NCBI GenBank assembly: GCA_003285105.1
Contig: CP030158.1
Span: 2,704,501 to 2,768,500 of the forward strand
Source of the DNA: Roseithermus sacchariphilus
GTDB lineage: Bacteria; Bacteroidota; Rhodothermia; Rhodothermales; MEBIC09517
Direction: 5' to 3'
DNA: 64,000 bases
The notes under the pieces were generated by a model. The model made no database searches. It was given only the letters and a program-made list of their open reading frames with translations, and was not told where the DNA came from. The position numbers were made by a program, and so were the translations under genes. Within the stretch, counting starts at the first letter, position 1. Each line of letters opens with the position of its first letter. Shown piece by piece: positions 1-64,000 of this stretch.

Positions 1-1
1 T

Positions 2-310
2 GGCTGCCTCGGGGTGCTCGTGGTGGCGGCGAGCAACTACGTGGTTCGAGCGGTCGGGGCCACGCTGTTCGCGGTGCTGCTGCTGCTGGGGCAGATCCTG
101 ACCTCGGCGCTGATCGATCACTTCGGGTGGATGGGCGAGATCCAGATCGCGATGACACCGATGAAGCTGCTCGGTCTGGCCCTGCTCTTCGCCGGTGCCC
201 TGCTGGTGCTGGCCGACGGTCGCCGGCCGGTCACTCCAGGGACAGATGCGCCGGCACCGGAGGGCAGCCGCAGGACTCACGAAGCATCAGCCGGGTCGGC
301 AGCGTCGTGA
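2..310 (+). CDS. DMT-family transporter, YdcZ (DUF606) type, C-terminal part
   Basis: Reading frame open from the left window edge, so the gene starts outside the window. About 103 residues are visible. They begin in a hydrophobic stretch and include a segment with a Gln-rich turn (LLLLGQILTSALIDHFGW) and a last helix (LLGLALLFAGALLVLA). The GQ...S..IDHFG pattern followed by a final helix is characteristic of the YdcZ/DUF606 group of small inner-membrane drug/metabolite transporters; substrate unknown. The tail after the last helix is hydrophilic and low in complexity. It overlaps by 80 bases the end of the convergent LacI-type gene, so either the tail is real or an earlier frame disruption extends it. 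Family assignment is fairly secure, function is not. Confidence 0.75.
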   Translation, partial: GCLGVLVVAASNYVVRAVGATLFAVLLLLGQILTSALIDHFGWMGEIQIAMTPMKLLGLALLFAGALLVLADGRRPVTPGTDAPAPEGSRRTHEASAGSAAS

Positions 311-1250
311 TCGGTTCGATATCGTCGCCGCCGAGCAGGGCCAGCAGCAGGTGCATGGCGTGCTCGCCCAGGTCCTGCATCGGCGAGCGGACGGTGCTGA
401 GCTGGGGGATCAGGTACTGCGCGGGGGGGATGTCGTCGAAGCCGGCGAGGGCGAGGTCGTCCGGGACGCGAACGCCGCGCTCGCGCAGGCCGAGCAGCGC
501 GCCGATGGCCATCGAATCGTTGGCGGCGAAGAGCGCGGTGGGGCGCGGTTCCAGGGCCAGCAGCGCCTCGACGGCCCGATAGCCCGATTCCCGCAGGAAG
601 TTGCCGTCCAGTTCCAGCGCCGGATCGGCCGGCAGGTCCAGCTCGCGCAGGGCGTCCCGGTAGCCGGCCAGCCGTTCTTCGGCGTCGTAGTTGCCGGCGG
701 GGCCTTTCAGAAAGGCGATGCGGCGGTGTCCGTGCGAGGCGAGGTGGCGGGTCATGGCCGCCGCGCCGGTCTGGTTGTCGAACCGTACGGTCGGCACGGC
801 GCCGTCGGCCGCGGCATTGAGCAGCACGATGGGCAGGTCGGGGGGGACGAGCGCGGTCAGCGAGGCGGCCTCCAGCCGCGGCCACATGACGATCAGCCCG
901 TCGACGCGGCCCAGCATGGTGCGGATCATCGTGCCGGCTTCCGCCTCGTCGCTGTGGGAGCTGGAGACGAGCAGGTGATACCCCTCCGTGCGGGCCATGC
1001 GCTCGATGCCCTGGCTGACTTTGGCGTAGAACTCGCCGTGCAGATCGGGCAACAGCACGCCGATCACGTTCGTCTTGCCCGTGGACAGGATGCGGGCGGT
1101 TTCGTTGGGAAGGTACTGGAGGGCTTCCATCGCCTCCAGCACGCGCTTGCGGGTGATCGCCAGGACCCGGTCGCTTCCGTTCAGCACCCGAGAAACCGTT
1201 GCGACGGAAACGCCGGCGCGTTCAGCAACTTGACGAATGGTGGCGGCCAT
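231..1250 (-). CDS. LacI-family transcriptional regulator
   Basis: 339 residues, the normal LacI/GalR length. I chose the ATG at 1250 because the helix-turn-helix begins right after it (ATIRQVAERAGVSVATVSRV, residues 3-22), followed by the hinge helix region ending near residue 60. The longer upstream frame adds only low-complexity residues. The rest is a periplasmic-binding-protein-like effector domain: VIGVLLPDLHGEF near 62-75, the ligand/dimer motif FDNQTG, and FAANDSMAIGALLGLRERG followed by LAGFDD near the C terminus. Such proteins repress catabolic or uptake genes until a sugar or derivative binds. A perfect LacI-type palindrome lies at 6623-6636 in front of the susC homologue, a plausible target although the CHAT operon lies between. 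Ligand unknown. Confidence 0.93.
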   Translation of the reverse strand: MAATIRQVAERAGVSVATVSRVLNGSDRVLAITRKRVLEAMEALQYLPNETARILSTGKTNVIGVLLPDLHGEFYAKVSQGIERMARTEGYHLLVSSSHSDEAEAGTMIRTMLGRVDGLIVMWPRLEAASLTALVPPDLPIVLLNAAADGAVPTVRFDNQTGAAAMTRHLASHGHRRIAFLKGPAGNYDAEERLAGYRDALRELDLPADPALELDGNFLRESGYRAVEALLALEPRPTALFAANDSMAIGALLGLRERGVRVPDDLALAGFDDIPPAQYLIPQLSTVRSPMQDLGEHAMHLLLALLGGDDIEPITTLPTRLMLRESCGCPPVPAHLSLE

Positions 1251-1433
1251 GGGGAACGGGGCGGCTCCCGGTGCGGGGCCGCGTCTGGACGGAGGAACGG
1301 AGGTGCTCCGCGTCCTCCCTGAACCGGCAGGTACGACAGAACGGCCTTCAATATAGTAAAGGGGGTGGAGCAATGGCGGAAGTCCGATCTGTCGCCCGGT
1401 GTGGAAAAGGATAGGGGCCGGGGATGAGGGTGT

Positions 1434-4400
1434 TCAGGCCTCGCCCGGCGATGGAGCCTGTGGGCCGGCGCGCACCATGCGCAGGCTGGCGATGACGAAG
1501 GGGATGTAGACGAGGCCGAGGGGGTTGCCGTCCTGCAGGAGCGTCAGCCGCGCCCGGCGCACGGCCTCGCCGATGGGCACTTCGTCCAGGAACAGCCGCA
1601 GGCATTCCTCGGCGAAGGCGCACGCCAGGGGTTCGAAGACGGTGATCTCGGTGCCCAGCACCCCGGCTGCGTTGGCGGTTTCGATGAATCCGCTGACGAG
1701 GTTGAGCGCCTGCTCCGGCTCCAGGGCCGTCGTGTGGCAGCCGTTGAGGAAGACCAGCGGCTGCGGGGCGGTCCAGAAGATGTCGCGGTTCCGTAGCAGA
1801 TCCCGCGTGATGTAGCCGTGCTCCTCGGGTGCGCCCACCTGCAGGTAGGGCAGGTCGTTCTGGAGGCCACCGTGGCAGTAGAAGTAGAGCAGGTGGGCCG
1901 GCGTCGTTTGCATCAGGGCCAGGGCGTCGTCCCGCGTGGCGGCATAGTGCCAGCCCAGGTCGTCGCGCAGCCCTTGCAGCGCCTGTTCGTGGGCCGGGCG
2001 CCGTACGAAGGCGCGGTCGGTCGAGACGGCCACGGTGAGCTGGGGGGTTGCCTCGACGGGGATCTCGGTGGCCAGGTCGCGCAGGGAGCCGCCGATGGTG
2101 ACGGGCAGGCCGATGTGGTGGCGGAAGCCCCAGAATCCGGCGGGGCAGACCACGTCGTCGTGCTCGGTGCTGGGGCAATGCCCCTGGAAGCAGGCCGTCG
2201 TCAGCAGCGGCGTGCGGGTGTGCAGGGCGTCCAGGAACGCCGGGCAGAGGCGATAGCGCTCCGTGGGCAGCGTGGTGTCGAGCGCGTGGTCGTAGAACAG
2301 CGCGACGGGCACGACGTGCCGGGCCGAGTCCTTGCTGGCGACCTGGACGTACCCGGGTGTTTGCATGAGGCGCTTCAGGGTTTTCACGGCCGTGCGGATG
2401 GCCACGCGGTCGGTTGCCCCGCCGGCGGCGAGGCGGTCGATCAGCGTATCGTAGAAGCGATAGCCCCACCGGGCCAGCCGCACGAGGTCGACCCGCAGCC
2501 GTTCGTCATCGGCCGGGCCGTCGTAGCGGTAGGGCTGGTGGTGCCAGGGCGTGGCATCGCCCCAGGCAGCCTGCCGCAGGGCGCCCCGGGCCTGGTCGAT
2601 CAGGTTCTGCAACTCCTGGCCGCTGAGCGTGGCATCCTGCTTGAAGGCCGCCTGGTCGTCCCGGCCGAAGAAACGGAAGCCGTGGGTGCCGTTGCCGTTG
2701 TCGTTGAGCAGCAGGCTGAGCCGGTGCGGTTCGAGGCGGGCCAGCCGGTCGGGCCGCAGGGTGTGACTGAGCGTGTAGTCGATGCGCGTCTGGAGGCGGG
2801 AGGGGAGCAGGCGGGCCAGCAACGCCTCCCCGTTCAGGCGCCGGGCGATGCGGGCGGCCGTGGTCAGCACCGACCGGCCGGCCCGGCCGACCGGGCCGGA
2901 CACCACCCGCGCCTGCACCAGATGCGACTGGACGAGTACCTGTTCGTAATAAAGGTTGCACCGCAGCCGGAACGTGCCGGTGCGCCGGGGAAGGTGGACG
3001 GGGAAGAACAGCCGTCGATCCAGCAGCGCCTCGTCGCTCAACCCCTCCGGGCGGCCCACGGGCCGGGTGACGCGGACGGAGCGGTCCGGCCGAATCTGGA
3101 TCTCGCCCACGTCGGCCCCGGCCGTCAGTTCGATCTCTCCGTCGAAGCCGAAGAGGGCCACCGTGAGCCGGGCCCCGTCCGGCAGGTGCTCCCGGGGCAG
3201 GTCGGTGGGCACCGCGTCGATGGCGCCCACGACCGGCGCGCCGACTTCCAGCCAGAAGTAATACGCCCGGCCCTGGATCAACGGGAGGTACGGGCGGATC
3301 GGCTGGTCGGGTCGGTGAGGGTCGGCGAATCCGGTGTTGACCACCTCAGTCCGTGGCGGGCGGGTCGTTGCCGCGCCGCCGCCGGGACGCCACCAGGCAG
3401 GACGGCGGGATCGGGGCGGACCGTGGTGCGGTGCGGGGGAAGGCGGTGGGCCGGCCGCAGATCCGCCCCCGGCCGGCGCCGGCACGGCGAGGTCGTCCCA
3501 GGATCCGGCATCCTCGCCGCCTTCTTCGGCGGTTTCTTCCCAGGCACGCTCTTCCTCGGCCTCACCGGAAGGCTCCTGGAGATCGTAGACCTCGGGAGGT
3601 GAAGCCTCCTCCTGCTGTTGTTGCTGCTGCTGTTGTTGCTGCTGTTGCTGCTGCTGTTGTTGCTGCTGCTGCTGTTGTTGTGCTGGAGGGCCGCTTCCGC
3701 CGAAGTGGTCCCAGATTGCATCGATCCACTCCAACAGGACAGTCCGCTGCTGCTCCTCGTCGAGTCGATCCAGCAGCGCGGCGGCGCGTTCCCGGAAGAG
3801 CGGTGCCTGCGCGGCCACCAGCGGGTCGTCGGCCAGCGCGGGGCGGTGGGCGACGAAAGCGTCGAGGACCCACAGCCGCCAGCGCTCGTCGGCCAGCGCC
3901 AGCGTCGCAGCCAGCGTGTCCGGGAGCAGGTCGTCCGAGAGTACGGGTGCCAGCGCGCGGAGCACCTGGGCTCGAGGCGCCGGTTCGTCAAACGCGGCGA
4001 TCAGATCCAGCACCCGGGGACGCAGCGCCGGCGCCAGGGATGGAATCATCTCGACCAGAAAAAAGGCCTGCTGCGCCGGCCAGGATACGCCGGCGATGAC
4101 AGCGAGCACCTGCGCCTGCTGCTCCGGCGACAGGTAGGCGGGCAGCACCGGAGGCTCAGCCTCCGGCGCGGGATCGAACCAGCGTGCAACCACCCAGGGG
4201 TCCAGGTCCGACGGATCGAGGGCGTGGATCTCGTCCCGCAGGGGCCCGCGCTCGAACGGCTCCACCTGCGCCGCGATGGCGGCCAGGGCCTCGGCGCGGT
4301 CGAGCGGGGCGTCGTGCTGCCGGGCCAGGGCGACCGCTTCCTGCAGGAGCGCGTCCCGGTCCGAAGCGGGAACGTGCGGTCGCAGCGCGGCGAGCAAGGT

Positions 4401-5063
4401 CGGCTCCTGCGCCGTTCGGGCGGTCGCCAGCGCCTCGGTGAGGGCCGCGTCGTGCTCGGCATCGGTGAGGAACGGCAGCAGGTGGATCAACACCCGGGCC
4501 CGGTGAACGGCCGCGTCCATCTGCCGGGCGGCGTCCAGGAGAGGGGCCGCGGCGGCGCGTGCGGCCGTCCCGCGCAGCCCGGGGGCCAGCGCAGCGAGGA
4601 CGCGCTCCCAGTCCCAGCGTCGCTCCTCCACCACACGACGCATCTCGGCGGTCAGGAGGTCGTCGCCCTGCGGCTCGGGCAGGCGCTTCACCAGCGCGGC
4701 CAGCGCGCGGGCGCGGTCCTCCTGGTCGTAGACGTCCGCCGTGATCTCCAGCGCCGCCAGCGCGGGGGCCAGCAACGCGTCCGGGAGGCGGTGGACCAGC
4801 AGCGGGAGATGCGGTAGCGTGCGCTCCAGCCACGCCCGGCGGATGGCTTCGGGGGCGTGCAGGAGCAGGCGGACCAGTGCCTCGTACCGGGCCGTCCGTC
4901 CCATGAAGCCGATCGACCGGACGGTGTTGAGGGCCGGATCGTACAGGTCTGCGGGCAGCAGCGGCGCGAGGTCGGCGAGGAGGTCCGGGAGGGGCCGCCG
5001 GTCCTTTCCGAGGAGCAGGGCGCGCAGATCGTCCAGCGGAGTCGATGAGGAACGTGTTTCCAT
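1434..5063 (-). CDS. Large CHAT-domain (caspase-like protease) protein with helical repeats and a polyglutamine tract
   Basis: 1209 residues. Residues 1 to about 455 are Leu/Ala-rich helical hairpins resembling HEAT/ARM-type repeats. Residues 462-484 are 23 consecutive glutamines, followed by an acidic Glu-rich and then a Pro/Arg-rich linker to about 590. Residues about 600-745 look like a beta-rich domain. The C-terminal part is a CHAT domain: a strand ending in YFYCHGG with His1064 and a second strand ending in FLNGC with Cys1109, the expected caspase-type His/Cys dyad about 45 residues apart. The fold then closes with ANAAGVLGTE and RRARLTLLQDGNPLGLVY. CHAT proteins are clan-CD proteases that usually act on specific partners in bacterial stress or defence systems. 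It is the last gene of a minus-strand unit with two small membrane proteins. Protease activity and target are inference. Confidence 0.85.
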   Translation of the reverse strand: METRSSSTPLDDLRALLLGKDRRPLPDLLADLAPLLPADLYDPALNTVRSIGFMGRTARYEALVRLLLHAPEAIRRAWLERTLPHLPLLVHRLPDALLAPALAALEITADVYDQEDRARALAALVKRLPEPQGDDLLTAEMRRVVEERRWDWERVLAALAPGLRGTAARAAAAPLLDAARQMDAAVHRARVLIHLLPFLTDAEHDAALTEALATARTAQEPTLLAALRPHVPASDRDALLQEAVALARQHDAPLDRAEALAAIAAQVEPFERGPLRDEIHALDPSDLDPWVVARWFDPAPEAEPPVLPAYLSPEQQAQVLAVIAGVSWPAQQAFFLVEMIPSLAPALRPRVLDLIAAFDEPAPRAQVLRALAPVLSDDLLPDTLAATLALADERWRLWVLDAFVAHRPALADDPLVAAQAPLFRERAAALLDRLDEEQQRTVLLEWIDAIWDHFGGSGPPAQQQQQQQQQQQQQQQQQQQQQQQEEASPPEVYDLQEPSGEAEEERAWEETAEEGGEDAGSWDDLAVPAPAGGGSAAGPPPSPAPHHGPPRSRRPAWWRPGGGAATTRPPRTEVVNTGFADPHRPDQPIRPYLPLIQGRAYYFWLEVGAPVVGAIDAVPTDLPREHLPDGARLTVALFGFDGEIELTAGADVGEIQIRPDRSVRVTRPVGRPEGLSDEALLDRRLFFPVHLPRRTGTFRLRCNLYYEQVLVQSHLVQARVVSGPVGRAGRSVLTTAARIARRLNGEALLARLLPSRLQTRIDYTLSHTLRPDRLARLEPHRLSLLLNDNGNGTHGFRFFGRDDQAAFKQDATLSGQELQNLIDQARGALRQAAWGDATPWHHQPYRYDGPADDERLRVDLVRLARWGYRFYDTLIDRLAAGGATDRVAIRTAVKTLKRLMQTPGYVQVASKDSARHVVPVALFYDHALDTTLPTERYRLCPAFLDALHTRTPLLTTACFQGHCPSTEHDDVVCPAGFWGFRHHIGLPVTIGGSLRDLATEIPVEATPQLTVAVSTDRAFVRRPAHEQALQGLRDDLGWHYAATRDDALALMQTTPAHLLYFYCHGGLQNDLPYLQVGAPEEHGYITRDLLRNRDIFWTAPQPLVFLNGCHTTALEPEQALNLVSGFIETANAAGVLGTEITVFEPLACAFAEECLRLFLDEVPIGEAVRRARLTLLQDGNPLGLVYIPFVIASLRMVRAGPQAPSPGEA

Positions 5064-5174
5064 GAAGGACCTCCGCGGAGCAGGAGAGAGAACAGCGGCG
5101 AGCCGTCCGGCCAGGTCGGGCCGGTGGACCGGCGTCGGCGACGGTCGGGCGGAGCGGGTTCGCCGGGGAGCGGA

Positions 5175-5591
5175 TCAGCCCAGCTCGGGCGCGTCCCCGG
5201 CTCCCGGGCGGGCACTCATGGCCGTGGTCGTCGAGCGCGTGCCGGCAGGGATGACATAATCCGTACCGGGCTTGATGCGGCGGCCGTCGAGGAACCAGTC
5301 CCGGTCGAAGTTGGGCGAACGCCAGACCATGGCGACGAGGGTCAGGAAGTAGCCGAAGAAGCCGAGGAAGAGGCCGATGCCGTAGGCTCCGAAGAGATCG
5401 GAGCGGGCGGGGAAGAGGGCGAGGATGGAGCCGCCGCCCAGGATGCCCACGAGCGTCACCAGATCGCTGAGCTGGACGTCGCCCTGGCGATAGCGGTTGA
5501 TGTAGTAGACGTACCAGCCGATGAGGGCGCCGAAGCCTCCGGCACCGAGGAGCTGGATCGTGGAGGCCGTGGGGGGGTCGGGTGCTTGCAT
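5175..5591 (-). CDS. Small three-helix membrane protein upstream of the CHAT protein
   Basis: 138 residues starting at ATG 5591. Three hydrophobic segments are visible at about residues 12-31, 41-60 and 65-90, with short loops. A hydrophilic C-terminal tail of roughly 45 residues follows and carries an RDWFLDGRRI stretch. No signal peptide and no enzymatic motif. I do not recognise a family. The gene begins 6 bases after the stop of another small membrane protein and ends 111 bases before the CHAT gene, all on the same strand, so the three are probably co-transcribed. A membrane partner, substrate or anchor of the CHAT protein is an attractive inference, but nothing in the sequence proves it. 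Confidence 0.7.
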   Translation of the reverse strand: MQAPDPPTASTIQLLGAGGFGALIGWYVYYINRYRQGDVQLSDLVTLVGILGGGSILALFPARSDLFGAYGIGLFLGFFGYFLTLVAMVWRSPNFDRDWFLDGRRIKPGTDYVIPAGTRSTTTAMSARPGAGDAPELG

Positions 5592-5597
5592 GGGGAG

Positions 5598-5873
5598 CTA
5601 CCGGGATGGGGAGAGACGGGGAGGGGTCTGCCGGTGCAAGACGTGCAGCCAGCCGAGGTGAGCCGCCAGGGCGAGGCCGGTGGCGATGAGGAAGCCGGTC
5701 AGGCCCGGCCGGCCGGCCCACGCCGCGTTCAGGCCGGCGGCGAGCGCCGTGCCGGTAACCAGGGCGAGCACGCGCCCGGCGGTGCGGAGGCGTGGACGAC
5801 GGCTCTGCCGTTGTACGATCAGCCAGCCCCAGACCAGCCCCATGCCGGTGCTGCCGAGTACGGGGATCAGCAT
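5598..5873 (-). CDS. Small hydrophobic membrane protein, first gene of the CHAT unit
   Basis: 91 residues from ATG 5873. The frame is open further upstream (to 6047), but that extension is Pro/Arg/Ser-rich and unlike protein, while the chosen start leads directly into a hydrophobic helix (MLIPVLGSTGMGLVWGWL). Three predicted membrane helices lie at about residues 3-20, 33-51 and 57-77, with Arg-rich loops. No family recognised. It is separated by only 6 bases from the next small membrane protein and would be the first gene of the CHAT operon, with its promoter in the repeat-containing region to its right. Confidence 0.6.
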   Translation of the reverse strand: MLIPVLGSTGMGLVWGWLIVQRQSRRPRLRTAGRVLALVTGTALAAGLNAAWAGRPGLTGFLIATGLALAAHLGWLHVLHRQTPPRLSPSR

Positions 5874-6052
5874 CGTGCCTCGCGAAGGCGTTGAAGAGCA
5901 TCGGGGAGGCCGGGGCGACCGCACGAGCGCAGCGCAGAGGGGCATCGGTCGGCCTCGGGACGTTGCCGCACACCGGGAGTGCGTACCCCCGTTCCCTGTG
6001 TACCTCGCGGACGCTCCCAAGCTAGGCGGTGCGGAGGGCGGATGCAACGGTT

Positions 6053-6229
6053 CTCAGCTTTCGGCTTTCAGCCGTCAGCGGTCAGCTTTCCGTTTTTCCC
6101 CATGCGCAGGGGAGTGCCGCGGAGCGACGGAGGGGTAGATCCCGGGCGATGGCGGCGGTGCGGCGGTCATGACCCCCTTCCCCCTTCGGGGACTCCCCCC
6201 TGTGCGGCCTTCGGCCAGGGGGAAGGGTC
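6053..6229. repeat. Composite repeat, copy 1
   Basis: Begins with degenerate CAGCNNT heptamers (CAGCTTT, CAGCCGT, CAGCGGT). It continues through a small hairpin (CCCCATGCGCAGGGG) and a GC-rich middle part, and ends with a long inverted repeat: CCCTTCCCCC at 6175-6184 pairs with GGGGGAAGGG at 6218-6227, enclosing a GGCC-TTC-GGCC hairpin. A second, nearly identical copy follows directly (6246-6424). The structure resembles a REP/MITE-like dispersed element. Confidence 0.8.
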
Positions 6230-6245
6230 TGGTATCACACGAAGC

Positions 6246-6424
6246 CGTCAGCTTTCAGCCGTCAGCCGTCAGCGGTCAGCTTTCCGTTTTTCCCCATGCG
6301 CAGGGGAGTGCCGCGGAGCGAAGGAGGAGTAGCCTCCGGGCGATGGCGGCACAGCGGTGGGTTCTGACCCCCTTCCCCCTTCGGGGACTTCCCCCTGTGC
6401 GGCCTTCGGCCAGGGGGAAGGGCT
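6246..6424. repeat. Composite repeat, copy 2
   Basis: Direct repeat of 6053-6229 with the same order of parts: CAGCNNT heptamers, the CCCCATGCGCAGGGG hairpin, then the inverted repeat CCCTTCCCCC (6370-6379) / GGGGGAAGGG (6413-6422) with the internal GGCC-TTC-GGCC hairpin. It differs from copy 1 by scattered substitutions and one extra heptamer, so the duplication is not brand new. Confidence 0.8.
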
Positions 6425-6443
6425 CGGGTTACACGCAGCCTGT

Positions 6444-6510
6444 AGCCCACAGCCCACAGCCCGCAGCCCACAGCCCACAGCCCGCAGCCCGCAGCCCACA
6501 GCCCGCAGCC
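6444..6510. repeat. Heptanucleotide tandem array, AGCCC(A/G)C x 9.5
   Basis: Nine full 7-base units and a partial one, each AGCCCAC or AGCCCGC in irregular order, directly after composite repeat copy 2. A short array of the same unit occurs at 22678-22705. It recalls the short tandemly repeated heptamers (STRR) known from cyanobacteria. Confidence 0.9.
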
Positions 6511-6622
6511 TTGAAGAAAAAGGGCTTTTTCAAGGCCTGTGGCGCAGATTCGAGGGTGATGTTACAAAATCTGGGCAAGGGCATCGTTTTGTGCCGTTGA
6601 AAATTTCAAAGGCGTGCCGTAT

Positions 6623-6636
6623 TGTAAGCGCTTACA
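6623..6636. promoter_or_regulatory. Palindromic LacI-family operator upstream of susC
   Basis: TGTAAGCGCTTACA is a perfect 14-base palindrome with the central CG typical of LacI/CcpA-family operators. It ends 65 bases before the ATG of the susC homologue, where a repressor would block transcription. The LacI-type gene at 231-1250 is the nearest candidate regulator. Ten of these bases recur at 52904-52913 in front of acs. Confidence 0.65.
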
Positions 6637-6701
6637 TAAGTGGAGCCCGCCGGGCTCATCGACCTCATCGAAGCCCTTTCTATCCAACCACCATTTTGAT
6701 C

Positions 6702-9700
6702 ATGGGTCAGCCTACCACGAGACTACTCATCAGCCTGTGCGTCTGGTTGCTCGCCGGTGTGAGTCTGGCGAACGGACAGGCGCGCGAGGTGACCGGAACC
6801 GTCACGGATGCGGGCAGCGGGTTTCCGCTCCCCGGCGTCAACATCGTCGTGCAGGGCACCAGCACCGGGACGGCCACCGACATCGAGGGCCGTTACCGCA
6901 TCAACGTGCCGGGGCCGGATGCCGTGCTGGTCTTCTCCTTCGTAGGCTACGTGCCTCAGGAGATCCGCGTCGGCGATCAGACGCAGATCGACGTGGCCCT
7001 GGCTGAAGACGTGGCGTTGCTGGAAGACGTCGTCGTCGTCGGCTATGGCACCCAGCGCAAGGAAGACGTGCTGGGGTCGGTGTCGTCCATCGACGCCGAC
7101 GATGCCCGGGTGGGGCTCGTCACGGCGCCGGATCAGATGATCCAGGGGCGCGTGGCCGGCGTGACGGTGGTGCAGAACAACGGGGAGCCCGGGGCCGGGT
7201 TCAACATCCGCATCCGGGGCGGCACCTCGATCAGCGCCAGCAACGAGCCGCTCTACGTCATCGACGGCGTGCCGATCGACAACGCGAGCGTGTCGCCGGG
7301 TGGAGAGGGGGTCAGCAGCGCGGCGCCGCGTAACCCGCTCAACCTCATCAACCCCAACGACATCCAGTCGATCACCATCCTCAAGGATGCCTCGGCCACG
7401 GCCATCTACGGCAGCCGCGCCGCCAACGGCGTCGTGCTGATCACGACGAAGCAGGGCCAGCAGGGCCGCGTCACGGTCGATTACGACGGCTTCGTGTCCA
7501 GTTCCACGATGACGCGCAAGATCGACCTGCTCTCGGGGGAGGAATACATCAATTTCCTTGAAGGCGCCATCGAGCGCCGGGAGCTCGGCTGGATCGATAC
7601 CGACGACGACGGCGTCGTCGATCAGATCCGTGACGATAACGGCAACGGCGTCCCCGACATCCTCGATCAGCAGGGATCGGCCGATACCGACTGGCAGGAC
7701 GCGGTGACCCGCACGGGCATTTCCCATTCGCACAACCTGGCCCTCTCCGGGGGCACGCAGAACACGCAGTACCGGGCTTCGGTGAGCTACCTGAACCAGC
7801 AGGGCATCATCATCAGCTCGGGCCTGGAACGCCTCACCGGCCGCCTCAATGCCAACCACGAGGCGCTCGACGGGCGGCTGCGCTTCAACCTGAACTTCCA
7901 GAGCTCCTACGCCGAGGACGATTACCTGCCCTACCAGCAGACCGGGGGCTTCGAGGGCGGCCTGTTTACCAACGTCTTCGCCTTCAACCCGACGTTCCCG
8001 GTGCGGCAGGACGGGGATTACTTCGAGATCGGGGAGGGCGCGCAGAGCGTCCGGAACCCGGTGGCGCTGGCCGAGGAGATCGAGGACTTCGGCAAGACCA
8101 CGCGCACGCTCGGCAACCTCTCGGTCGAGCTGGACCTGATCGAGGGGCTGACGGCGCAGGTCAACGTCGGCGCCGACCGTGCGCAGTCCAGTCGCCGGAT
8201 GTACTTCCCGAAGTCCAATCCGGTCGGGGCGATCGATCTGGGGCGGGCGCTGCAGCGCAACCGGGAACGTACGTCGCAGACCTTCCAGAGCTACCTGACC
8301 TACCGCAGCACGCTGGCCGACGCACACAACCTGGAGCTGCTGGGCGGCTACGAGTACTCCGTCTTTGACACGGAGGAATTCGGGGCGGAGGCGCGTAACT
8401 TCGTCACGGATGCCTGGTCGTACAACAACCTGGGCGGCGGGGCCGATGAGGTCAAGCCCTACTCGTTCCGCGAGAACAGCAAGCTGGCATCGTTCTTTGG
8501 CCGGCTCAACTACAACTTCAACGAGCGCTACTACCTGACCGGCGTGCTGCGCTACGACGGGTCGTCGCGGTTCGGGGCCAACAACAAGTGGGCCCTGTTC
8601 CCCGCCGTGCAGGTCGGCTGGCGGCTCAGCGAGGAGGCGTTCCTGCAGGACGTGGACGTCCTCTCCGAGTTGCGCCTCCGGGTGGGCTACGGCGTCAACG
8701 GCAACCAGGAGATCGGGAACTACCGCTCGCTGGCGCTGCTGGCCCCGAATCCGGACGCGCGGGCCGTCATCGGTGGCATCCCGGTGACGGGCGTCGCCCC
8801 GGCCACCTATGCCAACCCGGACCTGCGCTGGGAGGAGACGACGTCGTACAACGTCGGCATCGACTACGGCTTCCTGAACGGACGCTTCACCGGCACGCTG
8901 GAATACTATCGCAAGGACACCCGGGACCTGCTCCTGGAGGTGCCCGTGCCGCAGCCGGCTCCCCTGCCCACGCGTCTGGAAAACATCGGGGAGGTCAAAA
9001 ACGAAGGCCTCGAGTTCTCGCTCGACGCGCTCGCCGTCGACGGAACCGACTTCAGCCTCCTGCTGGGCGCCGTCTTCACGACGAACCGCAACGAGGTGGT
9101 CAGCCTGGGCGGGCGTGAGCGGATCATCACCGGCACGGTGAGCGGCCGCGGACAGTCCGGCGTGCAGTCCCAGATCATCGTCCCGGGCCAGCCGCTCGGC
9201 ACGTTCTACGGCCCCGTCTTTGCCGGCATCGTGGACGGCGTGCAGACCTTCGTCGACCTCGACGGCGACGGGGAGGTCGAGGTGACGGGCGACGACCGGA
9301 CGTTCATCGGCAACGCCCAGCCGGACTTCACCTACGGCTTCCGCACGCAGGCCTACTGGGGCGCGTTCGACTTCAGCATGTTCCTGCGGGGTGAGTACGG
9401 ACGCGACGTGTTCAACAACACGGCGCTCGTCTACCAGACCAAGAGCGGCGTGACGCAGAACAACAACTTCATCAAGGCGGCGCTGGAGAGCGACGAGCTG
9501 GTCAACGAGCCGGCCAAGTTCTCCGACCGCTGGATCGAGAACGGGTCGTTCCTGCGCATGGACAACATCCAGCTGGGCTACACGATTCCGGTGACGCAGC
9601 TGAGCGAGCAACTGCGCACGGCGCGGGTCTACTTCTCGGTCAACAACGTCTTCGTGATCACGCCCTACACCGGCTACGATCCCGAGGTCAACACCGACGC

Positions 9701-9782
9701 CGGGCTGGCCACGATCGGGATCGACTACACGAACTACCCGCGCCCCCGCACCTTCACGCTCGGGGTGAGCCTCGGCTTCTGA
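6702..9782 (+). CDS. SusC/RagA-family TonB-linked outer-membrane protein
   Basis: 1026 residues from ATG 6702; the frame is open further upstream but only through repeats, and this start gives a signal peptide (about 1-25, ending NGQA). Residues about 28-108 form a carboxypeptidase-regulatory-like beta-sandwich (GTVTDAGSGFPLPGVNIVV). A TonB-box-like stretch (VVVVGYGTQ, from 110) follows, then a plug domain to about 245 with KDASATAIYGSRAANGV. The remainder is a 22-stranded-type barrel ending in the classic FTLGVSLGF, with terminal Phe. SusC proteins import oligosaccharides or peptides across the outer membrane with SusD as lid, energised by TonB. It is followed by susD 71 bases later. A LacI-type operator lies 65 bases upstream. 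Confidence 0.95.
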   Translation: MGQPTTRLLISLCVWLLAGVSLANGQAREVTGTVTDAGSGFPLPGVNIVVQGTSTGTATDIEGRYRINVPGPDAVLVFSFVGYVPQEIRVGDQTQIDVALAEDVALLEDVVVVGYGTQRKEDVLGSVSSIDADDARVGLVTAPDQMIQGRVAGVTVVQNNGEPGAGFNIRIRGGTSISASNEPLYVIDGVPIDNASVSPGGEGVSSAAPRNPLNLINPNDIQSITILKDASATAIYGSRAANGVVLITTKQGQQGRVTVDYDGFVSSSTMTRKIDLLSGEEYINFLEGAIERRELGWIDTDDDGVVDQIRDDNGNGVPDILDQQGSADTDWQDAVTRTGISHSHNLALSGGTQNTQYRASVSYLNQQGIIISSGLERLTGRLNANHEALDGRLRFNLNFQSSYAEDDYLPYQQTGGFEGGLFTNVFAFNPTFPVRQDGDYFEIGEGAQSVRNPVALAEEIEDFGKTTRTLGNLSVELDLIEGLTAQVNVGADRAQSSRRMYFPKSNPVGAIDLGRALQRNRERTSQTFQSYLTYRSTLADAHNLELLGGYEYSVFDTEEFGAEARNFVTDAWSYNNLGGGADEVKPYSFRENSKLASFFGRLNYNFNERYYLTGVLRYDGSSRFGANNKWALFPAVQVGWRLSEEAFLQDVDVLSELRLRVGYGVNGNQEIGNYRSLALLAPNPDARAVIGGIPVTGVAPATYANPDLRWEETTSYNVGIDYGFLNGRFTGTLEYYRKDTRDLLLEVPVPQPAPLPTRLENIGEVKNEGLEFSLDALAVDGTDFSLLLGAVFTTNRNEVVSLGGRERIITGTVSGRGQSGVQSQIIVPGQPLGTFYGPVFAGIVDGVQTFVDLDGDGEVEVTGDDRTFIGNAQPDFTYGFRTQAYWGAFDFSMFLRGEYGRDVFNNTALVYQTKSGVTQNNNFIKAALESDELVNEPAKFSDRWIENGSFLRMDNIQLGYTIPVTQLSEQLRTARVYFSVNNVFVITPYTGYDPEVNTDAGLATIGIDYTNYPRPRTFTLGVSLGF

Positions 9783-9789
9783 CGCCCCC

Positions 9790-9826
9790 GTGCCCGGCCT
9801 GCCGGCGCGCCGGATGGGCCGGGCAC
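9790..9826 (+). promoter_or_regulatory. Strong hairpin between susC and susD
   Basis: GTGCCCGGCC (9790-9799) pairs perfectly with GGCCGGGCAC (9817-9826) and encloses a second hairpin CCGGCG/CGCCGG (9802-9813). No uridine tract follows, so it is more likely an mRNA stabilising or partial-attenuation structure than a full terminator. It could set the susC:susD transcript ratio; that is inference. Confidence 0.5.
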
Positions 9827-9853
9827 CGGCTCGCCTTTCGTTACCCTGACTCT

Positions 9854-11443
9854 ATGACGACGCATACAGCCATGAACGTCTTTCGACTACATTCCACGGC
9901 CTGGGCCACCGGGATCCTCCTCCTGCTGGTGCTGGGACCGCTCGTGCTGCTGCAGGGCTGCACCGACCTGGACGAGGAGGTCTTCGGGGCGGTGACGGCC
10001 GAGAACTTCTACCAGACCGAGGACGAGATCATCGCCGCGCTGGCGCCGCTCTATGCCCAGCTCCGCGGTGTCCTCGATGATTACCACAACCTGAGCCAGG
10101 TCAGCACCGACGAAACCATCGTGCCCACGCGCGGCTCCGACTGGTTCGACGGCGGCATCTGGCAGAACACCCACCGCCACACCTGGGACGCCAACCTCAG
10201 CTTCCTCGACGGCGCCTGGGTGACGGCCTACACCGGCGTGGCCCGGGCCAACGGCCTGCTCCAGACCCTGGAGACGGCCGACGTGCCCAACAAAGAAGCC
10301 ATCGTGGCCGAGACGCGCGCCCTGCGGGCCTTCTACTACTACCTGCTCATGGACCTCTTCGGCAACATCCCCCTCGTCGGGGACGAGCCGGGTGAGTACA
10401 CCGTGGATCAGGAAAACCTGCCGCCGACCGAGCCGCGCCCGGAGGTTTTCGCGTTCATCGAGTCCGAACTGCTGGCGGCGCGGGGAAACCTGCCCGTCCA
10501 GCATCCGGCCGAGGGCTACGGGCGCCTGACGCAGGGCGCCGTGGATGCCCTCCTGGCGAACATGTACCTCAACGCGCAGGTCTTCTCCGGCACGGTGACC
10601 ACCAGCGGGCTGACGCCGGGGAATGCGCGCTGGCAGGACGCCATCGACGCGGCCGACCGCGTGCTCAACTCGGGCGTCTACAGCCTCTCCGAGGACTGGG
10701 CCAGCATCTTCGCGCCGGGCAACGCGGAGAACCCCGAGCACATCTTCGTCGTGGCGCACCTGCCGCAGGACGGCCTCGGCATGAACTTCATCATGCGCAC
10801 GCTCCACTACAACCAGTACGTCCCCTCGCCCTGGAACGGCTTCTCGACCCTGGCCGAAACCTTCGGCAAGTTCGATGAGGACGACAGCCGGCGCGGCATC
10901 TTCCTGGTCGGGCAGGCCTACAGCTTCATCACGGGCGAGCCCGTCAACAACCGGCAGGACGAGCCGCTGATCTTCACGCCGGAGATCGACGACTTCACCG
11001 ACGCCACCGAAAACGAAGGCGTGCGCATCCTGAAGTTCCCCCCGGATCCCAGCAGCGTCGGCCCCAACCACGGGAACGACTACCCCTTCTTCCGGGTGGC
11101 CGAGATGTACCTGATCAAGGCCGAGGCGCTCAACGAGCTGAACGGCCCGAACCAGGAGTCCATCGACCTGCTGAACGACCTGCGCGCGCGCGTCTTCGAG
11201 CCGGACGAGCCGCTCGTCCTGGCCGACTATCCGACGCAGCAGGCCCTGCGGGATCGCATCCTCGACGAGCGGCTCTATGAGCTGTTCTACGAGGCCAAGC
11301 GCCGCCAGGACCTCATCCGCCACGGCAAGTTTACGCAGGCCTGGGCCTTCAAGGCCGAAAGCCAGCCCTATCGCATCCTCTTCCCGATTCCGCAGACGCA
11401 GCTCGACGCCAACCCGATGCTGCAGCAGAACCCGGGCTACTGA
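9854..11443 (+). CDS. SusD/RagB-family nutrient-binding lipoprotein
   Basis: 529 residues from ATG 9854 (an ATG at 9872 would shorten it by six). A lipoprotein signal peptide ends at LLQGC with the lipidated Cys36, followed by the typical SusD start (DLDEEVFGAVTAENFYQTEDE). The TPR-type helical core is visible in TRALRAFYYYLLMDLFGNIPL and in the C-terminal segment FRVAEMYLIKAEALNE, and the end carries the DERLYELFYEAKRRQDLIRHG motif. SusD proteins sit on the cell surface and close over SusC to capture substrate. Immediately downstream of the SusC homologue; the substrate cannot be deduced from sequence. Confidence 0.95.
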   Translation: MTTHTAMNVFRLHSTAWATGILLLLVLGPLVLLQGCTDLDEEVFGAVTAENFYQTEDEIIAALAPLYAQLRGVLDDYHNLSQVSTDETIVPTRGSDWFDGGIWQNTHRHTWDANLSFLDGAWVTAYTGVARANGLLQTLETADVPNKEAIVAETRALRAFYYYLLMDLFGNIPLVGDEPGEYTVDQENLPPTEPRPEVFAFIESELLAARGNLPVQHPAEGYGRLTQGAVDALLANMYLNAQVFSGTVTTSGLTPGNARWQDAIDAADRVLNSGVYSLSEDWASIFAPGNAENPEHIFVVAHLPQDGLGMNFIMRTLHYNQYVPSPWNGFSTLAETFGKFDEDDSRRGIFLVGQAYSFITGEPVNNRQDEPLIFTPEIDDFTDATENEGVRILKFPPDPSSVGPNHGNDYPFFRVAEMYLIKAEALNELNGPNQESIDLLNDLRARVFEPDEPLVLADYPTQQALRDRILDERLYELFYEAKRRQDLIRHGKFTQAWAFKAESQPYRILFPIPQTQLDANPMLQQNPGY

Positions 11444-11460
11444 GATCGGGTTGCATAGGC

Positions 11461-11506
11461 CCGTCCGGGCGGTGCCGGGCTTCACGCCGCGGCACCGCCC
11501 GGACGG
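11461..11506 (+). promoter_or_regulatory. Perfect 16-bp hairpin downstream of susD
   Basis: CCGTCCGGGCGGTGCC (11461-11476) pairs without mismatch with GGCACCGCCCGGACGG (11491-11506) around a 14-base loop, 17 bases after the susD stop. There is no T-tract, so a conventional intrinsic terminator is doubtful. It may stabilise the upstream transcript or reduce read-through to the FG-GAP genes. Confidence 0.6.
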
Positions 11507-11575
11507 CGAGCCTGTGAGGAGCCTCGCCCCCGCGGGTGGGGCTCCGTCGTTTCGACGTGTGGACGCGGCAGAATC

Positions 11576-14500
11576 ATGGTGTGTACGACAGGGTGGCTGG
11601 GCCGGGGGGCGCTCGTGGCGCTCCTGGGAATCGTGGCGGCGGCCTGTGGGCCGGATCCCCGGACGGAGATCCCGGTCCGGTCGCTGTTCACCCGGCTCCC
11701 GGCCTCCTATACCGGCATTGCCTTCGAGAACCGGCTGACGGACACGGAGGCGTTCAACGTGTTCACCTACCGCAACTACTACAACGGCGGCGGCGTGGGC
11801 ATCGGCGACGTCAACGGCGACGGCCTGCCGGACCTGTACCTGACGGCCAACCAGCAGCCCAATCGCCTCTACCTCAACCGGGGCGGCTTCCGCTTCGAAG
11901 ACGTCACCGACCGCGCCGGCGTCGCCGGCACCCGCGCCTGGTCCACCGGCGTCAGCCTGGCCGACGTCAACGGCGACGGCTGGGTCGACATCTACGTCTG
12001 CAACGCGGGAAACCACGAGGGCGACGACAAGGCCAACGAGCTCTTCATCAACCTCGGCCCGGATGACGAGGGCATCCCTCGCTTCGAGGAGCAGGCAGCC
12101 GCCTACGGCCTGGCCGACGAAGGCTACGGCACCCATGCCGCGTTCTTCGACTACGACCGCGACGGCGACCTCGACCTGTATCTGCTCAACAACTCCTTCC
12201 GCCCCGTCAGCTCCTTCGGGCTGCGCAACATCCGCCACGAGCGCCATCCCTACGGCGGCGACAAGCTCTTCCGCAACGACGGCGGCCGCTTCGTCGACGT
12301 CAGCGAGGCCGCCGGCATCTACGGCAGCGAGATCGGCTTCGGCCTGGGCGTCACCGTGGGCGACGTCGACCGCGACGGCTGGCCGGACATCTACGTCTCG
12401 AACGACTTCTTCGAACGGGATTACCTCTACCTCAACCAGGGCGACGGCACCTTCCGCGAGGTGCTCGAAGAACGCATGCCCTCGATCAGCCTCTCCTCGA
12501 TGGGCGCGGACATGGCCGACGTCACCGGCGACGGCTTCCCGGAGATCTACGTCACCGACATGCTGCCCGAGGACGACGTCCGCCTCAAGACGACCTCCTC
12601 CTTCGAGTCCTGGAACGTCTATCAGGCCAAGCTGCGCAACGATTACCACCATCAGTTCATGCGCAACACGCTCCAGCGCAACAACGGGGACGGTACCTTC
12701 AGCGAGATCGGGCAGATCGCCGGCGTCGCGGCGACGGACTGGAGCTGGGGCGCGCTCATGGCGGACCTCGACAACGACGGCCACCTCGACATCTTCGTCT
12801 CCAACGGCATCTTCAAGGACCTGACGGATCAGGACTTCATCGCCTATTTCGCCGACGAGGTCAACCGGGCCGCGGCGCGGGGGCGGCGGGATCTGCCGTT
12901 CCTGGACCTGCTCGCGCGGATCCCGTCGAACCCGATCCCCAACTATGCCTTCCACAACGCCGGCGACGGCACGTTCGTGAACCGGGCCGCCGAATGGGGC
13001 CTTGCCGAGCCGAGCTTTTCCAACGGCGCCGCCTACGGCGACCTGGACGGCGACGGCGACCTGGACCTGGTCGTCAACAACGTCAACATGGAGGCCTTCG
13101 TCTTCCGCAACGAAACCGACTCGCTGCGGGACCACCACTACCTGAAGGTGCGCCTGGAGGGCGAGGCGCCCAACCCCGACGGCCTCGGAGCGACGCTGAC
13201 GGTGCGGGCGGGCGAGGCGCTCTTCTACCGCGAACAGATGCCCATGCGCGGCTTCCAGTCGAGCGTCGACCGGGTGCTGCACGTGGGCCTGGGCACGCGG
13301 ACGCGGGTCGACTCGGTGGTGGTCCGCTGGCCCGACGGCCGGCGGCAGGTCTGGACAGACGTGCCGGCCGATCAGACGCTCACCGCCCGGCAGGCGGAAG
13401 CCGTCTTCCCGGATGAAAACCGCCTCCGCCAGACGCCGCCGGCGTCGCCCCGCCCGTTCGCCGACGTGACGGCGCAGATGGCCGTGGACTATACGCACCG
13501 GGAAAACCCTTTCGTGGACTTCCACCGTGAGGGTTTGCTGCCGAAGATGCTCTCGACCGAAGGCCCGGCGCTGGCCGTGGGGGACGTGAACGGGGACGGG
13601 CTGGACGACCTGTACGTCGGCGGCGCCAAGGAGGCGGCCGGGACGCTGCTGCTGGCGCGGCCGGGCGGGGGCTTCCGCCCCGCCGGCGCCGACGTCTTCG
13701 AGGCCGATGCCGTCTCGGAGGACGTGGGCGCGGCGCTGTTCGATGCCGACGGGGACGGCGACCTCGACCTGTACGTGGTCAGCGGCGGGTACGAGTTCTC
13801 GCCGCGGGCGCCGGCCCTCGAGGATCGGCTGTACCTCAACCAGGGCCGGGGGCGCTTCCGCAAGGCCGAGGGCGCGCTGCCCCGTATGGCCTCCAGCGGG
13901 TCGTGCGTGGTGCCGGCGGACGTCGACGGGGACGGCGACCTGGACCTGTTCGTGGGCGGGCGCTTGCAGCCCTGGCGCTACGGCTATCCCGCCTCCAGCC
14001 ACCTCTTGCTGAACGACGGACGCGGGCACTTCACGGACGCCACCGACGCCGCCGCCCCGGTGCTAAAGGAACTGGGCATGGTGACCGACGCCGCCTGGGT
14101 GGACGTCAACGGCGACGGCGCGCTCGACCTCGCCGTCGTCGGGGAGTGGATGCCGATCACGGTGCTGCTCAACGATGGCGCAGGCCGCTTCTCGCGGCCG
14201 ACCGCCCCCGACGGCCTCGCCGGGACGCACGGGCTCTGGAACCGCCTCCTGGCCGCCGACTTCGACGGCGACGGCGACACGGACTTCGTGGTCGGCAACC
14301 TGGGCCTCAACACGAAGCTGAAGGCGGCCCCGGACGAGCCCATGACGCTGCACGTGGCCGACTTCGACGGCAACGGGGCGGTGGAGCAGGTGCTCAGCTA
14401 CTACAAGCAGGGCCGCAGCTACCCGCTGCCGCTGCGCAACGAACTGCTCGGCCAGCTCAACGTCTTGAAGAAGCGGTTCCCCACCCACCGCGACTACGCC

Positions 14501-14974
14501 GGCCGGACCCTCGAAGAGGTCCTCACGCCCGAGGAACGCGCGGCCGCCGTCGTGCAATCCGTCACCCATCTGGCGTCCGTCTACGTCGAGAACCGCGGCG
14601 ACGGCACCTTCCGCGTGACGCCGCTGCCCTACGAGGCACAGTTTGCCCCGATCTATGGCCTGCTGGCCGGGGACGCCGATGGGGACGGGCACCTGGATCT
14701 GCTGGTGGCGGGCAACTTCTACGGCGTGCAGACGAACCTGGGGCGGATGGACGCCAGCTACGGCCTGCTGCTCCGGGGCGACGGGCAGGGCGGCTTCGAC
14801 CCCGTGCCCGCGCGCGCCAGCGGCTTCCGCGTCGACGGGCAGGTGCGGCACCTGGCGTGGGTGCGGCAGGGCCGGGCGCGCTACGTCGTCGTCGCCCGCA
14901 ACGACGCGCCGCTGCTGTTTTTCCGTCAGAGGCCGCCCGGGGAGAGCCCGGCCGGCACGGAGGACCGGACATGA
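11576..14974 (+). CDS. FG-GAP/VCBS-repeat lipoprotein with ASPIC/UnbV domain (paralogue 1)
   Basis: 1132 residues from ATG 11576. Lipoprotein signal peptide ending AAACG (Cys24). The protein is built from repeated beta-propeller blades with Asp-rich Ca2+ loops of the form GDVNGDGLPDLY, DYDRDGDLDLY and DLDGDGDLDLV. One propeller occupies about residues 60-510 and a second about 625-1110. Between them, near 518-609, lies an ASPIC/UnbV domain (GLGATLTVRAG ... RGFQSSVDRVLHVGLG ... VVVRWPDGR). Such CRTAC1-like surface lipoproteins are widespread in Bacteroidota next to SusCD but have no defined biochemical role; calcium-dependent glycan or protein binding is the usual guess. Its stop overlaps the start of a close paralogue. 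Confidence 0.9.
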   Translation: MVCTTGWLGRGALVALLGIVAAACGPDPRTEIPVRSLFTRLPASYTGIAFENRLTDTEAFNVFTYRNYYNGGGVGIGDVNGDGLPDLYLTANQQPNRLYLNRGGFRFEDVTDRAGVAGTRAWSTGVSLADVNGDGWVDIYVCNAGNHEGDDKANELFINLGPDDEGIPRFEEQAAAYGLADEGYGTHAAFFDYDRDGDLDLYLLNNSFRPVSSFGLRNIRHERHPYGGDKLFRNDGGRFVDVSEAAGIYGSEIGFGLGVTVGDVDRDGWPDIYVSNDFFERDYLYLNQGDGTFREVLEERMPSISLSSMGADMADVTGDGFPEIYVTDMLPEDDVRLKTTSSFESWNVYQAKLRNDYHHQFMRNTLQRNNGDGTFSEIGQIAGVAATDWSWGALMADLDNDGHLDIFVSNGIFKDLTDQDFIAYFADEVNRAAARGRRDLPFLDLLARIPSNPIPNYAFHNAGDGTFVNRAAEWGLAEPSFSNGAAYGDLDGDGDLDLVVNNVNMEAFVFRNETDSLRDHHYLKVRLEGEAPNPDGLGATLTVRAGEALFYREQMPMRGFQSSVDRVLHVGLGTRTRVDSVVVRWPDGRRQVWTDVPADQTLTARQAEAVFPDENRLRQTPPASPRPFADVTAQMAVDYTHRENPFVDFHREGLLPKMLSTEGPALAVGDVNGDGLDDLYVGGAKEAAGTLLLARPGGGFRPAGADVFEADAVSEDVGAALFDADGDGDLDLYVVSGGYEFSPRAPALEDRLYLNQGRGRFRKAEGALPRMASSGSCVVPADVDGDGDLDLFVGGRLQPWRYGYPASSHLLLNDGRGHFTDATDAAAPVLKELGMVTDAAWVDVNGDGALDLAVVGEWMPITVLLNDGAGRFSRPTAPDGLAGTHGLWNRLLAADFDGDGDTDFVVGNLGLNTKLKAAPDEPMTLHVADFDGNGAVEQVLSYYKQGRSYPLPLRNELLGQLNVLKKRFPTHRDYAGRTLEEVLTPEERAAAVVQSVTHLASVYVENRGDGTFRVTPLPYEAQFAPIYGLLAGDADGDGHLDLLVAGNFYGVQTNLGRMDASYGLLLRGDGQGGFDPVPARASGFRVDGQVRHLAWVRQGRARYVVVARNDAPLLFFRQRPPGESPAGTEDRT

Positions 14975-17900
14975 GACGAAGAAGGCTGAACAGGAGACGC
15001 TGGACGACCCCGGGCGCCGGGCTGATGGCCCTCCTGCTCGCGGGCGGGCTGGCGGCCTGCGGGCCGGAGACGCCCCCGCTCTTCGAACGGCGCCCGGCCT
15101 CGCACACCGGCGTCGACTTCGTCAATGAGCTGCCCGAGGCGGCGGACTTCAACATCCTCAACTACCTCTACTACTACAACGGCGGCGGCGTCGCCGTGGG
15201 GGACGTCAACGACGACGGCCTGCCGGATCTCTACTTCACCGCCAACCTCGGCCCGAACCGGCTCTACCTCAACCGGGGCGGCTTCCGCTTCGAGGACGTC
15301 ACCGAACAGGCCGGCGTGGCCGGGGACGCTTCCTGGACGACCGGCGCCACCATGGCCGACGTCAACGGCGACGGCCGCCTGGACCTCTACGTCACCGTCG
15401 TCAGCGACTACCTCGACCGGCAGGGGCACAACCAGCTCTTTCTCAACCTGGGCGCCGCAGAGCCGGGGCAGGTGCCCACCTTCAGCGAGCAGGCCGCCGC
15501 CTACGGCCTGGACTTCCGCGGCTTCGGCACGCACGCCGCCTTCTTCGACTACGACCGCGACGGCGACCTGGACGCCTATCTGCTCAACCACACGACCCAT
15601 TACGAGGGCGCCATCGGGCGGGCCGCCCTCCGCGAAGAAGACCACCCCCGCGCCGGCGACCGTCTCCTGCGCAACGACGGCGACCGCTTCGTCGACGTCT
15701 CCCGCGAAGCCGGCATCTACAGCGGCGTCACCGGCTACGGCCTGTCGGTGGTGGTGAGTGATCTCAACCGCGACGGCTGGCCGGACCTCTACGTCGGTAA
15801 CGACTTTCATGAGAACGACTACCTCTACCTCAACAACGGCGACGGCACCTTCACCGAGGCCATCCGCGACGCCACGGGGCACACCAGCCGCTTCTCCATG
15901 GGCAGCGACGCCGCCGACGTCAACCGCGACGGCTGGCCGGACCTGGTCGTGCTGGACATGCTCCCCTCCGACGAAGCCATTCTGAAGACCTCGGCCAGCG
16001 CCGACACCTACGAGCTGGCCGAGCTGAAGCAGCGCCTCGGCTACCACGTGCAGTATGCCCGCAACACGCTCCAGCTCAACCGCGGCCGCGCCCGCTTCAG
16101 CGAGATCGGCTACCTGGCCGGTATTTACGCCACCGACTGGAGCTGGGCGGCGCTGCTGGCAGATTACGACCTCGACGGCTGGTTGGACCTGTTCGTCTCC
16201 AACGGCATCTACCGCCGGCCCAACGACCTCGATTACGTCAACTACATCTCCGACGCCGCCATCCAGGCCTCGCTCGAACAGGGCATCACCGAGGAAAACC
16301 TGACCCTCCTCGAGCGGATGCCGCAGATCCCGCTGCCCAATGCCGCCTTCCGCAACCGGGGCGACCTCACCTTCGAGGACGTTGCCGAGGCCTGGGGGCT
16401 GGCCGATCCGGGCTTCTCGAACGGGGCCGCCTATGCGGACCTGGACAACGACGGGGACCTGGACCTGGTGATGAACAACATCAACGAGCCGGCCTGGATC
16501 TACGAGAACCGGGCGGATCGGCTGCCGGACCGCCATGCCCTGACGATCCGGCTCGTGGGGGAGCCGCCCAACACCTTCGGCATCGGAGCGCAGGTGTGGA
16601 TGCGCGTGGGCGAGGCGCAGCTCGTGCGTGAGCAAAGCCCGGTGCGGGGGTTCCAGTCGTCCGTCGACCCCCGGCTGCACGTCGGCCTCGGGGCGGCGAC
16701 GACGGTGGACACGCTGACGGTGATCTGGCCGGATGGGCGCTTCCAGACGCTGACGGACGTCCCGGCCGGTGAGCCGCTCACCCTGCGTCAGGCCGATGCC
16801 GCGGGCACGTTCGTCTGGCCGGACCCCGTGCCGGAGGAGCCGCTGTTCGAGGATGTCACCGAGGCGCTCGCCCCGGCCTGGCGGCACGCGGAAAACACGT
16901 TCGTGGACTTCAACCGGGAGGGGCTCATGCCGCACAAGCTCTCGATGGAAGGCCCCGCACTGGCCGTCGGCGACGTCGACGGCGACGGGCTGGAGGACGT
17001 GTTCGTGGGCGGGGCCAAGTGGCAGGCGGCGCGCCTGTTTCGCCAGCAGGCAGACGGCCGCTTCCGCGCCACCGCCCCGGATCCCTGGCAGGCGGACAGC
17101 CTCCACGAGGACGTCGACGCCGCGTTCTTCGACGCCGACGGCGACGGCGACCTGGACCTGTTCGTCGTCAGCGGCGGCAACGAGTTCTGGGGAGAGGCCG
17201 AGCCGCTGCGCGACCGGCTCTACCTCAACGACGGCCGCGGCGGCTTCAGCCGGGACCGGCAGGCGCTGCCGGATCACTTCGCCAACGGCGGCTGCGTCGC
17301 CCCGGGCGACTTCGACGGCGACGGCGACCTGGACCTGTTCGTCGGCAGCCGCGTCGTCTCCCGGCACTACGGGCTCATCCCGCAGAGCGTCCTGTACGAG
17401 AACGACGGCACCGGGCGTTTTACGGACGTCACGCACACCCGCGCCGAGGGCCTGGCCGAGGCCGGCATGGTCAGCGATGCCGCCTGGACGGACGTCGACG
17501 GCGACGGCGCGCTCGACCTCGTCGTCGTCGGGGAGTGGATGCCGGTGCGGGTCTTCGTGCAGCGGGCCGGGCGATTCGTCGACGCCACCGCCGAACGGGG
17601 GCTGGCCGGCACCGAGGGCTGGTGGAACACCGTTCTCCCCTACGACCTCGACGGCGACGGCGACGAGGATCTGGTGCTGGGCAACCTGGGGCTGAACTCG
17701 TACGTGACCGCGTCGCCGGAGGAGCCGGCCCGCCTCTACGTCCACGACTTCGACGGCAACGGGAGCCTCGATCAGATCCTGACGGTCTACCGGCACGGCG
17801 TCAGCTATCCCATCGCCACGCGCGACCAGTTGCTCAAGCAGATCCAGCCGCTGCGCAAGGACTTTCCCACCTACACCGCCTTCGGGGCGCGGCAGGTGAC

Positions 17901-18399
17901 GGACCTCTTCCCGGCCGCCCGGCTCGATTCGGCCGTGGTGCGCGAGGCCCGGACGATGGCCTCCGCCGTGGCGTGGAACGAAGGGGTGCAGGGGTTCTCG
18001 CTGCAGGCGCTGCCGATGGAGGCGCAGTTTGCCCCCGTGCAGGCCGCCCTGGCCGCCGACGTCGACGGCGACGCGCACACCGACCTGCTGCTGGCCGGCA
18101 ACTTCTACGGCGTCGGGCCGATGCGGGGCCGCTACGATGCCAGCTACGGGCAACTCCTGCGCGGCGACGGACGCGGGGGCTTCGAGGCCGTCCCGCCGTA
18201 CCGGGCCAACCTGTGGCTGCACGGGGACGTGCGAGCCCTCGCGATGCTCCAGCGCCCGGACGGGTCGCGGCTGCTGGTGGTCGCGCGCAACGACGACGGG
18301 TTGCAGATCGTCCGTCTTCGCGCGGTGGAACCGGTGCGGGACGAGCCGCCCGGCCGGGCCGTTCGGCCGCGGCCCGCGGGGACCGACGCCGTGCGGTAG
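14971..18399 (+). CDS. FG-GAP/VCBS-repeat lipoprotein with ASPIC/UnbV domain (paralogue 2)
   Basis: 1142 residues. The ATG at 14971 overlaps the previous stop (ATGA), which points to translational coupling. Arg-rich N terminus, then a lipoprotein signal ending LAACG (Cys30). Same architecture as the preceding gene: propeller with many DxDGDxD loops, an ASPIC/UnbV domain near residues 521-607 (RGFQSSVDPRLHVGLG, VIWPDGR), and a second propeller. The two proteins are clearly homologous along their whole length but well diverged, so the tandem pair is an old duplication and may form a heteromeric surface complex. Followed after 30 bases by the haloperoxidase-like gene, apparently in the same operon. 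Confidence 0.9.
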   Translation: MRRRRLNRRRWTTPGAGLMALLLAGGLAACGPETPPLFERRPASHTGVDFVNELPEAADFNILNYLYYYNGGGVAVGDVNDDGLPDLYFTANLGPNRLYLNRGGFRFEDVTEQAGVAGDASWTTGATMADVNGDGRLDLYVTVVSDYLDRQGHNQLFLNLGAAEPGQVPTFSEQAAAYGLDFRGFGTHAAFFDYDRDGDLDAYLLNHTTHYEGAIGRAALREEDHPRAGDRLLRNDGDRFVDVSREAGIYSGVTGYGLSVVVSDLNRDGWPDLYVGNDFHENDYLYLNNGDGTFTEAIRDATGHTSRFSMGSDAADVNRDGWPDLVVLDMLPSDEAILKTSASADTYELAELKQRLGYHVQYARNTLQLNRGRARFSEIGYLAGIYATDWSWAALLADYDLDGWLDLFVSNGIYRRPNDLDYVNYISDAAIQASLEQGITEENLTLLERMPQIPLPNAAFRNRGDLTFEDVAEAWGLADPGFSNGAAYADLDNDGDLDLVMNNINEPAWIYENRADRLPDRHALTIRLVGEPPNTFGIGAQVWMRVGEAQLVREQSPVRGFQSSVDPRLHVGLGAATTVDTLTVIWPDGRFQTLTDVPAGEPLTLRQADAAGTFVWPDPVPEEPLFEDVTEALAPAWRHAENTFVDFNREGLMPHKLSMEGPALAVGDVDGDGLEDVFVGGAKWQAARLFRQQADGRFRATAPDPWQADSLHEDVDAAFFDADGDGDLDLFVVSGGNEFWGEAEPLRDRLYLNDGRGGFSRDRQALPDHFANGGCVAPGDFDGDGDLDLFVGSRVVSRHYGLIPQSVLYENDGTGRFTDVTHTRAEGLAEAGMVSDAAWTDVDGDGALDLVVVGEWMPVRVFVQRAGRFVDATAERGLAGTEGWWNTVLPYDLDGDGDEDLVLGNLGLNSYVTASPEEPARLYVHDFDGNGSLDQILTVYRHGVSYPIATRDQLLKQIQPLRKDFPTYTAFGARQVTDLFPAARLDSAVVREARTMASAVAWNEGVQGFSLQALPMEAQFAPVQAALAADVDGDAHTDLLLAGNFYGVGPMRGRYDASYGQLLRGDGRGGFEAVPPYRANLWLHGDVRALAMLQRPDGSRLLVVARNDDGLQIVRLRAVEPVRDEPPGRAVRPRPAGTDAVR

Positions 18400-18429
18400 G
18401 CGGTATAACCTCACGCGAACCAGCGTTCG

Positions 18430-19830
18430 ATGATGTTTCTGCGGACGATGCCAGGACGTACGTTGATAGGGGCGCTCCTGCTCGGGGCCATGGTGGGCTG
18501 TGCGCGGCCGGAGCCGGCCTACCGGACGCAGCCGCCGGACCCGGAATGGCTGCACGAGGCCGTGAAGCAGGTGACCGACGTGATGGTGCACGACATCTTC
18601 AGCCCGCCCCAGGCGAGCCGGGTCTATGCCTATGCGTCCATCGCGGCGTACGAAGCGCTGCGGCCGGCCTATCCGGGGTACCGCTCGCTGGCCGGCCGGC
18701 TCAACGAGCTTCAGCCCGTGCCCGAGCCGGAGCCGGATCAGACCTATTACTTCCCGCTGGCCGGTGTGCAGGCGCTGCTGCGCGTCGGGCAGGCCATGGT
18801 GTTCACGGAAGACCGGATCGCCGCGTATCGCGACCGGGTGCACGCCCGGTTCCGGGCGCTCGGCGTGCCCGAGCCGGTCTTTGCCCGCTCCGTGGCCTAC
18901 GGGGACGCCGTGGCGGCGCACATCCTGGCCTGGGCGAATCAGGATCGCTACCGGGAGACCCGCAGCTACCCGAAGTACACCGTCACCGACGCCCCCGGCC
19001 GCTGGCGCCCGACGCCGCCGGCCTACCTCGACGGCATAGAGCCGCACTGGCGCGAACTCCGCCCGTTCGTGCTGGACTCGGCCGCCCAGTTCGCCCCGCC
19101 GCCGCCGGTGCCCTACGACATGACCCCGGGCAGTCCGTTCTACGAGCAGGTCCGCGAGGTGTACGAGGTCGGTCGGGACCTGACGCGGGAGCAGGCCTCC
19201 ATCGCGGCGTTCTGGGACTGCAACCCGTACGTCATGCACACGCGCGGTCACGCCATGTTCGCCACGAAGAAGATCACGCCGGGCGGGCACTGGATCGGCA
19301 TCACCGCCATCGCCGCCCGGCAGGCCGGGGCGGATCTGATGCAGGCCGCCGAGGCCTATGCCGTGACGTCCATCGCGCTGGCCGACGCGTTCATCAGCAA
19401 CTGGGACGAGAAGTACCGCAGCAACCTCGTCCGCCCGGAGACCGTCATCAACCAGCACCTCGACGAGGCCTGGACGCCGCTGTTGCAGACGCCGCCGTTC
19501 CCGGAGTACACCAGCGGCCACAGCGTCATCTCGACGGCCGCCGCCCTCGCGCTGACGGCGCTCTTTGGCGAGGCCGTGGCGTTCGACGACACCACCGAGG
19601 TGGAGTACGGCCTGCCCGTGCGGTCGTTCACCTCCTTCGTGGAGGCCTCGCAGGAAGCCGCGATCAGCCGGCTCTACGGCGGGATCCATTACCGGATGGC
19701 CGTGGAGCACGGCGTCGAGCAGGGGCGTGCCGTGGGCCGCTTCGTGCTCGACCGCCTCGGCATGCCGTCGCCGGCGCTGGCGGCGGAGCAGGGGCCGGAT
19801 GCGACGCCCCGGCGGACCGCGCTGCGCTGA
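18430..19830 (+). CDS. Vanadium-dependent haloperoxidase-family (PAP2-like) lipoprotein
   Basis: 466 residues; lipoprotein signal ending MVGC (Cys24). The helical body carries the active-site signature of the vanadium haloperoxidase/acid phosphatase superfamily: PEYTSGHSVIS near residues 358-368 and SRLYGGIHYRMAVEHG about 45 residues later, with the vanadate/phosphate-binding Ser-Gly-His and the second His. Family members oxidise halides with H2O2 or act as phosphatases; from sequence alone I cannot choose. A lipid anchor places it in the periplasm or on the outer membrane beside the FG-GAP lipoproteins. It lies 30 bases after the preceding gene, so it is probably part of the SusCD-FG-GAP transcription unit. 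Confidence 0.88.
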   Translation: MMFLRTMPGRTLIGALLLGAMVGCARPEPAYRTQPPDPEWLHEAVKQVTDVMVHDIFSPPQASRVYAYASIAAYEALRPAYPGYRSLAGRLNELQPVPEPEPDQTYYFPLAGVQALLRVGQAMVFTEDRIAAYRDRVHARFRALGVPEPVFARSVAYGDAVAAHILAWANQDRYRETRSYPKYTVTDAPGRWRPTPPAYLDGIEPHWRELRPFVLDSAAQFAPPPPVPYDMTPGSPFYEQVREVYEVGRDLTREQASIAAFWDCNPYVMHTRGHAMFATKKITPGGHWIGITAIAARQAGADLMQAAEAYAVTSIALADAFISNWDEKYRSNLVRPETVINQHLDEAWTPLLQTPPFPEYTSGHSVISTAAALALTALFGEAVAFDDTTEVEYGLPVRSFTSFVEASQEAAISRLYGGIHYRMAVEHGVEQGRAVGRFVLDRLGMPSPALAAEQGPDATPRRTALR

Positions 19831-19936
19831 ACGGGGCCGCTGCGAAGAACCGGCGGGGGACGGCGTCGTAAGAATCGGGAGACGGCCTCGCGCCCGGCGT
19901 GGAGGCGCCCTTCATCACCCATCCCACAGCGACGCC

Positions 19937-20398
19937 ATGCGCACATCATCGAGAACAAGGTTCGCTCCGGGTGTGGTTCTGCCCGCCGTGTTGCTCCTCC
20001 TGGCCGGGTGCGCGTCTTCCGGCCAGGCCCGGGTAGAGGCCACGGACGCATCGGCCCGGAAGGCCGACACCATCGACGAAGAAGAGATCGACCGGCGGCC
20101 GGTGAACAGCGTGCAGGAACTGCTCAGGGGTCGTGTAGCCGGGGTGCAGGTCTATGAAGCCCCCGGTGGAGGGATCGCCGTCCGCATCCGCGGGGTGTCG
20201 TCGATCCAGGGGAGCAACGAGCCCCTTTACGTCGTCGACGGGATGCCCTACCAGCCAGGGCCGGGTGGGCGGATCGACATCCACCCGCGCGACATCGAGC
20301 GCATCGAGGTGCTGAAGAACGCGTCGGCCACGTCCATGTACGGCATGCGCGGGGCCAACGGGGTCATCGTCATCACGACGAAGCGCCCCGGCCAGTGA
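19937..20398 (+). CDS. Lipoprotein consisting of a lone TonB-receptor plug domain
   Basis: 153 residues from ATG 19937. Signal peptide with lipobox LLAGC (Cys25), a short linker, then from about residue 50 a complete TonB-dependent receptor plug: ELLRGRVAGVQVYE, VRIRGVSSIQGSNEPLYVVD, IERIEVLKNASATSMYGMRG and VIVITTKRP just before the stop. There is no barrel at all. The domain closely follows the plug of SusC proteins (compare residues 110-245 of the SusC homologue here). Standalone plug lipoproteins occur in Bacteroidota but their role is not established; regulation of, or decoy for, TonB or SusD contact is possible. Located 106 bases after the haloperoxidase gene, same strand. Confidence 0.85.
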   Translation: MRTSSRTRFAPGVVLPAVLLLLAGCASSGQARVEATDASARKADTIDEEEIDRRPVNSVQELLRGRVAGVQVYEAPGGGIAVRIRGVSSIQGSNEPLYVVDGMPYQPGPGGRIDIHPRDIERIEVLKNASATSMYGMRGANGVIVITTKRPGQ

Positions 20399-20421
20399 GC
20401 GCGGCGGCCGGGCACGGCCCG

Positions 20422-20652
20422 TCAGCAGCACATGAGCCAGAACGGCGCATCGCCGGAGCGGCAGGCGAAGCGGATCCCGCGGCTCGCCACCAGGTCGATG
20501 GCGCCGTTCCGGTACGCGATCCGGCGGCGGTCTCCGGGCAGCACCCAGAGTTCCGTCATGCCCGAGAGGCCCTCGTCGATACGCAGCATGCCGGAGTACA
20601 GGCTTTCGAGGGGGATCGAGGTGCGGATGAGCTGTCCGTGGGCGTTACGCAT
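20422..20652 (-). CDS. Small hypothetical protein
   Basis: 76 residues from ATG 20652, convergent with the plug-domain lipoprotein and divergent from the K+ channel gene. Composition looks like a real small basic beta-rich protein (LESLYSGMLRIDEGL, TELWVLPGDRRRIAYRNG). It ends in Cys-Cys and has three cysteines. Longer frames upstream are antisense to the channel gene and should be ignored. No family recognised. Confidence is moderate because coding evidence is only composition and position. Confidence 0.5.
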   Translation of the reverse strand: MRNAHGQLIRTSIPLESLYSGMLRIDEGLSGMTELWVLPGDRRRIAYRNGAIDLVASRGIRFACRSGDAPFWLMCC

Positions 20653-20928
20653 GGGCGCGAGCGGAGCCTGAGGTGAACGAACGGGCGGAGAGGCGCTCGG
20701 CGATCCGGCGGCGTCCATGCGCGTCGGGCCGGGGCGAACGGGGACGGCGGGGTGCCTCCCGGACAGTATCGGCCCTTGCGGTCCGGGCTCAAGCCCGCCC
20801 GGAACATCGGCGGGCCGCGTCGTGCCCGGCGGGGGAACTTCGGCAGGGGGCGCTCCCTTAAGGAGCCGTCGGCCGCCACCGGCGCGTCGATCCGCTCCCT
20901 CATCACGCCGCTTCCGCCGTCCTCCTCC

Positions 20929-22068
20929 GTGACCCTGATTCGTACCCTGGCCGACTTCCTCCGCGATCGGAAGGTGCGGCGCAGCCTCTGGGCCCTGCTC
21001 AAGTTCGTGGTCTTCGTCGTGGCCATGGTCCTGGTCTTCTCCGTCGGCTTCCAGGTGCTCATGGCGCGGCTGGAAGGGCGGAGCTTCTCCATGCTGACGA
21101 GCATCTACTGGACCCTCTCGACGATGACCACGCTGGGGTACGGCGACATCGTCTTCGAGAGCGAGGCCGGCCGGATCTACACGCTCGCCGTGCTGATGGG
21201 CGGCATCGTGACCATCTTCATCGTCTTCCCCTTCACGTTCATCCGCTTCTTCTACGCCCCGTGGCTGGAGGCGCAGATCCGCAACCGGATCCCCCGGAAG
21301 GTCCCGGCCGAGGCGCGCGGGCACGTCATCGTCTGTACCTACAATCCGCTGGCGGACGGCCTCATCGAGCGGCTGGTGCAGGAGCGAATCCCGTATTTCG
21401 TGATCGAACCCGACGCCGAGCGCGCCTCCGAGGTGTACTTCTCGGGGGTGTCCGTGGTGATGGGAGAGGTGGACGACCCCCGGACGTTCGAGGCGATGCG
21501 GGTGAGCGAGGCCCGTCTGGTGCTGGTGAACCTGACCGACGAGGTCAACGCGAACGTCACCTTCACCGTGCGGGAGGTGGACGCCACGGTGCCGGTCGTG
21601 GCCGTCGCCCGGCAGGATCATGCGGTCGAGGTGTTGCGGCGGGCCGGAGCCACCCACGTGCTGCCGATCAACCGCTGGCTGGGCGAGCAGCTGGCGAACC
21701 GCGTCAACGCGGGCCAGCACCACGTGCACGTGATCGGCCGGTACCGGGATCTGGTCGTGGCCGAGTTGCCGGTCTACCACACCCCGCTGGCCGGCAAGAC
21801 GGTGCGGGAGACGCGGCTGCGGGAGCACGCCGGCGTCAGCATCGTCGGCGTCTGGGAGCGGGGACGGCTGCATCCGGTGCATCCTGACATGCGCCTGACC
21901 GAGGCCAGCGTGCCGGTGATCGTGGGGACGCCCGAGCAGCTGGAGGAGCTCGACTACCTGTTCGCCATCTACGACGTCAACCCCCACGCGGTGGTGGTCG
22001 TCGGCGGGGGGACGTGGGGCGGGCCGCGGCCCGGGCGCTCCGCGAACGCGCGATCCCGGTCCACCTGA
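20929..22068 (+). CDS. K+ channel with RCK/TrkA-N domain, N-terminal part (frameshifted)
   Basis: Two-helix ion-channel module with the K+ selectivity filter TLGYGD (residues 68-73) between hydrophobic segments at about 16-42 and 83-106. An RCK/TrkA-N Rossmann domain follows (HVIVCTYNPLADGLIERL), then a TrkA-C-like part. The start is uncertain: GTG 20929 is the last start codon before conserved sequence, and no good ribosome site is visible. Near the end the frame enters a second TrkA-N domain (NPHAVVVVGGG) and then changes into Pro/Arg/Ser residues. The continuation GRAAARALRERAIPV sits in another frame from 22014. Adding one G to the G-run at 22006-22011 would restore VVVVGGGDVGRAAAR, so this is half of a single gene. 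Confidence 0.85.
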   Translation: MTLIRTLADFLRDRKVRRSLWALLKFVVFVVAMVLVFSVGFQVLMARLEGRSFSMLTSIYWTLSTMTTLGYGDIVFESEAGRIYTLAVLMGGIVTIFIVFPFTFIRFFYAPWLEAQIRNRIPRKVPAEARGHVIVCTYNPLADGLIERLVQERIPYFVIEPDAERASEVYFSGVSVVMGEVDDPRTFEAMRVSEARLVLVNLTDEVNANVTFTVREVDATVPVVAVARQDHAVEVLRRAGATHVLPINRWLGEQLANRVNAGQHHVHVIGRYRDLVVAELPVYHTPLAGKTVRETRLREHAGVSIVGVWERGRLHPVHPDMRLTEASVPVIVGTPEQLEELDYLFAIYDVNPHAVVVVGGGTWGGPRPGRSANARSRST

Positions 22069-22637
22069 TCGAGCAGGACCCCGCCGTGGCCAAGCGGCTG
22101 CGCGGGGCCTGCGACCGGCTCGTCACGGGCGATGCCATGGACCCGGAGGTGCTCCGCGAGGCCGGCCTCGACGAGGCGCCCTCGGTCATCATCACCACGA
22201 CGGACGATGCGCTGAACGTCTTCGTGACGGCGCAGTGCCGCCGGCTCCGCCCGGACGTGCGTATCATCAGCCGCATCAGCCGCGAGCGCAACATCGAGGC
22301 CATCCACCATGCCGGCGCCGATTTCGTGCTGGGGTCGGCCGCGCTGGGCATCGAGGCGACCCTCTCGATCCTGATGGGCAAGGAGTTGATCGTCCTGGGT
22401 GAGGGCATCGAGCTCTTCTCGATGCCGCTGCCGAAGAGCCTCTCCGGGAAAACCCTGGCGCAGAGCGACATCGGCGCGCAGACGGCCCTCACCGTCATCG
22501 CCATCCAGCATCCCGACGGCACGCTGCGAACGAACCCCCCGGCTTCGACCGTGCTGATGCCGGGCATGGAGTTGATCCTGTTCGGCAGCGCCGCCCAGCG
22601 CCAGCGCTTCACCGAGGTGTTCGGCGAGGCCGGATGA
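22014..22637 (+). CDS. K+ channel/TrkA protein, C-terminal part (frameshifted continuation)
   Basis: About 207 residues in the frame one base behind the upstream channel frame. It begins inside the second Rossmann domain (GRAAARALRERAIPVHLIEQDP) and continues through the TrkA-N fold (DAMDPEVLREAGLDEA, VIITTTDDALNVFV, ADFVLGSAALG). It finishes with a TrkA-C domain (SLSGKTLAQSDIG ... MPGMELILFG). The GTG at 22014 has no ribosome-binding site and lies in the middle of a nucleotide-binding loop, so independent translation is unlikely. Either the assembly has lost a base in a homopolymer or the gene is genuinely broken. Potassium channels with two RCK domains gate in response to nucleotides or Ca2+. 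Confidence 0.8.
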   Translation: MGRAAARALRERAIPVHLIEQDPAVAKRLRGACDRLVTGDAMDPEVLREAGLDEAPSVIITTTDDALNVFVTAQCRRLRPDVRIISRISRERNIEAIHHAGADFVLGSAALGIEATLSILMGKELIVLGEGIELFSMPLPKSLSGKTLAQSDIGAQTALTVIAIQHPDGTLRTNPPASTVLMPGMELILFGSAAQRQRFTEVFGEAG

Positions 22638-22677
22638 TGGCGGCTGGCTTCTGGCGGCTGGCGACCGTAGACAACCG

Positions 22678-22705
22678 CCCACAGCCCACAGCTCACAGCC
22701 CACAG
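22678..22705. repeat. Short heptanucleotide array, C(C/T)CACAG x 4
   Basis: CCCACAG, CCCACAG, CTCACAG, CCCACAG immediately before the start of the next small gene. It is preceded by two copies of GGCGGCTGGC. Same unit, permuted, as the array at 6444-6510. Confidence 0.8.
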
Positions 22706-22709
22706 AACC

Positions 22710-22925
22710 ATGGACACTCATCCGATTGCGACCCTGTTTCGCCGATTGCTCAGCGACGTGCGTCGATGCCGGGAGGATCTGGTCTACCAGGCCCGGCCCC
22801 GGCCGGGCGCGGCCCGGACGATCGACCCGGACGAGGCCCGGGAGGCCCTGCGTCTCCTCGACGACATCGAGCGCGACCTGGAGGCCGAGGTGGTGCGTCT
22901 GGGACGGGCACGGCGGGGCGCCTGA
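22710..22925 (+). CDS. Small hypothetical protein
   Basis: 71 residues from ATG 22710. Highly charged and predicted helical: an N-terminal segment (MDTHPIATLFRRLLSDVRRC) and a Glu/Arg/Leu-rich C-terminal helix (DEAREALRLLDDIERDLEAE) compatible with a coiled coil. No known family. It follows the heptamer array with only 4 bases between and precedes the transglutaminase-like gene by 105 bases. Coding status rests on composition and start position. Confidence 0.5.
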   Translation: MDTHPIATLFRRLLSDVRRCREDLVYQARPRPGAARTIDPDEAREALRLLDDIERDLEAEVVRLGRARRGA

Positions 22926-23030
22926 CGGGCGCAACCCGCCCGCGGCCCCACCCGTAGCCTCATCGGCTGCCACCGGCCACCCCGCGCCCGGCCGCCTCCA
23001 TCCGTTCCGCAGAAGACCCCCGTTTCCGCG

Positions 23031-23609
23031 ATGCTCCTGCGCGCGCTGCACCGATGGCTGCTCCGAACCATCCCGGTGAACGATCCGTGGGTGCGCATCG
23101 AATGCCAGGTGCCGCTGGCACGCTACGGAGCCGGCGCCCGGCGCGATTTTGCCTGGTACTTCGAGGGAGAGAGCCGCGTCGTGGTTTCCTCGGTCGAGGA
23201 GGTGTGTGCCTGGCTCAAGGGCTGCCGGTACGTTCGCGATACGGATCTCTTCTTCGAGACGGACTTCTGGCAGCATCCCTGCACGTTCGAACGGCTACGC
23301 CAGGGAGACTGCGAAGACCACGCGCTGTGGGCCTGGCGGAAGCTGGTGGAGCTGGGCTATGCGGCCGAGTTCGTGGTCGGGCGCAGCCGGGAGCCGGACG
23401 GGCCGGGCCGCGGGCACGCCTGGGTGCACCTCGAACGGGAGGGGCAGCGGTTCCTGCTCGATGCCGCCGCCACGGCCGCGCCCACCGGGATCCTGCGCCC
23501 CTGGGAGGTCGCCCGCTGCGAGTACCTGCCCGAAGTCTCGATCGATCACCGCTTGCGGCGGTTCGTCTACGGCGGGTATGCGCGGGTCCGGTTGCGGTGT
23601 GCCGGATAG
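23031..23609 (+). CDS. Transglutaminase-like cysteine protein
   Basis: 192 residues from ATG 23031. The central motif RQGDCEDHALWAWRKLVELG contains the predicted nucleophile Cys94, GHAWVHLE gives His129, and RFLLDAAA gives Asp144. This is the Cys-His-Asp triad in the order and spacing of transglutaminase-like (papain-fold) domains of the bacterial BTLCP type. No signal peptide or membrane segment, so probably cytoplasmic. Family members cleave or cross-link peptides, and some process membrane-anchored adhesins; the substrate here is unknown. It lies between a small hypothetical gene and a large putative outer-membrane protein on the same strand. Confidence 0.75.
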   Translation: MLLRALHRWLLRTIPVNDPWVRIECQVPLARYGAGARRDFAWYFEGESRVVVSSVEEVCAWLKGCRYVRDTDLFFETDFWQHPCTFERLRQGDCEDHALWAWRKLVELGYAAEFVVGRSREPDGPGRGHAWVHLEREGQRFLLDAAATAAPTGILRPWEVARCEYLPEVSIDHRLRRFVYGGYARVRLRCAG

Positions 23610-23846
23610 CGTCGCGACGGAGTCTCTGGCGGAGCAGGGCGCCCGGAGCCCACCCCGCGGCGGAAACCCGGTCGCGGTTCTCCGGTAGTCAACGCGTCCG
23701 TCCTCCGTCGTCCTCGCTCGTTCGTCTATCGCCCCTTCGGTACTGCGTTGTGGTTTCGGAGGCCGCGGCCGGACCGCTCCGGCCGGCGGGCCTTCCGTTG
23801 AATGGCGACCCCCTCCGTACGTGTTTCTGCGGATCGAGTGCACCTC

Positions 23847-26800
23847 ATGACAGGGCGGCTTGGATGGGCATGGCTGCTGGTGCTGTGCTGGAGCGGCCTG
23901 GGCGCCGCCCGGGCGCAGGACGGCCCGATCCTCCTGGATCAGGTGGGTGTGCTGCGGGACACGGTGGACATCTCGCAGACGCCGCCCTACCGCCTCCGGC
24001 CCTTCATCCGCCCCGGCACGGTGGCCGTCTACCTGGGCGGCGAGCGGCTGGACAGCACCCGCTACACGCTGGACCATCGCCACGGGCTGCTCACCCTCTC
24101 CGAGCCCATCCTGGACCTGCGCGACGACCTCGTCGTCGTCTATCGGGTCTGGCCCTTCGCCTTTCGGGACGTCTACGGCCGCCGCGCCGTCGAGCGAGCA
24201 GACACCGGGGCTGCGGGGGCCGTCGTGCTCGTCGAGGACCGGACCGGCGCACCCGCCGCCGGCCTCGCCCCGGGCACGCCCGTGGGCGATCCCTTCGGGG
24301 ATCCGTTCGGGCAGGGGCGGCTCCAGCGCAGCGGGTCGATCACGCGCGGCGTCATCGCCGGCAACAACCGGGACGTGACGCTCGAATCGGGGCTGCGTAT
24401 GCAGCTGGCCGGGGAGGTGGTCGACGGCGTGCACGTGCAGGCGGTGCTGACCGATGAGAACACGCCCATCCAGCCGGAGGGGACGACGCAGCGGCTCAAC
24501 GAGTTCGACCGGGTCTTCATCCAGGTGCAGGCCCGGCAGGGCACCGCCCGGCTCGGCGACTTCGACCTGGCCTTTCAGCGCAGCGAATTCGCCCGCTTCA
24601 ACCGCAAGCTCCAGGGGGCGACCGTCTACGGCGACCTGCCCGCGGCCGGGGCGCTCTGGGCGGGCGGGCGCGTCGAGGTCGCCGGCGCCACCTCGCGCGG
24701 CATCTATCGGACGCAGGATCTGCAGCCGCTCGACGGCGTGCAGGGCCCCTACCGGCTCCAGGGCGGCAACGGCGAGCGCTTCATCGTCGTCATCGCCGGA
24801 TCGGAGACGGTCTACTGGGACGGCCAGGCGCTCACCCGCGGGGAGACGAACGACTACGTCATCGACTATGCGACGGCGGAGATCACGTTCACCTCGAAGC
24901 GCCTCGTCACGGCCGACCGGCGCATCTCGGTCGAGTTCCAGTACACCACGAACCAGTTCACCCGCACGCTGCTGGGCACCGACGCGGAGGCGCGCTTCGG
25001 CCGGCGGCCCGACGGCTCGGCGCGGGCGCGCATCGGGGCGACGTTCCTCCGCGAGGCGGACAGCCGGCAGTTCAACGAGGAACTGGGGCTGACGCCGGAG
25101 GACTCGCTGCTGCTGGCACGGGCCGGCGACCGGGGAGCCGCCCGCAGCGGAGCCGAGCCGGTGCCGTTCGACCCGGAGGCGCCCTACGTGCAGTACGCCC
25201 GTGTGCCGCAGCCCCGGCCCGACGGCACCGTGGATACGGTCTTCGTCGTGCTGACCGGGGAGCCGGAGCCAGGCGAGGCCGTCTACCGTGTGCGGTTCAC
25301 CTACGTCGGCGAGGGGCAGGGCAGCTACGTGCGCGAGGCGCGGACGGTCAACGGCATCGCGTATCGCTACGCCGGCGAGGGGCAGGGGGCCTACGCCCCG
25401 ATCCGGCTGTTGCCCATGCCGCGGCGGCAGCAGCTCTTCGACCTGCGCGGCGGCGTGGTCCCGGTGCGGGGGGTCGAGCTCTTCGGGGAATGGGCACGCT
25501 CGCTCAACGACCCCAACCGGCTCTCGCCCCTCGATGACGGCGACGACGTGGGCGATGCCTACGTGGCCGGCCTGCGCGTGGACGACCTCGGCGTCGGCCT
25601 CGGGCGGCTCTCGGCGCAGATCCGCCGGCGCTTTACCGGCACCCGCTTCGCCTCGTTCGACCGCACCCGCCCGGTCGAGTTCACGCGCCGCTGGAACCTC
25701 GTCTCGCGCGGCGGTGACGCCGGCGGGGGGACGGTGCAGACCATCGACGAGACGATCGACGAGGCGGAGCTGACCTGGGCCTGGACCGAGGCCAGCCACC
25801 TGCGCGGCGAGGCCGGGCGCATCGACCTGGGCACGGCCTTCCGGGGGGTGCGGCAGGCCGCGCAGGTGCAGCTCGGCGAGGCCGGCCTCCCCCGGCTCGG
25901 CTACCGCGTCGAATACGTCTCCAGCACCGACTCCGTGCAGCAGGAAGACGGACGCTGGCTGCGGCAACTCGGCGCGGTCCGCCAGCCGCTGCTGGACGGG
26001 CGCCTGGAGCCGCGCCTCGAGGTCGAACACGAGCGCCGGCGGCAGCGGGTGCTCGGCACGGACAGCCTGGCCGCCACCTCCTTCGCCTTCGTGGAGACCC
26101 GCCCGGGCCTGGCCTGGACTGCCGACGGCCTGGAACTCGGCGGGGGGCTGGCCTACCGCGCCGAGCAGGACTGGGCGGCAGGGCGGCTGCGCGAGGCGGC
26201 GACGGCCTGGACCGTGCAGGCCAACGTGGCCGCGCGCACCGGCCGCCGCTTCTCGACGGACGCCACGCTGGGCTATCGCATCAAACGCTACACGCCCTAC
26301 TTCCGCCGCACCGAGCGCCGTGAGGATGCCGAGTCGGTGGTGGTCAACTGGAACGGCCGCTTCCAGCCCCTCGATCGCGCCGTCGATGCGAACTGGTTCT
26401 ACGAAGCCCTCACCGAGCGCACGCCCACGCTGCAGGAGATCTACTACCGCGCCGGGCCCGAGCTGGGCGAGTACGTCTGGGAAGACCTCAACGGCGACGG
26501 CCTGATCCAGGTCGACGAGATGTTGCCGGAGCGCACGCCGAACGAGGGGCTGTATCTGCGCACCTTCATCCCGTCGGACTCGCTCTCGTCGGTCATCCAC
26601 GTGCAGGCCCGGCTGCGGCTGAACGTGGAGCCGGCGCGGCTGTGGCGCACCCCCCGCTCGTTCTGGCAGCGCGGGCTGGCGCAGGTCTCCTCGCGGACGA
26701 CGCTGGAGGTGCAGGAGAAGAGCCGGGACCCCGCGCTCGCCCGGATCTACCTGCTCGATCTGCGTCGCTTCCGGGACTCGCTGAACACGCTGTCCGGGCG

Positions 26801-27449
26801 GCTGCGGGTGCGGCAGGATCTGCTGCTCTTTCGCAACCGCCCGCGCTACGGGCTGGACCTGACCTTCAGCGACCTGCGTGGCCTGACGGAGCTGGCCGCG
26901 GGCGAGGAGGAGCGCATGGCCCGGCAATGGCGTGCCGAGGGCCGCGTCCGCCCCGGCGACGCGTGGGCGCTGCGGCTGACCCTGCTGCGGGAGCGGGAGC
27001 GGGTGCTGAGCGCGTCCTTCGCCACGCGCCGCTTCGACATCCGCAGCCTGGAGGTCGACCCGGAACTCATCGTCAACCCCACTCGCAGCGTGCAGCTCAC
27101 CGCCGGCGTGGCGTGGTCCCGGAAGCACGAGGCCCTGGGCGACCGCCGGGGGCGGCTGATCAAGGTGCCCCTGCAGGCCCGCTGGGCGCGTGCGCAGCGC
27201 CTCCAGGCGACGCTGCGCGCCGAGGTGGCCGATGTCCGCATCGAGGCGTCCGACGCCCGCCCGCTGTCCGGCCTGGCCGCCTATGAACTCACCGACGGCC
27301 GCGGGCCGGGGACGTCCTACCTTTGGGCGCTGATCGGTCAGTACCGCATCAACCAGTACCTGCGGGCCTCGCTCCAGTACGACGGCCGGGCGCCCGCCGA
27401 TGCCCCCGTGCTCCACACCCTGCGCATGCAGCTCAGCGCCGTGTTCTGA
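23847..27449 (+). CDS. Very large putative outer-membrane protein of unknown function
   Basis: 1200 residues from ATG 23847. The frame is open to 23802, but the chosen start gives a clean signal peptide (MTGRLGWAWLLVLCWSGL, cleavage after ARA near residue 23). The N-terminal third contains beta-rich modules with repeated phrases of the kind TVYWDGQALTRGETNDYVID and a duplicated GEGQG(S/A)Y element. The C-terminal two thirds alternate short polar/aromatic strands and end in MQLSAVF with a terminal Phe, as expected of an outer-membrane barrel. No TonB plug or enzymatic motif. Similar very large surface proteins of unknown role exist in Rhodothermota, Chlorobi and Gemmatimonadota (recollection, not checked). 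Convergent with murA, 39 bases away. Confidence 0.7.
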   Translation: MTGRLGWAWLLVLCWSGLGAARAQDGPILLDQVGVLRDTVDISQTPPYRLRPFIRPGTVAVYLGGERLDSTRYTLDHRHGLLTLSEPILDLRDDLVVVYRVWPFAFRDVYGRRAVERADTGAAGAVVLVEDRTGAPAAGLAPGTPVGDPFGDPFGQGRLQRSGSITRGVIAGNNRDVTLESGLRMQLAGEVVDGVHVQAVLTDENTPIQPEGTTQRLNEFDRVFIQVQARQGTARLGDFDLAFQRSEFARFNRKLQGATVYGDLPAAGALWAGGRVEVAGATSRGIYRTQDLQPLDGVQGPYRLQGGNGERFIVVIAGSETVYWDGQALTRGETNDYVIDYATAEITFTSKRLVTADRRISVEFQYTTNQFTRTLLGTDAEARFGRRPDGSARARIGATFLREADSRQFNEELGLTPEDSLLLARAGDRGAARSGAEPVPFDPEAPYVQYARVPQPRPDGTVDTVFVVLTGEPEPGEAVYRVRFTYVGEGQGSYVREARTVNGIAYRYAGEGQGAYAPIRLLPMPRRQQLFDLRGGVVPVRGVELFGEWARSLNDPNRLSPLDDGDDVGDAYVAGLRVDDLGVGLGRLSAQIRRRFTGTRFASFDRTRPVEFTRRWNLVSRGGDAGGGTVQTIDETIDEAELTWAWTEASHLRGEAGRIDLGTAFRGVRQAAQVQLGEAGLPRLGYRVEYVSSTDSVQQEDGRWLRQLGAVRQPLLDGRLEPRLEVEHERRRQRVLGTDSLAATSFAFVETRPGLAWTADGLELGGGLAYRAEQDWAAGRLREAATAWTVQANVAARTGRRFSTDATLGYRIKRYTPYFRRTERREDAESVVVNWNGRFQPLDRAVDANWFYEALTERTPTLQEIYYRAGPELGEYVWEDLNGDGLIQVDEMLPERTPNEGLYLRTFIPSDSLSSVIHVQARLRLNVEPARLWRTPRSFWQRGLAQVSSRTTLEVQEKSRDPALARIYLLDLRRFRDSLNTLSGRLRVRQDLLLFRNRPRYGLDLTFSDLRGLTELAAGEEERMARQWRAEGRVRPGDAWALRLTLLRERERVLSASFATRRFDIRSLEVDPELIVNPTRSVQLTAGVAWSRKHEALGDRRGRLIKVPLQARWARAQRLQATLRAEVADVRIEASDARPLSGLAAYELTDGRGPGTSYLWALIGQYRINQYLRASLQYDGRAPADAPVLHTLRMQLSAVF

Positions 27450-27488
27450 CCGCCGCCACTCCGGCCGCCCCGGCGACGCCGACCTCCG

Positions 27489-28802
27489 CTATTCGTCCTC
27501 CGGGACCGATGGCGCCGCGAACTCGTCGTAGGCCTCCCGGCGGATGGCGATGCCGGCGGCCGCGAGCTTGCCTTCCAGGTTCTCGTAGCCCCGGTCCAGG
27601 TGGTACACCCGCAGCACGTGCGTTTCGCCCTCGGCGATCAGGCCGGCCAGCACCAGCGAGACGCTGGCCCGGAGGTCGCTGCTCATCACCTTCGTGCCCT
27701 GCAGGCGCTGCCCGCCCCGGATCGAGACGCGGTTGCCCGAGATCGTCGCCCGCAGGCCCATGCGCTGGAGTTCCGGGATGTGTTTGAAGCGGTCCGTGTA
27801 GATGGTATCCGTGACGAAGCCCTCGCCCGGCACCCGGGCCAGCAGCACCGTCCACTGCGCCTGCAGGTCGGTCGGGAAGCCGGGGTAGGGAGCCGTCTCG
27901 ACGGACACCGGGCGGAGCGTCTCGGGGGCGGTGACGGTCAGCACGTCGTCGCCGACGTCCACGCAGCAGCCGGTCTGGCGGAAGGCGTCGAGGAAGGCCT
28001 CGCCCAGGTGCTCGGGGTCGGCATGGGTCAGGCGGACCGGCGAGCCCGGGCGGCCGGCGATGGCGGCGGCGATCATGAACGTGCCCAGCTCGATGCGGTC
28101 CGGGCAGTTGCGAAAGGGGATGGGATAGAGCTGGTCGACGCCCTCGACCTCGATCGTCGGGGTGCCGAGCCCCTCGATCCGCGCACCCATGCGTTGCAGG
28201 GCCTGGCCGAAGACGACCACGTCCGGCTCCATCGCCGCGTTCTCGATGCGGGAGGTCCCCCGCGCCCGCACGGCCCCCAGCAGCAGGTTGACCGTCGCGC
28301 CGACGCTGGACGGCTCCAGGCGGAAGCGCCCGCCGGCGAGCCGCCCGCCCGGGGCGCGCGCCACCACGTAGCCTTCCTCCAGGTCGATCTCGGCGCCGAA
28401 GGTCTTCAGGCCTTCTAGGTGCAGGTCCACCGGGCGCGGCCCCCAGGCACAGCCGCCCGGCAGCGAGACGCGCGCCCGGCCCGCCCGGCCCAGCAGCGCC
28501 CCGAGCATGTAGAAAGACGCCCGCATCTTCTTGACCAGCTCGTAGGGCGCCTCGGGATGGGAGATCCGCGAGGCGTCGATCGTCAGATGGTGGGCCGCCG
28601 GGTCATAATCGACGTGTGCCCCGGCGATGCGCAGGATGTTGGCGAAAGTCAGGATGTCCCGGAGGTTCGGGACGTTCTCGATGGTGGTGATGCCGGGGGC
28701 CAGCAGCGCGCCGGCCATCAGCGGCAGCGCCGTGTTCTTCGACCCACTCACGGGCAGGGTCCCTTCGAGGGGACGCCCGCCCTGTATGACCAGTTTGTCC
28801 AT
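27489..28802 (-). CDS. murA: UDP-N-acetylglucosamine 1-carboxyvinyltransferase (MurA)
   Basis: 437 residues from ATG 28802. First committed step of peptidoglycan synthesis: transfer of enolpyruvate from PEP to UDP-GlcNAc, in the cytoplasm. Visible hallmarks are the N-terminal LVIQGGRPLEGTLPVSGSKN with the catalytic-site Lys, and the loop SLPGGCAWGPRPVDLHLEGL carrying the reactive Cys, so the enzyme should be fosfomycin-sensitive. SVGATVN, PDRIELGTFM and the closing TDLQAQWTVLLA ... FKHIPELQRMG are also present. Length is normal for the family. Divergent from the cysteine desulfurase with a 192-base shared upstream region; convergent with the large outer-membrane protein. Confidence 0.96.
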   Translation of the reverse strand: MDKLVIQGGRPLEGTLPVSGSKNTALPLMAGALLAPGITTIENVPNLRDILTFANILRIAGAHVDYDPAAHHLTIDASRISHPEAPYELVKKMRASFYMLGALLGRAGRARVSLPGGCAWGPRPVDLHLEGLKTFGAEIDLEEGYVVARAPGGRLAGGRFRLEPSSVGATVNLLLGAVRARGTSRIENAAMEPDVVVFGQALQRMGARIEGLGTPTIEVEGVDQLYPIPFRNCPDRIELGTFMIAAAIAGRPGSPVRLTHADPEHLGEAFLDAFRQTGCCVDVGDDVLTVTAPETLRPVSVETAPYPGFPTDLQAQWTVLLARVPGEGFVTDTIYTDRFKHIPELQRMGLRATISGNRVSIRGGQRLQGTKVMSSDLRASVSLVLAGLIAEGETHVLRVYHLDRGYENLEGKLAAAGIAIRREAYDEFAAPSVPEDE

Positions 28803-28994
28803 GCCGGGGCGTTCTGTCTGTTTCGAGCCGGAGAGGCGGTGGCGAGGCCGGACGCCGGGCGGAGCCGGCGGTCGGGGCGGCAAGGAACGTCTGAAGTGCA
28901 AGAGGTTCCGAAAAGGAGCGGTTCGGCGAATCCGGACGGCCGCACGGCGCGTTTGGAGTCCGGCCTGATCGTCCCGCACAGCCTCCTCAGACGC

Positions 28995-30155
28995 ATGCCC
29001 GGTCCCATCTATCTGGATCATGCCGCCACGACGCCCCTGGACGCGCGCGTCCTGGAGGCGATGCGGCCCTACCTCACGGAGCACTACGGGAACGCCTCGT
29101 CGGTGCACGCGCTGGGTCGGCGGGCGCGGTTTGCCGTGGAGGAGAGCCGGGAGCGCATCGCCGCCCTGCTGGGCGCCGAGCCGGGCGAGATCGTCTTCAC
29201 CAGCGGCGGCACGGAAGCCAACAACACGGCGATCCGTGGGATGACGGCCGGCGGGCGGCCGGGGCTGATCACCTCGGCGGCCGAGCACGAGGCCGTCCTG
29301 CGCCCGGCCGAGGCGCTGGCGGCGGCGGGGCATCCCGTGACGATCCTGCCGCCCGACGCCACGGGAGCCGTCTGCGCCGCCCGCGTCGGTGCCGCGCTGA
29401 CGCCGGAGACGGGGCTGGTGTCGGTGATGCACGCCAACAACGAGATTGGCACGCTCAACCCGGTGGCCGAGATCGCCGCGGTGTGCCGCCGCCACGGGGT
29501 GCCGGTGCATTGCGACGCGGTGCAGACGGCCGGGCTGTTCCGCCTGCGGGTGGATGACCTCGGGGTGGACCTGCTCTCGGCCTCGGCCCACAAGTTTTAC
29601 GGCCCCAAAGGCATCGGGCTGCTCTACGTGCGCGGCGGGGTCGACCTGCAGCCGCTGGTGCTCGGGGGCGCGCAGGAGCGTCGCCGCCGCGGCGGCACGG
29701 AGAACGTGGCGGCGATCGTCGGGATGGCGACGGCGCTGGAGCTGGCCTACGCCGAGGCCGATGCGCGCGTGGCGCATCTGGCGGCCCTGCAGCGGCGGCT
29801 CCACGACGGGCTCCGCCAGGCGCTCGACGTTCCCTTCGTGCTGAACACGCCGCTGGAGGACGGCAAGGCGGCGCCGCATCTGCTCAACATCGCCTTTCCA
29901 CCGGTCGATGGGCGGGCCGTCGATGGGGAGATGCTGCTGCTCAACCTGGATCTGGCCGGGGTGCTGGTCTCGGCCGGCTCGGCCTGTACGAGCGGGGCGC
30001 TGGAGCCCAGCCACGTCCTGCTCGCCATCGGACGCGATCCGGCGACGGCCGCCGCGGCGGTGCGTTTCTCCGCCGGCAAGGACACGTCGGAGGCCGACGT
30101 CGATGCGGCCGTCGATCACCTGCAGCGGATCGTCCGGCGGATGGTGCCGCGCTAG
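28995..30155 (+). CDS. Cysteine desulfurase (NifS/IscS family)
   Basis: 386 residues from ATG 28995, beginning with the conserved IYLDHAATTPLD. PLP enzyme that removes sulfur from L-cysteine for Fe-S cluster or thio-cofactor synthesis. Seen in the sequence: FTSGGTEANNTAIRG, HANNEIGTLNP, the aspartate region HCDAVQTAG, the PLP lysine in SASAHKFYGPKG, RRGGTENV, and the persulfide loop SAGSACTSGALEPSHVL with its Cys. Length and motifs fit group I (IscS/NifS-like) desulfurases. No isc or suf scaffold genes are adjacent. Its stop overlaps by four bases the end of a convergent small gene. Confidence 0.94.
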   Translation: MPGPIYLDHAATTPLDARVLEAMRPYLTEHYGNASSVHALGRRARFAVEESRERIAALLGAEPGEIVFTSGGTEANNTAIRGMTAGGRPGLITSAAEHEAVLRPAEALAAAGHPVTILPPDATGAVCAARVGAALTPETGLVSVMHANNEIGTLNPVAEIAAVCRRHGVPVHCDAVQTAGLFRLRVDDLGVDLLSASAHKFYGPKGIGLLYVRGGVDLQPLVLGGAQERRRRGGTENVAAIVGMATALELAYAEADARVAHLAALQRRLHDGLRQALDVPFVLNTPLEDGKAAPHLLNIAFPPVDGRAVDGEMLLLNLDLAGVLVSAGSACTSGALEPSHVLLAIGRDPATAAAAVRFSAGKDTSEADVDAAVDHLQRIVRRMVPR

Positions 30156-30463
30156 GCCAGGGGCGCCGGCGAGCCGAGGGGGCGGTAGGACGACCCGGTG
30201 TGATGAATCAGGATCGGCGCGATGCGGTATTCGAGCAGGTCCGCCACGCCGAGGTAATCCCCGCGCCGGTAGGCGTTCCCGAGGGCTTCGAGCCAGGGTT
30301 GGAGGGTGATCGCCATCGCCTCGGACGGAGCGGTCTGCAACGCCCGGGTCAGGGTCTGGATGAAGGCGTGCAGGGCCTCGCAGCCGGTGGCATCCATGCC
30401 CAGGCGGAAGGCCTGGGCCGCGCCCTGGAGCGGGCCGATGGCGGTAAGCGGGGTCGCGATCAT
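30152..30463 (-). CDS. Small hypothetical protein, partner of the DUF115-like gene
   Basis: 103 residues; the ATG at 30463 overlaps the stop of the upstream gene (ATGA), so the two are translationally coupled. Predicted all-helical with a pattern of leucines and alanines (ALHAFIQTLTRALQTAPSEA, LEALGNAYRRGDYLGVADLL). The phrase RRGDYLGVADLLEYRIAPIL resembles the short helical proteins that accompany flagellin-glycosylation or Maf genes, but I cannot name a family. Cytoplasmic, no signal. Confidence 0.65.
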   Translation of the reverse strand: MIATPLTAIGPLQGAAQAFRLGMDATGCEALHAFIQTLTRALQTAPSEAMAITLQPWLEALGNAYRRGDYLGVADLLEYRIAPILIHHTGSSYRPLGSPAPLA

Positions 30464-31719
30464 GCGGCGATCTCGTCGTAGTACGTCGTTCCGAGAATGA
30501 CGGCCCCCCGGCGGCTGGCGTTGATGAACTGCACGTCCGGGTGGGCGAGCACGTAGCGCTCGAAGTCGCGCAGGGCCCCCCGGTGGGCGCGCGTGGTGCC
30601 GACCGGCTCGCCGTGGCCGTTCAGGAGGTTGCCGGCTTCATCGGCCGCGTCGGGCTGCGTGAAGTCGGCTCCGACGAGCAGGATCCGTCCGGCGCCCATC
30701 TTGACGGCCAGGTCGGCGGTGGCATGCAGCGTCGAGCCGGCGGAGAACAGCGTCCCGCGGGGGTAAGCCTGCTGCAGCGGACGCAGCGGGTGGTCCGGGC
30801 GTTGCGGATAGGCCACCAGGCGTAGCCCCGACCACCGATCCAGCACCTCCGGCGGTACGGCCGGGAAGTAGACCAGCGGTGGCACGAGGGGCGGGGTGGT
30901 TTCCGGGACCGGAGCGGGGGGCCGTTCGGGGTCGATGGCCACGACCACATCGGGCGTCAGCCCGGCGGCGCAGAGCGTGGGGTAGGCTTCGTAGACGGCC
31001 AGGACGGGCGCGCGGTCACGCAGGCTACGCACCAGGTCCACGCCCTCGGTCAGCGAAGGCCCGTCGCCGACGACCAGGAACAGGCCGTCCGGGTGGGTGC
31101 CGAAGAGCATCCGGACGTCGCCGTCGGAGGCGACGAAGGGCCGGGTGGCCTGGAGCCGGGTGGGCCAGTGGATACGCCGGGCGTGCTGCTTGCGGAGGAA
31201 CGGCGTGGCCAGCTCCAGTTGGATCAGGTCCCGGAGCCGGGTGGTGGCCTCGTCGGCCAGGTGGAGGCAGGCCGGGGCCACGGCGAAGGGCCGGTGCAGG
31301 TCGGTCTGTTCGGCGCCGAGGTGGAGGGTGACCCGCTCGTCCCGCAGCCAGTCCGTGTGGTCGACGTGGTTCGTGGTGGCCGCGAAGATGGCGGGGTTGA
31401 GGAGCACCACGTGTAGCCGACGGAGGGCCGGGCGTTCGAGCAGCACGCGCGGCAGGTCCCCCAGGGCGGCTCCGTAGACCCAGGCCTCGGCCGCGTCCTC
31501 CGGGATCATGCGCGCCTGCAAGCGGGCCTCGGCCTGCCGGTCATACCCGCTCGTGAGGTGGAGGCCGTCGATGACCAGCGTGACCTCGGGCGTGTCGGTC
31601 GGGCGGAAGCACGACGGGACGGAGGGGGTCTGGCGCAGCTGCTCGCACAGCCGCGGCCAGCGCTGCTGGAGGAGGAGGACGTTGCGGTGGGCGTGTGCGG
31701 TCGGGTACATACGGGGCAT
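30460..31719 (-). CDS. DUF115 / MptE-like (motility accessory factor type) protein
   Basis: 419 residues from ATG 31719. The C-terminal half contains the DUF115 core: LFLVVGDGPSLTEGVDLVRS, VVVAIDPERPP, FSAGSTLHATADLAVKMGA and RILLVGADFTQP. These are the phosphate- and nucleotide-binding elements seen in archaeal 6-hydroxymethylpterin pyrophosphokinase MptE and in bacterial Maf proteins that add nonulosonic acids to flagellin. The N-terminal half is unassigned. No flagellar genes are in view, so glycan or sialic-acid-like transfer is only one option. It is followed, with a 4-base overlap, by a small helical protein and preceded by a kynureninase-like gene 40 bases away, probably one transcript. 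Confidence 0.75.
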   Translation of the reverse strand: MPRMYPTAHAHRNVLLLQQRWPRLCEQLRQTPSVPSCFRPTDTPEVTLVIDGLHLTSGYDRQAEARLQARMIPEDAAEAWVYGAALGDLPRVLLERPALRRLHVVLLNPAIFAATTNHVDHTDWLRDERVTLHLGAEQTDLHRPFAVAPACLHLADEATTRLRDLIQLELATPFLRKQHARRIHWPTRLQATRPFVASDGDVRMLFGTHPDGLFLVVGDGPSLTEGVDLVRSLRDRAPVLAVYEAYPTLCAAGLTPDVVVAIDPERPPAPVPETTPPLVPPLVYFPAVPPEVLDRWSGLRLVAYPQRPDHPLRPLQQAYPRGTLFSAGSTLHATADLAVKMGAGRILLVGADFTQPDAADEAGNLLNGHGEPVGTTRAHRGALRDFERYVLAHPDVQFINASRRGAVILGTTYYDEIAA

Positions 31720-31759
31720 CGCCGGGCTGGAGGGAAAGCCGATGCCCCGCTGGCCTCCG

Positions 31760-33004
31760 TCAGGTTACCGGACCGGGAGCGGGCAGCGCATCGGCGGGCA
31801 GATGCAGGTATCGGCCGGTAGCGACCGCCTCTGAAATGGCGCGGCAGGCCCGTTCCACCTCGTCCGGGCTGTTCCACACGAAGGGGGCCAGCCGGAGGTA
31901 GCGGCCCTGGCGGCTGTCGGTGTAGATGTGCTGCTGCTTCAGGACGGCGCAGAGCCGGTCGGCGGCCGGCACCTCCAGCACGATCATCGCGCTGCGCCGT
32001 TCGGCCTCGCGGGGGGAACGGAGCCGCAGGCCCGCCGCCTCCAGGCACGCGATGGCCCGGTCCGTCTTCGCCAGCGAGTCCGCCCGCACGGCATCGAGGC
32101 CGGCGGCCAGCAGGACGCGGACGCCCTCGACGGCGTGGTAGAGCGGTGCCACGGCCGTCGTGCCGCCCAGGAACCGCCGGCGGACGTCCGGGTGCGGGCG
32201 GGGCGTGGGCGCGAAGGCGAACGGGTCGGCCTCGCCGAACCAGCCCGTCAGGCGGGGCTTGAGCCGGAGGCCGGGGCGCAGGTAGACGAAGGCGTTCCCG
32301 GAAGAGCCGCTGGCTTCCTTCAACAGGCCCCCCACGTAGACGTCCGCTCCGATGGCATCCACCCGTACCGGATAGGATCCGGTGGCATGGTAGCCGTCGA
32401 CCACGAGCAGCCCGCCGTGGCGGTGGACACGATCGGCCACGGCCCGGAGGAAGGCCTCCGGCAGCAACTCGCCGGTCGTGAAGCCGACGTGGCTCAGGAC
32501 GACGAGGGCCGTCTCGGGTCCGATGGCGGCGAGGACGGCCTTGCGGTCCACGAAGCCGTCCGGGCCGGCCGGCACGGTGCGGGGGCGGAGGCCCACCAGC
32601 GAGGCCCATTGCTGGACGCTGTGCCGCACCGACGGGAAGGCGTCATCGGTCAGGATCACCTCGGCGCCCGCGGCGAACGGCTCCGGGGCGCTCAGCAGGC
32701 ATTGCAGGGTCCAGTGGACGTTCGGCTGCATCACACACGTGCCGGGCGGCGCCCCCAGCAGCGGCGCGATGAAGTGATCGCCGAGGTAGACCGGCAGCGT
32801 CCACCAGCCCACGGGGGCGTCCGGGTCCGGGCCCCAGTGGTTGGGTACGCGGTTCCAGGCATCCACCCCGTGCCGCTGCCAGTCCGCCACGAAGCGCTGC
32901 ATCATGGCCGGGACCGTACGCGGCATCAGCCCGTGGGTGAACGCCCGCAGTTCGATGGCGTCCGGAGGCTCCGGCGCCAGGTAGGCCGTGCGCAGGTCCA
33001 GCAT
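31760..33004 (-). CDS. Kynureninase-like class V aminotransferase-fold PLP enzyme
   Basis: 414 residues from ATG 33004. The fold-type I pattern follows kynureninase: NVHWTLQCLLSA, VVLSHVGFTTGELLP, the Asp region LLVVDGYHATGSYP, then YVGGLLKEASGSSGNAFVYL with the likely PLP lysine. LTGWFGEADPFAF strongly recalls the kynureninase GWFGH segment. Authentic kynureninase cleaves kynurenine to anthranilate, but the lysine context differs from the usual YKYLNGGPG and no other kynurenine-pathway gene is nearby, so the substrate may differ. First gene of a unit with the DUF115-like gene, located behind the rpmA terminator. Confidence 0.72.
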   Translation of the reverse strand: MLDLRTAYLAPEPPDAIELRAFTHGLMPRTVPAMMQRFVADWQRHGVDAWNRVPNHWGPDPDAPVGWWTLPVYLGDHFIAPLLGAPPGTCVMQPNVHWTLQCLLSAPEPFAAGAEVILTDDAFPSVRHSVQQWASLVGLRPRTVPAGPDGFVDRKAVLAAIGPETALVVLSHVGFTTGELLPEAFLRAVADRVHRHGGLLVVDGYHATGSYPVRVDAIGADVYVGGLLKEASGSSGNAFVYLRPGLRLKPRLTGWFGEADPFAFAPTPRPHPDVRRRFLGGTTAVAPLYHAVEGVRVLLAAGLDAVRADSLAKTDRAIACLEAAGLRLRSPREAERRSAMIVLEVPAADRLCAVLKQQHIYTDSRQGRYLRLAPFVWNSPDEVERACRAISEAVATGRYLHLPADALPAPGPVT

Positions 33005-33080
33005 CGCGGGGAGGAGTCGGTGGGGGGAGAGTAGCCCGTCGGCCGTTCGCCGGGAATCGGGGCGGTCGATGCGCCCCAAC

Positions 33081-33115
33081 AAAAAAGGCTTCTGCAGGGG
33101 GATGCAGAAGCCTTT
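33081..33115 (-). terminator. Intrinsic terminator after rpmA
   Basis: On the minus strand AAAGGCTTCTGCA pairs perfectly with TGCAGAAGCCTTT (13 base pairs; plus-strand arms 33084-33096 and 33103-33115) around a six-base loop. It runs into a T-tract (plus-strand A-run 33081-33086). It lies 28 bases past the rpmA stop and separates the ribosomal operon from the kynureninase-like gene. Confidence 0.9.
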
Positions 33116-33143
33116 GAAGGGGGTTCGTCGGAACGGGCGCCGG

Positions 33144-33404
33144 TCAGGCCTCCACGGGGTCGACGTGCACGAAGCGGCGGTTGCCGCGCCCACGCGTGAA
33201 GCGGACCGTCCCCGACGCCGTGGCAAAGAGCGTGTCGTCGCCGCCCCGCCCGACGTTGTCGCCGGGGTGGAACTTGGTGCCGCGCTGGCGCACGATGATC
33301 CCGCCGGCCTTGACGAACGAGCCGCCATAGACCTTCACCCCGAGCATCTTCGGGTTGGAGTCGCGGCCGTTCCGGGATGAGCCTACACCTTTCTTGTGAG
33401 CCAT
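33144..33404 (-). CDS. rpmA: 50S ribosomal protein L27
   Basis: 86 residues, complete. Begins [20 protein letters not shown], with the exposed basic N terminus that reaches toward the peptidyl-transferase centre and no Firmicutes-type cleaved extension. Then [20 protein letters not shown] and the [17 protein letters not shown] segment, all canonical for L27. Directly downstream of rplU (44 bases), the usual bacterial pair, and followed by a strong terminator. Confidence 0.98.
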
Positions 33405-33448
33405 GAGAACCTCGTCGTCTTACGTCCGGAGATCAGAGAGAGCAGGAA

Positions 33449-33838
33449 TCAGGCGTTTGCCTCGTCGGCGTTCGCGTCGTCAGCCTTCGCGTCGGCGGCT
33501 TCCGTCGCCGCCGGGGCGGCCCCGTTGGCGTCGATGGCGTCGATGCGGATCTGCGTGTAGGGCTGACGGTGCCCGCGCTTCACCTTGAACCGCTTGCGCC
33601 GCTTCTTCTTGAAGACCAACACCTTGTCCGCCTTGACGTGGCCGAGCACCGTCGCCGAGACGGCCGCGCCGTCCACCGTCGGCGTGCCGACCGTGACACC
33701 GTCGTCGGTCGAGACGAGCAGCACCCGGTCGAAGGTCACACGCTCATCCGGCGCGGCATGGTCCAGACGGGGGACGTACAGCCGCTCCTGCTGGCGGACC
33801 TTGTACTGTTTTCCTGCGATTTCAACAATGGCGTACAT
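33449..33838 (-). CDS. rplU: 50S ribosomal protein L21
   Basis: 129 residues from ATG 33838. Canonical L21 start (MYAIVEIAGKQYKVRQ), middle (FDRVLLVSTDDGVTVG) and basic core (VFKKKRRKRFKVKRGHRQPY) that binds 23S rRNA. The last 25 residues (ATEAADAKADDANADEANA) are an Ala/Asp-rich acidic tail absent from most L21 proteins. First gene of rplU-rpmA; a Bacteroidota-like promoter can be proposed about 80 bases upstream. Confidence 0.98.
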   Translation of the reverse strand: MYAIVEIAGKQYKVRQQERLYVPRLDHAAPDERVTFDRVLLVSTDDGVTVGTPTVDGAAVSATVLGHVKADKVLVFKKKRRKRFKVKRGHRQPYTQIRIDAIDANGAAPAATEAADAKADDANADEANA

Positions 33839-33917
33839 GGAGCACCTCTACTTTGGGGCGTCGGGTTGGCTACCGACGCGAGAGTACCTATCTTCGGAGG
33901 CTGAAAACCAGAGCTTG

Positions 33918-33950
33918 CCAAGATAAGTTTCTCTGGATCTGCAAATCAAA
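33918..33950 (-). promoter_or_regulatory. Putative Bacteroidota-type promoter for rplU
   Basis: Read on the minus strand: TTTG (plus 33947-33950), 21 bases, then TATCTTGG (plus 33918-33925). This is one mismatch from the TAnnTTTG -7 element, with the TTTG -33 element at the expected spacing known from Bacteroidota primary-sigma promoters. It precedes the rplU start by about 80 bases. A match by eye only. Confidence 0.4.
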
Positions 33951-33969
33951 CGGTTTCCATTGACAGCGT

Positions 33970-34632
33970 ATGAAGATTCAACTACCGGGGCAGGCGTCGG
34001 CGATTCGGCCGGGCAAGCTCCTCTGCATCGGACAGAACTATGCCCGGCATGCGGCCGAGATGAAGAGCCGTGTGCCGGACAAGCCGATGATCTTCCTGAA
34101 GCCCTCGACGGCCCTGGTGGGGGACGGCGGCCGGGTGGTGTTGCCGTCGATGTCCCGGGACGTGCATCACGAGGTGGAACTGGTCGTGCTGATCGGGCGG
34201 ACGGGTAAGCACATCCCGGAGAGCGAGGCCCTGGCCTACGTCGGGGGCTACGCGATCGGGCTGGACATGACGGCGCGGGACCTGCAGGCCGAGGCCAAGG
34301 CCAAGGGGCATCCGTGGTCGGTCGCCAAGGGCTTCGATACGTTCGCCCCGGTGGGGGCCTTCGTCCCGGCCGACGCCGTGGCGGACCCGCAGGACGTGCA
34401 GGTGCGCATGGCCGTCAACGGTGAGATCCGCCAGGACGGGCACACCGGGGACATGATCTTTCCCGTCGCGCGTCTGATCGCCTATGCCTCGCGCATCTTC
34501 ACCCTGGAGGCGGGCGATCTGCTCTTCACCGGCACGCCGGAGGGCGTCGGGCCGGTGCAGCCGGGGGACGTGCTGGAAGCCACGGGTACCGGCCTGCCGG
34601 CGCTGCGGGTGACGGTTCACCGGGAGGCCTGA
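33970..34632 (+). CDS. Fumarylacetoacetate hydrolase (FAH) family protein
   Basis: 220 residues from ATG 33970. Typical small FAH-fold enzyme: KLLCIGQNYARHAAEMK near the start, FLKPSTALVGDGG, and the metal ligands in HHEVELVVLIG (two Glu). DMTARDLQAEAKAKGHPW then carries the third acidic ligand, with MIFPVARLIAYAS and LLFTGTPEGVGPVQPGD at the end. Family members hydrolyse or decarboxylate acylpyruvates and related beta-diketo acids with Mg2+; length and motifs match the acylpyruvase/YcgM-like subgroup. The exact substrate is not readable from sequence. Divergent from rplU and convergent with the histidine kinase, 8 bases apart. Confidence 0.9.
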   Translation: MKIQLPGQASAIRPGKLLCIGQNYARHAAEMKSRVPDKPMIFLKPSTALVGDGGRVVLPSMSRDVHHEVELVVLIGRTGKHIPESEALAYVGGYAIGLDMTARDLQAEAKAKGHPWSVAKGFDTFAPVGAFVPADAVADPQDVQVRMAVNGEIRQDGHTGDMIFPVARLIAYASRIFTLEAGDLLFTGTPEGVGPVQPGDVLEATGTGLPALRVTVHREA

Positions 34633-34640
34633 GAGCGGCG

Positions 34641-36500
<1,860 letters not shown>

Positions 36501-37015
36501 GAGGGCCGGTGGGTATCTGGCAGGCAGGCCCTCTAGACATCGACCATTATGTCCCAGAATTAAAGGATAGGGTCACAGTACACGACCGTTCACGCATCGC
36601 CGGCCATCTACGTCTGCACACCTCGCTGTTCGTCATGCCCGCGACCGGGAATTCAGACCTGGCGCCGCGTTTTTCTGGATTCCCGCGTGCGCGGGAATGA
36701 CCAACGTCGGTTCGGGATAGAAAACGGCTACCATGCACCCATGACACCCTTATTCTGTCATCCCGGACTAGATCCGGGATCCATGTCCTCCCGGGCTGAA
36801 GCGTGGAGCCCTATGGCTGGATTCCCGCATGAAATGACCGTAAACGCACGGTTTACCATGTGCCGGATCACACAGACCGGTCCCGAACTCACGTTGGCCC
36901 GCGTGCGCGGGAATGACCGGGGAGCGCGATCGAGCCACCCTCAGAAACCCTCCGGGGGTGTCTTTAGCGCGACATGTCGTGTACGATCGGGTAAGGTGGC
37001 TTCCGCCGGCGCTTG
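36501..37015. repeat. Intergenic cluster of REP-like palindromes
   Basis: No gene is seen in these 515 bases. Several fragments of TTCCCGCG-type palindromes are present: ATTCCCGCG/CGCGGGAAT at 36679-36698, ATCCCGGA/TCCGGGAT at 36760-36780, and CCCGCG/CGCGGG at 36898-36911. Two partial copies lie near 36631-36655 and 36814-36840. Most are flanked by GTCAT or ATGACC, as in the widespread GTCATTCCCGCG...GGAATCC dispersed repeats of bacterial genomes. It lies between the 5' end of the histidine kinase gene and the 3' end of lysA. Confidence 0.75.
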
Positions 37016-38257
37016 TCACGTCCGGGGGAGGGTCGCCAGCAGGGCATCGGCCAGGTCCTCGGGCGTCCGGCGTGCGCGGATCAGCCGCGGCCCGTCCTCC
37101 GTCACCAGCACCTCGGCCGGGAGCGGGCGGAGGTTGTATTCGGACGCCATCGACATCCCGTAGGCCCCGGCGTCGAGGATCGCCAGGATGTCGCCTTCCC
37201 GGATCGTCTGCACCGGCCGGTCGCGGGCGAAGAGGTCGCCGGATTCACAGATGTTGCCGGTCACGTCGTAGGGTTGCAGGGCGCCGTCGGGGTTGGAGAG
37301 GTTGTAGAGGGCGTGGTAGGCGCCGTACATGGCCGGGCGGACGAGGTGGCCCATGCCCGAGTCGGTGCCGGCGAAGGTGCGTCCGTTGGCGCTCTTGAGG
37401 GTGTTGACGCGGACCAGCAGTACCCCCGCCTCGCCGACGAGGTAGCGGCCCGGCTCGAACCAGAAGGTCAGTGCTGGCGCTCCGTACTCAGCATGGAACG
37501 AGCGCAGGGGCGCCATGAGGGCGTCGCGGAAGTTGTCGAGGTCGAGCGGGGCCTCGTCGGGGCGGTAGGGGATGCCCAGGCCGCCGCCCAGGTTGATGAA
37601 CCGCAACCCTTCGAACGGGCGGGCGGCCTCCAGCAGCACCCGGGCGGCCTCCCAGAAATGCGCGGTGTGCAGGATGCCGCTGCCGATGTGATGGTGCAGG
37701 CCGACGATGCGCAGGCCGTGGGCGTCGGCCAGGGCGCGGATGCGATCCGTCTGTTCTACCGGAATGCCGAACTTGGAGCGGGCGCCGGCCGTGACGACGT
37801 GCTCGTGGTGCCCGGCCCCCACCTGCGGGTTGAGCCGCACGCACACCGCCGAGCCCGGGTAGGCCCGGCCAAACTTTTCCAGCCGAGACAGCTCGCCGAT
37901 GTTGAGCAGCACCCCGCGTTCGTGGGCCAGATGCATCTCCTCGTCGGTCATGTTGTTGGCCGAGAAGAGGATGCGGTCCGGTTCGACCCCGAGCCGCAGC
38001 GCCAGTAGCAACTCGCCGGGGGACACGGCATCGAGGCCCAGGCCCTCCTCGCGCATGATCTGCAGGATGGCGGGGTGCGAGTTGGCCTTCATGGCGTAGA
38101 GCAGGCGGACGGGCACGCCCGTCAGATGGCGCCGTAGCCGGCCGATGCGGTCGCGGATGGTGGGGGCATGGTAGACGTACGTCGGGGTGCCGAAGGTGTC
38201 GGCCACGGCACGGAGCACGTCCGGGGCGAAGGGGGCTTTCAGGGGAGACGGCATCAT
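37016..38257 (-). CDS. lysA: Diaminopimelate decarboxylase
   Basis: 413 residues from ATG 38257 (a second ATG directly follows). Converts meso-diaminopimelate to L-lysine with PLP. Fold-type III motifs: PLP lysine in LLYAMKANSHPAIL, the specificity helix region GLHHHIGSGI, INLGGGLGIPY, FEPGRYLVGEAG, and CESGDLFARDR with the cross-subunit Cys; near the end GAYGMSMASEYN. The PTYVYHAPTIRDR start is also typical. Its start codon overlaps the stop of the threonine aldolase gene (TGATG), so the two are translationally coupled. Confidence 0.95.
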   Translation of the reverse strand: MMPSPLKAPFAPDVLRAVADTFGTPTYVYHAPTIRDRIGRLRRHLTGVPVRLLYAMKANSHPAILQIMREEGLGLDAVSPGELLLALRLGVEPDRILFSANNMTDEEMHLAHERGVLLNIGELSRLEKFGRAYPGSAVCVRLNPQVGAGHHEHVVTAGARSKFGIPVEQTDRIRALADAHGLRIVGLHHHIGSGILHTAHFWEAARVLLEAARPFEGLRFINLGGGLGIPYRPDEAPLDLDNFRDALMAPLRSFHAEYGAPALTFWFEPGRYLVGEAGVLLVRVNTLKSANGRTFAGTDSGMGHLVRPAMYGAYHALYNLSNPDGALQPYDVTGNICESGDLFARDRPVQTIREGDILAILDAGAYGMSMASEYNLRPLPAEVLVTEDGPRLIRARRTPEDLADALLATLPRT

Positions 38258-39285
38258 CAGGAGGTGGCGCCGAAGAGCCGGGTCAGGATGGCGAGGGCGC
38301 GGTCGATGTCGGCGTGGGTAACGTCGCGGTGGGTGGTGGCGCGGATGGTGGCCGGTCCGAAGGGCACCATGAGTATCCCTTCGGCCTTCAGGGCCTCCAG
38401 CACCGGAGCGGCTTCGCCGTCGACGACGTCGAACATCACGATATTGGTTTCGACGGTATCGAGGTCGATGCGGAAGGCGGGGAGGGTGGCGATGCCCTCG
38501 GCCAGGCGGCGGGCGCGGGCGTGGTCTTCGGCCAGGGCCGGGCGGTGGTGGTCCAGCGCGTAGAGGCCTGCCGCGGCCAGGATGCCGACCTGCCGCATGC
38601 CGCCGCCGAAGAGCTTGCGGTAGCGGTGCGCTTCCTGCATGAGGTCGGCCGGTCCGGCCAGCACCGAGCCGATCGGTGCGCCGAGGCCCTTCGAGAGGCA
38701 GACGCTGACGGTGTCGAACGGCGCGGCGTAGGCCTGCTCCGAAATGCCGGTGGCCGCCGAGGCGTTCCAGAGCCGCGCCCCGTCCAGGTGGAGGGCCAGG
38801 TGGTGGGCGCGGGCAACCCGGGCCACCTCCTCGATGCGCTCCAGCGGGTAGATCGTCCCGCCCGCTTTGTTGATCGTGTTCTCCAGCCACACCAGCCGCG
38901 AACGGGCTTCCCAGTAGTAGCCGGGCCGGACGGCCGCCGCCACCTGGGCGCCGGTGAGCGTACCCCGCTCCCCGTCCAGCACGTTCATCTGAACCCCCGA
39001 GAGCAGGCCGGGTGCGCCGGACTCGTAGTTGAACAGATGGCTCTGCCGCTCGACGATCACTTCGTCGCCGGGCCGGGTGTGCACCTTCAGCGCGATCTGG
39101 TTGCTCATCACGCCGGACGGCACGAACAGCGCGGTCTCTTTCCCCAGCAGCGCGGCGATGCGATCCTGCAGGCGGCGCACGGTCGGGTCCTCGCCGAAGA
39201 CGTCGTCGCCCACCTCGGCTTCGTACATGGCGCGGCGCATGCCCTCGCTCGGGCGCGTCACGGTATCACTCCGAAGGTCGATCAT
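38257..39285 (-). CDS. ltaE: Low-specificity L-threonine aldolase
   Basis: 342 residues from ATG 39285, which begins directly with the conserved [20 protein letters not shown]; the upstream extension is low complexity. PLP enzyme cleaving L-threonine/allo-threonine to glycine and acetaldehyde. Motifs: [41 protein letters not shown], the PLP lysine in [14 protein letters not shown], and [12 protein letters not shown]. It ends overlapping the lysA start codon, so both amino-acid genes are co-expressed. Confidence 0.94.
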
Positions 39286-39402
39286 GCCACGCGATCGGGA
39301 TGGCCTGGACGATGAGGGAAGGAAGGTCGACGGCGAAGGGGACAGACGCAACCGGGCCGTGCGGATTTCTCGGCAAGGTGGAGGCATGGCGTGCGCAGGG
39401 CG

Positions 39403-39438
39403 CCCGTGTCCTGGAGCCGCCCCGTGTCCTGGAGCCGC
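39403..39438. repeat. 18-bp tandem duplication
   Basis: Two exact adjacent copies of CCCGTGTCCTGGAGCCGC in the gap between mtgA and the threonine aldolase gene. The CCGTGTCCTG core recurs in the 20-bp repeat at 47316-47375. Confidence 0.85.
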
Positions 39439-39454
39439 CTGTTGTCTTCCCCGT

Positions 39455-40162
39455 TCACCAGCCCATCTGGCTCATGCGGCGCAGGATGATACGGGTGTAC
39501 CAGTCGACCGTGGCGGGGCGGCGGCGGAGGGGGGCCGGCAGGCAGGCGGCCAGGGCCGCGGCCTGGTAGCGGGTCAGCGAGGCGGCGGACCGGTTGAAGT
39601 GGTAGCGGGCGGCCGCCTCGGCCCCGTAGACGCCCGGCCCCCACTCCACGACGTTCAGGTACAGCTCCAGCAGCCGATCCTTCGGCAGGATCGCATCGGC
39701 CAGCAGGGCCAGGGGAAATTCCAGCGCCTTGCGGAGGTAGGTGCTGTGCGTGGTCAGGAAGAGGTTCTTGACCAGCTGCTGCGTGATCGTCGAGCCGCCA
39801 CGCCGGCGTCCTCGCGTCCGGTTGTCCTCCATCGCCTCGCGCAGCGCCTCCCAGTCCACCCCGTGGTGCTCGTAGAAGCGCCCGTCCTCCGCCGCGATCA
39901 CGGCGTGCTCCAGCGCGTCGGCGATGGCCTCCAGGGGCACCGGCTCGTAGTGCTTCGTGTAGGGGTCCCCGGCGAACAGGGCTTCGATGCGGCGCTGAAT
40001 CTGTACCCCGGTCGTCGGCGGGTCCACGATGCGGTAGAGCAGCAGCAGCAGCGTGCAGGTCGCGAAGAAGACGAACGGCGCGAGGACCAGACCCCAGCCG
40101 ATCCGCCGAAGGATCCGGCCCGGCGTCCCGGCGGACCGCGGGTGGGAGCGCGCCGGTGCCAC
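39455..40162 (-). CDS. mtgA: Monofunctional biosynthetic peptidoglycan transglycosylase
   Basis: 235 residues. No ATG is suitable; the GTG at 40162, six bases after the greA stop, is the best start, giving a short basic N terminus and a single membrane anchor ([19 protein letters not shown]). The glycosyltransferase-51 domain follows: [20 protein letters not shown] with the catalytic Glu, [39 protein letters not shown], and [20 protein letters not shown]. It polymerises lipid II into glycan strands at the inner membrane. The lack of a transpeptidase domain distinguishes it from pbpC in this window. Confidence 0.93.
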
Positions 40163-40167
40163 CGGGG

Positions 40168-40647
40168 TTACCGCGTGATCTCGACGATCTCCAACTCGAC
40201 CGTCCCGGCCGGCACCTTGACCTTCACCACGTCGCCGACGGAGCGGCCCAGCAGGCTCTTGCCGATGGGACTCGTCACGGAGATCTTGCCCTGGTTGAAG
40301 TCGGCCTCCTGCGCCGAGACGAGCGTATAGGTCTGCGTCATCCCGTTCTTCAGGTTCTTGACCGTCACGGTCGATAGAATGTAGGCCTTCGTCGGATCGA
40401 TCTGCTTCTCGTCGACGATGCGGGCCTGCTTGATGGTTTCCTCCATCTTGGCGATGCGGGCCTCCAGATGGGCCTGGGCCTCCTTGGCGGCGTCGTATTC
40501 CGCATTCTCGGACAGGTCGCCTTTTTCGCGGGCTTCGGCGATGGCCCGGGAGATGCGGGGGCGCTCTTTCGTCCGCAGGTAGATGAGTTCCTCCTTGAGG
40601 CTCTTCAGGCCTTCTTCGGTCAGATAGATGGGCTTTTTGGCATCCAT
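40168..40647 (-). CDS. greA: Transcription elongation factor GreA
   Basis: 159 residues from ATG 40647 (MDAKKPIYLTEEGLKSLKEE); the frame extends eleven codons upstream without support. The N-terminal antiparallel coiled coil carries the acidic tip in EKGDLSENAEYDAAKEAQAH, and the C-terminal FKBP-like domain ends with SPIGKSLLGRSVGDVVKVKV. GreA enters the RNA-polymerase secondary channel and stimulates transcript cleavage to rescue backtracked complexes. Followed after five bases by mtgA; preceded by a terminator belonging to the upstream genes. Confidence 0.97.
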   Translation of the reverse strand: MDAKKPIYLTEEGLKSLKEELIYLRTKERPRISRAIAEAREKGDLSENAEYDAAKEAQAHLEARIAKMEETIKQARIVDEKQIDPTKAYILSTVTVKNLKNGMTQTYTLVSAQEADFNQGKISVTSPIGKSLLGRSVGDVVKVKVPAGTVELEIVEITR

Positions 40648-40701
40648 GAGAGGTGACGCTACGGTGGATCGTATGCACACCGGACGAACGGTGCGGGCTC
40701 T

Positions 40702-40740
40702 AAAAAACAGAACGCCACGGCCTCGAACGAGGCTGCGGCG
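40702..40740 (-). terminator. Intrinsic terminator between the NlpC gene and greA
   Basis: On the minus strand CGCCGCAGCCTCG folds back on CGAGGCCGTGGCG (plus-strand arms 40728-40740 and 40713-40725) with one mismatch and one wobble pair and a two-base turn. TTCTG and six T then follow. It lies 121 bases past the stop of the NlpC/P60 gene and upstream of greA, so greA should have its own promoter in 40648-40700. Confidence 0.65.
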
Positions 40741-40861
40741 ATCGAAGGGTGTCGGGCTGGCAACTTACGGTAAAGCGTCCAGTAGCGTTCCGTAACGCCC
40801 CAGCGCGCCGGGAGATCCCGGCGCACGGCCGGGCCATGCTCGCGGGCCGTGTTCGCCGGCC

Positions 40862-41404
40862 TTACCAGCCGGCGCGACGGGTCGGCGGGGGCGGGGCATC
40901 GGAGGCGAGGGGCGCGGGGGCGGCGGGCAGGAGCCGGCGGGCCGTCCAGTAGCGGCGTTGCCAGTACGGCTCGTCCAGGCGGGAGATCATCACCCCCCGG
41001 CTGCTGGAGGCATGGGCGAAGGCGCCGTCGTGCAGGTAGATCCCGACGTGGCGGGACTTGCGGGAGAGCCGGAAGAAGACGAGGTCGCCCGGTTGCAGCG
41101 CGCGGCGCGGCACCTCGGCGCCCACGCGCACCTGCGCTTCCGTGACGCGGGGCAGGTCGATGCCGTAGACGGCCTGATAGACCCGAAAGACGAAGCCCGA
41201 GCAGTCGACGCCCCGGTGGTCGAGCCCGCCCAGGCGGTGCGGCGTGCCGATCCAGCGGTCCACCTCGGCTCGCAGCGTGGCCACGTGGGCCGGTGGCGGG
41301 GCGGCGGGGGTGCCGTCGAGGGCCGGGCGGGCGGTGCCGCACCCGGTGGCGAGGAGCAGCAGGGCGGCCGGCAGGAGGGCCGGGAACAGCCGTCGATGCA
41401 GCAT
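40862..41404 (-). CDS. NlpC/P60-family cell-wall hydrolase lipoprotein
   Basis: 180 residues from ATG 41404. Lipoprotein signal ending LLATGC (Cys22). NlpC/P60 catalytic triad: Cys68 in LDHRGVDCSGFVFRVYQ, His119 in KSRHVGIYLHDG, and His131 in AFAHASSSRGV. These enzymes cleave the D-Glu-meso-DAP bond in peptidoglycan stem peptides. Lipid anchoring suggests an outer-membrane/periplasmic murein endopeptidase. Downstream of the alpha-2-macroglobulin gene (83 bases) and followed by a terminator, so the two may share a transcript. Confidence 0.93.
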   Translation of the reverse strand: MLHRRLFPALLPAALLLLATGCGTARPALDGTPAAPPPAHVATLRAEVDRWIGTPHRLGGLDHRGVDCSGFVFRVYQAVYGIDLPRVTEAQVRVGAEVPRRALQPGDLVFFRLSRKSRHVGIYLHDGAFAHASSSRGVMISRLDEPYWQRRYWTARRLLPAAPAPLASDAPPPPTRRAGW

Positions 41405-41487
41405 ACCGGGACGCTCGGGGCGAGGGTTCACGGGATGAACGGAGGCAGGCGGAAGATACGAGGCGGCGGCGACCGGCGCCGGGCGGC

Positions 41488-44400
41488 TCAGCGAGACGCC
41501 GTGCCCTCGGCCGGAGGTTCCACAACAAGCGTACCGGTGGCCGTGCGGCCGTTCGTCTCCGGTCGGTACATCAGCGCGGCCTGGACGGGCGGGTGCGTGA
41601 ACGTCCCGGGCGTCGTGGCGCGGGCCACGTAGACGAACGTGTGCTCCCCGCGGGTGAGATAATCGGCGAAGAGCACGACGCGGTCGTCTCGGATTTCGGT
41701 GTGGTTGAACGAGCCCCACCAGCGTTCCCGGACGTCCTGCCGGGCCGTCTCCACCGCCGCGCGGTCGGTCGTCTCGAAGGCCGTGTTGAGGGCTTCCAGG
41801 CCGGCCGGCAGGGCATCGTCCACGACGACGTAGTTCCGGTCCGTGGGGCTGGTCACCCGGAGCACGATGCGGACCATCTCGCCGGAGCGAAGGGAGAGGG
41901 GCGCGTCCCCGGTTGTCCACGGCGAGCCGACCGGCCGGCCGGCGTCGTCGAGCCGTTGCAGGCGGCGTTCGACGGTGAGGCCCTGGGCGGCGGCGGGCAG
42001 GGGCGCCGTGGTGTAGGTCTGGAGCCGGAGCGTGTAGTACAGCAGGCCGGGGCCGTCCTTGCGGATCGTCAGCGGCACCCGGGTGGCATCGGGCAGGGCG
42101 TCGAGGGGGACGGTCGTCTCGGCGGTCGCCAGGCGGTGGCCCTGGAAGGCGGCGGTCAGGATCGTCTGCCCGGCCGCGCGCACCTCGGCCGAGAACGCGG
42201 GCTCGACGGCTTCGAACGCCTCGTGATAGGCCCGGAAGGCGTCGATCACGGCCGCATTCTCCTGGGTCGAGGCCCAGGCACCGCTCCGGCGCTGCTGCAT
42301 GAGGTACTGCACCATGCGCTGGGCGACGAGCCGCCGTTCGTCCGACGGATCGGCAGCCAGCAGGGCCGTCAGCCCGAAGGCCGTGGCCCGGACGTCGCTG
42401 GCGAAGATCCAGCCGTAGTCGGCCTCGGTCGGGGCGGTGAGGTAGGCGGTAGTGGCTTCCACGCGGATGCGGCGCTGCAGGCGGTCCGTCAGCGGAGCGA
42501 GATGGGTACGCAGCGCCGGCGCGTCGGCGTGGAGCAGGGTGCGGATGAGGAAGCTCTCGCCGTCGACGCTCAGCGTGCTCGGGTCGTCCCGTTCGCGGCG
42601 GGCGAGGTCGTCGATCTCGCTGGGGAGCAGGCGGCCGTGGCGGGCGAGGGCGTAGAGCATCAGCGCCCGTGTGTCGTCCCAGACGCGGGGAGCGTAGTAG
42701 TCGGGCCGGCGGCTGCGGTTGCGGACGGATTCCTCCAGGGCGCGGACGGCCTCGGCGCGCAGGGTGGAGGGCACGGTGAAGCCGGCGGCTTCGGCCTCGG
42801 CCAGAGCGAGCACCACGTAGGCGCTGACGTACGGGCTGGTGTGGCGCCCGCCGGGCCACAGCGCGAATCCGTCGCCGGTCCAGAAGCCGTCGAGGTCGTG
42901 CAGCCATCGCTCCACGACGGCCGTGCGGTCCCCGCCGAGCGCGTCGAGGTCGAAGGCGTCGAGCAGGTCATCGGCCAGCAGGAGGGGGCGCACGGCGGAC
43001 GTGCGTTGCTCCAGACAGCCGTACGGGTAGGTGAGCAGGTATTCGGCGGCGCCGTCGAGGCCCACGAGCGCCGTGCCGGCCAGGCGGACGTCGAGGCCGC
43101 CCAGGTCGGGCTCGAATGCCTCGGGCATCACGACGGCTTCGCGGGCGGTGTCGGCCGTGGCGGCGAAGGTGGCCCAGGTCCGGGTGGTGGTGGGCACGAG
43201 GACGGGCAGGGTCACCTCCAGGGCGTCGCGGTCGCGGCCGAGTTCGGCCGAGAAGGTCAGCGCGGCGTCGCCGGCGGCGTCGGCGACCCAGGCGAAGCGC
43301 ACCTCGCGCGTCTCTCCGTGCTGCAGCGGCACCGTCCGGGTGGCGGGGCCTTCGAGCAGGAGGCCGGTGGCCGCGGCGGTGACGGTGGCCGTGCCGGGGG
43401 CGCCGGTGGTGTTGGTCACCAGCACGCCGGCCTCGAAGCGGTCCTCCAGGCGGGCGAAGCGCGGCAGGGCCGGTTGCAGCACGAGCGGCTGGGTGACGGT
43501 GATGTCGGACCGGCCGGCGCCGAAGCGGTGGTCGGCCGTCAGCGCGGCGGCCATCAGGCGGAAGGTGGTCAGGCTCTCGGGGAGGCGGAAGGTGACGCGT
43601 GCGCGCCCCCGTTCGTCCGTTTGCAGCGCCGGGGCCCAGTGCGCCAGCGGGCGGAAGTCCCGGCGTAGTTGCGAGGCCGGATCGCCGCCCCCGCCGCCGA
43701 GGTCCTCCTCCTTCTGCCCGTAGTTGCGCTGCCGCACCAGGTTGGCCCGCGACTCGGCGGTCGTCACGCCCAGGCTGCGGGGGCCGTAGAACACCTCGAA
43801 CGGGTCGGGCAGGGCGTAGCCGATCAGGTCCAGCACCCCGGCGTCGGCGGCGCTGAAGGCGATCTCGCCCGGTACGCCGCGGCCGGCGGCATCGACGAGC
43901 CGCAGCTCGACCGACACCTCATCGCCGGGCCGGTAGGTGGGGGCGTCGGGTTCGATCTCCACGCGGAGCTGACGCACGCCGGGGTCCACGCGCAGGTTGG
44001 CGTACCCGATCTTGAAGCCGGGGGCGCCGGCGTCGTGCGTGGCCGTGGGGGCGGCGGTGCGCCCGTTCAGCAGCACCACGCTCACGAAGGCGTTGGGCAG
44101 GTGCGCCTCGTCCAGCGGGATCTCCACCTGCGGCGCGCTGCCCACCAGCGTCTCGACGCGGCTCGACAGGATGCCCTCGCGCTCGACGGTGATCAGGGCG
44201 GTGGCTTCCTCGTAGGGCGAGAGCACCATGATCCGGGCCGTCTCGCCGGGCCGGTAGCGATCCCGGTCCGGGATCAACTCGATGCGGTCGTCGTCGCGCC
44301 GCTCCCAGGCCGTGTAGCCGGGGCCGGCGGCGTAGAAATAGGCTTCCGTGGCGATGGCGTTGCCGCGCAGATCCCGGCTCGTGGCACGGACGATGTAGCT

Positions 44401-47229
44401 GCCGCCCTGCCGGACGGGCAGCGCCAGGCGCAGCGCCCGGCCGGCCTCGGTCCGTACCGGCTGCGAGGCCACGACCTCCTCCACCCGCTCGCTGCGCCAG
44501 CGCAGCCGCCCGTCGGCGCCGACCTCGCGGACGCTGTTCCACTGCTGGCGGATGAGCGTGACCTCCACGGGACGGTCGCCCAGGACGTGGCCGTCGGGCG
44601 TGGCCGTGAGCAGGTCGACCACCATCGTCCGGTCCTCGGAGAGGTCGACGTAGCGGGTGCCGGTCTTCAGCCCGATGTAGTAGAGCCCCGGGTGCAGGGG
44701 TACTTCGGTGCGTGCCGTGGCCTGCTGCCGGGCGGGGTCGGTGACGGTGCCTTCCCAGACGATCCGCGTGGGGATGCCGTGGGTGTTGCCGGGAAGCGGA
44801 CGGCGCACGCGCAGACGGCCGTTCTCGTCCAGCACGGTGTCGGCCCGCACGAGATCCTGGAAGAGGCCGTCGATGTAGCGGTACACCCCGAACGTGTAGC
44901 CGTCGAAGCCGGGCGGGCGGTAGGTGCCGCTGACGCGCTGGAGGCGGTAGGACACCGGCTGGCCCTGCATGGCGGCGCCGAAGAGGTAGCGCCCCGAGAT
45001 GGTGCCCTCGAAGAAGTCGCCGGCGACGTACCCCGGCGCCAGGGAGGTCGCCTCGACGGCGAAGGTGGCTCGCCGGAAGGCGTCGACCCGGAAGGTGCCG
45101 GCGGCCAGGTCGCCCGGGCCGTAGTAGTCCTCCGCGGCGGCGGCCGTGTCCGCCGCGAGGATCACCCGGACGCCGTACGGCCCCTGCGCCGCACCCGCCG
45201 GCGCCGTCCAGTCGAGGTGGAACGTGCCCAGGTCGCTCGGGCGGAGGCGGCGGTCGAGGACGACCTGGTCGCGCGGGTCGCGGATGAAGACGCGGATGCT
45301 GTCGGTGACGGCGGCCCAGTCGCGGTCCTGCCGGCGGCGCAGGATACCCTTCAGGTGCACCGTCTCGCCGGTGCGGTAGAGCCCGCGGTCGGAGAAGACG
45401 GAGCCGGCGTAGGTGACCGGCTGCGGCCACCAGGCAAAGGGCACGTCGAAGCGGTACGGCTCCAGGCCGTCGTCGTAGAGGCTGCTGGTGAAGGCCAGGT
45501 CGCCCTCGTGCTCGACGAAGGCGTACTGGACGGGGCGGTCCCAGGCGCTGGGCGCGGTGAGGCCGAGGGCGTGCCAGCCCGGCGTCGTGGCCCGGCCCGT
45601 GGCGTCCGTCGTGCCGGTCCAGCGGACGGTGTTGTCGGCGTCGCGGAGGGTGACGCGGGCGTTCGGGACGGGCGCGGCCGTGCGGAGGTCGGTGACGAAG
45701 AGGAGGTTCTGGTGGGCGCTGAACTTGGCGGTGAGGCCCAGCCGTGTCACCTGGGCCAGCGCCGTGTAGGAGCGGGCCGGCTGCGTCCCGGCCTCCGGCA
45801 CGCGCAGGTGCACGCCTACCACCCCCGTGCCGTCGGTCAGCAGCGTGTCGAGCCGGAGGGGGCGGATCCCCGGCTCGTTGCGTTCCAGGTCGAGAAGCCA
45901 GGGGCGGTCGGCGGGGACGGGGCGAGGCTGCTCGTTCCGCGGCTGATAGCCGTAGTAATGCTGGCTGTCGTAGGCGCGGAGGACGGGGATGATCTCGTCG
46001 GCGGCAAGCCGTCGGGTGCCCACGAAGACCCGGTCGATGTTGGTGGCCCGGAGCGGCAGGGCGGGTTCCTGATCGGCCTCGATGACCATCAGGCCCTGCG
46101 GCATCGAGGCCGTCGGGGTGAAGGCGCGGGTGCGGAAGGAGGCCTGCGCCGAGGCCAGCACCTGCCCGAAGGCGTCCTCCAGGCTGTCGATGCGGACGGT
46201 GTAGGCCGTCTCCGGGCGGAGCGTCACCGGCAGCACGTGCGACGTGCTCACCACGGCATCCCGGGCTTCGATGCCCGGCGGGAGCGCAACGGCCGGGCTG
46301 AACGAGACGGCCTGCCGCAGCGCCTCGAAGCGAACGGGCGTCGTGAAGGTCAGCGCGAGGCCACGGTCGGGCGCGAGGACCTCCTGGTCGCGCTCGCCCC
46401 AGGAGCGAGGCTGCGACACCTCGACCAGCCGCAGCGGTTCGTAGGTGCGAAACCCGACGGTCTGTTCGCCCTCGGACGGGAGCGGCCCTTCGACACCGCG
46501 CAGGCCGGGGGTGACGACCAGCACGTAGGCGGTCCCGGCCGTGAGCGGCGCAACCGGCTGCACGACGGCCGCCGTGTCCGCCTCGAAGCGCACGTCGACC
46601 GGGAGGCGGGCGCCGCGTTCACCGCGGTCGGTGCGGACGTAGAGCCGCAGGTGCTCCGCCGCGCGGGTCGTGTCGATCCGCTGGTTGAAACGCAGCCACA
46701 CCGGGCTCGTCGGTGCCACGTAGCGAGCGCCGTCGGGCGGGTCGGAGGCGACGAGCGCGGGCCGTGGCGTCTCGAAGGTCCACGTGGCCCCGTCCGTCCA
46801 GGTGTCCCCGTCGACCGCCGTCAGCCCTCCCGCCAGGCGGGCGCGGAAGGCCGTGGCCCGGGGAAGCGGGGCATCCGGGACGAACAGCAGCGTCTGCGTG
46901 CCTTCCCAGCGCAGCGTGCCGGGCACGGCCGGGTCGAGCGTCAGCGTCTGCGGCGGAACCGCGGGCGCCTCGCCCAGCGGCACCATCGGCTTGCTGAAGG
47001 TGACGCTCACGACCAGGTCGGGGGGGCGGACGGAGAGCGGGCCGTTCGGGGTGACGCTCAGCAGCCGCAACGGCCCGTCCAGGCGCGGGATGAAGTCCGC
47101 CGCCGCGGGTCCATCGACCGGGATGCTGGTGACCGCGATGGGGGCGTCGGACGAGGCCGGGGGCTCCCCGCCACCGCAGGCGGCCAGGAAGCAGACGACG
47201 GACACGGCGAGGGCGAGGCGGCGAAGCAT
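41488..47229 (-). CDS. Bacterial alpha-2-macroglobulin lipoprotein with intact thioester
   Basis: 1913 residues from ATG 47229. Lipoprotein signal ending FLAACG (Cys19). A long series of macroglobulin (MG) beta-sandwich domains follows, including SDRGLYRTGETVHLKGILRR, FRVDAFRRATFAVEA and RYRPGETARIMVLSPYEEAT. The alpha-alpha barrel then carries the thioester motif PYGCLEQRTS, with Cys1405 and Gln1408, and a C-terminal receptor-like domain. Bacterial A2Ms trap attacking proteases in the periplasm. As in the E. coli YfhM-PbpC pair, a PBP1C gene is near and in the same orientation, although here a YceI gene on the other strand lies between. Length is somewhat above that of E. coli YfhM. Confidence 0.93.
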   Translation of the reverse strand: MLRRLALAVSVVCFLAACGGGEPPASSDAPIAVTSIPVDGPAAADFIPRLDGPLRLLSVTPNGPLSVRPPDLVVSVTFSKPMVPLGEAPAVPPQTLTLDPAVPGTLRWEGTQTLLFVPDAPLPRATAFRARLAGGLTAVDGDTWTDGATWTFETPRPALVASDPPDGARYVAPTSPVWLRFNQRIDTTRAAEHLRLYVRTDRGERGARLPVDVRFEADTAAVVQPVAPLTAGTAYVLVVTPGLRGVEGPLPSEGEQTVGFRTYEPLRLVEVSQPRSWGERDQEVLAPDRGLALTFTTPVRFEALRQAVSFSPAVALPPGIEARDAVVSTSHVLPVTLRPETAYTVRIDSLEDAFGQVLASAQASFRTRAFTPTASMPQGLMVIEADQEPALPLRATNIDRVFVGTRRLAADEIIPVLRAYDSQHYYGYQPRNEQPRPVPADRPWLLDLERNEPGIRPLRLDTLLTDGTGVVGVHLRVPEAGTQPARSYTALAQVTRLGLTAKFSAHQNLLFVTDLRTAAPVPNARVTLRDADNTVRWTGTTDATGRATTPGWHALGLTAPSAWDRPVQYAFVEHEGDLAFTSSLYDDGLEPYRFDVPFAWWPQPVTYAGSVFSDRGLYRTGETVHLKGILRRRQDRDWAAVTDSIRVFIRDPRDQVVLDRRLRPSDLGTFHLDWTAPAGAAQGPYGVRVILAADTAAAAEDYYGPGDLAAGTFRVDAFRRATFAVEATSLAPGYVAGDFFEGTISGRYLFGAAMQGQPVSYRLQRVSGTYRPPGFDGYTFGVYRYIDGLFQDLVRADTVLDENGRLRVRRPLPGNTHGIPTRIVWEGTVTDPARQQATARTEVPLHPGLYYIGLKTGTRYVDLSEDRTMVVDLLTATPDGHVLGDRPVEVTLIRQQWNSVREVGADGRLRWRSERVEEVVASQPVRTEAGRALRLALPVRQGGSYIVRATSRDLRGNAIATEAYFYAAGPGYTAWERRDDDRIELIPDRDRYRPGETARIMVLSPYEEATALITVEREGILSSRVETLVGSAPQVEIPLDEAHLPNAFVSVVLLNGRTAAPTATHDAGAPGFKIGYANLRVDPGVRQLRVEIEPDAPTYRPGDEVSVELRLVDAAGRGVPGEIAFSAADAGVLDLIGYALPDPFEVFYGPRSLGVTTAESRANLVRQRNYGQKEEDLGGGGGDPASQLRRDFRPLAHWAPALQTDERGRARVTFRLPESLTTFRLMAAALTADHRFGAGRSDITVTQPLVLQPALPRFARLEDRFEAGVLVTNTTGAPGTATVTAAATGLLLEGPATRTVPLQHGETREVRFAWVADAAGDAALTFSAELGRDRDALEVTLPVLVPTTTRTWATFAATADTAREAVVMPEAFEPDLGGLDVRLAGTALVGLDGAAEYLLTYPYGCLEQRTSAVRPLLLADDLLDAFDLDALGGDRTAVVERWLHDLDGFWTGDGFALWPGGRHTSPYVSAYVVLALAEAEAAGFTVPSTLRAEAVRALEESVRNRSRRPDYYAPRVWDDTRALMLYALARHGRLLPSEIDDLARRERDDPSTLSVDGESFLIRTLLHADAPALRTHLAPLTDRLQRRIRVEATTAYLTAPTEADYGWIFASDVRATAFGLTALLAADPSDERRLVAQRMVQYLMQQRRSGAWASTQENAAVIDAFRAYHEAFEAVEPAFSAEVRAAGQTILTAAFQGHRLATAETTVPLDALPDATRVPLTIRKDGPGLLYYTLRLQTYTTAPLPAAAQGLTVERRLQRLDDAGRPVGSPWTTGDAPLSLRSGEMVRIVLRVTSPTDRNYVVVDDALPAGLEALNTAFETTDRAAVETARQDVRERWWGSFNHTEIRDDRVVLFADYLTRGEHTFVYVARATTPGTFTHPPVQAALMYRPETNGRTATGTLVVEPPAEGTASR

Positions 47230-47315
47230 GGCATGACCGGCGGCGGGAAGGGAGGCGCTCGCGGGGGCCGGCGTCCCGGCGGCCCGCAGGCATGAGACCC
47301 GCGGCTCCGCTCCGG

Positions 47316-47375
47316 CGTTCCGCCGTGTCCTGCCGCGTTCCGCCGTGTCCTGCCGCGTTCCGCCGTGTCCTGCGG
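47316..47375. repeat. 20-bp tandem repeat x 3
   Basis: Three adjacent copies of CGTTCCGCCGTGTCCTGCCG (the last with one change near its end). It shares the CCGTGTCCTG core with the 18-bp duplication at 39403-39438. Confidence 0.9.
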
Positions 47376-47429
47376 CCGGCCCGTTGCCGCACTCGTCAAC
47401 AGTTGGTTACATGCCGATTGTTTATTCGT

Positions 47430-47459
47430 TTGAACAAGTAAGTGGCTGTAACGTATATT
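47430..47459 (+). promoter_or_regulatory. Putative promoter of the YceI gene
   Basis: TTGAAC (47430-47435), an 18-base spacer and TATATT (47454-47459) in an AT-rich island, about 90 bases upstream of the YceI ATG. An overlapping inverted repeat, TTGTT at 47419-47423 and AACAA at 47433-47437, could bind a regulator. Pattern match only. Confidence 0.35.
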
Positions 47460-47551
47460 GGGCCATCATCACCAAACCGCGTCGGCGCCCGGAGTGGGAG
47501 CCGGCGCACCGGGATCCCTCATCCTCTCATCACCTGACCGTGTACGCACGT

Positions 47552-48175
47552 ATGAAAACGCCTCGTCTCGTACTCACCTCGTTGCTCCTGGGCGGATGGC
47601 TCCTCGTCGGCTTCACGATGCCGGATCCGCCCGCCCGTCCGGCCGAGCGGGCCACGTACGTGGTCGACAAGGCGCACTCGCAGATCGGCTTCCGGGTCCG
47701 CCACCTGGGCATCTCGAACGTCACCGGTGCCTTCCGGGACTTCGAGGCGCAGGTCGTCTTCGACAAGGACGACCTGAGCACGCTGGAGGCCTCGGCCACC
47801 ATCGACGTAGCCTCCATCGACACGGGCATCGAGCGCCGTGACAACCACCTGCGCTCGGCCGATTTCTTCGACGCCGAGACGTACCCCACCATCACGTTCC
47901 AGAGCACGGGCGTCGAGGAGATCGACGGCAACCGCTTCAAGCTCCGCGGTGACCTGACCATCAAGGATGTGACGAAGCCGGTCGTGCTCGACGCCGAGTT
48001 GCTCGGCACGGCGCCGGGTATGCGGGGCGGCGAGGTGGCGGCCTTCAGCGCCACCGGTGTCATCAACCGCTTCGACTACGGCCTGACCTGGAACAACCTG
48101 ACCGAGGCTGGCGGCATCGTCGTCGGCGAGGAGGTCACCCTGCTGATCGAACTGGAAGCGGTCCGTCAGGAGTAG
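47552..48175 (+). CDS. YceI-family periplasmic lipid-binding protein
   Basis: 207 residues from ATG 47552; signal peptide through about residue 30 (TSLLLGGWLLVGFTMP). YceI lipocalin-like barrel motifs: YVVDKAHSQIGFRVRHLGIS, GAFRDFEAQVVFD, ASIDTGIERRDNHLRSADFF, YPTITFQSTGVEEI and RGDLTIKDVTKPVVLDAELL. Family members bind polyisoprenoid chains in the periplasm and are often stress- or pH-induced. Monocistronic: its own AT-rich promoter region upstream and a strong terminator downstream. It is inserted on the opposite strand between the A2M and pbpC genes. Confidence 0.95.
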   Translation: MKTPRLVLTSLLLGGWLLVGFTMPDPPARPAERATYVVDKAHSQIGFRVRHLGISNVTGAFRDFEAQVVFDKDDLSTLEASATIDVASIDTGIERRDNHLRSADFFDAETYPTITFQSTGVEEIDGNRFKLRGDLTIKDVTKPVVLDAELLGTAPGMRGGEVAAFSATGVINRFDYGLTWNNLTEAGGIVVGEEVTLLIELEAVRQE

Positions 48176-48211
48176 CGCGTCATCCCCCCACCGAACCCAC
48201 CATCGGTGCCT

Positions 48212-48249
48212 GGCCGGCATCCGGAGCGCATCCGGGTGCCGGCCTTTTT
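48212..48249 (+). terminator. Intrinsic terminator of the YceI gene
   Basis: GGCCGGCATCCGG (48212-48224) pairs with CCGGGTGCCGGCC (48232-48244), 13 pairs including one G-U, then TTTTT (48245-48249). It lies 36 bases after the YceI stop and abuts the end of the convergent pbpC gene. Confidence 0.92.
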
Positions 48250-50636
48250 CATTCCAGGCCGCGCACGACGATGGTGACCGGCCGGCTGCGCAGCCGGCGC
48301 CCTTCTGCATCGACGGCGCGCAGTTCGATGCGATGCGTACCGGGGGCGAGCGCCAGGGAGGCCGCGTCGATGGGGGCCGGCAGCCGGGTGTCGTTGACCC
48401 ACCACGCCACCGCGCTGAGCGACGGGTCGGCGTGGCCGTCGAGGTGGATGCGCTGGTGGTCGGTACGCAGGACGGGGTCGAGCTGGTAGACGGTGCCGCT
48501 CTCGGGGTATCGGATGGTGAGGGCGTCGGAGTAGGCGAGGGGGCCGGGCGGGGAGGGCGGCGGTGCGTCGGTGGCCGGGGGCGGCAGCGGGAGGCCCTGT
48601 TCGCGCATCCAGCCGTGATACATCGGCGGGTAGACGGCGAAGAGCCGGTGCTCGACGAAGGCCGGGGGCGTCTCCGGCGTGGCTCGCCGTCCCGTCCGCC
48701 GGTCGATGGGAATGCGCCGGTGGACGGTGCAGGTGTCGGTCGGGACCGTCCCGGCCAGGAACAGCTCGTGCCGGCGGCGGGGGGTGTGGGGGCCGGGCAG
48801 GAGGCCGCTGGCGGGGGAGATCTCGGCGGTGACGAGCCCTTCGGGGCGGGGGAAGGGGCCGCCGGAGCCGAGGTGGCGCAGGATGCCGTTCAGGATGGGG
48901 CCGGCTCCCGAGACGCCGCTGACCCAGCGCATCGGCGTGCCGTCGAAGTTGCCCACCCAGACGGCGACGACGTGCCGGGGGGTGTAGCCGACGGCCCAGT
49001 TGTCCCGGTAGTCTTTGGACGTCCCGGTTTTGACGGCGGCGGGGAAGGGCAGCTCGAGCGGGCCGCCGCGGCCGAAGGCCGGGGCACGGGCCTCGGGGTC
49101 GCTGAGGATGTCGGTGATGAGGTAGGCCACCTGCGGCGAGAGGCCCATGGCCCGGGGCGGTTCGGTGGGCACGGTCAGGGTGTCACCGGCCTGCGTGCGG
49201 AGCCAGCGCACCGGCGTGACGGGGGGGAGGGAGCCGCCACGGGCCAGGCCGGCATAGGCACGGGCCAGTTCGAGCAGTTGCACCTCGCCGTTGCCCAGCG
49301 TCAGCCCGACGCCGTAGTGGGCGGCCGGCCGGTCCAGCGAGGCGAACCCGGCCCGGTGCAACAGGTCGAGCAGCCGCTCCGGGCCAAAGGCGCGGACGAG
49401 GTGCACGGCCGGTACGTTGTAGCTGCACGCCAGCGCCTGGCGGAGCGGCACGGGGCCGTGGTAGGTGCGGTCGTAGTTCTGCGGGGAGAACGCCCCACCG
49501 GCTTCGAGCACCTGCGTTTCCAGATCCGGCAGGATGGTGGCGGCGGTGTAGCGGCGCGAGGCCAGGGCCATCGCGTAGGTGAACGGCTTGAGGGCGCTGC
49601 CGGGCTGCCGCCGCATCCGCACCCCGTCGTTCTGCCCGCCGTGCCGCGCATCCCAGAAGTCGGCGCTGCCCACGTAAGCCCGCACGGCCCCGCTCGTGTC
49701 CAGCACGACGACGGCGGCGTTGGTGACGCTGGCATCGTCGAGCAGGCGCAGGTGGGCGCGGACCTGCTCGGTCACGGCGCGTTGCAGCGCGAGGTCGAGC
49801 GTGGTGCGGATCTCGGCGAGGTCGTCGGTCCGGGCGGGAAGGAGGCTGCGGACGAAGTGCGGGGCGTGGAAGCGGGGCGTCGGGGGTTGCAGGGCGAGCG
49901 GCAGGGCACTCAGGCGCCGGTGTTCCGAAGCGCTCAGGCGGCCGCTGCGTTCGAGCGCGGCCAGCACCTGCCGGTGCCGGGCCTGCGCCCGCTCCGGGTG
50001 GCGGAAGGGATCGTAGGCCGAGGGGCTCTGGGGCAGGCCGATCAGGAACGTCGCCTCGTGCAGCGTCAGGTCGCGGGCCGGCTTGCCGAAGTACAGCTGC
50101 GCCGCCGCCTCGATGCCGTAGGTCTGGTTGCCGAACGGCACCCGGTTGAGCCAGAGCGCCAGGATGTCGGACTTCGTCAGCGCCGCTTCCAGCCGGAGCG
50201 CCAGGTGCATCTCGGCCAGCTTGTCCGTCCAGCCCCGTGCCGAGGCGCCCCGGAGCGAGCGCGCCACCTGCATCGTGATCGTCGAGGCCCCGCTCGTGAT
50301 GCGTCCGTCGCGCAGGTTCTGCCAGAGGGCTCGGGCCACGGCGATCGGGTCGATGCCGGGATGCCGGTAGAAGCGCCGGTCCTCCGTGGCGATCAGCGCG
50401 GCGACGGCCTCGGGGGGGATGGCCTCCAGCGGCACGGAGATCCCCCGGCCCTCCGGGCGGATCTCCTGGATCACGTCCCCGTGCCGGTCGGTGACCCGCA
50501 GGCTCGACACGGCCCGCCGTCCGAGCAGGTCGTCCGGCAGCGGCCACAGCAGCGAGGCGGCGACCAGCAGGACGAGGCCGGCGGTCATCGCCGCTGCGAG
50601 GCGGCGGCGGGAAACGCGAGGCGGGAAGGACGGCAT
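48249..50636 (-). CDS. pbpC: Penicillin-binding protein 1C
   Basis: 795 residues from ATG 50636. N-terminal membrane anchor (LAAAMTAGLVLLVAASLLW). Glycosyltransferase-51 domain: ALIATEDRRFYRHPGIDPIA, GASTITMQVARSL, LNRVPFGNQTYGIEAAA. Transpeptidase domain: PGSALKPF with catalytic Ser347, SYN in LACSYNVPA, and KTGTSKD near residue 536. A C-terminal BiPBP_C beta domain (about 700-795) is typical of PBP1C. It synthesises peptidoglycan at the inner membrane. In E. coli the partner gene yfhM encodes alpha-2-macroglobulin; the same two functions are neighbours here, separated by YceI. About 80 bases upstream lies one copy of a direct repeat shared with the VapB upstream region. Confidence 0.95.
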   Translation of the reverse strand: MPSFPPRVSRRRLAAAMTAGLVLLVAASLLWPLPDDLLGRRAVSSLRVTDRHGDVIQEIRPEGRGISVPLEAIPPEAVAALIATEDRRFYRHPGIDPIAVARALWQNLRDGRITSGASTITMQVARSLRGASARGWTDKLAEMHLALRLEAALTKSDILALWLNRVPFGNQTYGIEAAAQLYFGKPARDLTLHEATFLIGLPQSPSAYDPFRHPERAQARHRQVLAALERSGRLSASEHRRLSALPLALQPPTPRFHAPHFVRSLLPARTDDLAEIRTTLDLALQRAVTEQVRAHLRLLDDASVTNAAVVVLDTSGAVRAYVGSADFWDARHGGQNDGVRMRRQPGSALKPFTYAMALASRRYTAATILPDLETQVLEAGGAFSPQNYDRTYHGPVPLRQALACSYNVPAVHLVRAFGPERLLDLLHRAGFASLDRPAAHYGVGLTLGNGEVQLLELARAYAGLARGGSLPPVTPVRWLRTQAGDTLTVPTEPPRAMGLSPQVAYLITDILSDPEARAPAFGRGGPLELPFPAAVKTGTSKDYRDNWAVGYTPRHVVAVWVGNFDGTPMRWVSGVSGAGPILNGILRHLGSGGPFPRPEGLVTAEISPASGLLPGPHTPRRRHELFLAGTVPTDTCTVHRRIPIDRRTGRRATPETPPAFVEHRLFAVYPPMYHGWMREQGLPLPPPATDAPPPSPPGPLAYSDALTIRYPESGTVYQLDPVLRTDHQRIHLDGHADPSLSAVAWWVNDTRLPAPIDAASLALAPGTHRIELRAVDAEGRRLRSRPVTIVVRGLE

Positions 50637-50713
50637 CGGGGCGTGGGCGGCGGGGGATACGGACCCAACGACGATGCGTGTGCCGGGGATTCCGCGGGGG
50701 CCGCCCGCCGCAG

Positions 50714-50750
50714 GACGCGGCGGGCAGCGTGCGGCGCGGCAGGGCGGGGG
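50714..50750. repeat. Imperfect direct repeat, copy A
   Basis: 37 bases starting GACGCGGCGGGCAGCGTGCG. 33 of 37 positions match copy B at 51452-51488, and all differences are transitions. The two copies flank the vapBC-type pair in the same orientation, and each lies 80-100 bases upstream of a minus-strand gene (pbpC and the antitoxin). Confidence 0.7.
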
Positions 50751-50759
50751 GCATCCCGG

Positions 50760-51128
50760 TCAAACCAACGGGAGTCCGGGGATCCGCGAGAAATGCTTCT
50801 GATTGTGCGTCAGGAGGGGTTCGCCATGGAGAAGCGCCGTGGCTGCGATGAAAAGATCCCGGTGACCGATGACCAGATTCCGAATGCGCAACTCCCTGAA
50901 GAGGCGGGCGGCTTCCTCCGCAACGTGTTGCGTGAGAGGAAGCCGTATCAGATCGCCCGTCAAGATTTGTACGTCCTGTCGTTTGGCCGCTGTCGTGGCC
51001 CCGATCAGGAGTTCGTACAGGGTTACGGTGGACAGGCAGAGTCTGGTGCCATCCGGAATCCGGGCCAGCGCCGTGCTCGATTTATCGGCTGCTCGGAGAT
51101 GCTCGATGAAGATGCTGGTGTCGATCAC
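50760..51128 (-). CDS. VapC-like PIN-domain ribonuclease toxin
   Basis: 122 residues. The GTG at 51128 overlaps the antitoxin stop (GTGA) and begins right at the conserved VIDTSIFIEHL, so I prefer it to upstream GTGs. PIN-domain acidic residues are present: Asp3, Glu39 in LYELLIG, and Asp91 in GHRDLFIAATALLHG; the fold closes with LLTHNQKHFSRIPGLPLV. VapC toxins cleave tRNA or rRNA when the antitoxin is degraded. Gene order (antitoxin first, overlapping) is typical of type II modules. Confidence 0.88.
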   Translation of the reverse strand: MIDTSIFIEHLRAADKSSTALARIPDGTRLCLSTVTLYELLIGATTAAKRQDVQILTGDLIRLPLTQHVAEEAARLFRELRIRNLVIGHRDLFIAATALLHGEPLLTHNQKHFSRIPGLPLV

Positions 51129-51355
51129 CCTGAGGATACCTTCCACTGCCACCGGGCAGCGGCTTCCTCGATGGGTTGCAGATCCTCCTCCGTCCAGCGG
51201 CTGACCTGCTGGATCTGCTCCCTGTACGCGGGTTTCATGACCGAGACCGGTGTCCGGGCGGAGCGTGTCAGGAGGAAGTCCCAGAAGGCCAGAAGTTGAT
51301 CCTGAGCCTGTGGATCGAGCTGGTTGAATCTGTCCAGCAACGTGTCGTGGCTCAT
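51125..51355 (-). CDS. VapB-type antitoxin (DUF2281-like)
   Basis: 76 residues from ATG 51355. The N-terminal helix DRFNQLDPQAQDQLLAFWDFLL resembles the DUF2281 dimerisation segment of VapB-type antitoxins. The C-terminal half (QIQQVSRWTEEDLQPIEEAA) is charged and probably wraps the toxin. Its stop codon overlaps the GTG start of the PIN-domain toxin. Longer frames upstream are not supported. Autoregulation by the TA complex is usual for such pairs but no operator is recognised. Confidence 0.75.
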   Translation of the reverse strand: MSHDTLLDRFNQLDPQAQDQLLAFWDFLLTRSARTPVSVMKPAYREQIQQVSRWTEEDLQPIEEAAARWQWKVSSG

Positions 51356-51451
51356 CGCAGTCGCACAGGAAATGGTTGGAAAGGGTGTAGTCCCGGAGCA
51401 GGGGCTTGTTCCAACCGGCGGCCTTGCCGGCGAGCGGGTACGGACCCGTAC

Positions 51452-51488
51452 GATGCGGCGGGCAGCGTGCGGTGCGGCAGGGTGGGAG
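51452..51488. repeat. Imperfect direct repeat, copy B
   Basis: 37 bases beginning GATGCGGCGGGCAGCGTGCG, matching copy A at 50714-50750. A further shared piece (TACGGACCC followed by ACGATGCG) lies just left of copy B and at about 50658-50678, so the similarity is longer than the core and is interrupted in copy A. Confidence 0.7.
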
Positions 51489-51595
51489 GGGGGAACCCGT
51501 GCCGCGGGGCCTGCGTGGACCGAGCCCGGTCGTGCCGTTCCCCTTCGGATCCTTCTCGGCTCCTCCTCGGACCATCCTTCGGACAGAGCAAAGCC

Positions 51596-52786
51596 ATGCG
51601 AGACACGTACATCGTCGCCGCCGTACGCACCCCCATCGGCCGATTCGGCGGGGCGCTGGTCGATCACTCGGCGGCCGATCTGGCCGCCGAGGCCATGAAG
51701 GCCGCCCTGGAGCGCGCCGGCGTCTCCGGCGAGGCGCTGGATTTCTTCGTCTTCGGTCACGTGCTACGGGCCGGGCAGGGGCAGCTCGTACCCCGGCAGG
51801 CCGCCTTCAAGGCCGGCATCCCGAAGGCGGTCGACGGCGTCGCCGTGGACATGGTCTGCTCCTCCGGCATGATGGCCGTCTACAACGCCGCCCTGCTGGT
51901 CGGCGCCGGCGAGGCCGACCTGGTGCTGGCCGGCGGCACCGAGTCGATGTCGAACGCCGGCTTCTACCTGTCTTCCCGCGCGCGGTGGGGGTACAAGTAC
52001 CTGCCGGGGCCGACGGAGCCGGTGCAGGACGTGCTGTTCCGCGACGGGCTCTCGGACCCCGCCTCGGGCGAGGCAATGGGCGAGCAGACGGAGCGCCTGG
52101 CGGCCGAGCATGGCGTCACCCGTGCCGAGCTGGACGAGGTCGCCGCCGCCTCGCACCAGCGCGCCGACCAGGCCACGCGTAGCGGCGCCTTCGCCGACGA
52201 GATCGTCCCGGTGACCTACCGCGACCGGCGCGAGACGAAGACGCTCACCGCGGACGAAGGCATCCGGCCGGGCACGACGCCGGATACCCTGGCCGGCCTG
52301 CGCCCGGCCTTCCGGTCGGACGGGGTGCTGACCGCCGGCAACAGCAGCCAGATCAGCGACGGTGCCGCGGCGCTGCTCCTCGCCAGCCGGGATGCCCTCG
52401 ACCGGCACGAACTGACGCCGCTCGCCCGCCTCCGGGGCGGCGCATGGGCCGCCGGCGAGCCCTATCGCTTCCCCGAAGCCCCCATCCCCGCCGTCCGCCG
52501 CCTGCTCGACCGGCAGGGCGTGGCAATCCGGGACATCGACCTCTTCGAGAACAACGAGGCCTTCGCCCTCAACAGCCTCCTGTTCCACCGGATGCTCGGC
52601 GTGCCCTACGACCGGCTGAACGTCCACGGAGGGGCCATCGCGCTGGGGCATCCCATCGGCTGCTCGGGCGCGCGCATCCTGGTCACGCTCCTGCACGCCC
52701 TGCGGCGTACCGACCGGCAACTAGGCCTCGCCGCCATCTGCCACGGCACCGGCGGCGGCACGGCGATGCTGGTCGAACGCGTCTGA
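51596..52786 (+). CDS. Thiolase / acetyl-CoA acyltransferase
   Basis: 396 residues from ATG 51596. Thiolase motifs: start RDTYIVAAVRTPIGRFGGAL, the nucleophile Cys88 in DMVCSSGMMAVYNA, AGGTESMSNA, NSSQISDGAAALLL, ENNEAFALNSL, the general-base His in HGGAIALGHPIGCSGAR, and the second Cys in AICHGTGGGTAM. It condenses two acetyl-CoA to acetoacetyl-CoA or degrades 3-ketoacyl-CoA; the short biosynthetic-type length is compatible with both. It stands upstream of acetyl-CoA synthetase on the same strand, consistent with acetate or short-chain acyl metabolism. Confidence 0.93.
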   Translation: MRDTYIVAAVRTPIGRFGGALVDHSAADLAAEAMKAALERAGVSGEALDFFVFGHVLRAGQGQLVPRQAAFKAGIPKAVDGVAVDMVCSSGMMAVYNAALLVGAGEADLVLAGGTESMSNAGFYLSSRARWGYKYLPGPTEPVQDVLFRDGLSDPASGEAMGEQTERLAAEHGVTRAELDEVAAASHQRADQATRSGAFADEIVPVTYRDRRETKTLTADEGIRPGTTPDTLAGLRPAFRSDGVLTAGNSSQISDGAAALLLASRDALDRHELTPLARLRGGAWAAGEPYRFPEAPIPAVRRLLDRQGVAIRDIDLFENNEAFALNSLLFHRMLGVPYDRLNVHGGAIALGHPIGCSGARILVTLLHALRRTDRQLGLAAICHGTGGGTAMLVERV

Positions 52787-52903
52787 CGCACCGCCCCGGT
52801 CCGGCCGACTCCGACGGCTCCTTCCGGCATGGCGGGCGTTGGAAAATCTCCGGCGCGTGCAGTAAGATGAAACGCTGACGCGCCGCCCCGATAGCCCCGG
52901 GGC

Positions 52904-52913
52904 GTAAGCGCTT
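52904..52913. promoter_or_regulatory. Possible LacI/CcpA-type operator upstream of acs
   Basis: GTAAGCGCTT, with the wider context GCGTAAGCGCTTTCG, is identical over ten bases to the core of the perfect palindrome in front of susC (6624-6633) and resembles catabolite-responsive (cre) sites. It ends 36 bases before the acs start codon. Only one half-site is complete, so binding is uncertain. Confidence 0.4.
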
Positions 52914-52949
52914 TCGACGGACCGTTCACCGCCACCCCTGTCTGGATTC

Positions 52950-54977
<2,028 letters not shown>

Positions 54978-55044
54978 TGCTGCGGGGCAAGCGGGGTGAG
55001 GGGCCTCCGGGGCGGGCATCTCCCGCCGGTCCCGGCGCATCCCC

Positions 55045-56484
55045 TCATCCCGCCCCCGTGCCGAGCAACTCGGCCAGCGCCTGCTCTTTGGCGGCCTGCC
55101 GGTTTCGTTCCTGCGTCAGCGGCAGGGCGGTGCGGGGGATGGCCGGGTCGTCCCAGAAGCGAACGGTATCGCGCAGGCGGTCGTCCAGCAGGAAACCCAT
55201 GGACACGCACGAGTTGGTGTGCGGCGTCAGCGCCAGCGGGCGGGCGATGGAGAGCACCAGAAACTCCGCATCCACGTCCGTGAAGTGCGTGCGGTCGACG
55301 CTGATCATCGGCTCGGAGGCGCCCCCGGCCTGCTGCCGGACGGCCAGCGCGCGCAGCACCTTCTTGGCCGGCCATCGCCGGCAATAGCCCTCCACCGGCT
55401 TGATCCCGTACGGGATCGGGACGGAGGACATGTTGAAGACCTTCGTCAACCGGTATTCTTCGGAGCCGACGGCATTGCTGAACCGGAGGAAATACCACTC
55501 GCGCAGGCCGTAGCGCTTCGGCAGCAACTCGGCCAGGCGGTAGAAGAACATCTCGGGCGTCACGTTGTGGCGTTGCAGGGCCGCCTGTAGCGGGGCGGCC
55601 TGCCACGTCGGCCGGTCGAAGATGGCCGCGAGGTCCTCCTCCAGCGCCGCCGGGTCGATGAACAGCGCCCCGGCGAAGTAAGAGGCCCGGTAGTTGTTCA
55701 GCACCTGCGTGAACGATTCCGCTTTGATCCAGGAGGAGGTGACGGGCCGCTCGGACAGCCCCAGGTGGCGAAAGCCGATCTCCCGTGCCAGCACGAACGC
55801 CCGCTGCGAGGGCAACAGGTTGCCGTTCAGGTACAGCCGGGGCGGGGTCCGGTCGGCATAGACGGAGCGGAAGGTGTGCAGGACGGGGTGTGCCGGCAGC
55901 GTGGTCGTGTCGATCTCATACCCGTAGGCCTCCTCCAGGTACGCCCGCAGCATCGCCTCCCGCAGCGGCGCATCCGCCGGCCAGGCCCGCGCGGCCCGAA
56001 ACGCCGCGGCTTCGCGCTCGAGGTCTTCGAAATAGTTCGCGTGCAGATGCTGGTACGAGCGCAGCGCGGCAAAGAGGACGTGCTCCACCTGCACGTCGTA
56101 CATCTGCACGATCTCGGCGAACGTGCGGAAGAGCGCCCCGGCCTTGGTGGGCTCGTCTGAGACCAGCCCGAACAGTTCCTGCGGTTCGACCCCGAACAGC
56201 TCGAACGGAAATTCCTGCACGAACGTCGAGTTGATGATCGTCTTGAGCGGGTTCAGCGGTTCGCTCACCTGCACCGACACCAGCTCGTCGAAGGGCACCC
56301 CCAGCGCGTCCGCCAGGGTCAGCAGCTTGTCGGGCTTCGGGTATTTTTTGCCTTTCTCGATTTCGCTGAGGTACGAGACCGAGAGGCGTGCCCGTGCGGC
56401 CACCTCGCGCAGCGGCAGGTTGCGCGCCTGGCGCAGGGTTTTCAGCTTCAGCCCCAGGATGAAGCGCAGATGGGCCTCGTTCAT
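55045..56484 (-). CDS. ScfR/RamB-type XRE-family regulator of short-chain acyl metabolism
   Basis: 479 residues from ATG 56484; the frame is open 21 codons further but the conserved part starts here. XRE helix-turn-helix at about 8-65 (LPLREVAARARLSVSYLSEI, EKGKKYPKPDKLLTLADALG). An IrrE/M78-like middle region follows, where the protease HExxH is replaced (LAREIGFRHLGL), so no protease activity is expected. The C-terminal ScfRs (DUF2083-type) domain, about 330-470, has several Cys/His (VEGYCRRWPAKKVLRAL, THTNSCVSMGF-like region). Relatives such as Corynebacterium RamB control acetate and glyoxylate-cycle genes. Convergent with acs; two identical palindromes lie upstream, one about 97 bases from its start. 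Confidence 0.88.
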   Translation of the reverse strand: MNEAHLRFILGLKLKTLRQARNLPLREVAARARLSVSYLSEIEKGKKYPKPDKLLTLADALGVPFDELVSVQVSEPLNPLKTIINSTFVQEFPFELFGVEPQELFGLVSDEPTKAGALFRTFAEIVQMYDVQVEHVLFAALRSYQHLHANYFEDLEREAAAFRAARAWPADAPLREAMLRAYLEEAYGYEIDTTTLPAHPVLHTFRSVYADRTPPRLYLNGNLLPSQRAFVLAREIGFRHLGLSERPVTSSWIKAESFTQVLNNYRASYFAGALFIDPAALEEDLAAIFDRPTWQAAPLQAALQRHNVTPEMFFYRLAELLPKRYGLREWYFLRFSNAVGSEEYRLTKVFNMSSVPIPYGIKPVEGYCRRWPAKKVLRALAVRQQAGGASEPMISVDRTHFTDVDAEFLVLSIARPLALTPHTNSCVSMGFLLDDRLRDTVRFWDDPAIPRTALPLTQERNRQAAKEQALAELLGTGAG

Positions 56485-56580
56485 CGCTCGATACGGACGG
56501 ATGGGCGGGAGTCGTTTCGCTGCGGGCGAATATACGAACGCCACCATACCGCGAGGAGATCTTTCAGGACCGTGGATCGT

Positions 56581-56595
56581 CAGCGAAAATTCGCT
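56581..56595. promoter_or_regulatory. Palindromic site, copy 1 (putative operator)
   Basis: CAGCGAAAATTCGCT, inverted arms AGCGAA/TTCGCT around AA. The same sequence recurs 127 bases away. It is a candidate binding site of the neighbouring XRE-type regulator, whose start is 97 bases to the left. Confidence 0.5.
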
Positions 56596-56707
56596 TGACT
56601 GGAACGAATCAGGGTCCTATGCTCGATGGTAACCTGTTCGCTGAGGCCTTTTGGGTACGAAAATGGCCGGTGTGGCGGGATGACGAGCGGCGGATGCGCC
56701 TGTGGCG

Positions 56708-56723
56708 CAGCGAAAATTCGCTG
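56708..56723. promoter_or_regulatory. Palindromic site, copy 2 (putative operator)
   Basis: CAGCGAAAATTCGCTG, with 7-base inverted arms CAGCGAA/TTCGCTG. Identical to copy 1 over 15 bases and 111 bases upstream of the adk start. Two exact copies in one short promoter region are unlikely by chance. Confidence 0.5.
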
Positions 56724-56834
56724 TTGGCCTACGGGCGAACGGGCTGCGGCAGGCGATACTGAGACCCCCAACACGAGCCTTGTGCAGGCGATCGACGCGA
56801 AACGGTGAGGCTCACGAAGATCAGGGTAGTGCCC

Positions 56835-57485
56835 ATGCGCATCGTACTGTTTGGACCTCCGGGAGCCGGGAAAGGCACGCAGGCCCGCCGGCTGGTCGAG
56901 GAGCTGGGGCTCCGGCACATCTCCACCGGCGATCTGCTCCGGGCCGCCGTCGCGAAACACACGCCCCTCGGTCGGCAGGCCGAGTCGTACATGAAGGCCG
57001 GCCGGCTGGTCCCGGGCCGCATCGTGGAGGGGCTGGCCGAGGAGGCCATGGCCGCCGCCGGCTGCGACCGGTTCATCCTGGACGGCTATCCGCGGACGGT
57101 TCAGCAGGCCCGGTGGCTCGATGCCTTCCTCCGGCGGCAGCAGGCTCCCCTGGATGCCGTCATCAGCCTGGACGTGACCGACGAGGTCATCGTCGCGCGG
57201 CTCTCGAAGCGCCGGACCCATCGGATCACGGGGCGGACGTATCATCTGGACTACGACCCGCCGCCGCGGAGCATCGACCCGACCCTGATCGTGCAGCGTC
57301 CGGACGATCGCCCGGACGCCATCCGGCACCGGCTGGAGGTGTACCATGCCCGGACGAAGGCGGTGGAGGGCTACTACCGCCGGCAGGGGTTGCTGCACGT
57401 GGTGGACGGCGATGCCGCCGTCGACGTGGTATTCGGGCGGATCCTGAAGGTGATCGAGCGCGCCGTCGTTCAGCCGATGACCTGA
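56835..57485 (+). CDS. adk: Adenylate kinase
   Basis: 216 residues from ATG 56835; the in-frame GTG at 56805 would add ten residues not seen in the family. P-loop LFGPPGAGKGTQARRL, then HISTGDLLRAAV, the AMP-binding stretch VEGLAEEAMAA, ILDGYPRTVQQARWLD, and LSKRRTHRITGRTYHLDYDP leading into a LID domain without zinc cysteines. RPDDRPDAIRHRLEVYH then follows. Catalyses ATP + AMP = 2 ADP in the cytoplasm. Convergent with the BadF-type kinase gene, only four bases apart. Confidence 0.95.
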   Translation: MRIVLFGPPGAGKGTQARRLVEELGLRHISTGDLLRAAVAKHTPLGRQAESYMKAGRLVPGRIVEGLAEEAMAAAGCDRFILDGYPRTVQQARWLDAFLRRQQAPLDAVISLDVTDEVIVARLSKRRTHRITGRTYHLDYDPPPRSIDPTLIVQRPDDRPDAIRHRLEVYHARTKAVEGYYRRQGLLHVVDGDAAVDVVFGRILKVIERAVVQPMT

Positions 57486-57489
57486 CGGT

Positions 57490-58389
57490 TCAGCCGGCGT
57501 GCCGGAGGGCCAGCCGCAGCGCCGCCTCGGCGGGGGTCGTGGTGGCGTCCTGGATGGGCCAGCCCGGCACCACGCGTGCCAGCGCCGGCAGCAGGCGGGC
57601 CCGGTAGGCCGGAGCCTGCGTCAGCCCCCCGTAGAGGGCCAGACGAGGGTGCACGTCTCCGGTGCGTTCCACCAGCCACGCCACGCGCTGCGCCAGCGCC
57701 TCGACGTTGCGTTGCAGGATCGCCGCCGCGACCGCGTCGGAGGCCGCCGCCTCCAGCACCAGCGGAGCCACCTGTTGCAGCGCGAAGCCGTCCCGGTAGA
57801 CGGCCCGGATCAACGCTTCGGGGGAGGTCAGGCCGAAGGCTTGCGCGACGGCGGGGGTCAGGGCCGTGGCCGGTCCGCCATCGAACTGATCCGCCACGGC
57901 TTGCAGGGCTTGCAGGCCGAGCTGGTAGCCGCCGCCCTGGTCCCCGAGCAGGTAGCCCCAGCCGCCGCTGCGAGCGAAGGCCCCGGTGCGCGTCCGGGCC
58001 AGCACGATCGACCCCGTGCCGGCGATGACGAGGAGGCCGCTGCCGCCGTCGAAGGCCGCTTCCAGCGCGATCTCGGAGTCCGGTCGGACGTCAACGACGA
58101 CGTCGGGGGGCAGGTGGCGGCGGAGGGCGTCGGTCAGGGCGTCGCGGTCCTCCGGGCGGCCGGCGCCGGCGACGCCCAGACACACGGCGGCCAGGGGCGC
58201 GGAGGCGGCCTCTGCGGCTTCGTGGATCAGCGTCGCCAGGGTGGCCGCCGTGCCGTCGGGGCCTCGCCGTTGCAGGTTAGCTCCGGCCCCCTGCGTGCGG
58301 GTGATGCCGCCGCCGGGATGCAGGGCGGCACAGAGGGCGGTTTTCGTTCCTCCGACGTCGAGGCCGAGGTAGAGCCGGGGGTGAGGCAT
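57490..58389 (-). CDS. BadF/BadG-family ATPase, N-acetylglucosamine-kinase-like
   Basis: 299 residues from ATG 58389. ASKHA-fold sugar-kinase features: phosphate-1 loop YLGLDVGGTKTALCAAL, VCLGVAGAGRPED, the phosphate-2 loop VIAGTGSIVLAR, and GWGYLLGDQGGGYQLGLQAL. This pattern matches the BadF/BadG/BcrA/BcrD family members that phosphorylate N-acetylglucosamine. No iron-sulfur cysteines of the 2-hydroxyacyl-CoA dehydratase activators are seen, so a sugar kinase is the better call. Starts 3 bases after the penicillin-acylase-family stop, in a three-gene unit with polX; cell-wall sugar salvage is a possible role. Confidence 0.85.
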   Translation of the reverse strand: MPHPRLYLGLDVGGTKTALCAALHPGGGITRTQGAGANLQRRGPDGTAATLATLIHEAAEAASAPLAAVCLGVAGAGRPEDRDALTDALRRHLPPDVVVDVRPDSEIALEAAFDGGSGLLVIAGTGSIVLARTRTGAFARSGGWGYLLGDQGGGYQLGLQALQAVADQFDGGPATALTPAVAQAFGLTSPEALIRAVYRDGFALQQVAPLVLEAAASDAVAAAILQRNVEALAQRVAWLVERTGDVHPRLALYGGLTQAPAYRARLLPALARVVPGWPIQDATTTPAEAALRLALRHAG

Positions 58390-58392
58390 GAA

Positions 58393-60363
58393 TCAGCGGT
58401 GGGGCGGTTCGAGACGGGTGATGCGGGTGGCGGGTGGATCGCCGAAGTGGAGGGGGCGGGCTTCCCGCGCCGCCTCCAGGATTCGCAACGGGGACGAGCG
58501 CCGGTCGACGTGGCGGGGCCGGACGGTCCAGTCGGAGGGGTGCCGGCTGGTGGTCCAGCTTTCCCAGACGGCGGGGCCGGCCGGTTCCTCGGGGAGGGCG
58601 GAGGCGCCCCAGTAGAGGGTGGAGGGGTGCCCGCGGCCCGGCAGGAACAGTGGGGCGAAGCGCCGTCCGTCGGGCGGCAGATCGATCCGGCGATGCGACG
58701 CCGTGGCCGACCAGACGGGGACGTAGCGTGTGCGGGGGGCCGTCTGCTCCCAGCGCCACAGGCTCAGGTCGGCGCCGTAGGCGTCGGTCAGCGCGTCCAG
58801 GGCGCTGCCCAGGGTCCGGGCGAAGGCGTCGGCATCGGCGGTAGCGGTGTCGCCGGGTACCGGCAGCGCGCCCGCGTCCTCGCGGAACCGGGTCATCCAG
58901 GCCTCCAGGATGGTGGCGGCGATGCTGGCCCGGGTGTACCGGAAATCCCAGTTGTGCAGGTAGGTCAGCGCCTCCGTCATCCGTGGGGAGGCCGCGGGCA
59001 GCGTCTCCAGGCGCGTCAGCAGCCAGGGGGTCAGCCGGGCCGCCCAGCGGCTGTAGGTGTCATCCTGCCACGCCCCCGAGGGCAGGTACGACGGGGAGGC
59101 CCGGCTCATGGAATCCAGGTGGGCGGCCGCATGGCGGGACCACCGCTGGTTGCTCACCAGCACACCGTCGCGCAGAGGAAACTGCACCGAGGGCGCGCCG
59201 AGGATCGTCCAGCGGCCGTCGAGTTCGACGCGCAGCCCATCGCCGCGCAGGAGCCGGAACGGTTGTGGATCGTCGGTTGCGAGGGCCTGCCAGGCGGCCA
59301 GATCGCTGCCGGGCGTCAGGCCCGGCCAGGTCAGCGCCCAGAGGCTATCTCCGGGCCGGGGCGACCGGGAGGACAGGTAGAGGGTGTCCCCGCGCTGGAA
59401 GGCCTGCACGAGCCGTTCCGAGCCACCGGCGATTTCGATGCGTTCGAAGCGGGCCGGGAGGGCATCCGGTACGGGCCGTTTCGGCTCCAGTCGCGCCGTG
59501 CTGGACCAGAGCAGCGCCCAGGTATGCCGGGTGGACTGACCGGCAGGGAAGAAGGGCGTCCCCGGGAGCGTAGCCACGCGCAGGGTGTCGTCGGGCAGGA
59601 GGAGGCGGACGTCGTGGTAGAGTGGCAGCGCCGAGTGGCCGTAGACGTGCCGCTGGGCCACGTAGGCGGTGTCGGACTGGCGCTGGGTCCAGGCCTGGCT
59701 GAAGGCGAAGCCCGAGAGGTGCAGCCAGTCCCGCAGGCCGTCGTCCAGCGACAGAAAGGTGCGGACGTCTTCGGGGAGGGCAGAGTCGGGGAGGGCGGAG
59801 GAGTCGGGCCGGGCGGGGGTGTGGGCGAGCCAGGCGAACAGCCGCTCCAGGGCCAGCGTGTGCCAGGGTTGCCACGGTTCCAGGGGCAGGTCGAGCAGGA
59901 CGACTTCCTCGCGGTAGCGGGCCGATGCGCTGCGCAGGGCCGCATTTACGCCGTCGCTGTAGGCGGCCAGCAGGGCGCGGTCCACCTCGGGCAGGGCCGC
60001 CTCGGTGCGGCGGGCGAGGGTCGCCCATCCCAGCCATTGGCCCAGGCGGTCCAGGTCCACGACGTCCGGGCCGAACCAGGTGGACAGGGCGCCCAGCGCG
60101 GTCTGGCGATACAGCAGGAGCGCCCAGGTGTGGTCCCGTCCGTGCACGTAGCCCAGCGCCCGGAGGGCATCCGGCCAGGAGGTCGCCTCGATCGTCGTGG
60201 CGGTGGGGGCATGGTCGTAGACCCGAGTCGGGGCCTCCAGCGCGGGCACCTCCACCACGGGCGGCGGGGCCTGGCCGAGGTCATAGGCGAGGTACCACAG
60301 GAGCACGCCGGCGAGCACCAGCGCGGCCAGGGCCAGAGCGAGGTAGGGCAACGGGCGGGACAC
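58393..60363 (-). CDS. Divergent penicillin-acylase-family (N-terminal nucleophile) protein
   Basis: 656 residues from ATG 60363. An N-terminal membrane anchor (LALAALVLAGVLLWYLAYD) is followed by an acylase alpha-chain-like region (ALRALGYVHGRDHTWALLLY, LGQWLGWATLARRTE, YSDGVNAALRS). Where the family has Gly-Ser-Asn at the autocleavage site, this protein reads AFSQAWTQ: the nucleophilic Ser is in place but the preceding Gly is Phe and the Asn is Gln. The beta-chain landmarks (LYHDVRLLLPD, TLPGTPFFPAGQSTRHTWAL) are recognisable. Processing and activity are therefore doubtful. The family includes penicillin acylases and N-acyl-homoserine-lactone acylases. Between polX (18 bases) and the BadF-type kinase (3 bases). 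Confidence 0.8.
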   Translation of the reverse strand: MSRPLPYLALALAALVLAGVLLWYLAYDLGQAPPPVVEVPALEAPTRVYDHAPTATTIEATSWPDALRALGYVHGRDHTWALLLYRQTALGALSTWFGPDVVDLDRLGQWLGWATLARRTEAALPEVDRALLAAYSDGVNAALRSASARYREEVVLLDLPLEPWQPWHTLALERLFAWLAHTPARPDSSALPDSALPEDVRTFLSLDDGLRDWLHLSGFAFSQAWTQRQSDTAYVAQRHVYGHSALPLYHDVRLLLPDDTLRVATLPGTPFFPAGQSTRHTWALLWSSTARLEPKRPVPDALPARFERIEIAGGSERLVQAFQRGDTLYLSSRSPRPGDSLWALTWPGLTPGSDLAAWQALATDDPQPFRLLRGDGLRVELDGRWTILGAPSVQFPLRDGVLVSNQRWSRHAAAHLDSMSRASPSYLPSGAWQDDTYSRWAARLTPWLLTRLETLPAASPRMTEALTYLHNWDFRYTRASIAATILEAWMTRFREDAGALPVPGDTATADADAFARTLGSALDALTDAYGADLSLWRWEQTAPRTRYVPVWSATASHRRIDLPPDGRRFAPLFLPGRGHPSTLYWGASALPEEPAGPAVWESWTTSRHPSDWTVRPRHVDRRSSPLRILEAAREARPLHFGDPPATRITRLEPPHR

Positions 60364-60381
60364 CAGCGGCCGGCGGCTTGG

Positions 60382-62085
60382 TCAGCGGGGCGAGGCGGTG
60401 AGGCGGGCGGATCGGCGGGCGTCCAGCCAGGCGGAAAAAGCCTCCAGGGAGCGGGCATTGAGGCACTGTTCCGGCGTCAACCAGCCCTTGCGGGCCACCT
60501 CCACCCCCCAGCGCATGTCCTGCAGCCCGTCGATGCTGTGCGCGTCCGGGTTGATGGCGATGAGCACCCCCTGGCGCGTCGCCTCCCGGATCCAGCGCCA
60601 GTCCAGGTCGAGGCGGTAGGGGTTGGCGTTGAGTTCGATGGCGACGCCGTGCTCGGCACAGGCCGCGATGACGCGGGCGTGATCCAGCGGGTAGCCCTCG
60701 CGGGAGAGCAAGAGCCGGCCGGTGGGATGGCCCAGGATCGTCGTGGCGGGATGCCGGATGGCCCGGAGCACCCGCTCCGTCGCTACGTCCTCGGTCATGT
60801 CGAGCCCCACGTGGACGCTGGCGACGACGAAGTCGAAGCGCGCGAGCGTGTCGTCGTCATAGTCCAGCGAGCCGTCGGCCAGGATGTCGGCTTCGATGCC
60901 GCTGAAGACGCGGAAGGCCGGGCCGCCGTCAGAGGCGAAGGCCTCGTTCAGGGCCGCGATCTCTGCCTGTTGCTCCCGGACGCTCTGCGGCGAGAGGCCG
61001 CCGGCGATCTTGAGCGACTGGCTGTGGTCGCAGATGCCGAAGTACTGCAGCCCCATCGCCCGGGCGGCTTCGGCCATGGCGCGCAGGGAGTGTGCGCCGT
61101 CGCTGTAGGTCGAGTGGTTGTGCAGCGTGCCCTGGAGGTCCTCGAAGGTGATCAGCGTCGGCAGGGAGCCCCGGGCCGCCGCCTCCAGTTCGTCCGCTCC
61201 CTCCCGCAGCTCCGGGGGGATCGGGGCCAGGCCGGCTCGTTCGAAGACGCCCGTCTCCTCGGACAGCGGCGGGGGCGCTCCGTGGGCGGCCTCATAGGCC
61301 CGGACGTGCGCCTCCGAGCCGGTTTCACGCCACCAGGCCGTGCCGAAGGCCTCCGCCGGCACACAGCGAATCCGCGCCGGGAGCCCGTCCGCCAGGCGGG
61401 TGTGCACCGTGGTGGGGTCATCCGGGTCGATGCGCACCGTCTCGGCGGGCAGATTCAGCGCCCCGGGCAGCGCCGCGGCCTCGGCGACCGCCACGAAGAC
61501 GGCTTCGTCGACGGTTTCGAGCTTGCGACGCAGGGCCCCGGCGATCTCCGCCCGCGGCACGACCCGCCGCAGCCGGTCGAGCACGTGCAGGGCGTGCGGG
61601 AGGGCGTCGGCGTAGCGCCGGCGTGTGTCGTAGGCCCGCAGCAGGCGCGTATTCGCCAGGATCGACGCCTGCGACTTCTCGCCGAAGCCGTCGAGCGAGG
61701 CCAGGCGGCCGGCCTCGGCGGCGGCTTCCAACTCGGGCAGCGACGTGATGCCGAGCGACTGCCACAGCTGCCGGGCGCGCCGGGCGCCCAGGCCCTTCAC
61801 GCGCAGCACGTCCAGCAGGCCGGGAGGGAGGCTCCCCAGCAGGTCGTCCCGGAGGTCGAACGAGCCCCGGGTCAGGATGTCGCGGATCGGGCCGGCCAGC
61901 CCGTCTCCGATGCCGCGCAGGCGCGTGAGTTCGCCGCGTTCCAGCAGCGCCTCGACCGGCTCGTCCAGCCGCTCCAGCGTGCGGGCGGCGTTGCTGAAGG
62001 CGCGGGCGCGGTACGGATTGCCGCCGGTCAGTTCCACCAGCGCGGCGGTTTCTTTGAGGATGCGGGCGACGGCTTTGTTCGTCAT
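60382..62085 (-). CDS. polX: PolX-type protein: PHP domain intact, polymerase active site lost
   Basis: 567 residues from ATG 62085. N-terminal helix-hairpin-helix 8-kDa-like part (FSNAARTLERLDEP, LTRLRGIGDGLAGPI, LRVKGLGARRARQLWQSLGI, DGFGEKSQASIL). The nucleotidyltransferase palm of family X is recognisable, but the catalytic GSxRRGKETVGDID-type segment reads AGALRRKLETVDEAVFVAVA (about residues 181-200). Ser and the metal-binding Asp pair are gone. The C-terminal PHP domain keeps its metal ligands: TLHNHSTYSDG, GICDHSQSLKIAGGL, SGIEADIL, ASVHVG, GHPTGRLLL, NPDAHSID. The likely remaining activity is PHP 3'-5' exonuclease or AP endonuclease. First gene of a unit with the acylase-like and BadF genes. 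Confidence 0.9.
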   Translation of the reverse strand: MTNKAVARILKETAALVELTGGNPYRARAFSNAARTLERLDEPVEALLERGELTRLRGIGDGLAGPIRDILTRGSFDLRDDLLGSLPPGLLDVLRVKGLGARRARQLWQSLGITSLPELEAAAEAGRLASLDGFGEKSQASILANTRLLRAYDTRRRYADALPHALHVLDRLRRVVPRAEIAGALRRKLETVDEAVFVAVAEAAALPGALNLPAETVRIDPDDPTTVHTRLADGLPARIRCVPAEAFGTAWWRETGSEAHVRAYEAAHGAPPPLSEETGVFERAGLAPIPPELREGADELEAAARGSLPTLITFEDLQGTLHNHSTYSDGAHSLRAMAEAARAMGLQYFGICDHSQSLKIAGGLSPQSVREQQAEIAALNEAFASDGGPAFRVFSGIEADILADGSLDYDDDTLARFDFVVASVHVGLDMTEDVATERVLRAIRHPATTILGHPTGRLLLSREGYPLDHARVIAACAEHGVAIELNANPYRLDLDWRWIREATRQGVLIAINPDAHSIDGLQDMRWGVEVARKGWLTPEQCLNARSLEAFSAWLDARRSARLTASPR

Positions 62086-62432
62086 GGTCGGCAGAGGGTC
62101 GGCGCGTGGGGCACAGGTACGCCCGGCCGGTGCCCGCGTTTCCTCGAACCCCGGAGGCGCCTTCAGCCGCGGTGCGCCACCCGTCCCGCCCGGCATGGGC
62201 GGAAGGATCACGTCGCACCCGCTTTCCGTAGCCGCAGAGATGCGCCGCGTGCCCCTTGTCCGCCGTGCCCGCCCGGCGCACTTTGTGGCCGATGGGATTG
62301 CGTTCTCCATGGGAGCGCCCCGAAGGGACTGCCCCGAAGGGAGCGCCCCGGTGAGGACGCCCGGCATTTCTCATGACACGGTAGATTCGTATGTTGCGAC
62401 GCAAGACGGTCAGACAGGGCAAGGAGCGCTCC
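62086..62432. other. Divergent intergenic region between polX and the S41 protease
   Basis: 347 bases without a credible gene. It holds two direct copies of GCCCCGAAGGGA (62317-62328 and 62331-62342) within a short run of related GC-rich repeats, and must contain both promoters. The last 40 bases carry the ribosome site of the protease gene. Confidence 0.65.
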
Positions 62433-64000
62433 ATGAAACGATCCGGTATCCTCGCGATGGCCGCCGCCCTGATCGTGGCGGCCGGCATGCTGCTCGGGTT
62501 GCAGATCGGCTCGGCGGTGTCCGGCAGCCACGCCCACGAGGCCTTGCAGAAGCTCGAAGAAGCCTATCTGCTCATCAACCGGCACTACGTGGACGAGGTC
62601 GACAGCGGACGGATCGCCGAGGAGGCCATCCGCGGGATGCTCGCGGAACTCGACCCGCATTCCGTCTACATCGACGCCGAGCGGATGCGCCGGGTCAACG
62701 AGGACTTCGACGCCTCGTTCGAAGGCATCGGCATCTCGTACGAACTCGTCGAAGGCCCCGACGGGCAGGACACCCTGGCCGTGTTGAACCCGTTACCCGG
62801 CGGCCCCAGCGAGCAGGCCGGCCTGCGCTCCGGGGACCGGATCGTGGCCGTCGACGGGACGCCGGCCATCGGGTTCACCCACGAGGACGTGCAGCGGACG
62901 CTGCGAGGCCCGCGGGGCACCCGCGTGACCGTCACCGTGCTGCGGCCCGGCTACCAGAACGAGCTGACCTTCACCATCGTCCGCGACGAGATCCCCCTCT
63001 TCACGCGCGACGCAGCCTACATGCTGGACGACCGCACCGGGTACATCAAGCTGAACCGCTTTGCCCGGACGACCTACCAGGAGTTCGTCGAGGGGCTTCA
63101 GCAGCTGCGGCGGCAGGGGATGGAGCGGCTGATCCTGGATCTGCGCGGGAACGCCGGCGGCTACATGGACATGGCGATCCGCCTCAGCGACGAGTTTCTG
63201 ACCGAAGGGCAGGTCATCGTCACCGCACGCGGTCGGCTGGCGGAGAACAACCTGGAGAGCCGCGCCCGCTCCGGCGACCTGTTCGAGCAGCAGCCCGTGA
63301 TCGTGCTCGTCGATGAGAATTCCGCCTCGGCCAGCGAGATCGTGGCCGGGGCGCTGCAGGACCATGACCGCGCGCTCATCGTGGGGCGCCGGACCTTCGG
63401 CAAGGGCCTCGTGCAGAAGCAGTTCACCCTGGCCGACGGCAGCGCCGTGCGGGTGACCATCTCGCGCTATTACACCCCCTCCGGCCGGCTCATCCAGACG
63501 CCGTACCACCACGGCGACCGGGAGGCCTACTACGAAGCCAAGGCCGAGCAGCGGCGGCACGAGGCCCACCTGAGCACCGAGGAGATCATCGAGCAGATCC
63601 CCGACTCGCTCCGCTACCGGACCGACCACGGCCGCATCGTCGGGGGCGGCGGGGGGATCCTGCCGGACGTGGTCGTGCCGCGGGATTCCGTCTCGGCGCT
63701 GATGCAGACGATCCTGGGGCGGAACCTGGAGGACGGGTTCGTGCGGGAGTGGTTCGACCATCACGGCGAGGCTCTGCGCCGCACGTACCCGGACCTGGAG
63801 GCGTTCCGGGCCGGGTTCGAGGTCGGGGATGCGATGCTGGAGGCCTTCGTGGCCTACCTGCAGGCGCACGACGTGGCCATCGTCGAGGCGCCGTTGCAGG
63901 CCGAGCAGGAAGCGGCCCGGGCCGCCGGTACGCTCTTTACGGCCGACGCCTTCGCGCAGGACCGTGCCCTGATCGCCAACGTGCTCCAGGCGCGCCTGGC
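62433..64000 (+). CDS. S41-family carboxy-terminal processing protease, partial
   Basis: Frame open to the right window edge; 522 residues visible. I chose ATG 62433 because AAGGAG at 62421-62426 lies six bases upstream. The in-frame ATG at 62391 adds only 14 basic residues. Signal/anchor segment (GILAMAAALIVAAGMLLGLQ). Then a PDZ domain (GIGISYELVEG ... AGLRSGDRIVAVDGTP) and the S41 catalytic domain with RTGYIKLNRFARTTYQEF, LILDLRGNAGGYMDMA, nucleophile Ser in DENSASASEIVAGALQD, and Lys in RRTFGKGLVQKQF. CtpA-like enzymes trim periplasmic and membrane proteins. A further C-terminal helical region begins before the window ends. Confidence 0.94.
   Translation, partial: MKRSGILAMAAALIVAAGMLLGLQIGSAVSGSHAHEALQKLEEAYLLINRHYVDEVDSGRIAEEAIRGMLAELDPHSVYIDAERMRRVNEDFDASFEGIGISYELVEGPDGQDTLAVLNPLPGGPSEQAGLRSGDRIVAVDGTPAIGFTHEDVQRTLRGPRGTRVTVTVLRPGYQNELTFTIVRDEIPLFTRDAAYMLDDRTGYIKLNRFARTTYQEFVEGLQQLRRQGMERLILDLRGNAGGYMDMAIRLSDEFLTEGQVIVTARGRLAENNLESRARSGDLFEQQPVIVLVDENSASASEIVAGALQDHDRALIVGRRTFGKGLVQKQFTLADGSAVRVTISRYYTPSGRLIQTPYHHGDREAYYEAKAEQRRHEAHLSTEEIIEQIPDSLRYRTDHGRIVGGGGGILPDVVVPRDSVSALMQTILGRNLEDGFVREWFDHHGEALRRTYPDLEAFRAGFEVGDAMLEAFVAYLQAHDVAIVEAPLQAEQEAARAAGTLFTADAFAQDRALIANVLQARL

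Follow-up and report, generated by a model that had tools for sequence, protein, structure and literature searches.

A SusCD-linked gene set with CRTAC1-like propeller lipoproteins and a Zg-VIPO1-type haloperoxidase, and its linkage to small-glucoside genes in relatives

What could be the role of a vanadium-haloperoxidase-family lipoprotein that is encoded next to a SusC/SusD pair? Such a gene is found in the 64,000-nucleotide stretch of the Roseithermus sacchariphilus genome analysed here (the window). Bacteroidota iodoperoxidases are usually discussed in the context of seaweed iodine, and although a crystal structure exists, we know of no agreed biological role for them. Our search of the open-access literature found no paper that brings haloperoxidase together with UnbV or FG-GAP and with SusD, SusC or TonB, and none that gives a functional context for ASPIC/UnbV or plug-only lipoproteins. 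One open-access paper names both SusD and haloperoxidase, but apart from each other.

An earlier note on this DNA had described six close or overlapping plus-strand genes as a single SusCD-linked set that includes this lipoprotein. All six are present where the note had placed them and match their family profiles (Table 1), so that the description is supported. TIGR04056 and PF07980 are both above cut-off in the SusC/SusD pair, and the gaps from susC through the plug gene are 71, 132, -4, 30 and 106 bp, the two ASPIC genes overlapping by 4 nt. A pattern search gave lipobox-type N-termini for ASPIC1, ASPIC2, the peroxidase and the plug protein; the N-terminus of SusD (LLQGC) was unmatched by the pattern and is lipobox-like by eye. 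In the plug-only lipoprotein, the TonB plug stops just past the SusC/RagA signature. The six genes are probably co-transcribed as one operon, and their products may build a surface complex; that the peroxidase lies at the cell surface is assumed from its lipobox.

Table 1. Features of the window, with positions counted from its first nucleotide
Feature	Position	Strand	Basis or remark
Candidate LacI-family regulator	231..1250	-	PF00356 match; 1 of 9 above cut-off in the genome
Sigma70-like hexamers TTGAAA-17-TATTGT	6597..6625	+	Overlap the palindrome; 1 found vs 0.7 expected in shuffles, weak alone
Perfect palindrome TGTAAGCGCTTACA, LacI-family operator-like	6623..6636		65 bp upstream of the susC start
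SusC/RagA TonB-linked outer-membrane receptor	6702..9782	+	TIGR04056 E=1.4e-261 (871 bits), TIGR04057, PF13715, PF07715
SusD/RagB lipoprotein	9854..11443	+	PF07980 E=7.9e-32, PF14322
ASPIC1 lipoprotein	11576..14974	+	FG-GAP_3, FG-GAP, UnbV_ASPIC
ASPIC2 lipoprotein, same type as ASPIC1	14971..18399	+	FG-GAP_3, FG-GAP, UnbV_ASPIC
PAP2/haloperoxidase lipoprotein of vanadium iodoperoxidase (Zg-VIPO1) type	18430..19830	+	PF01569; 4CIT E=1.2e-160
Plug-only lipoprotein	19937..20398	+	PF07715, TIGR04057; lipobox and TonB plug

The match of the peroxidase to PDB 4CIT covers residues 12-450. This entry and 4USZ are the crystallised Zg-VIPO1, the iodide-oxidising vanadium enzyme of Zobellia galactanivorans, to which the window protein is 55.3% identical over 434 aa. 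The residues of the vanadate pocket (K324, R331, S358, G359, H360, R410 and H416 in VIPO1 numbering) are identical at 7 of 7 positions, and each is kept in at least 104 of the 108 aligned sequences. Judged by its sequence, the window protein is a haloperoxidase of the Zg-VIPO1 type, iodide oxidation being known for this 55%-identical homologue. The halogenating step that the earlier note had thought conceivable is therefore plausible. The N-terminus of Zg-VIPO1 is likewise of the lipoprotein type, and its gene, judged from a 99%-identical copy in another genome, is also preceded by ASPIC/UnbV genes, three in tandem, with an SGLT-type symporter gene divergent. Unlike in the window, where SusCD stands directly upstream, the closest SusCD pair in that genome is about 20 kb off.

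The same PAP2 fold (PF01569), with its shared Lys/Arg/Ser-Gly-His/Arg/His pocket, could alternatively serve a surface phosphatase in vivo, in which phosphate replaces vanadate, a phosphorylated glucoside or glycerol derivative is cleaved, and SusCD imports the product. Glycerol kinase and glycerol-3-phosphate dehydrogenase genes lie near the peroxidase gene in 8 loci, and the wide spread of the family outside seaweed bacteria speaks against a strict iodide role. However, the nearest characterised homologue is an iodoperoxidase, and the recurring neighbour clusters include no phospho-glycosidase. The PAP2 acid phosphatase motif, SRX5HX3D, ends in Asp; at this position, four residues past the last His, the window protein has Ala424 and so does not match the motif, and Ala is found there in 102 of the aligned sequences. 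We consider a phosphatase unlikely.

The two lipoproteins encoded upstream of the peroxidase belong to the ASPIC/UnbV family, with PF13517, PF01839 and PF07593 above cut-off in both. ASPIC2 is 54% identical to ASPIC1, and they contain 13 and 12 calcium-loop motifs of the DxDxDGxxD type, respectively, as their earlier description as calcium-loop proteins had it. The AlphaFold2 model of ASPIC1 (pLDDT 90, pTM 0.91) has cartilage acidic protein 1, CRTAC1 (PDB 9etn), as its closest solved fold (E=5e-26). CRTAC1, an FG-GAP propeller with an ASPIC domain, is also the top sequence match. The bacterial proteins differ from it: they are lipoproteins, their roughly 1130 aa are some two times the solved CRTAC1 chain, and FG-GAP repeats flank the ASPIC/UnbV domain on either side.

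Is the set a chance assembly? The note had named missing co-occurrence in related genomes as evidence against it. The set is conserved: the gene order SusC-SusD-ASPIC-(ASPIC)-peroxidase recurs in Bacteroidota, Rhodothermota and Gemmatimonadota, and since it recurs in three phyla, the six-gene set is far beyond chance. In 41 of 63 loci, the gene immediately upstream of the peroxidase is an ASPIC gene, and in the other 22 it is not; past the ASPIC gene, SusCD follows in 17 of the 18 loci with a long enough flank. Among the relatives' loci, three pairs (L031/L124, L017/L087 and L094/L121) apparently represent the same genome twice each and are not independent. In loci of Rhodothermota and Gemmatimonadota, homologues of the plug-only lipoprotein are encoded next to the peroxidase. 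In the tree, the Gemmatimonadota sequences form one group (support 99) near the Rhodothermota ones, a placement compatible with transfer; we make no claim of transfer because the neighbouring supports are only 86-90.

The relatives also point to a substrate. In them, the peroxidase gene forms part of operons for small glucosides, a context that is new relative to the open-access literature searched. GH37, GH65 or GH13 genes stand alongside it in 32 of 67 long-flank loci, about half of the loci having none of them inside the flank. The nearest matches are periplasmic trehalase for GH37, the kojibiose hydrolase FjGH65A for GH65 and amylosucrase for GH13. The linkage is tight: trehalase (26/26), GH65 alpha-1,2-glucosidase (17/17), amylosucrase-type GH13 (25/26) and ROK (10/10) genes are co-directional with the peroxidase gene, and trehalase lies within 125 bp of it in 13 loci and GH65 within 90 bp in 9. 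Short GH65 genes are found within 15 kb of a peroxidase gene in 16 of 22 cases vs 0.36 expected (8 of 14 when thinned by genus, P about 2e-9), and trehalase is near it in 11 of 37 vs 0.56 expected. A link to ordinary phosphorylase-type GH65, the control class, was ruled out (0/30 near the peroxidase). SGLT-type symporters and sugar kinases are also nearby; in the Rhodothermota locus L001, genes for a plug-type lipoprotein, an SSS protein, a PfkB kinase, an amylosucrase-type GH13 and a HAD protein lie downstream.

One could argue that the genes for the peroxidase, the ASPIC proteins and the sugar enzymes have no tie in function and, as surface genes, simply sit in common genomic islands, as gene content differs by lineage, the peroxidase stands without the other genes in some loci and the window retains the core only. 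Against such hitch-hiking are the shared orientation of the genes with few or no exceptions, the gaps of tens of bases, the recurrence in three phyla and the absence of any link for the related but different GH65 class. We regard it as very unlikely.

These findings alter how the window is to be read. The six genes include no glycoside hydrolase or peptidase, and no carbohydrate-active enzyme adjoins SusCD in the window, so the earlier statement that this is not a normal polysaccharide-utilisation locus (PUL) stands for the window. It is misleading for the family: given the GH37, GH65 and GH13 genes in relatives' loci, the family is a PUL-like system for small glucosides, and the window holds a reduced version of it. 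For the suggestion of an aromatic or phosphorylated substrate, the neighbourhoods examined gave no support. The Bacteroidota locus FjDexUL, which targets branched dextran, includes a GH65 kojibiose hydrolase (PMC10316084). The window set shares with such PULs a SusC/SusD core and extra lipoproteins, and relatives' loci carry FjGH65A-type GH65 and other alpha-glucosidases. In contrast to these PULs, CRTAC1-like propellers and a haloperoxidase replace SusE/F and endo-acting surface glycanases, the enzymes in relatives are of the disaccharide type, and the window set has no hydrolase.

The set could instead serve iodine, HOI or I2 being made at the surface by iodide oxidation and taken in, as proposed for the iodine-accumulating Arenibacter C-21, while the sugar genes merely fuel H2O2 formation through a sugar oxidase. 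The enzyme type, the 12-13 calcium-loop motifs per ASPIC protein and the GMC oxidoreductases near the peroxidase in 5 loci would fit. But a glucose supply would not require trehalose or alpha-1,2-glucoside hydrolases, and the set also occurs in lineages that are not known as marine, Chitinophaga and Gemmatimonas among them. A sodium/iodide symporter nearby was ruled out: the two SSS proteins compared resemble SGLT (1.5e-54 and 1.1e-68) rather than the iodide symporter (2.1e-19 and 2.3e-16). In the Rhodothermaceae locus L030, a gene for a Gluconate_2-dh3 subunit comes after the GMC gene, an arrangement that suggests a dehydrogenase over an H2O2-making oxidase. An iodine operon thus appears rather doubtful to us.

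In the window's own genome, trehalase (GH37), GH65, GH97 and amylosucrase (query from L001) had no match, so no sugar enzyme fixes the substrate there. Sugar control of the operon is suggested by the LacI-type palindrome. It is the sole match in the window (0.01 expected, one mismatch allowed), and the 4.81-Mb genome has four palindromes of this class, three of them identical, vs 0.017 expected from the window's base composition. The other two identical copies precede sugar-dehydrogenase genes (Gfo/Idh, isomerase-like). Among the relatives, no exact operator of this type was found before susC, and CG-centred palindromes of related look occur in L042 and L047 only. A promoter and terminator scan of the window gave no excess over chance.

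The dehydrogenase-type genes recall the 3-ketoglycoside pathway, in which BT2157, a DUF1080 protein, is a 3-ketotrehalose hydrolase (PMC9007349). Similarly, L030 has genes for a DUF1080 hydrolase (3-keto-disaccharide), GMC, Gluconate_2-dh3, isomerase-like and Gfo/Idh proteins 3' of the peroxidase gene, and the palindrome sites of the window's genome precede Gfo/Idh and isomerase-like genes. Unlike in L030, no such gene adjoins the window operon; no DUF1080 gene lies near the palindrome sites, and 11 DUF1080 domain matches are found elsewhere in the genome.

On balance, we lean towards reading the six genes as a single operon, whose products would form a surface complex with an iodoperoxidase subunit and serve to capture and import a small sugar that contains glucose. 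SusC and SusD would form the TonB-driven import pair, and the two ASPIC lipoproteins would be large propeller-type scaffolds or ligand binders. The sugar would most likely be a glucoside that is non-reducing or alpha-linked, such as trehalose, sucrose, kojibiose or glucosylglycerol. The peroxidase, expressed jointly with sugar uptake, would use vanadate and H2O2 near the cell surface to oxidise iodide and perhaps further substrates; it may contribute by killing or lysing neighbours and so freeing sugars, by disposing of H2O2 or by modifying the ligand. It is conceivable, and we put it forward tentatively, that VIPO-type enzymes of the three phyla are mainly something other than a halogen defence, namely sugar-regulated core components of SusCD machines of a new class. 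Small glucosides would then meet, at the import gate, an oxidising (or phosphate-transferring) enzyme kept in place by CRTAC1-like propellers, and the uptake of disaccharides or compatible solutes would include a chemical step that is so far unknown.

Because iodoperoxidase genes are linked, in three phyla, to genes for ASPIC propellers, SusCD and enzymes that act on trehalose, sucrose and alpha-1,2-glucosides, the role of the iodoperoxidase becomes directly testable, through the inducing sugar and the effect of deletion on sugar use or iodine chemistry. A close homologue is present in 123 of 300 genomes of one family, so the answer would concern a large part of environmental Bacteroidota. The linkage also places ASPIC/UnbV and plug-only lipoproteins in a functional context.

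The six-gene set in the window, a presumed operon, is best read as a surface SusCD machine which would take up a small glucoside. Its propeller lipoproteins would be accompanied by an iodoperoxidase, kept at the cell surface and expressed together with sugar uptake. All six genes proposed in the earlier note are present where it placed them. They lie on a single strand with intergenic gaps of 71, 132, -4, 30 and 106 bp, and the four non-Sus proteins all have a lipobox-type N-terminal sequence. A pattern scan for promoter and terminator sites in the window gave counts not above chance. The locus belongs to a known kind, the SusCD uptake loci. In the open-access literature searched, no paper was found that describes a haloperoxidase alongside either UnbV or FG-GAP plus SusC/SusD; the 2014 paper on vanadium iodoperoxidase (VIPO), outside that search, may mention the neighbourhood.

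Features of the operon (Pfam and NCBIfam assignments) and of the other loci discussed
Feature	Location	Strand	Assignment
SusC	window 6702-9782	+	SusC/RagA
SusD	window 9854-11443	+	SusD/RagB
ASPIC1	window 11576-14974	+	FG-GAP + UnbV_ASPIC
ASPIC2	window 14971-18399	+	FG-GAP + UnbV_ASPIC
Peroxidase	window 18430-19830	+	PAP2 superfamily
Plug-only lipoprotein	window 19937-20398	+	plug only
Regulator	window 231-1250		LacI family
1209-aa protein	window 1434-5063	-	
HD-domain protein	L121:194-1444		Pycsar effector (PycTM) domain
Palindrome TGTAACCGGTTACA	L145:9061 (G000:C1:2703561)		
Apparent CRISPR array and Cas7/CasC-like gene	L143:10433-13865 (G000:C1 about 1235400-1238900)		

The peroxidase matches the vanadium iodoperoxidase VIPO1 of Zobellia galactanivorans (4CIT/4USZ) with E=1.2e-160 and 55.3% identity over 434 aligned residues. 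Lys324, Arg331, Ser358, Gly359, His360, Arg410 and His416 (VIPO1 numbering) are identical (7/7), with residue roles as given in the structural literature; Tyr263, Trp321, Asp322 and Phe353 are likewise identical. Among 108 aligned sequences the pocket is almost without variation, and 105 retain the lipobox cysteine. A rival, less probable reading is that the enzyme acts as a phosphatase; against it, Ala stands in the alignment in place of the phosphatase-type Asp following the last His. What the peroxidase contributes is the least secure element of our reading. The enzyme may produce hypoiodite that attacks neighbouring cells or prey, which on lysis would free trehalose, sucrose or glucosylglycerol; it may remove H2O2; or it may modify a ligand.

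Co-occurrence of the gene set in relatives, which the earlier note proposed as a check, is borne out. With the enzyme as query, 84,980 species (one genome per species) yielded 80 loci, in Bacteroidota, Rhodothermota and Gemmatimonadota. An ASPIC gene lies immediately upstream of the peroxidase in 41 of the 63 loci with at least 3 kb upstream, and SusC or SusD follows beyond the first ASPIC gene in 17 of the 18 whose flank extends that far. Homologues occur in 74 of 394 genomes sampled evenly across the phylum, and in 123 of 300 from one family, taken to be Flavobacteriaceae. In G182, a genome of this family, a 99% identical copy of VIPO1 comes immediately after three tandem ASPIC genes, so that the characterised VIPO1 is itself part of the ASPIC-linked arrangement; the closest SusCD pair is about 20 kb off. 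The HD-domain protein in the table is encoded near this locus. Between the ASPIC genes of 11 Cytophagia/Flavobacteriia loci (L007, L009, L013, L016, L017, L034, L036, L037, L045, L050 and L075) lies a lipoprotein-like protein of ~200 aa without any Pfam match.

Clustering of the non-core neighbours brought out, as recurrent members, SSS symporters, GH37, GH13, GH65, ROK kinase, MFS, glycerol kinase and glycerol-phosphate dehydrogenase. The sugar-enzyme genes are frequently mere tens of bases from the peroxidase gene and share its direction (GH37 26/26, GH65 17/17, GH13 25/26, ROK 10/10). In sequence, GH37 is closest to periplasmic trehalase, GH13 to amylosucrase and GH65 to FjGH65A, the kojibiose hydrolase of F. 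johnsoniae (PMC8626586). Across 74 whole genomes, 16 of 22 short GH65 genes (0.36 expected) and 11 of 37 trehalase genes (0.56 expected) lie within 15 kb of the peroxidase gene, the expectations assuming uniform placement; the longer phosphorylase-type GH65, a built-in control, does so in 0 of 30. Counted once per genus, proximity of the short GH65 still holds in 8 of 14 (P about 2e-9). Saprospiraceae loci have the peroxidase between GH13 and the symporter even where they lack an ASPIC gene directly upstream, which argues that the sugar link belongs to the peroxidase itself. A rival reading, that the operon serves iodine uptake, draws on Arenibacter C-21, where this uptake requires glucose, oxygen and calcium (PMC5064120), but the two neighbouring symporters compared are closest to SGLT/vSGLT and are not of the iodide type. 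Two Rhodothermota loci fit the sugar link: L001 combines a lipoprotein of the plug type with an SSS symporter, PfkB kinase, amylosucrase-type GH13 and HAD hydrolase, and L030 carries genes for a 3-keto-disaccharide hydrolase, a GMC oxidoreductase, Gluconate_2-dh3, an isomerase-like protein and Gfo/Idh. Among genomes of the same taxonomic order as the window, G034 has ASPIC2 separated from the peroxidase gene by an extra hydrolase-like gene, which gives GH116/MGH1-like matches, and G352 has GH97 upstream.

Calcium-loop motifs, 12 in ASPIC1 and 13 in ASPIC2, lie on either side of the ASPIC domain. Among solved folds, CRTAC1 is the closest to the predicted structure of ASPIC1 (pLDDT 90, pTM 0.91), with E=5e-26 and, scaled to the target length, TM 0.72. 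The peroxidase has a homologue of the plug-only lipoprotein as its neighbour in L001, L031 and L126, which are Rhodothermota-type, and, encoded on the other strand, in L003, L004 and L022 of Gemmatimonadota. All these proteins stop soon after the SusC/RagA signature. We suggest that the plug-only lipoprotein could sit in or gate a SusC barrel.

The window's own genome (G000; 4.81 Mb, one contig) has no match to trehalase, GH65, GH97 or amylosucrase but eleven to the DUF1080 (3-keto-disaccharide hydrolase) domain, which suggests that Roseithermus sacchariphilus may process disaccharides by a 3-ketoglycoside route. At 65 bp upstream of susC stands TGTAAGCGCTTACA, a putative operator of LacI-family type (0.01 expected in the window, one mismatch allowed). 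In the whole genome four such palindromes occur (0.017 expected), three of them identical: besides the susC site, one copy precedes an isomerase-like and Gfo/Idh pair, and the other lies between a Gfo/Idh gene and a run of SDR, LarA-like, 6-phosphogluconate dehydrogenase and phosphofructokinase genes. Nine LacI-family regulators score above the cut-off, one of them in the window. We take these observations as evidence that the window's operon would likewise be under sugar control.

The fourth palindrome, TGTAACCGGTTACA, stands some 2 kb away from the LacI gene of the left window edge and precedes a gene whose product carries a type IX secretion tail; a receptor-like gene adjoins that gene. Translations read by eye suggest a CRISPR array, with reading frames derived from its repeats, and after it a Cas7/CasC-like gene, immediately next to one of the three TGTAAGCGCTTACA sites. 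Also by eye, the 1209-aa protein of the window contains a long tract of glutamines, and its C-terminal part looks CHAT-like.
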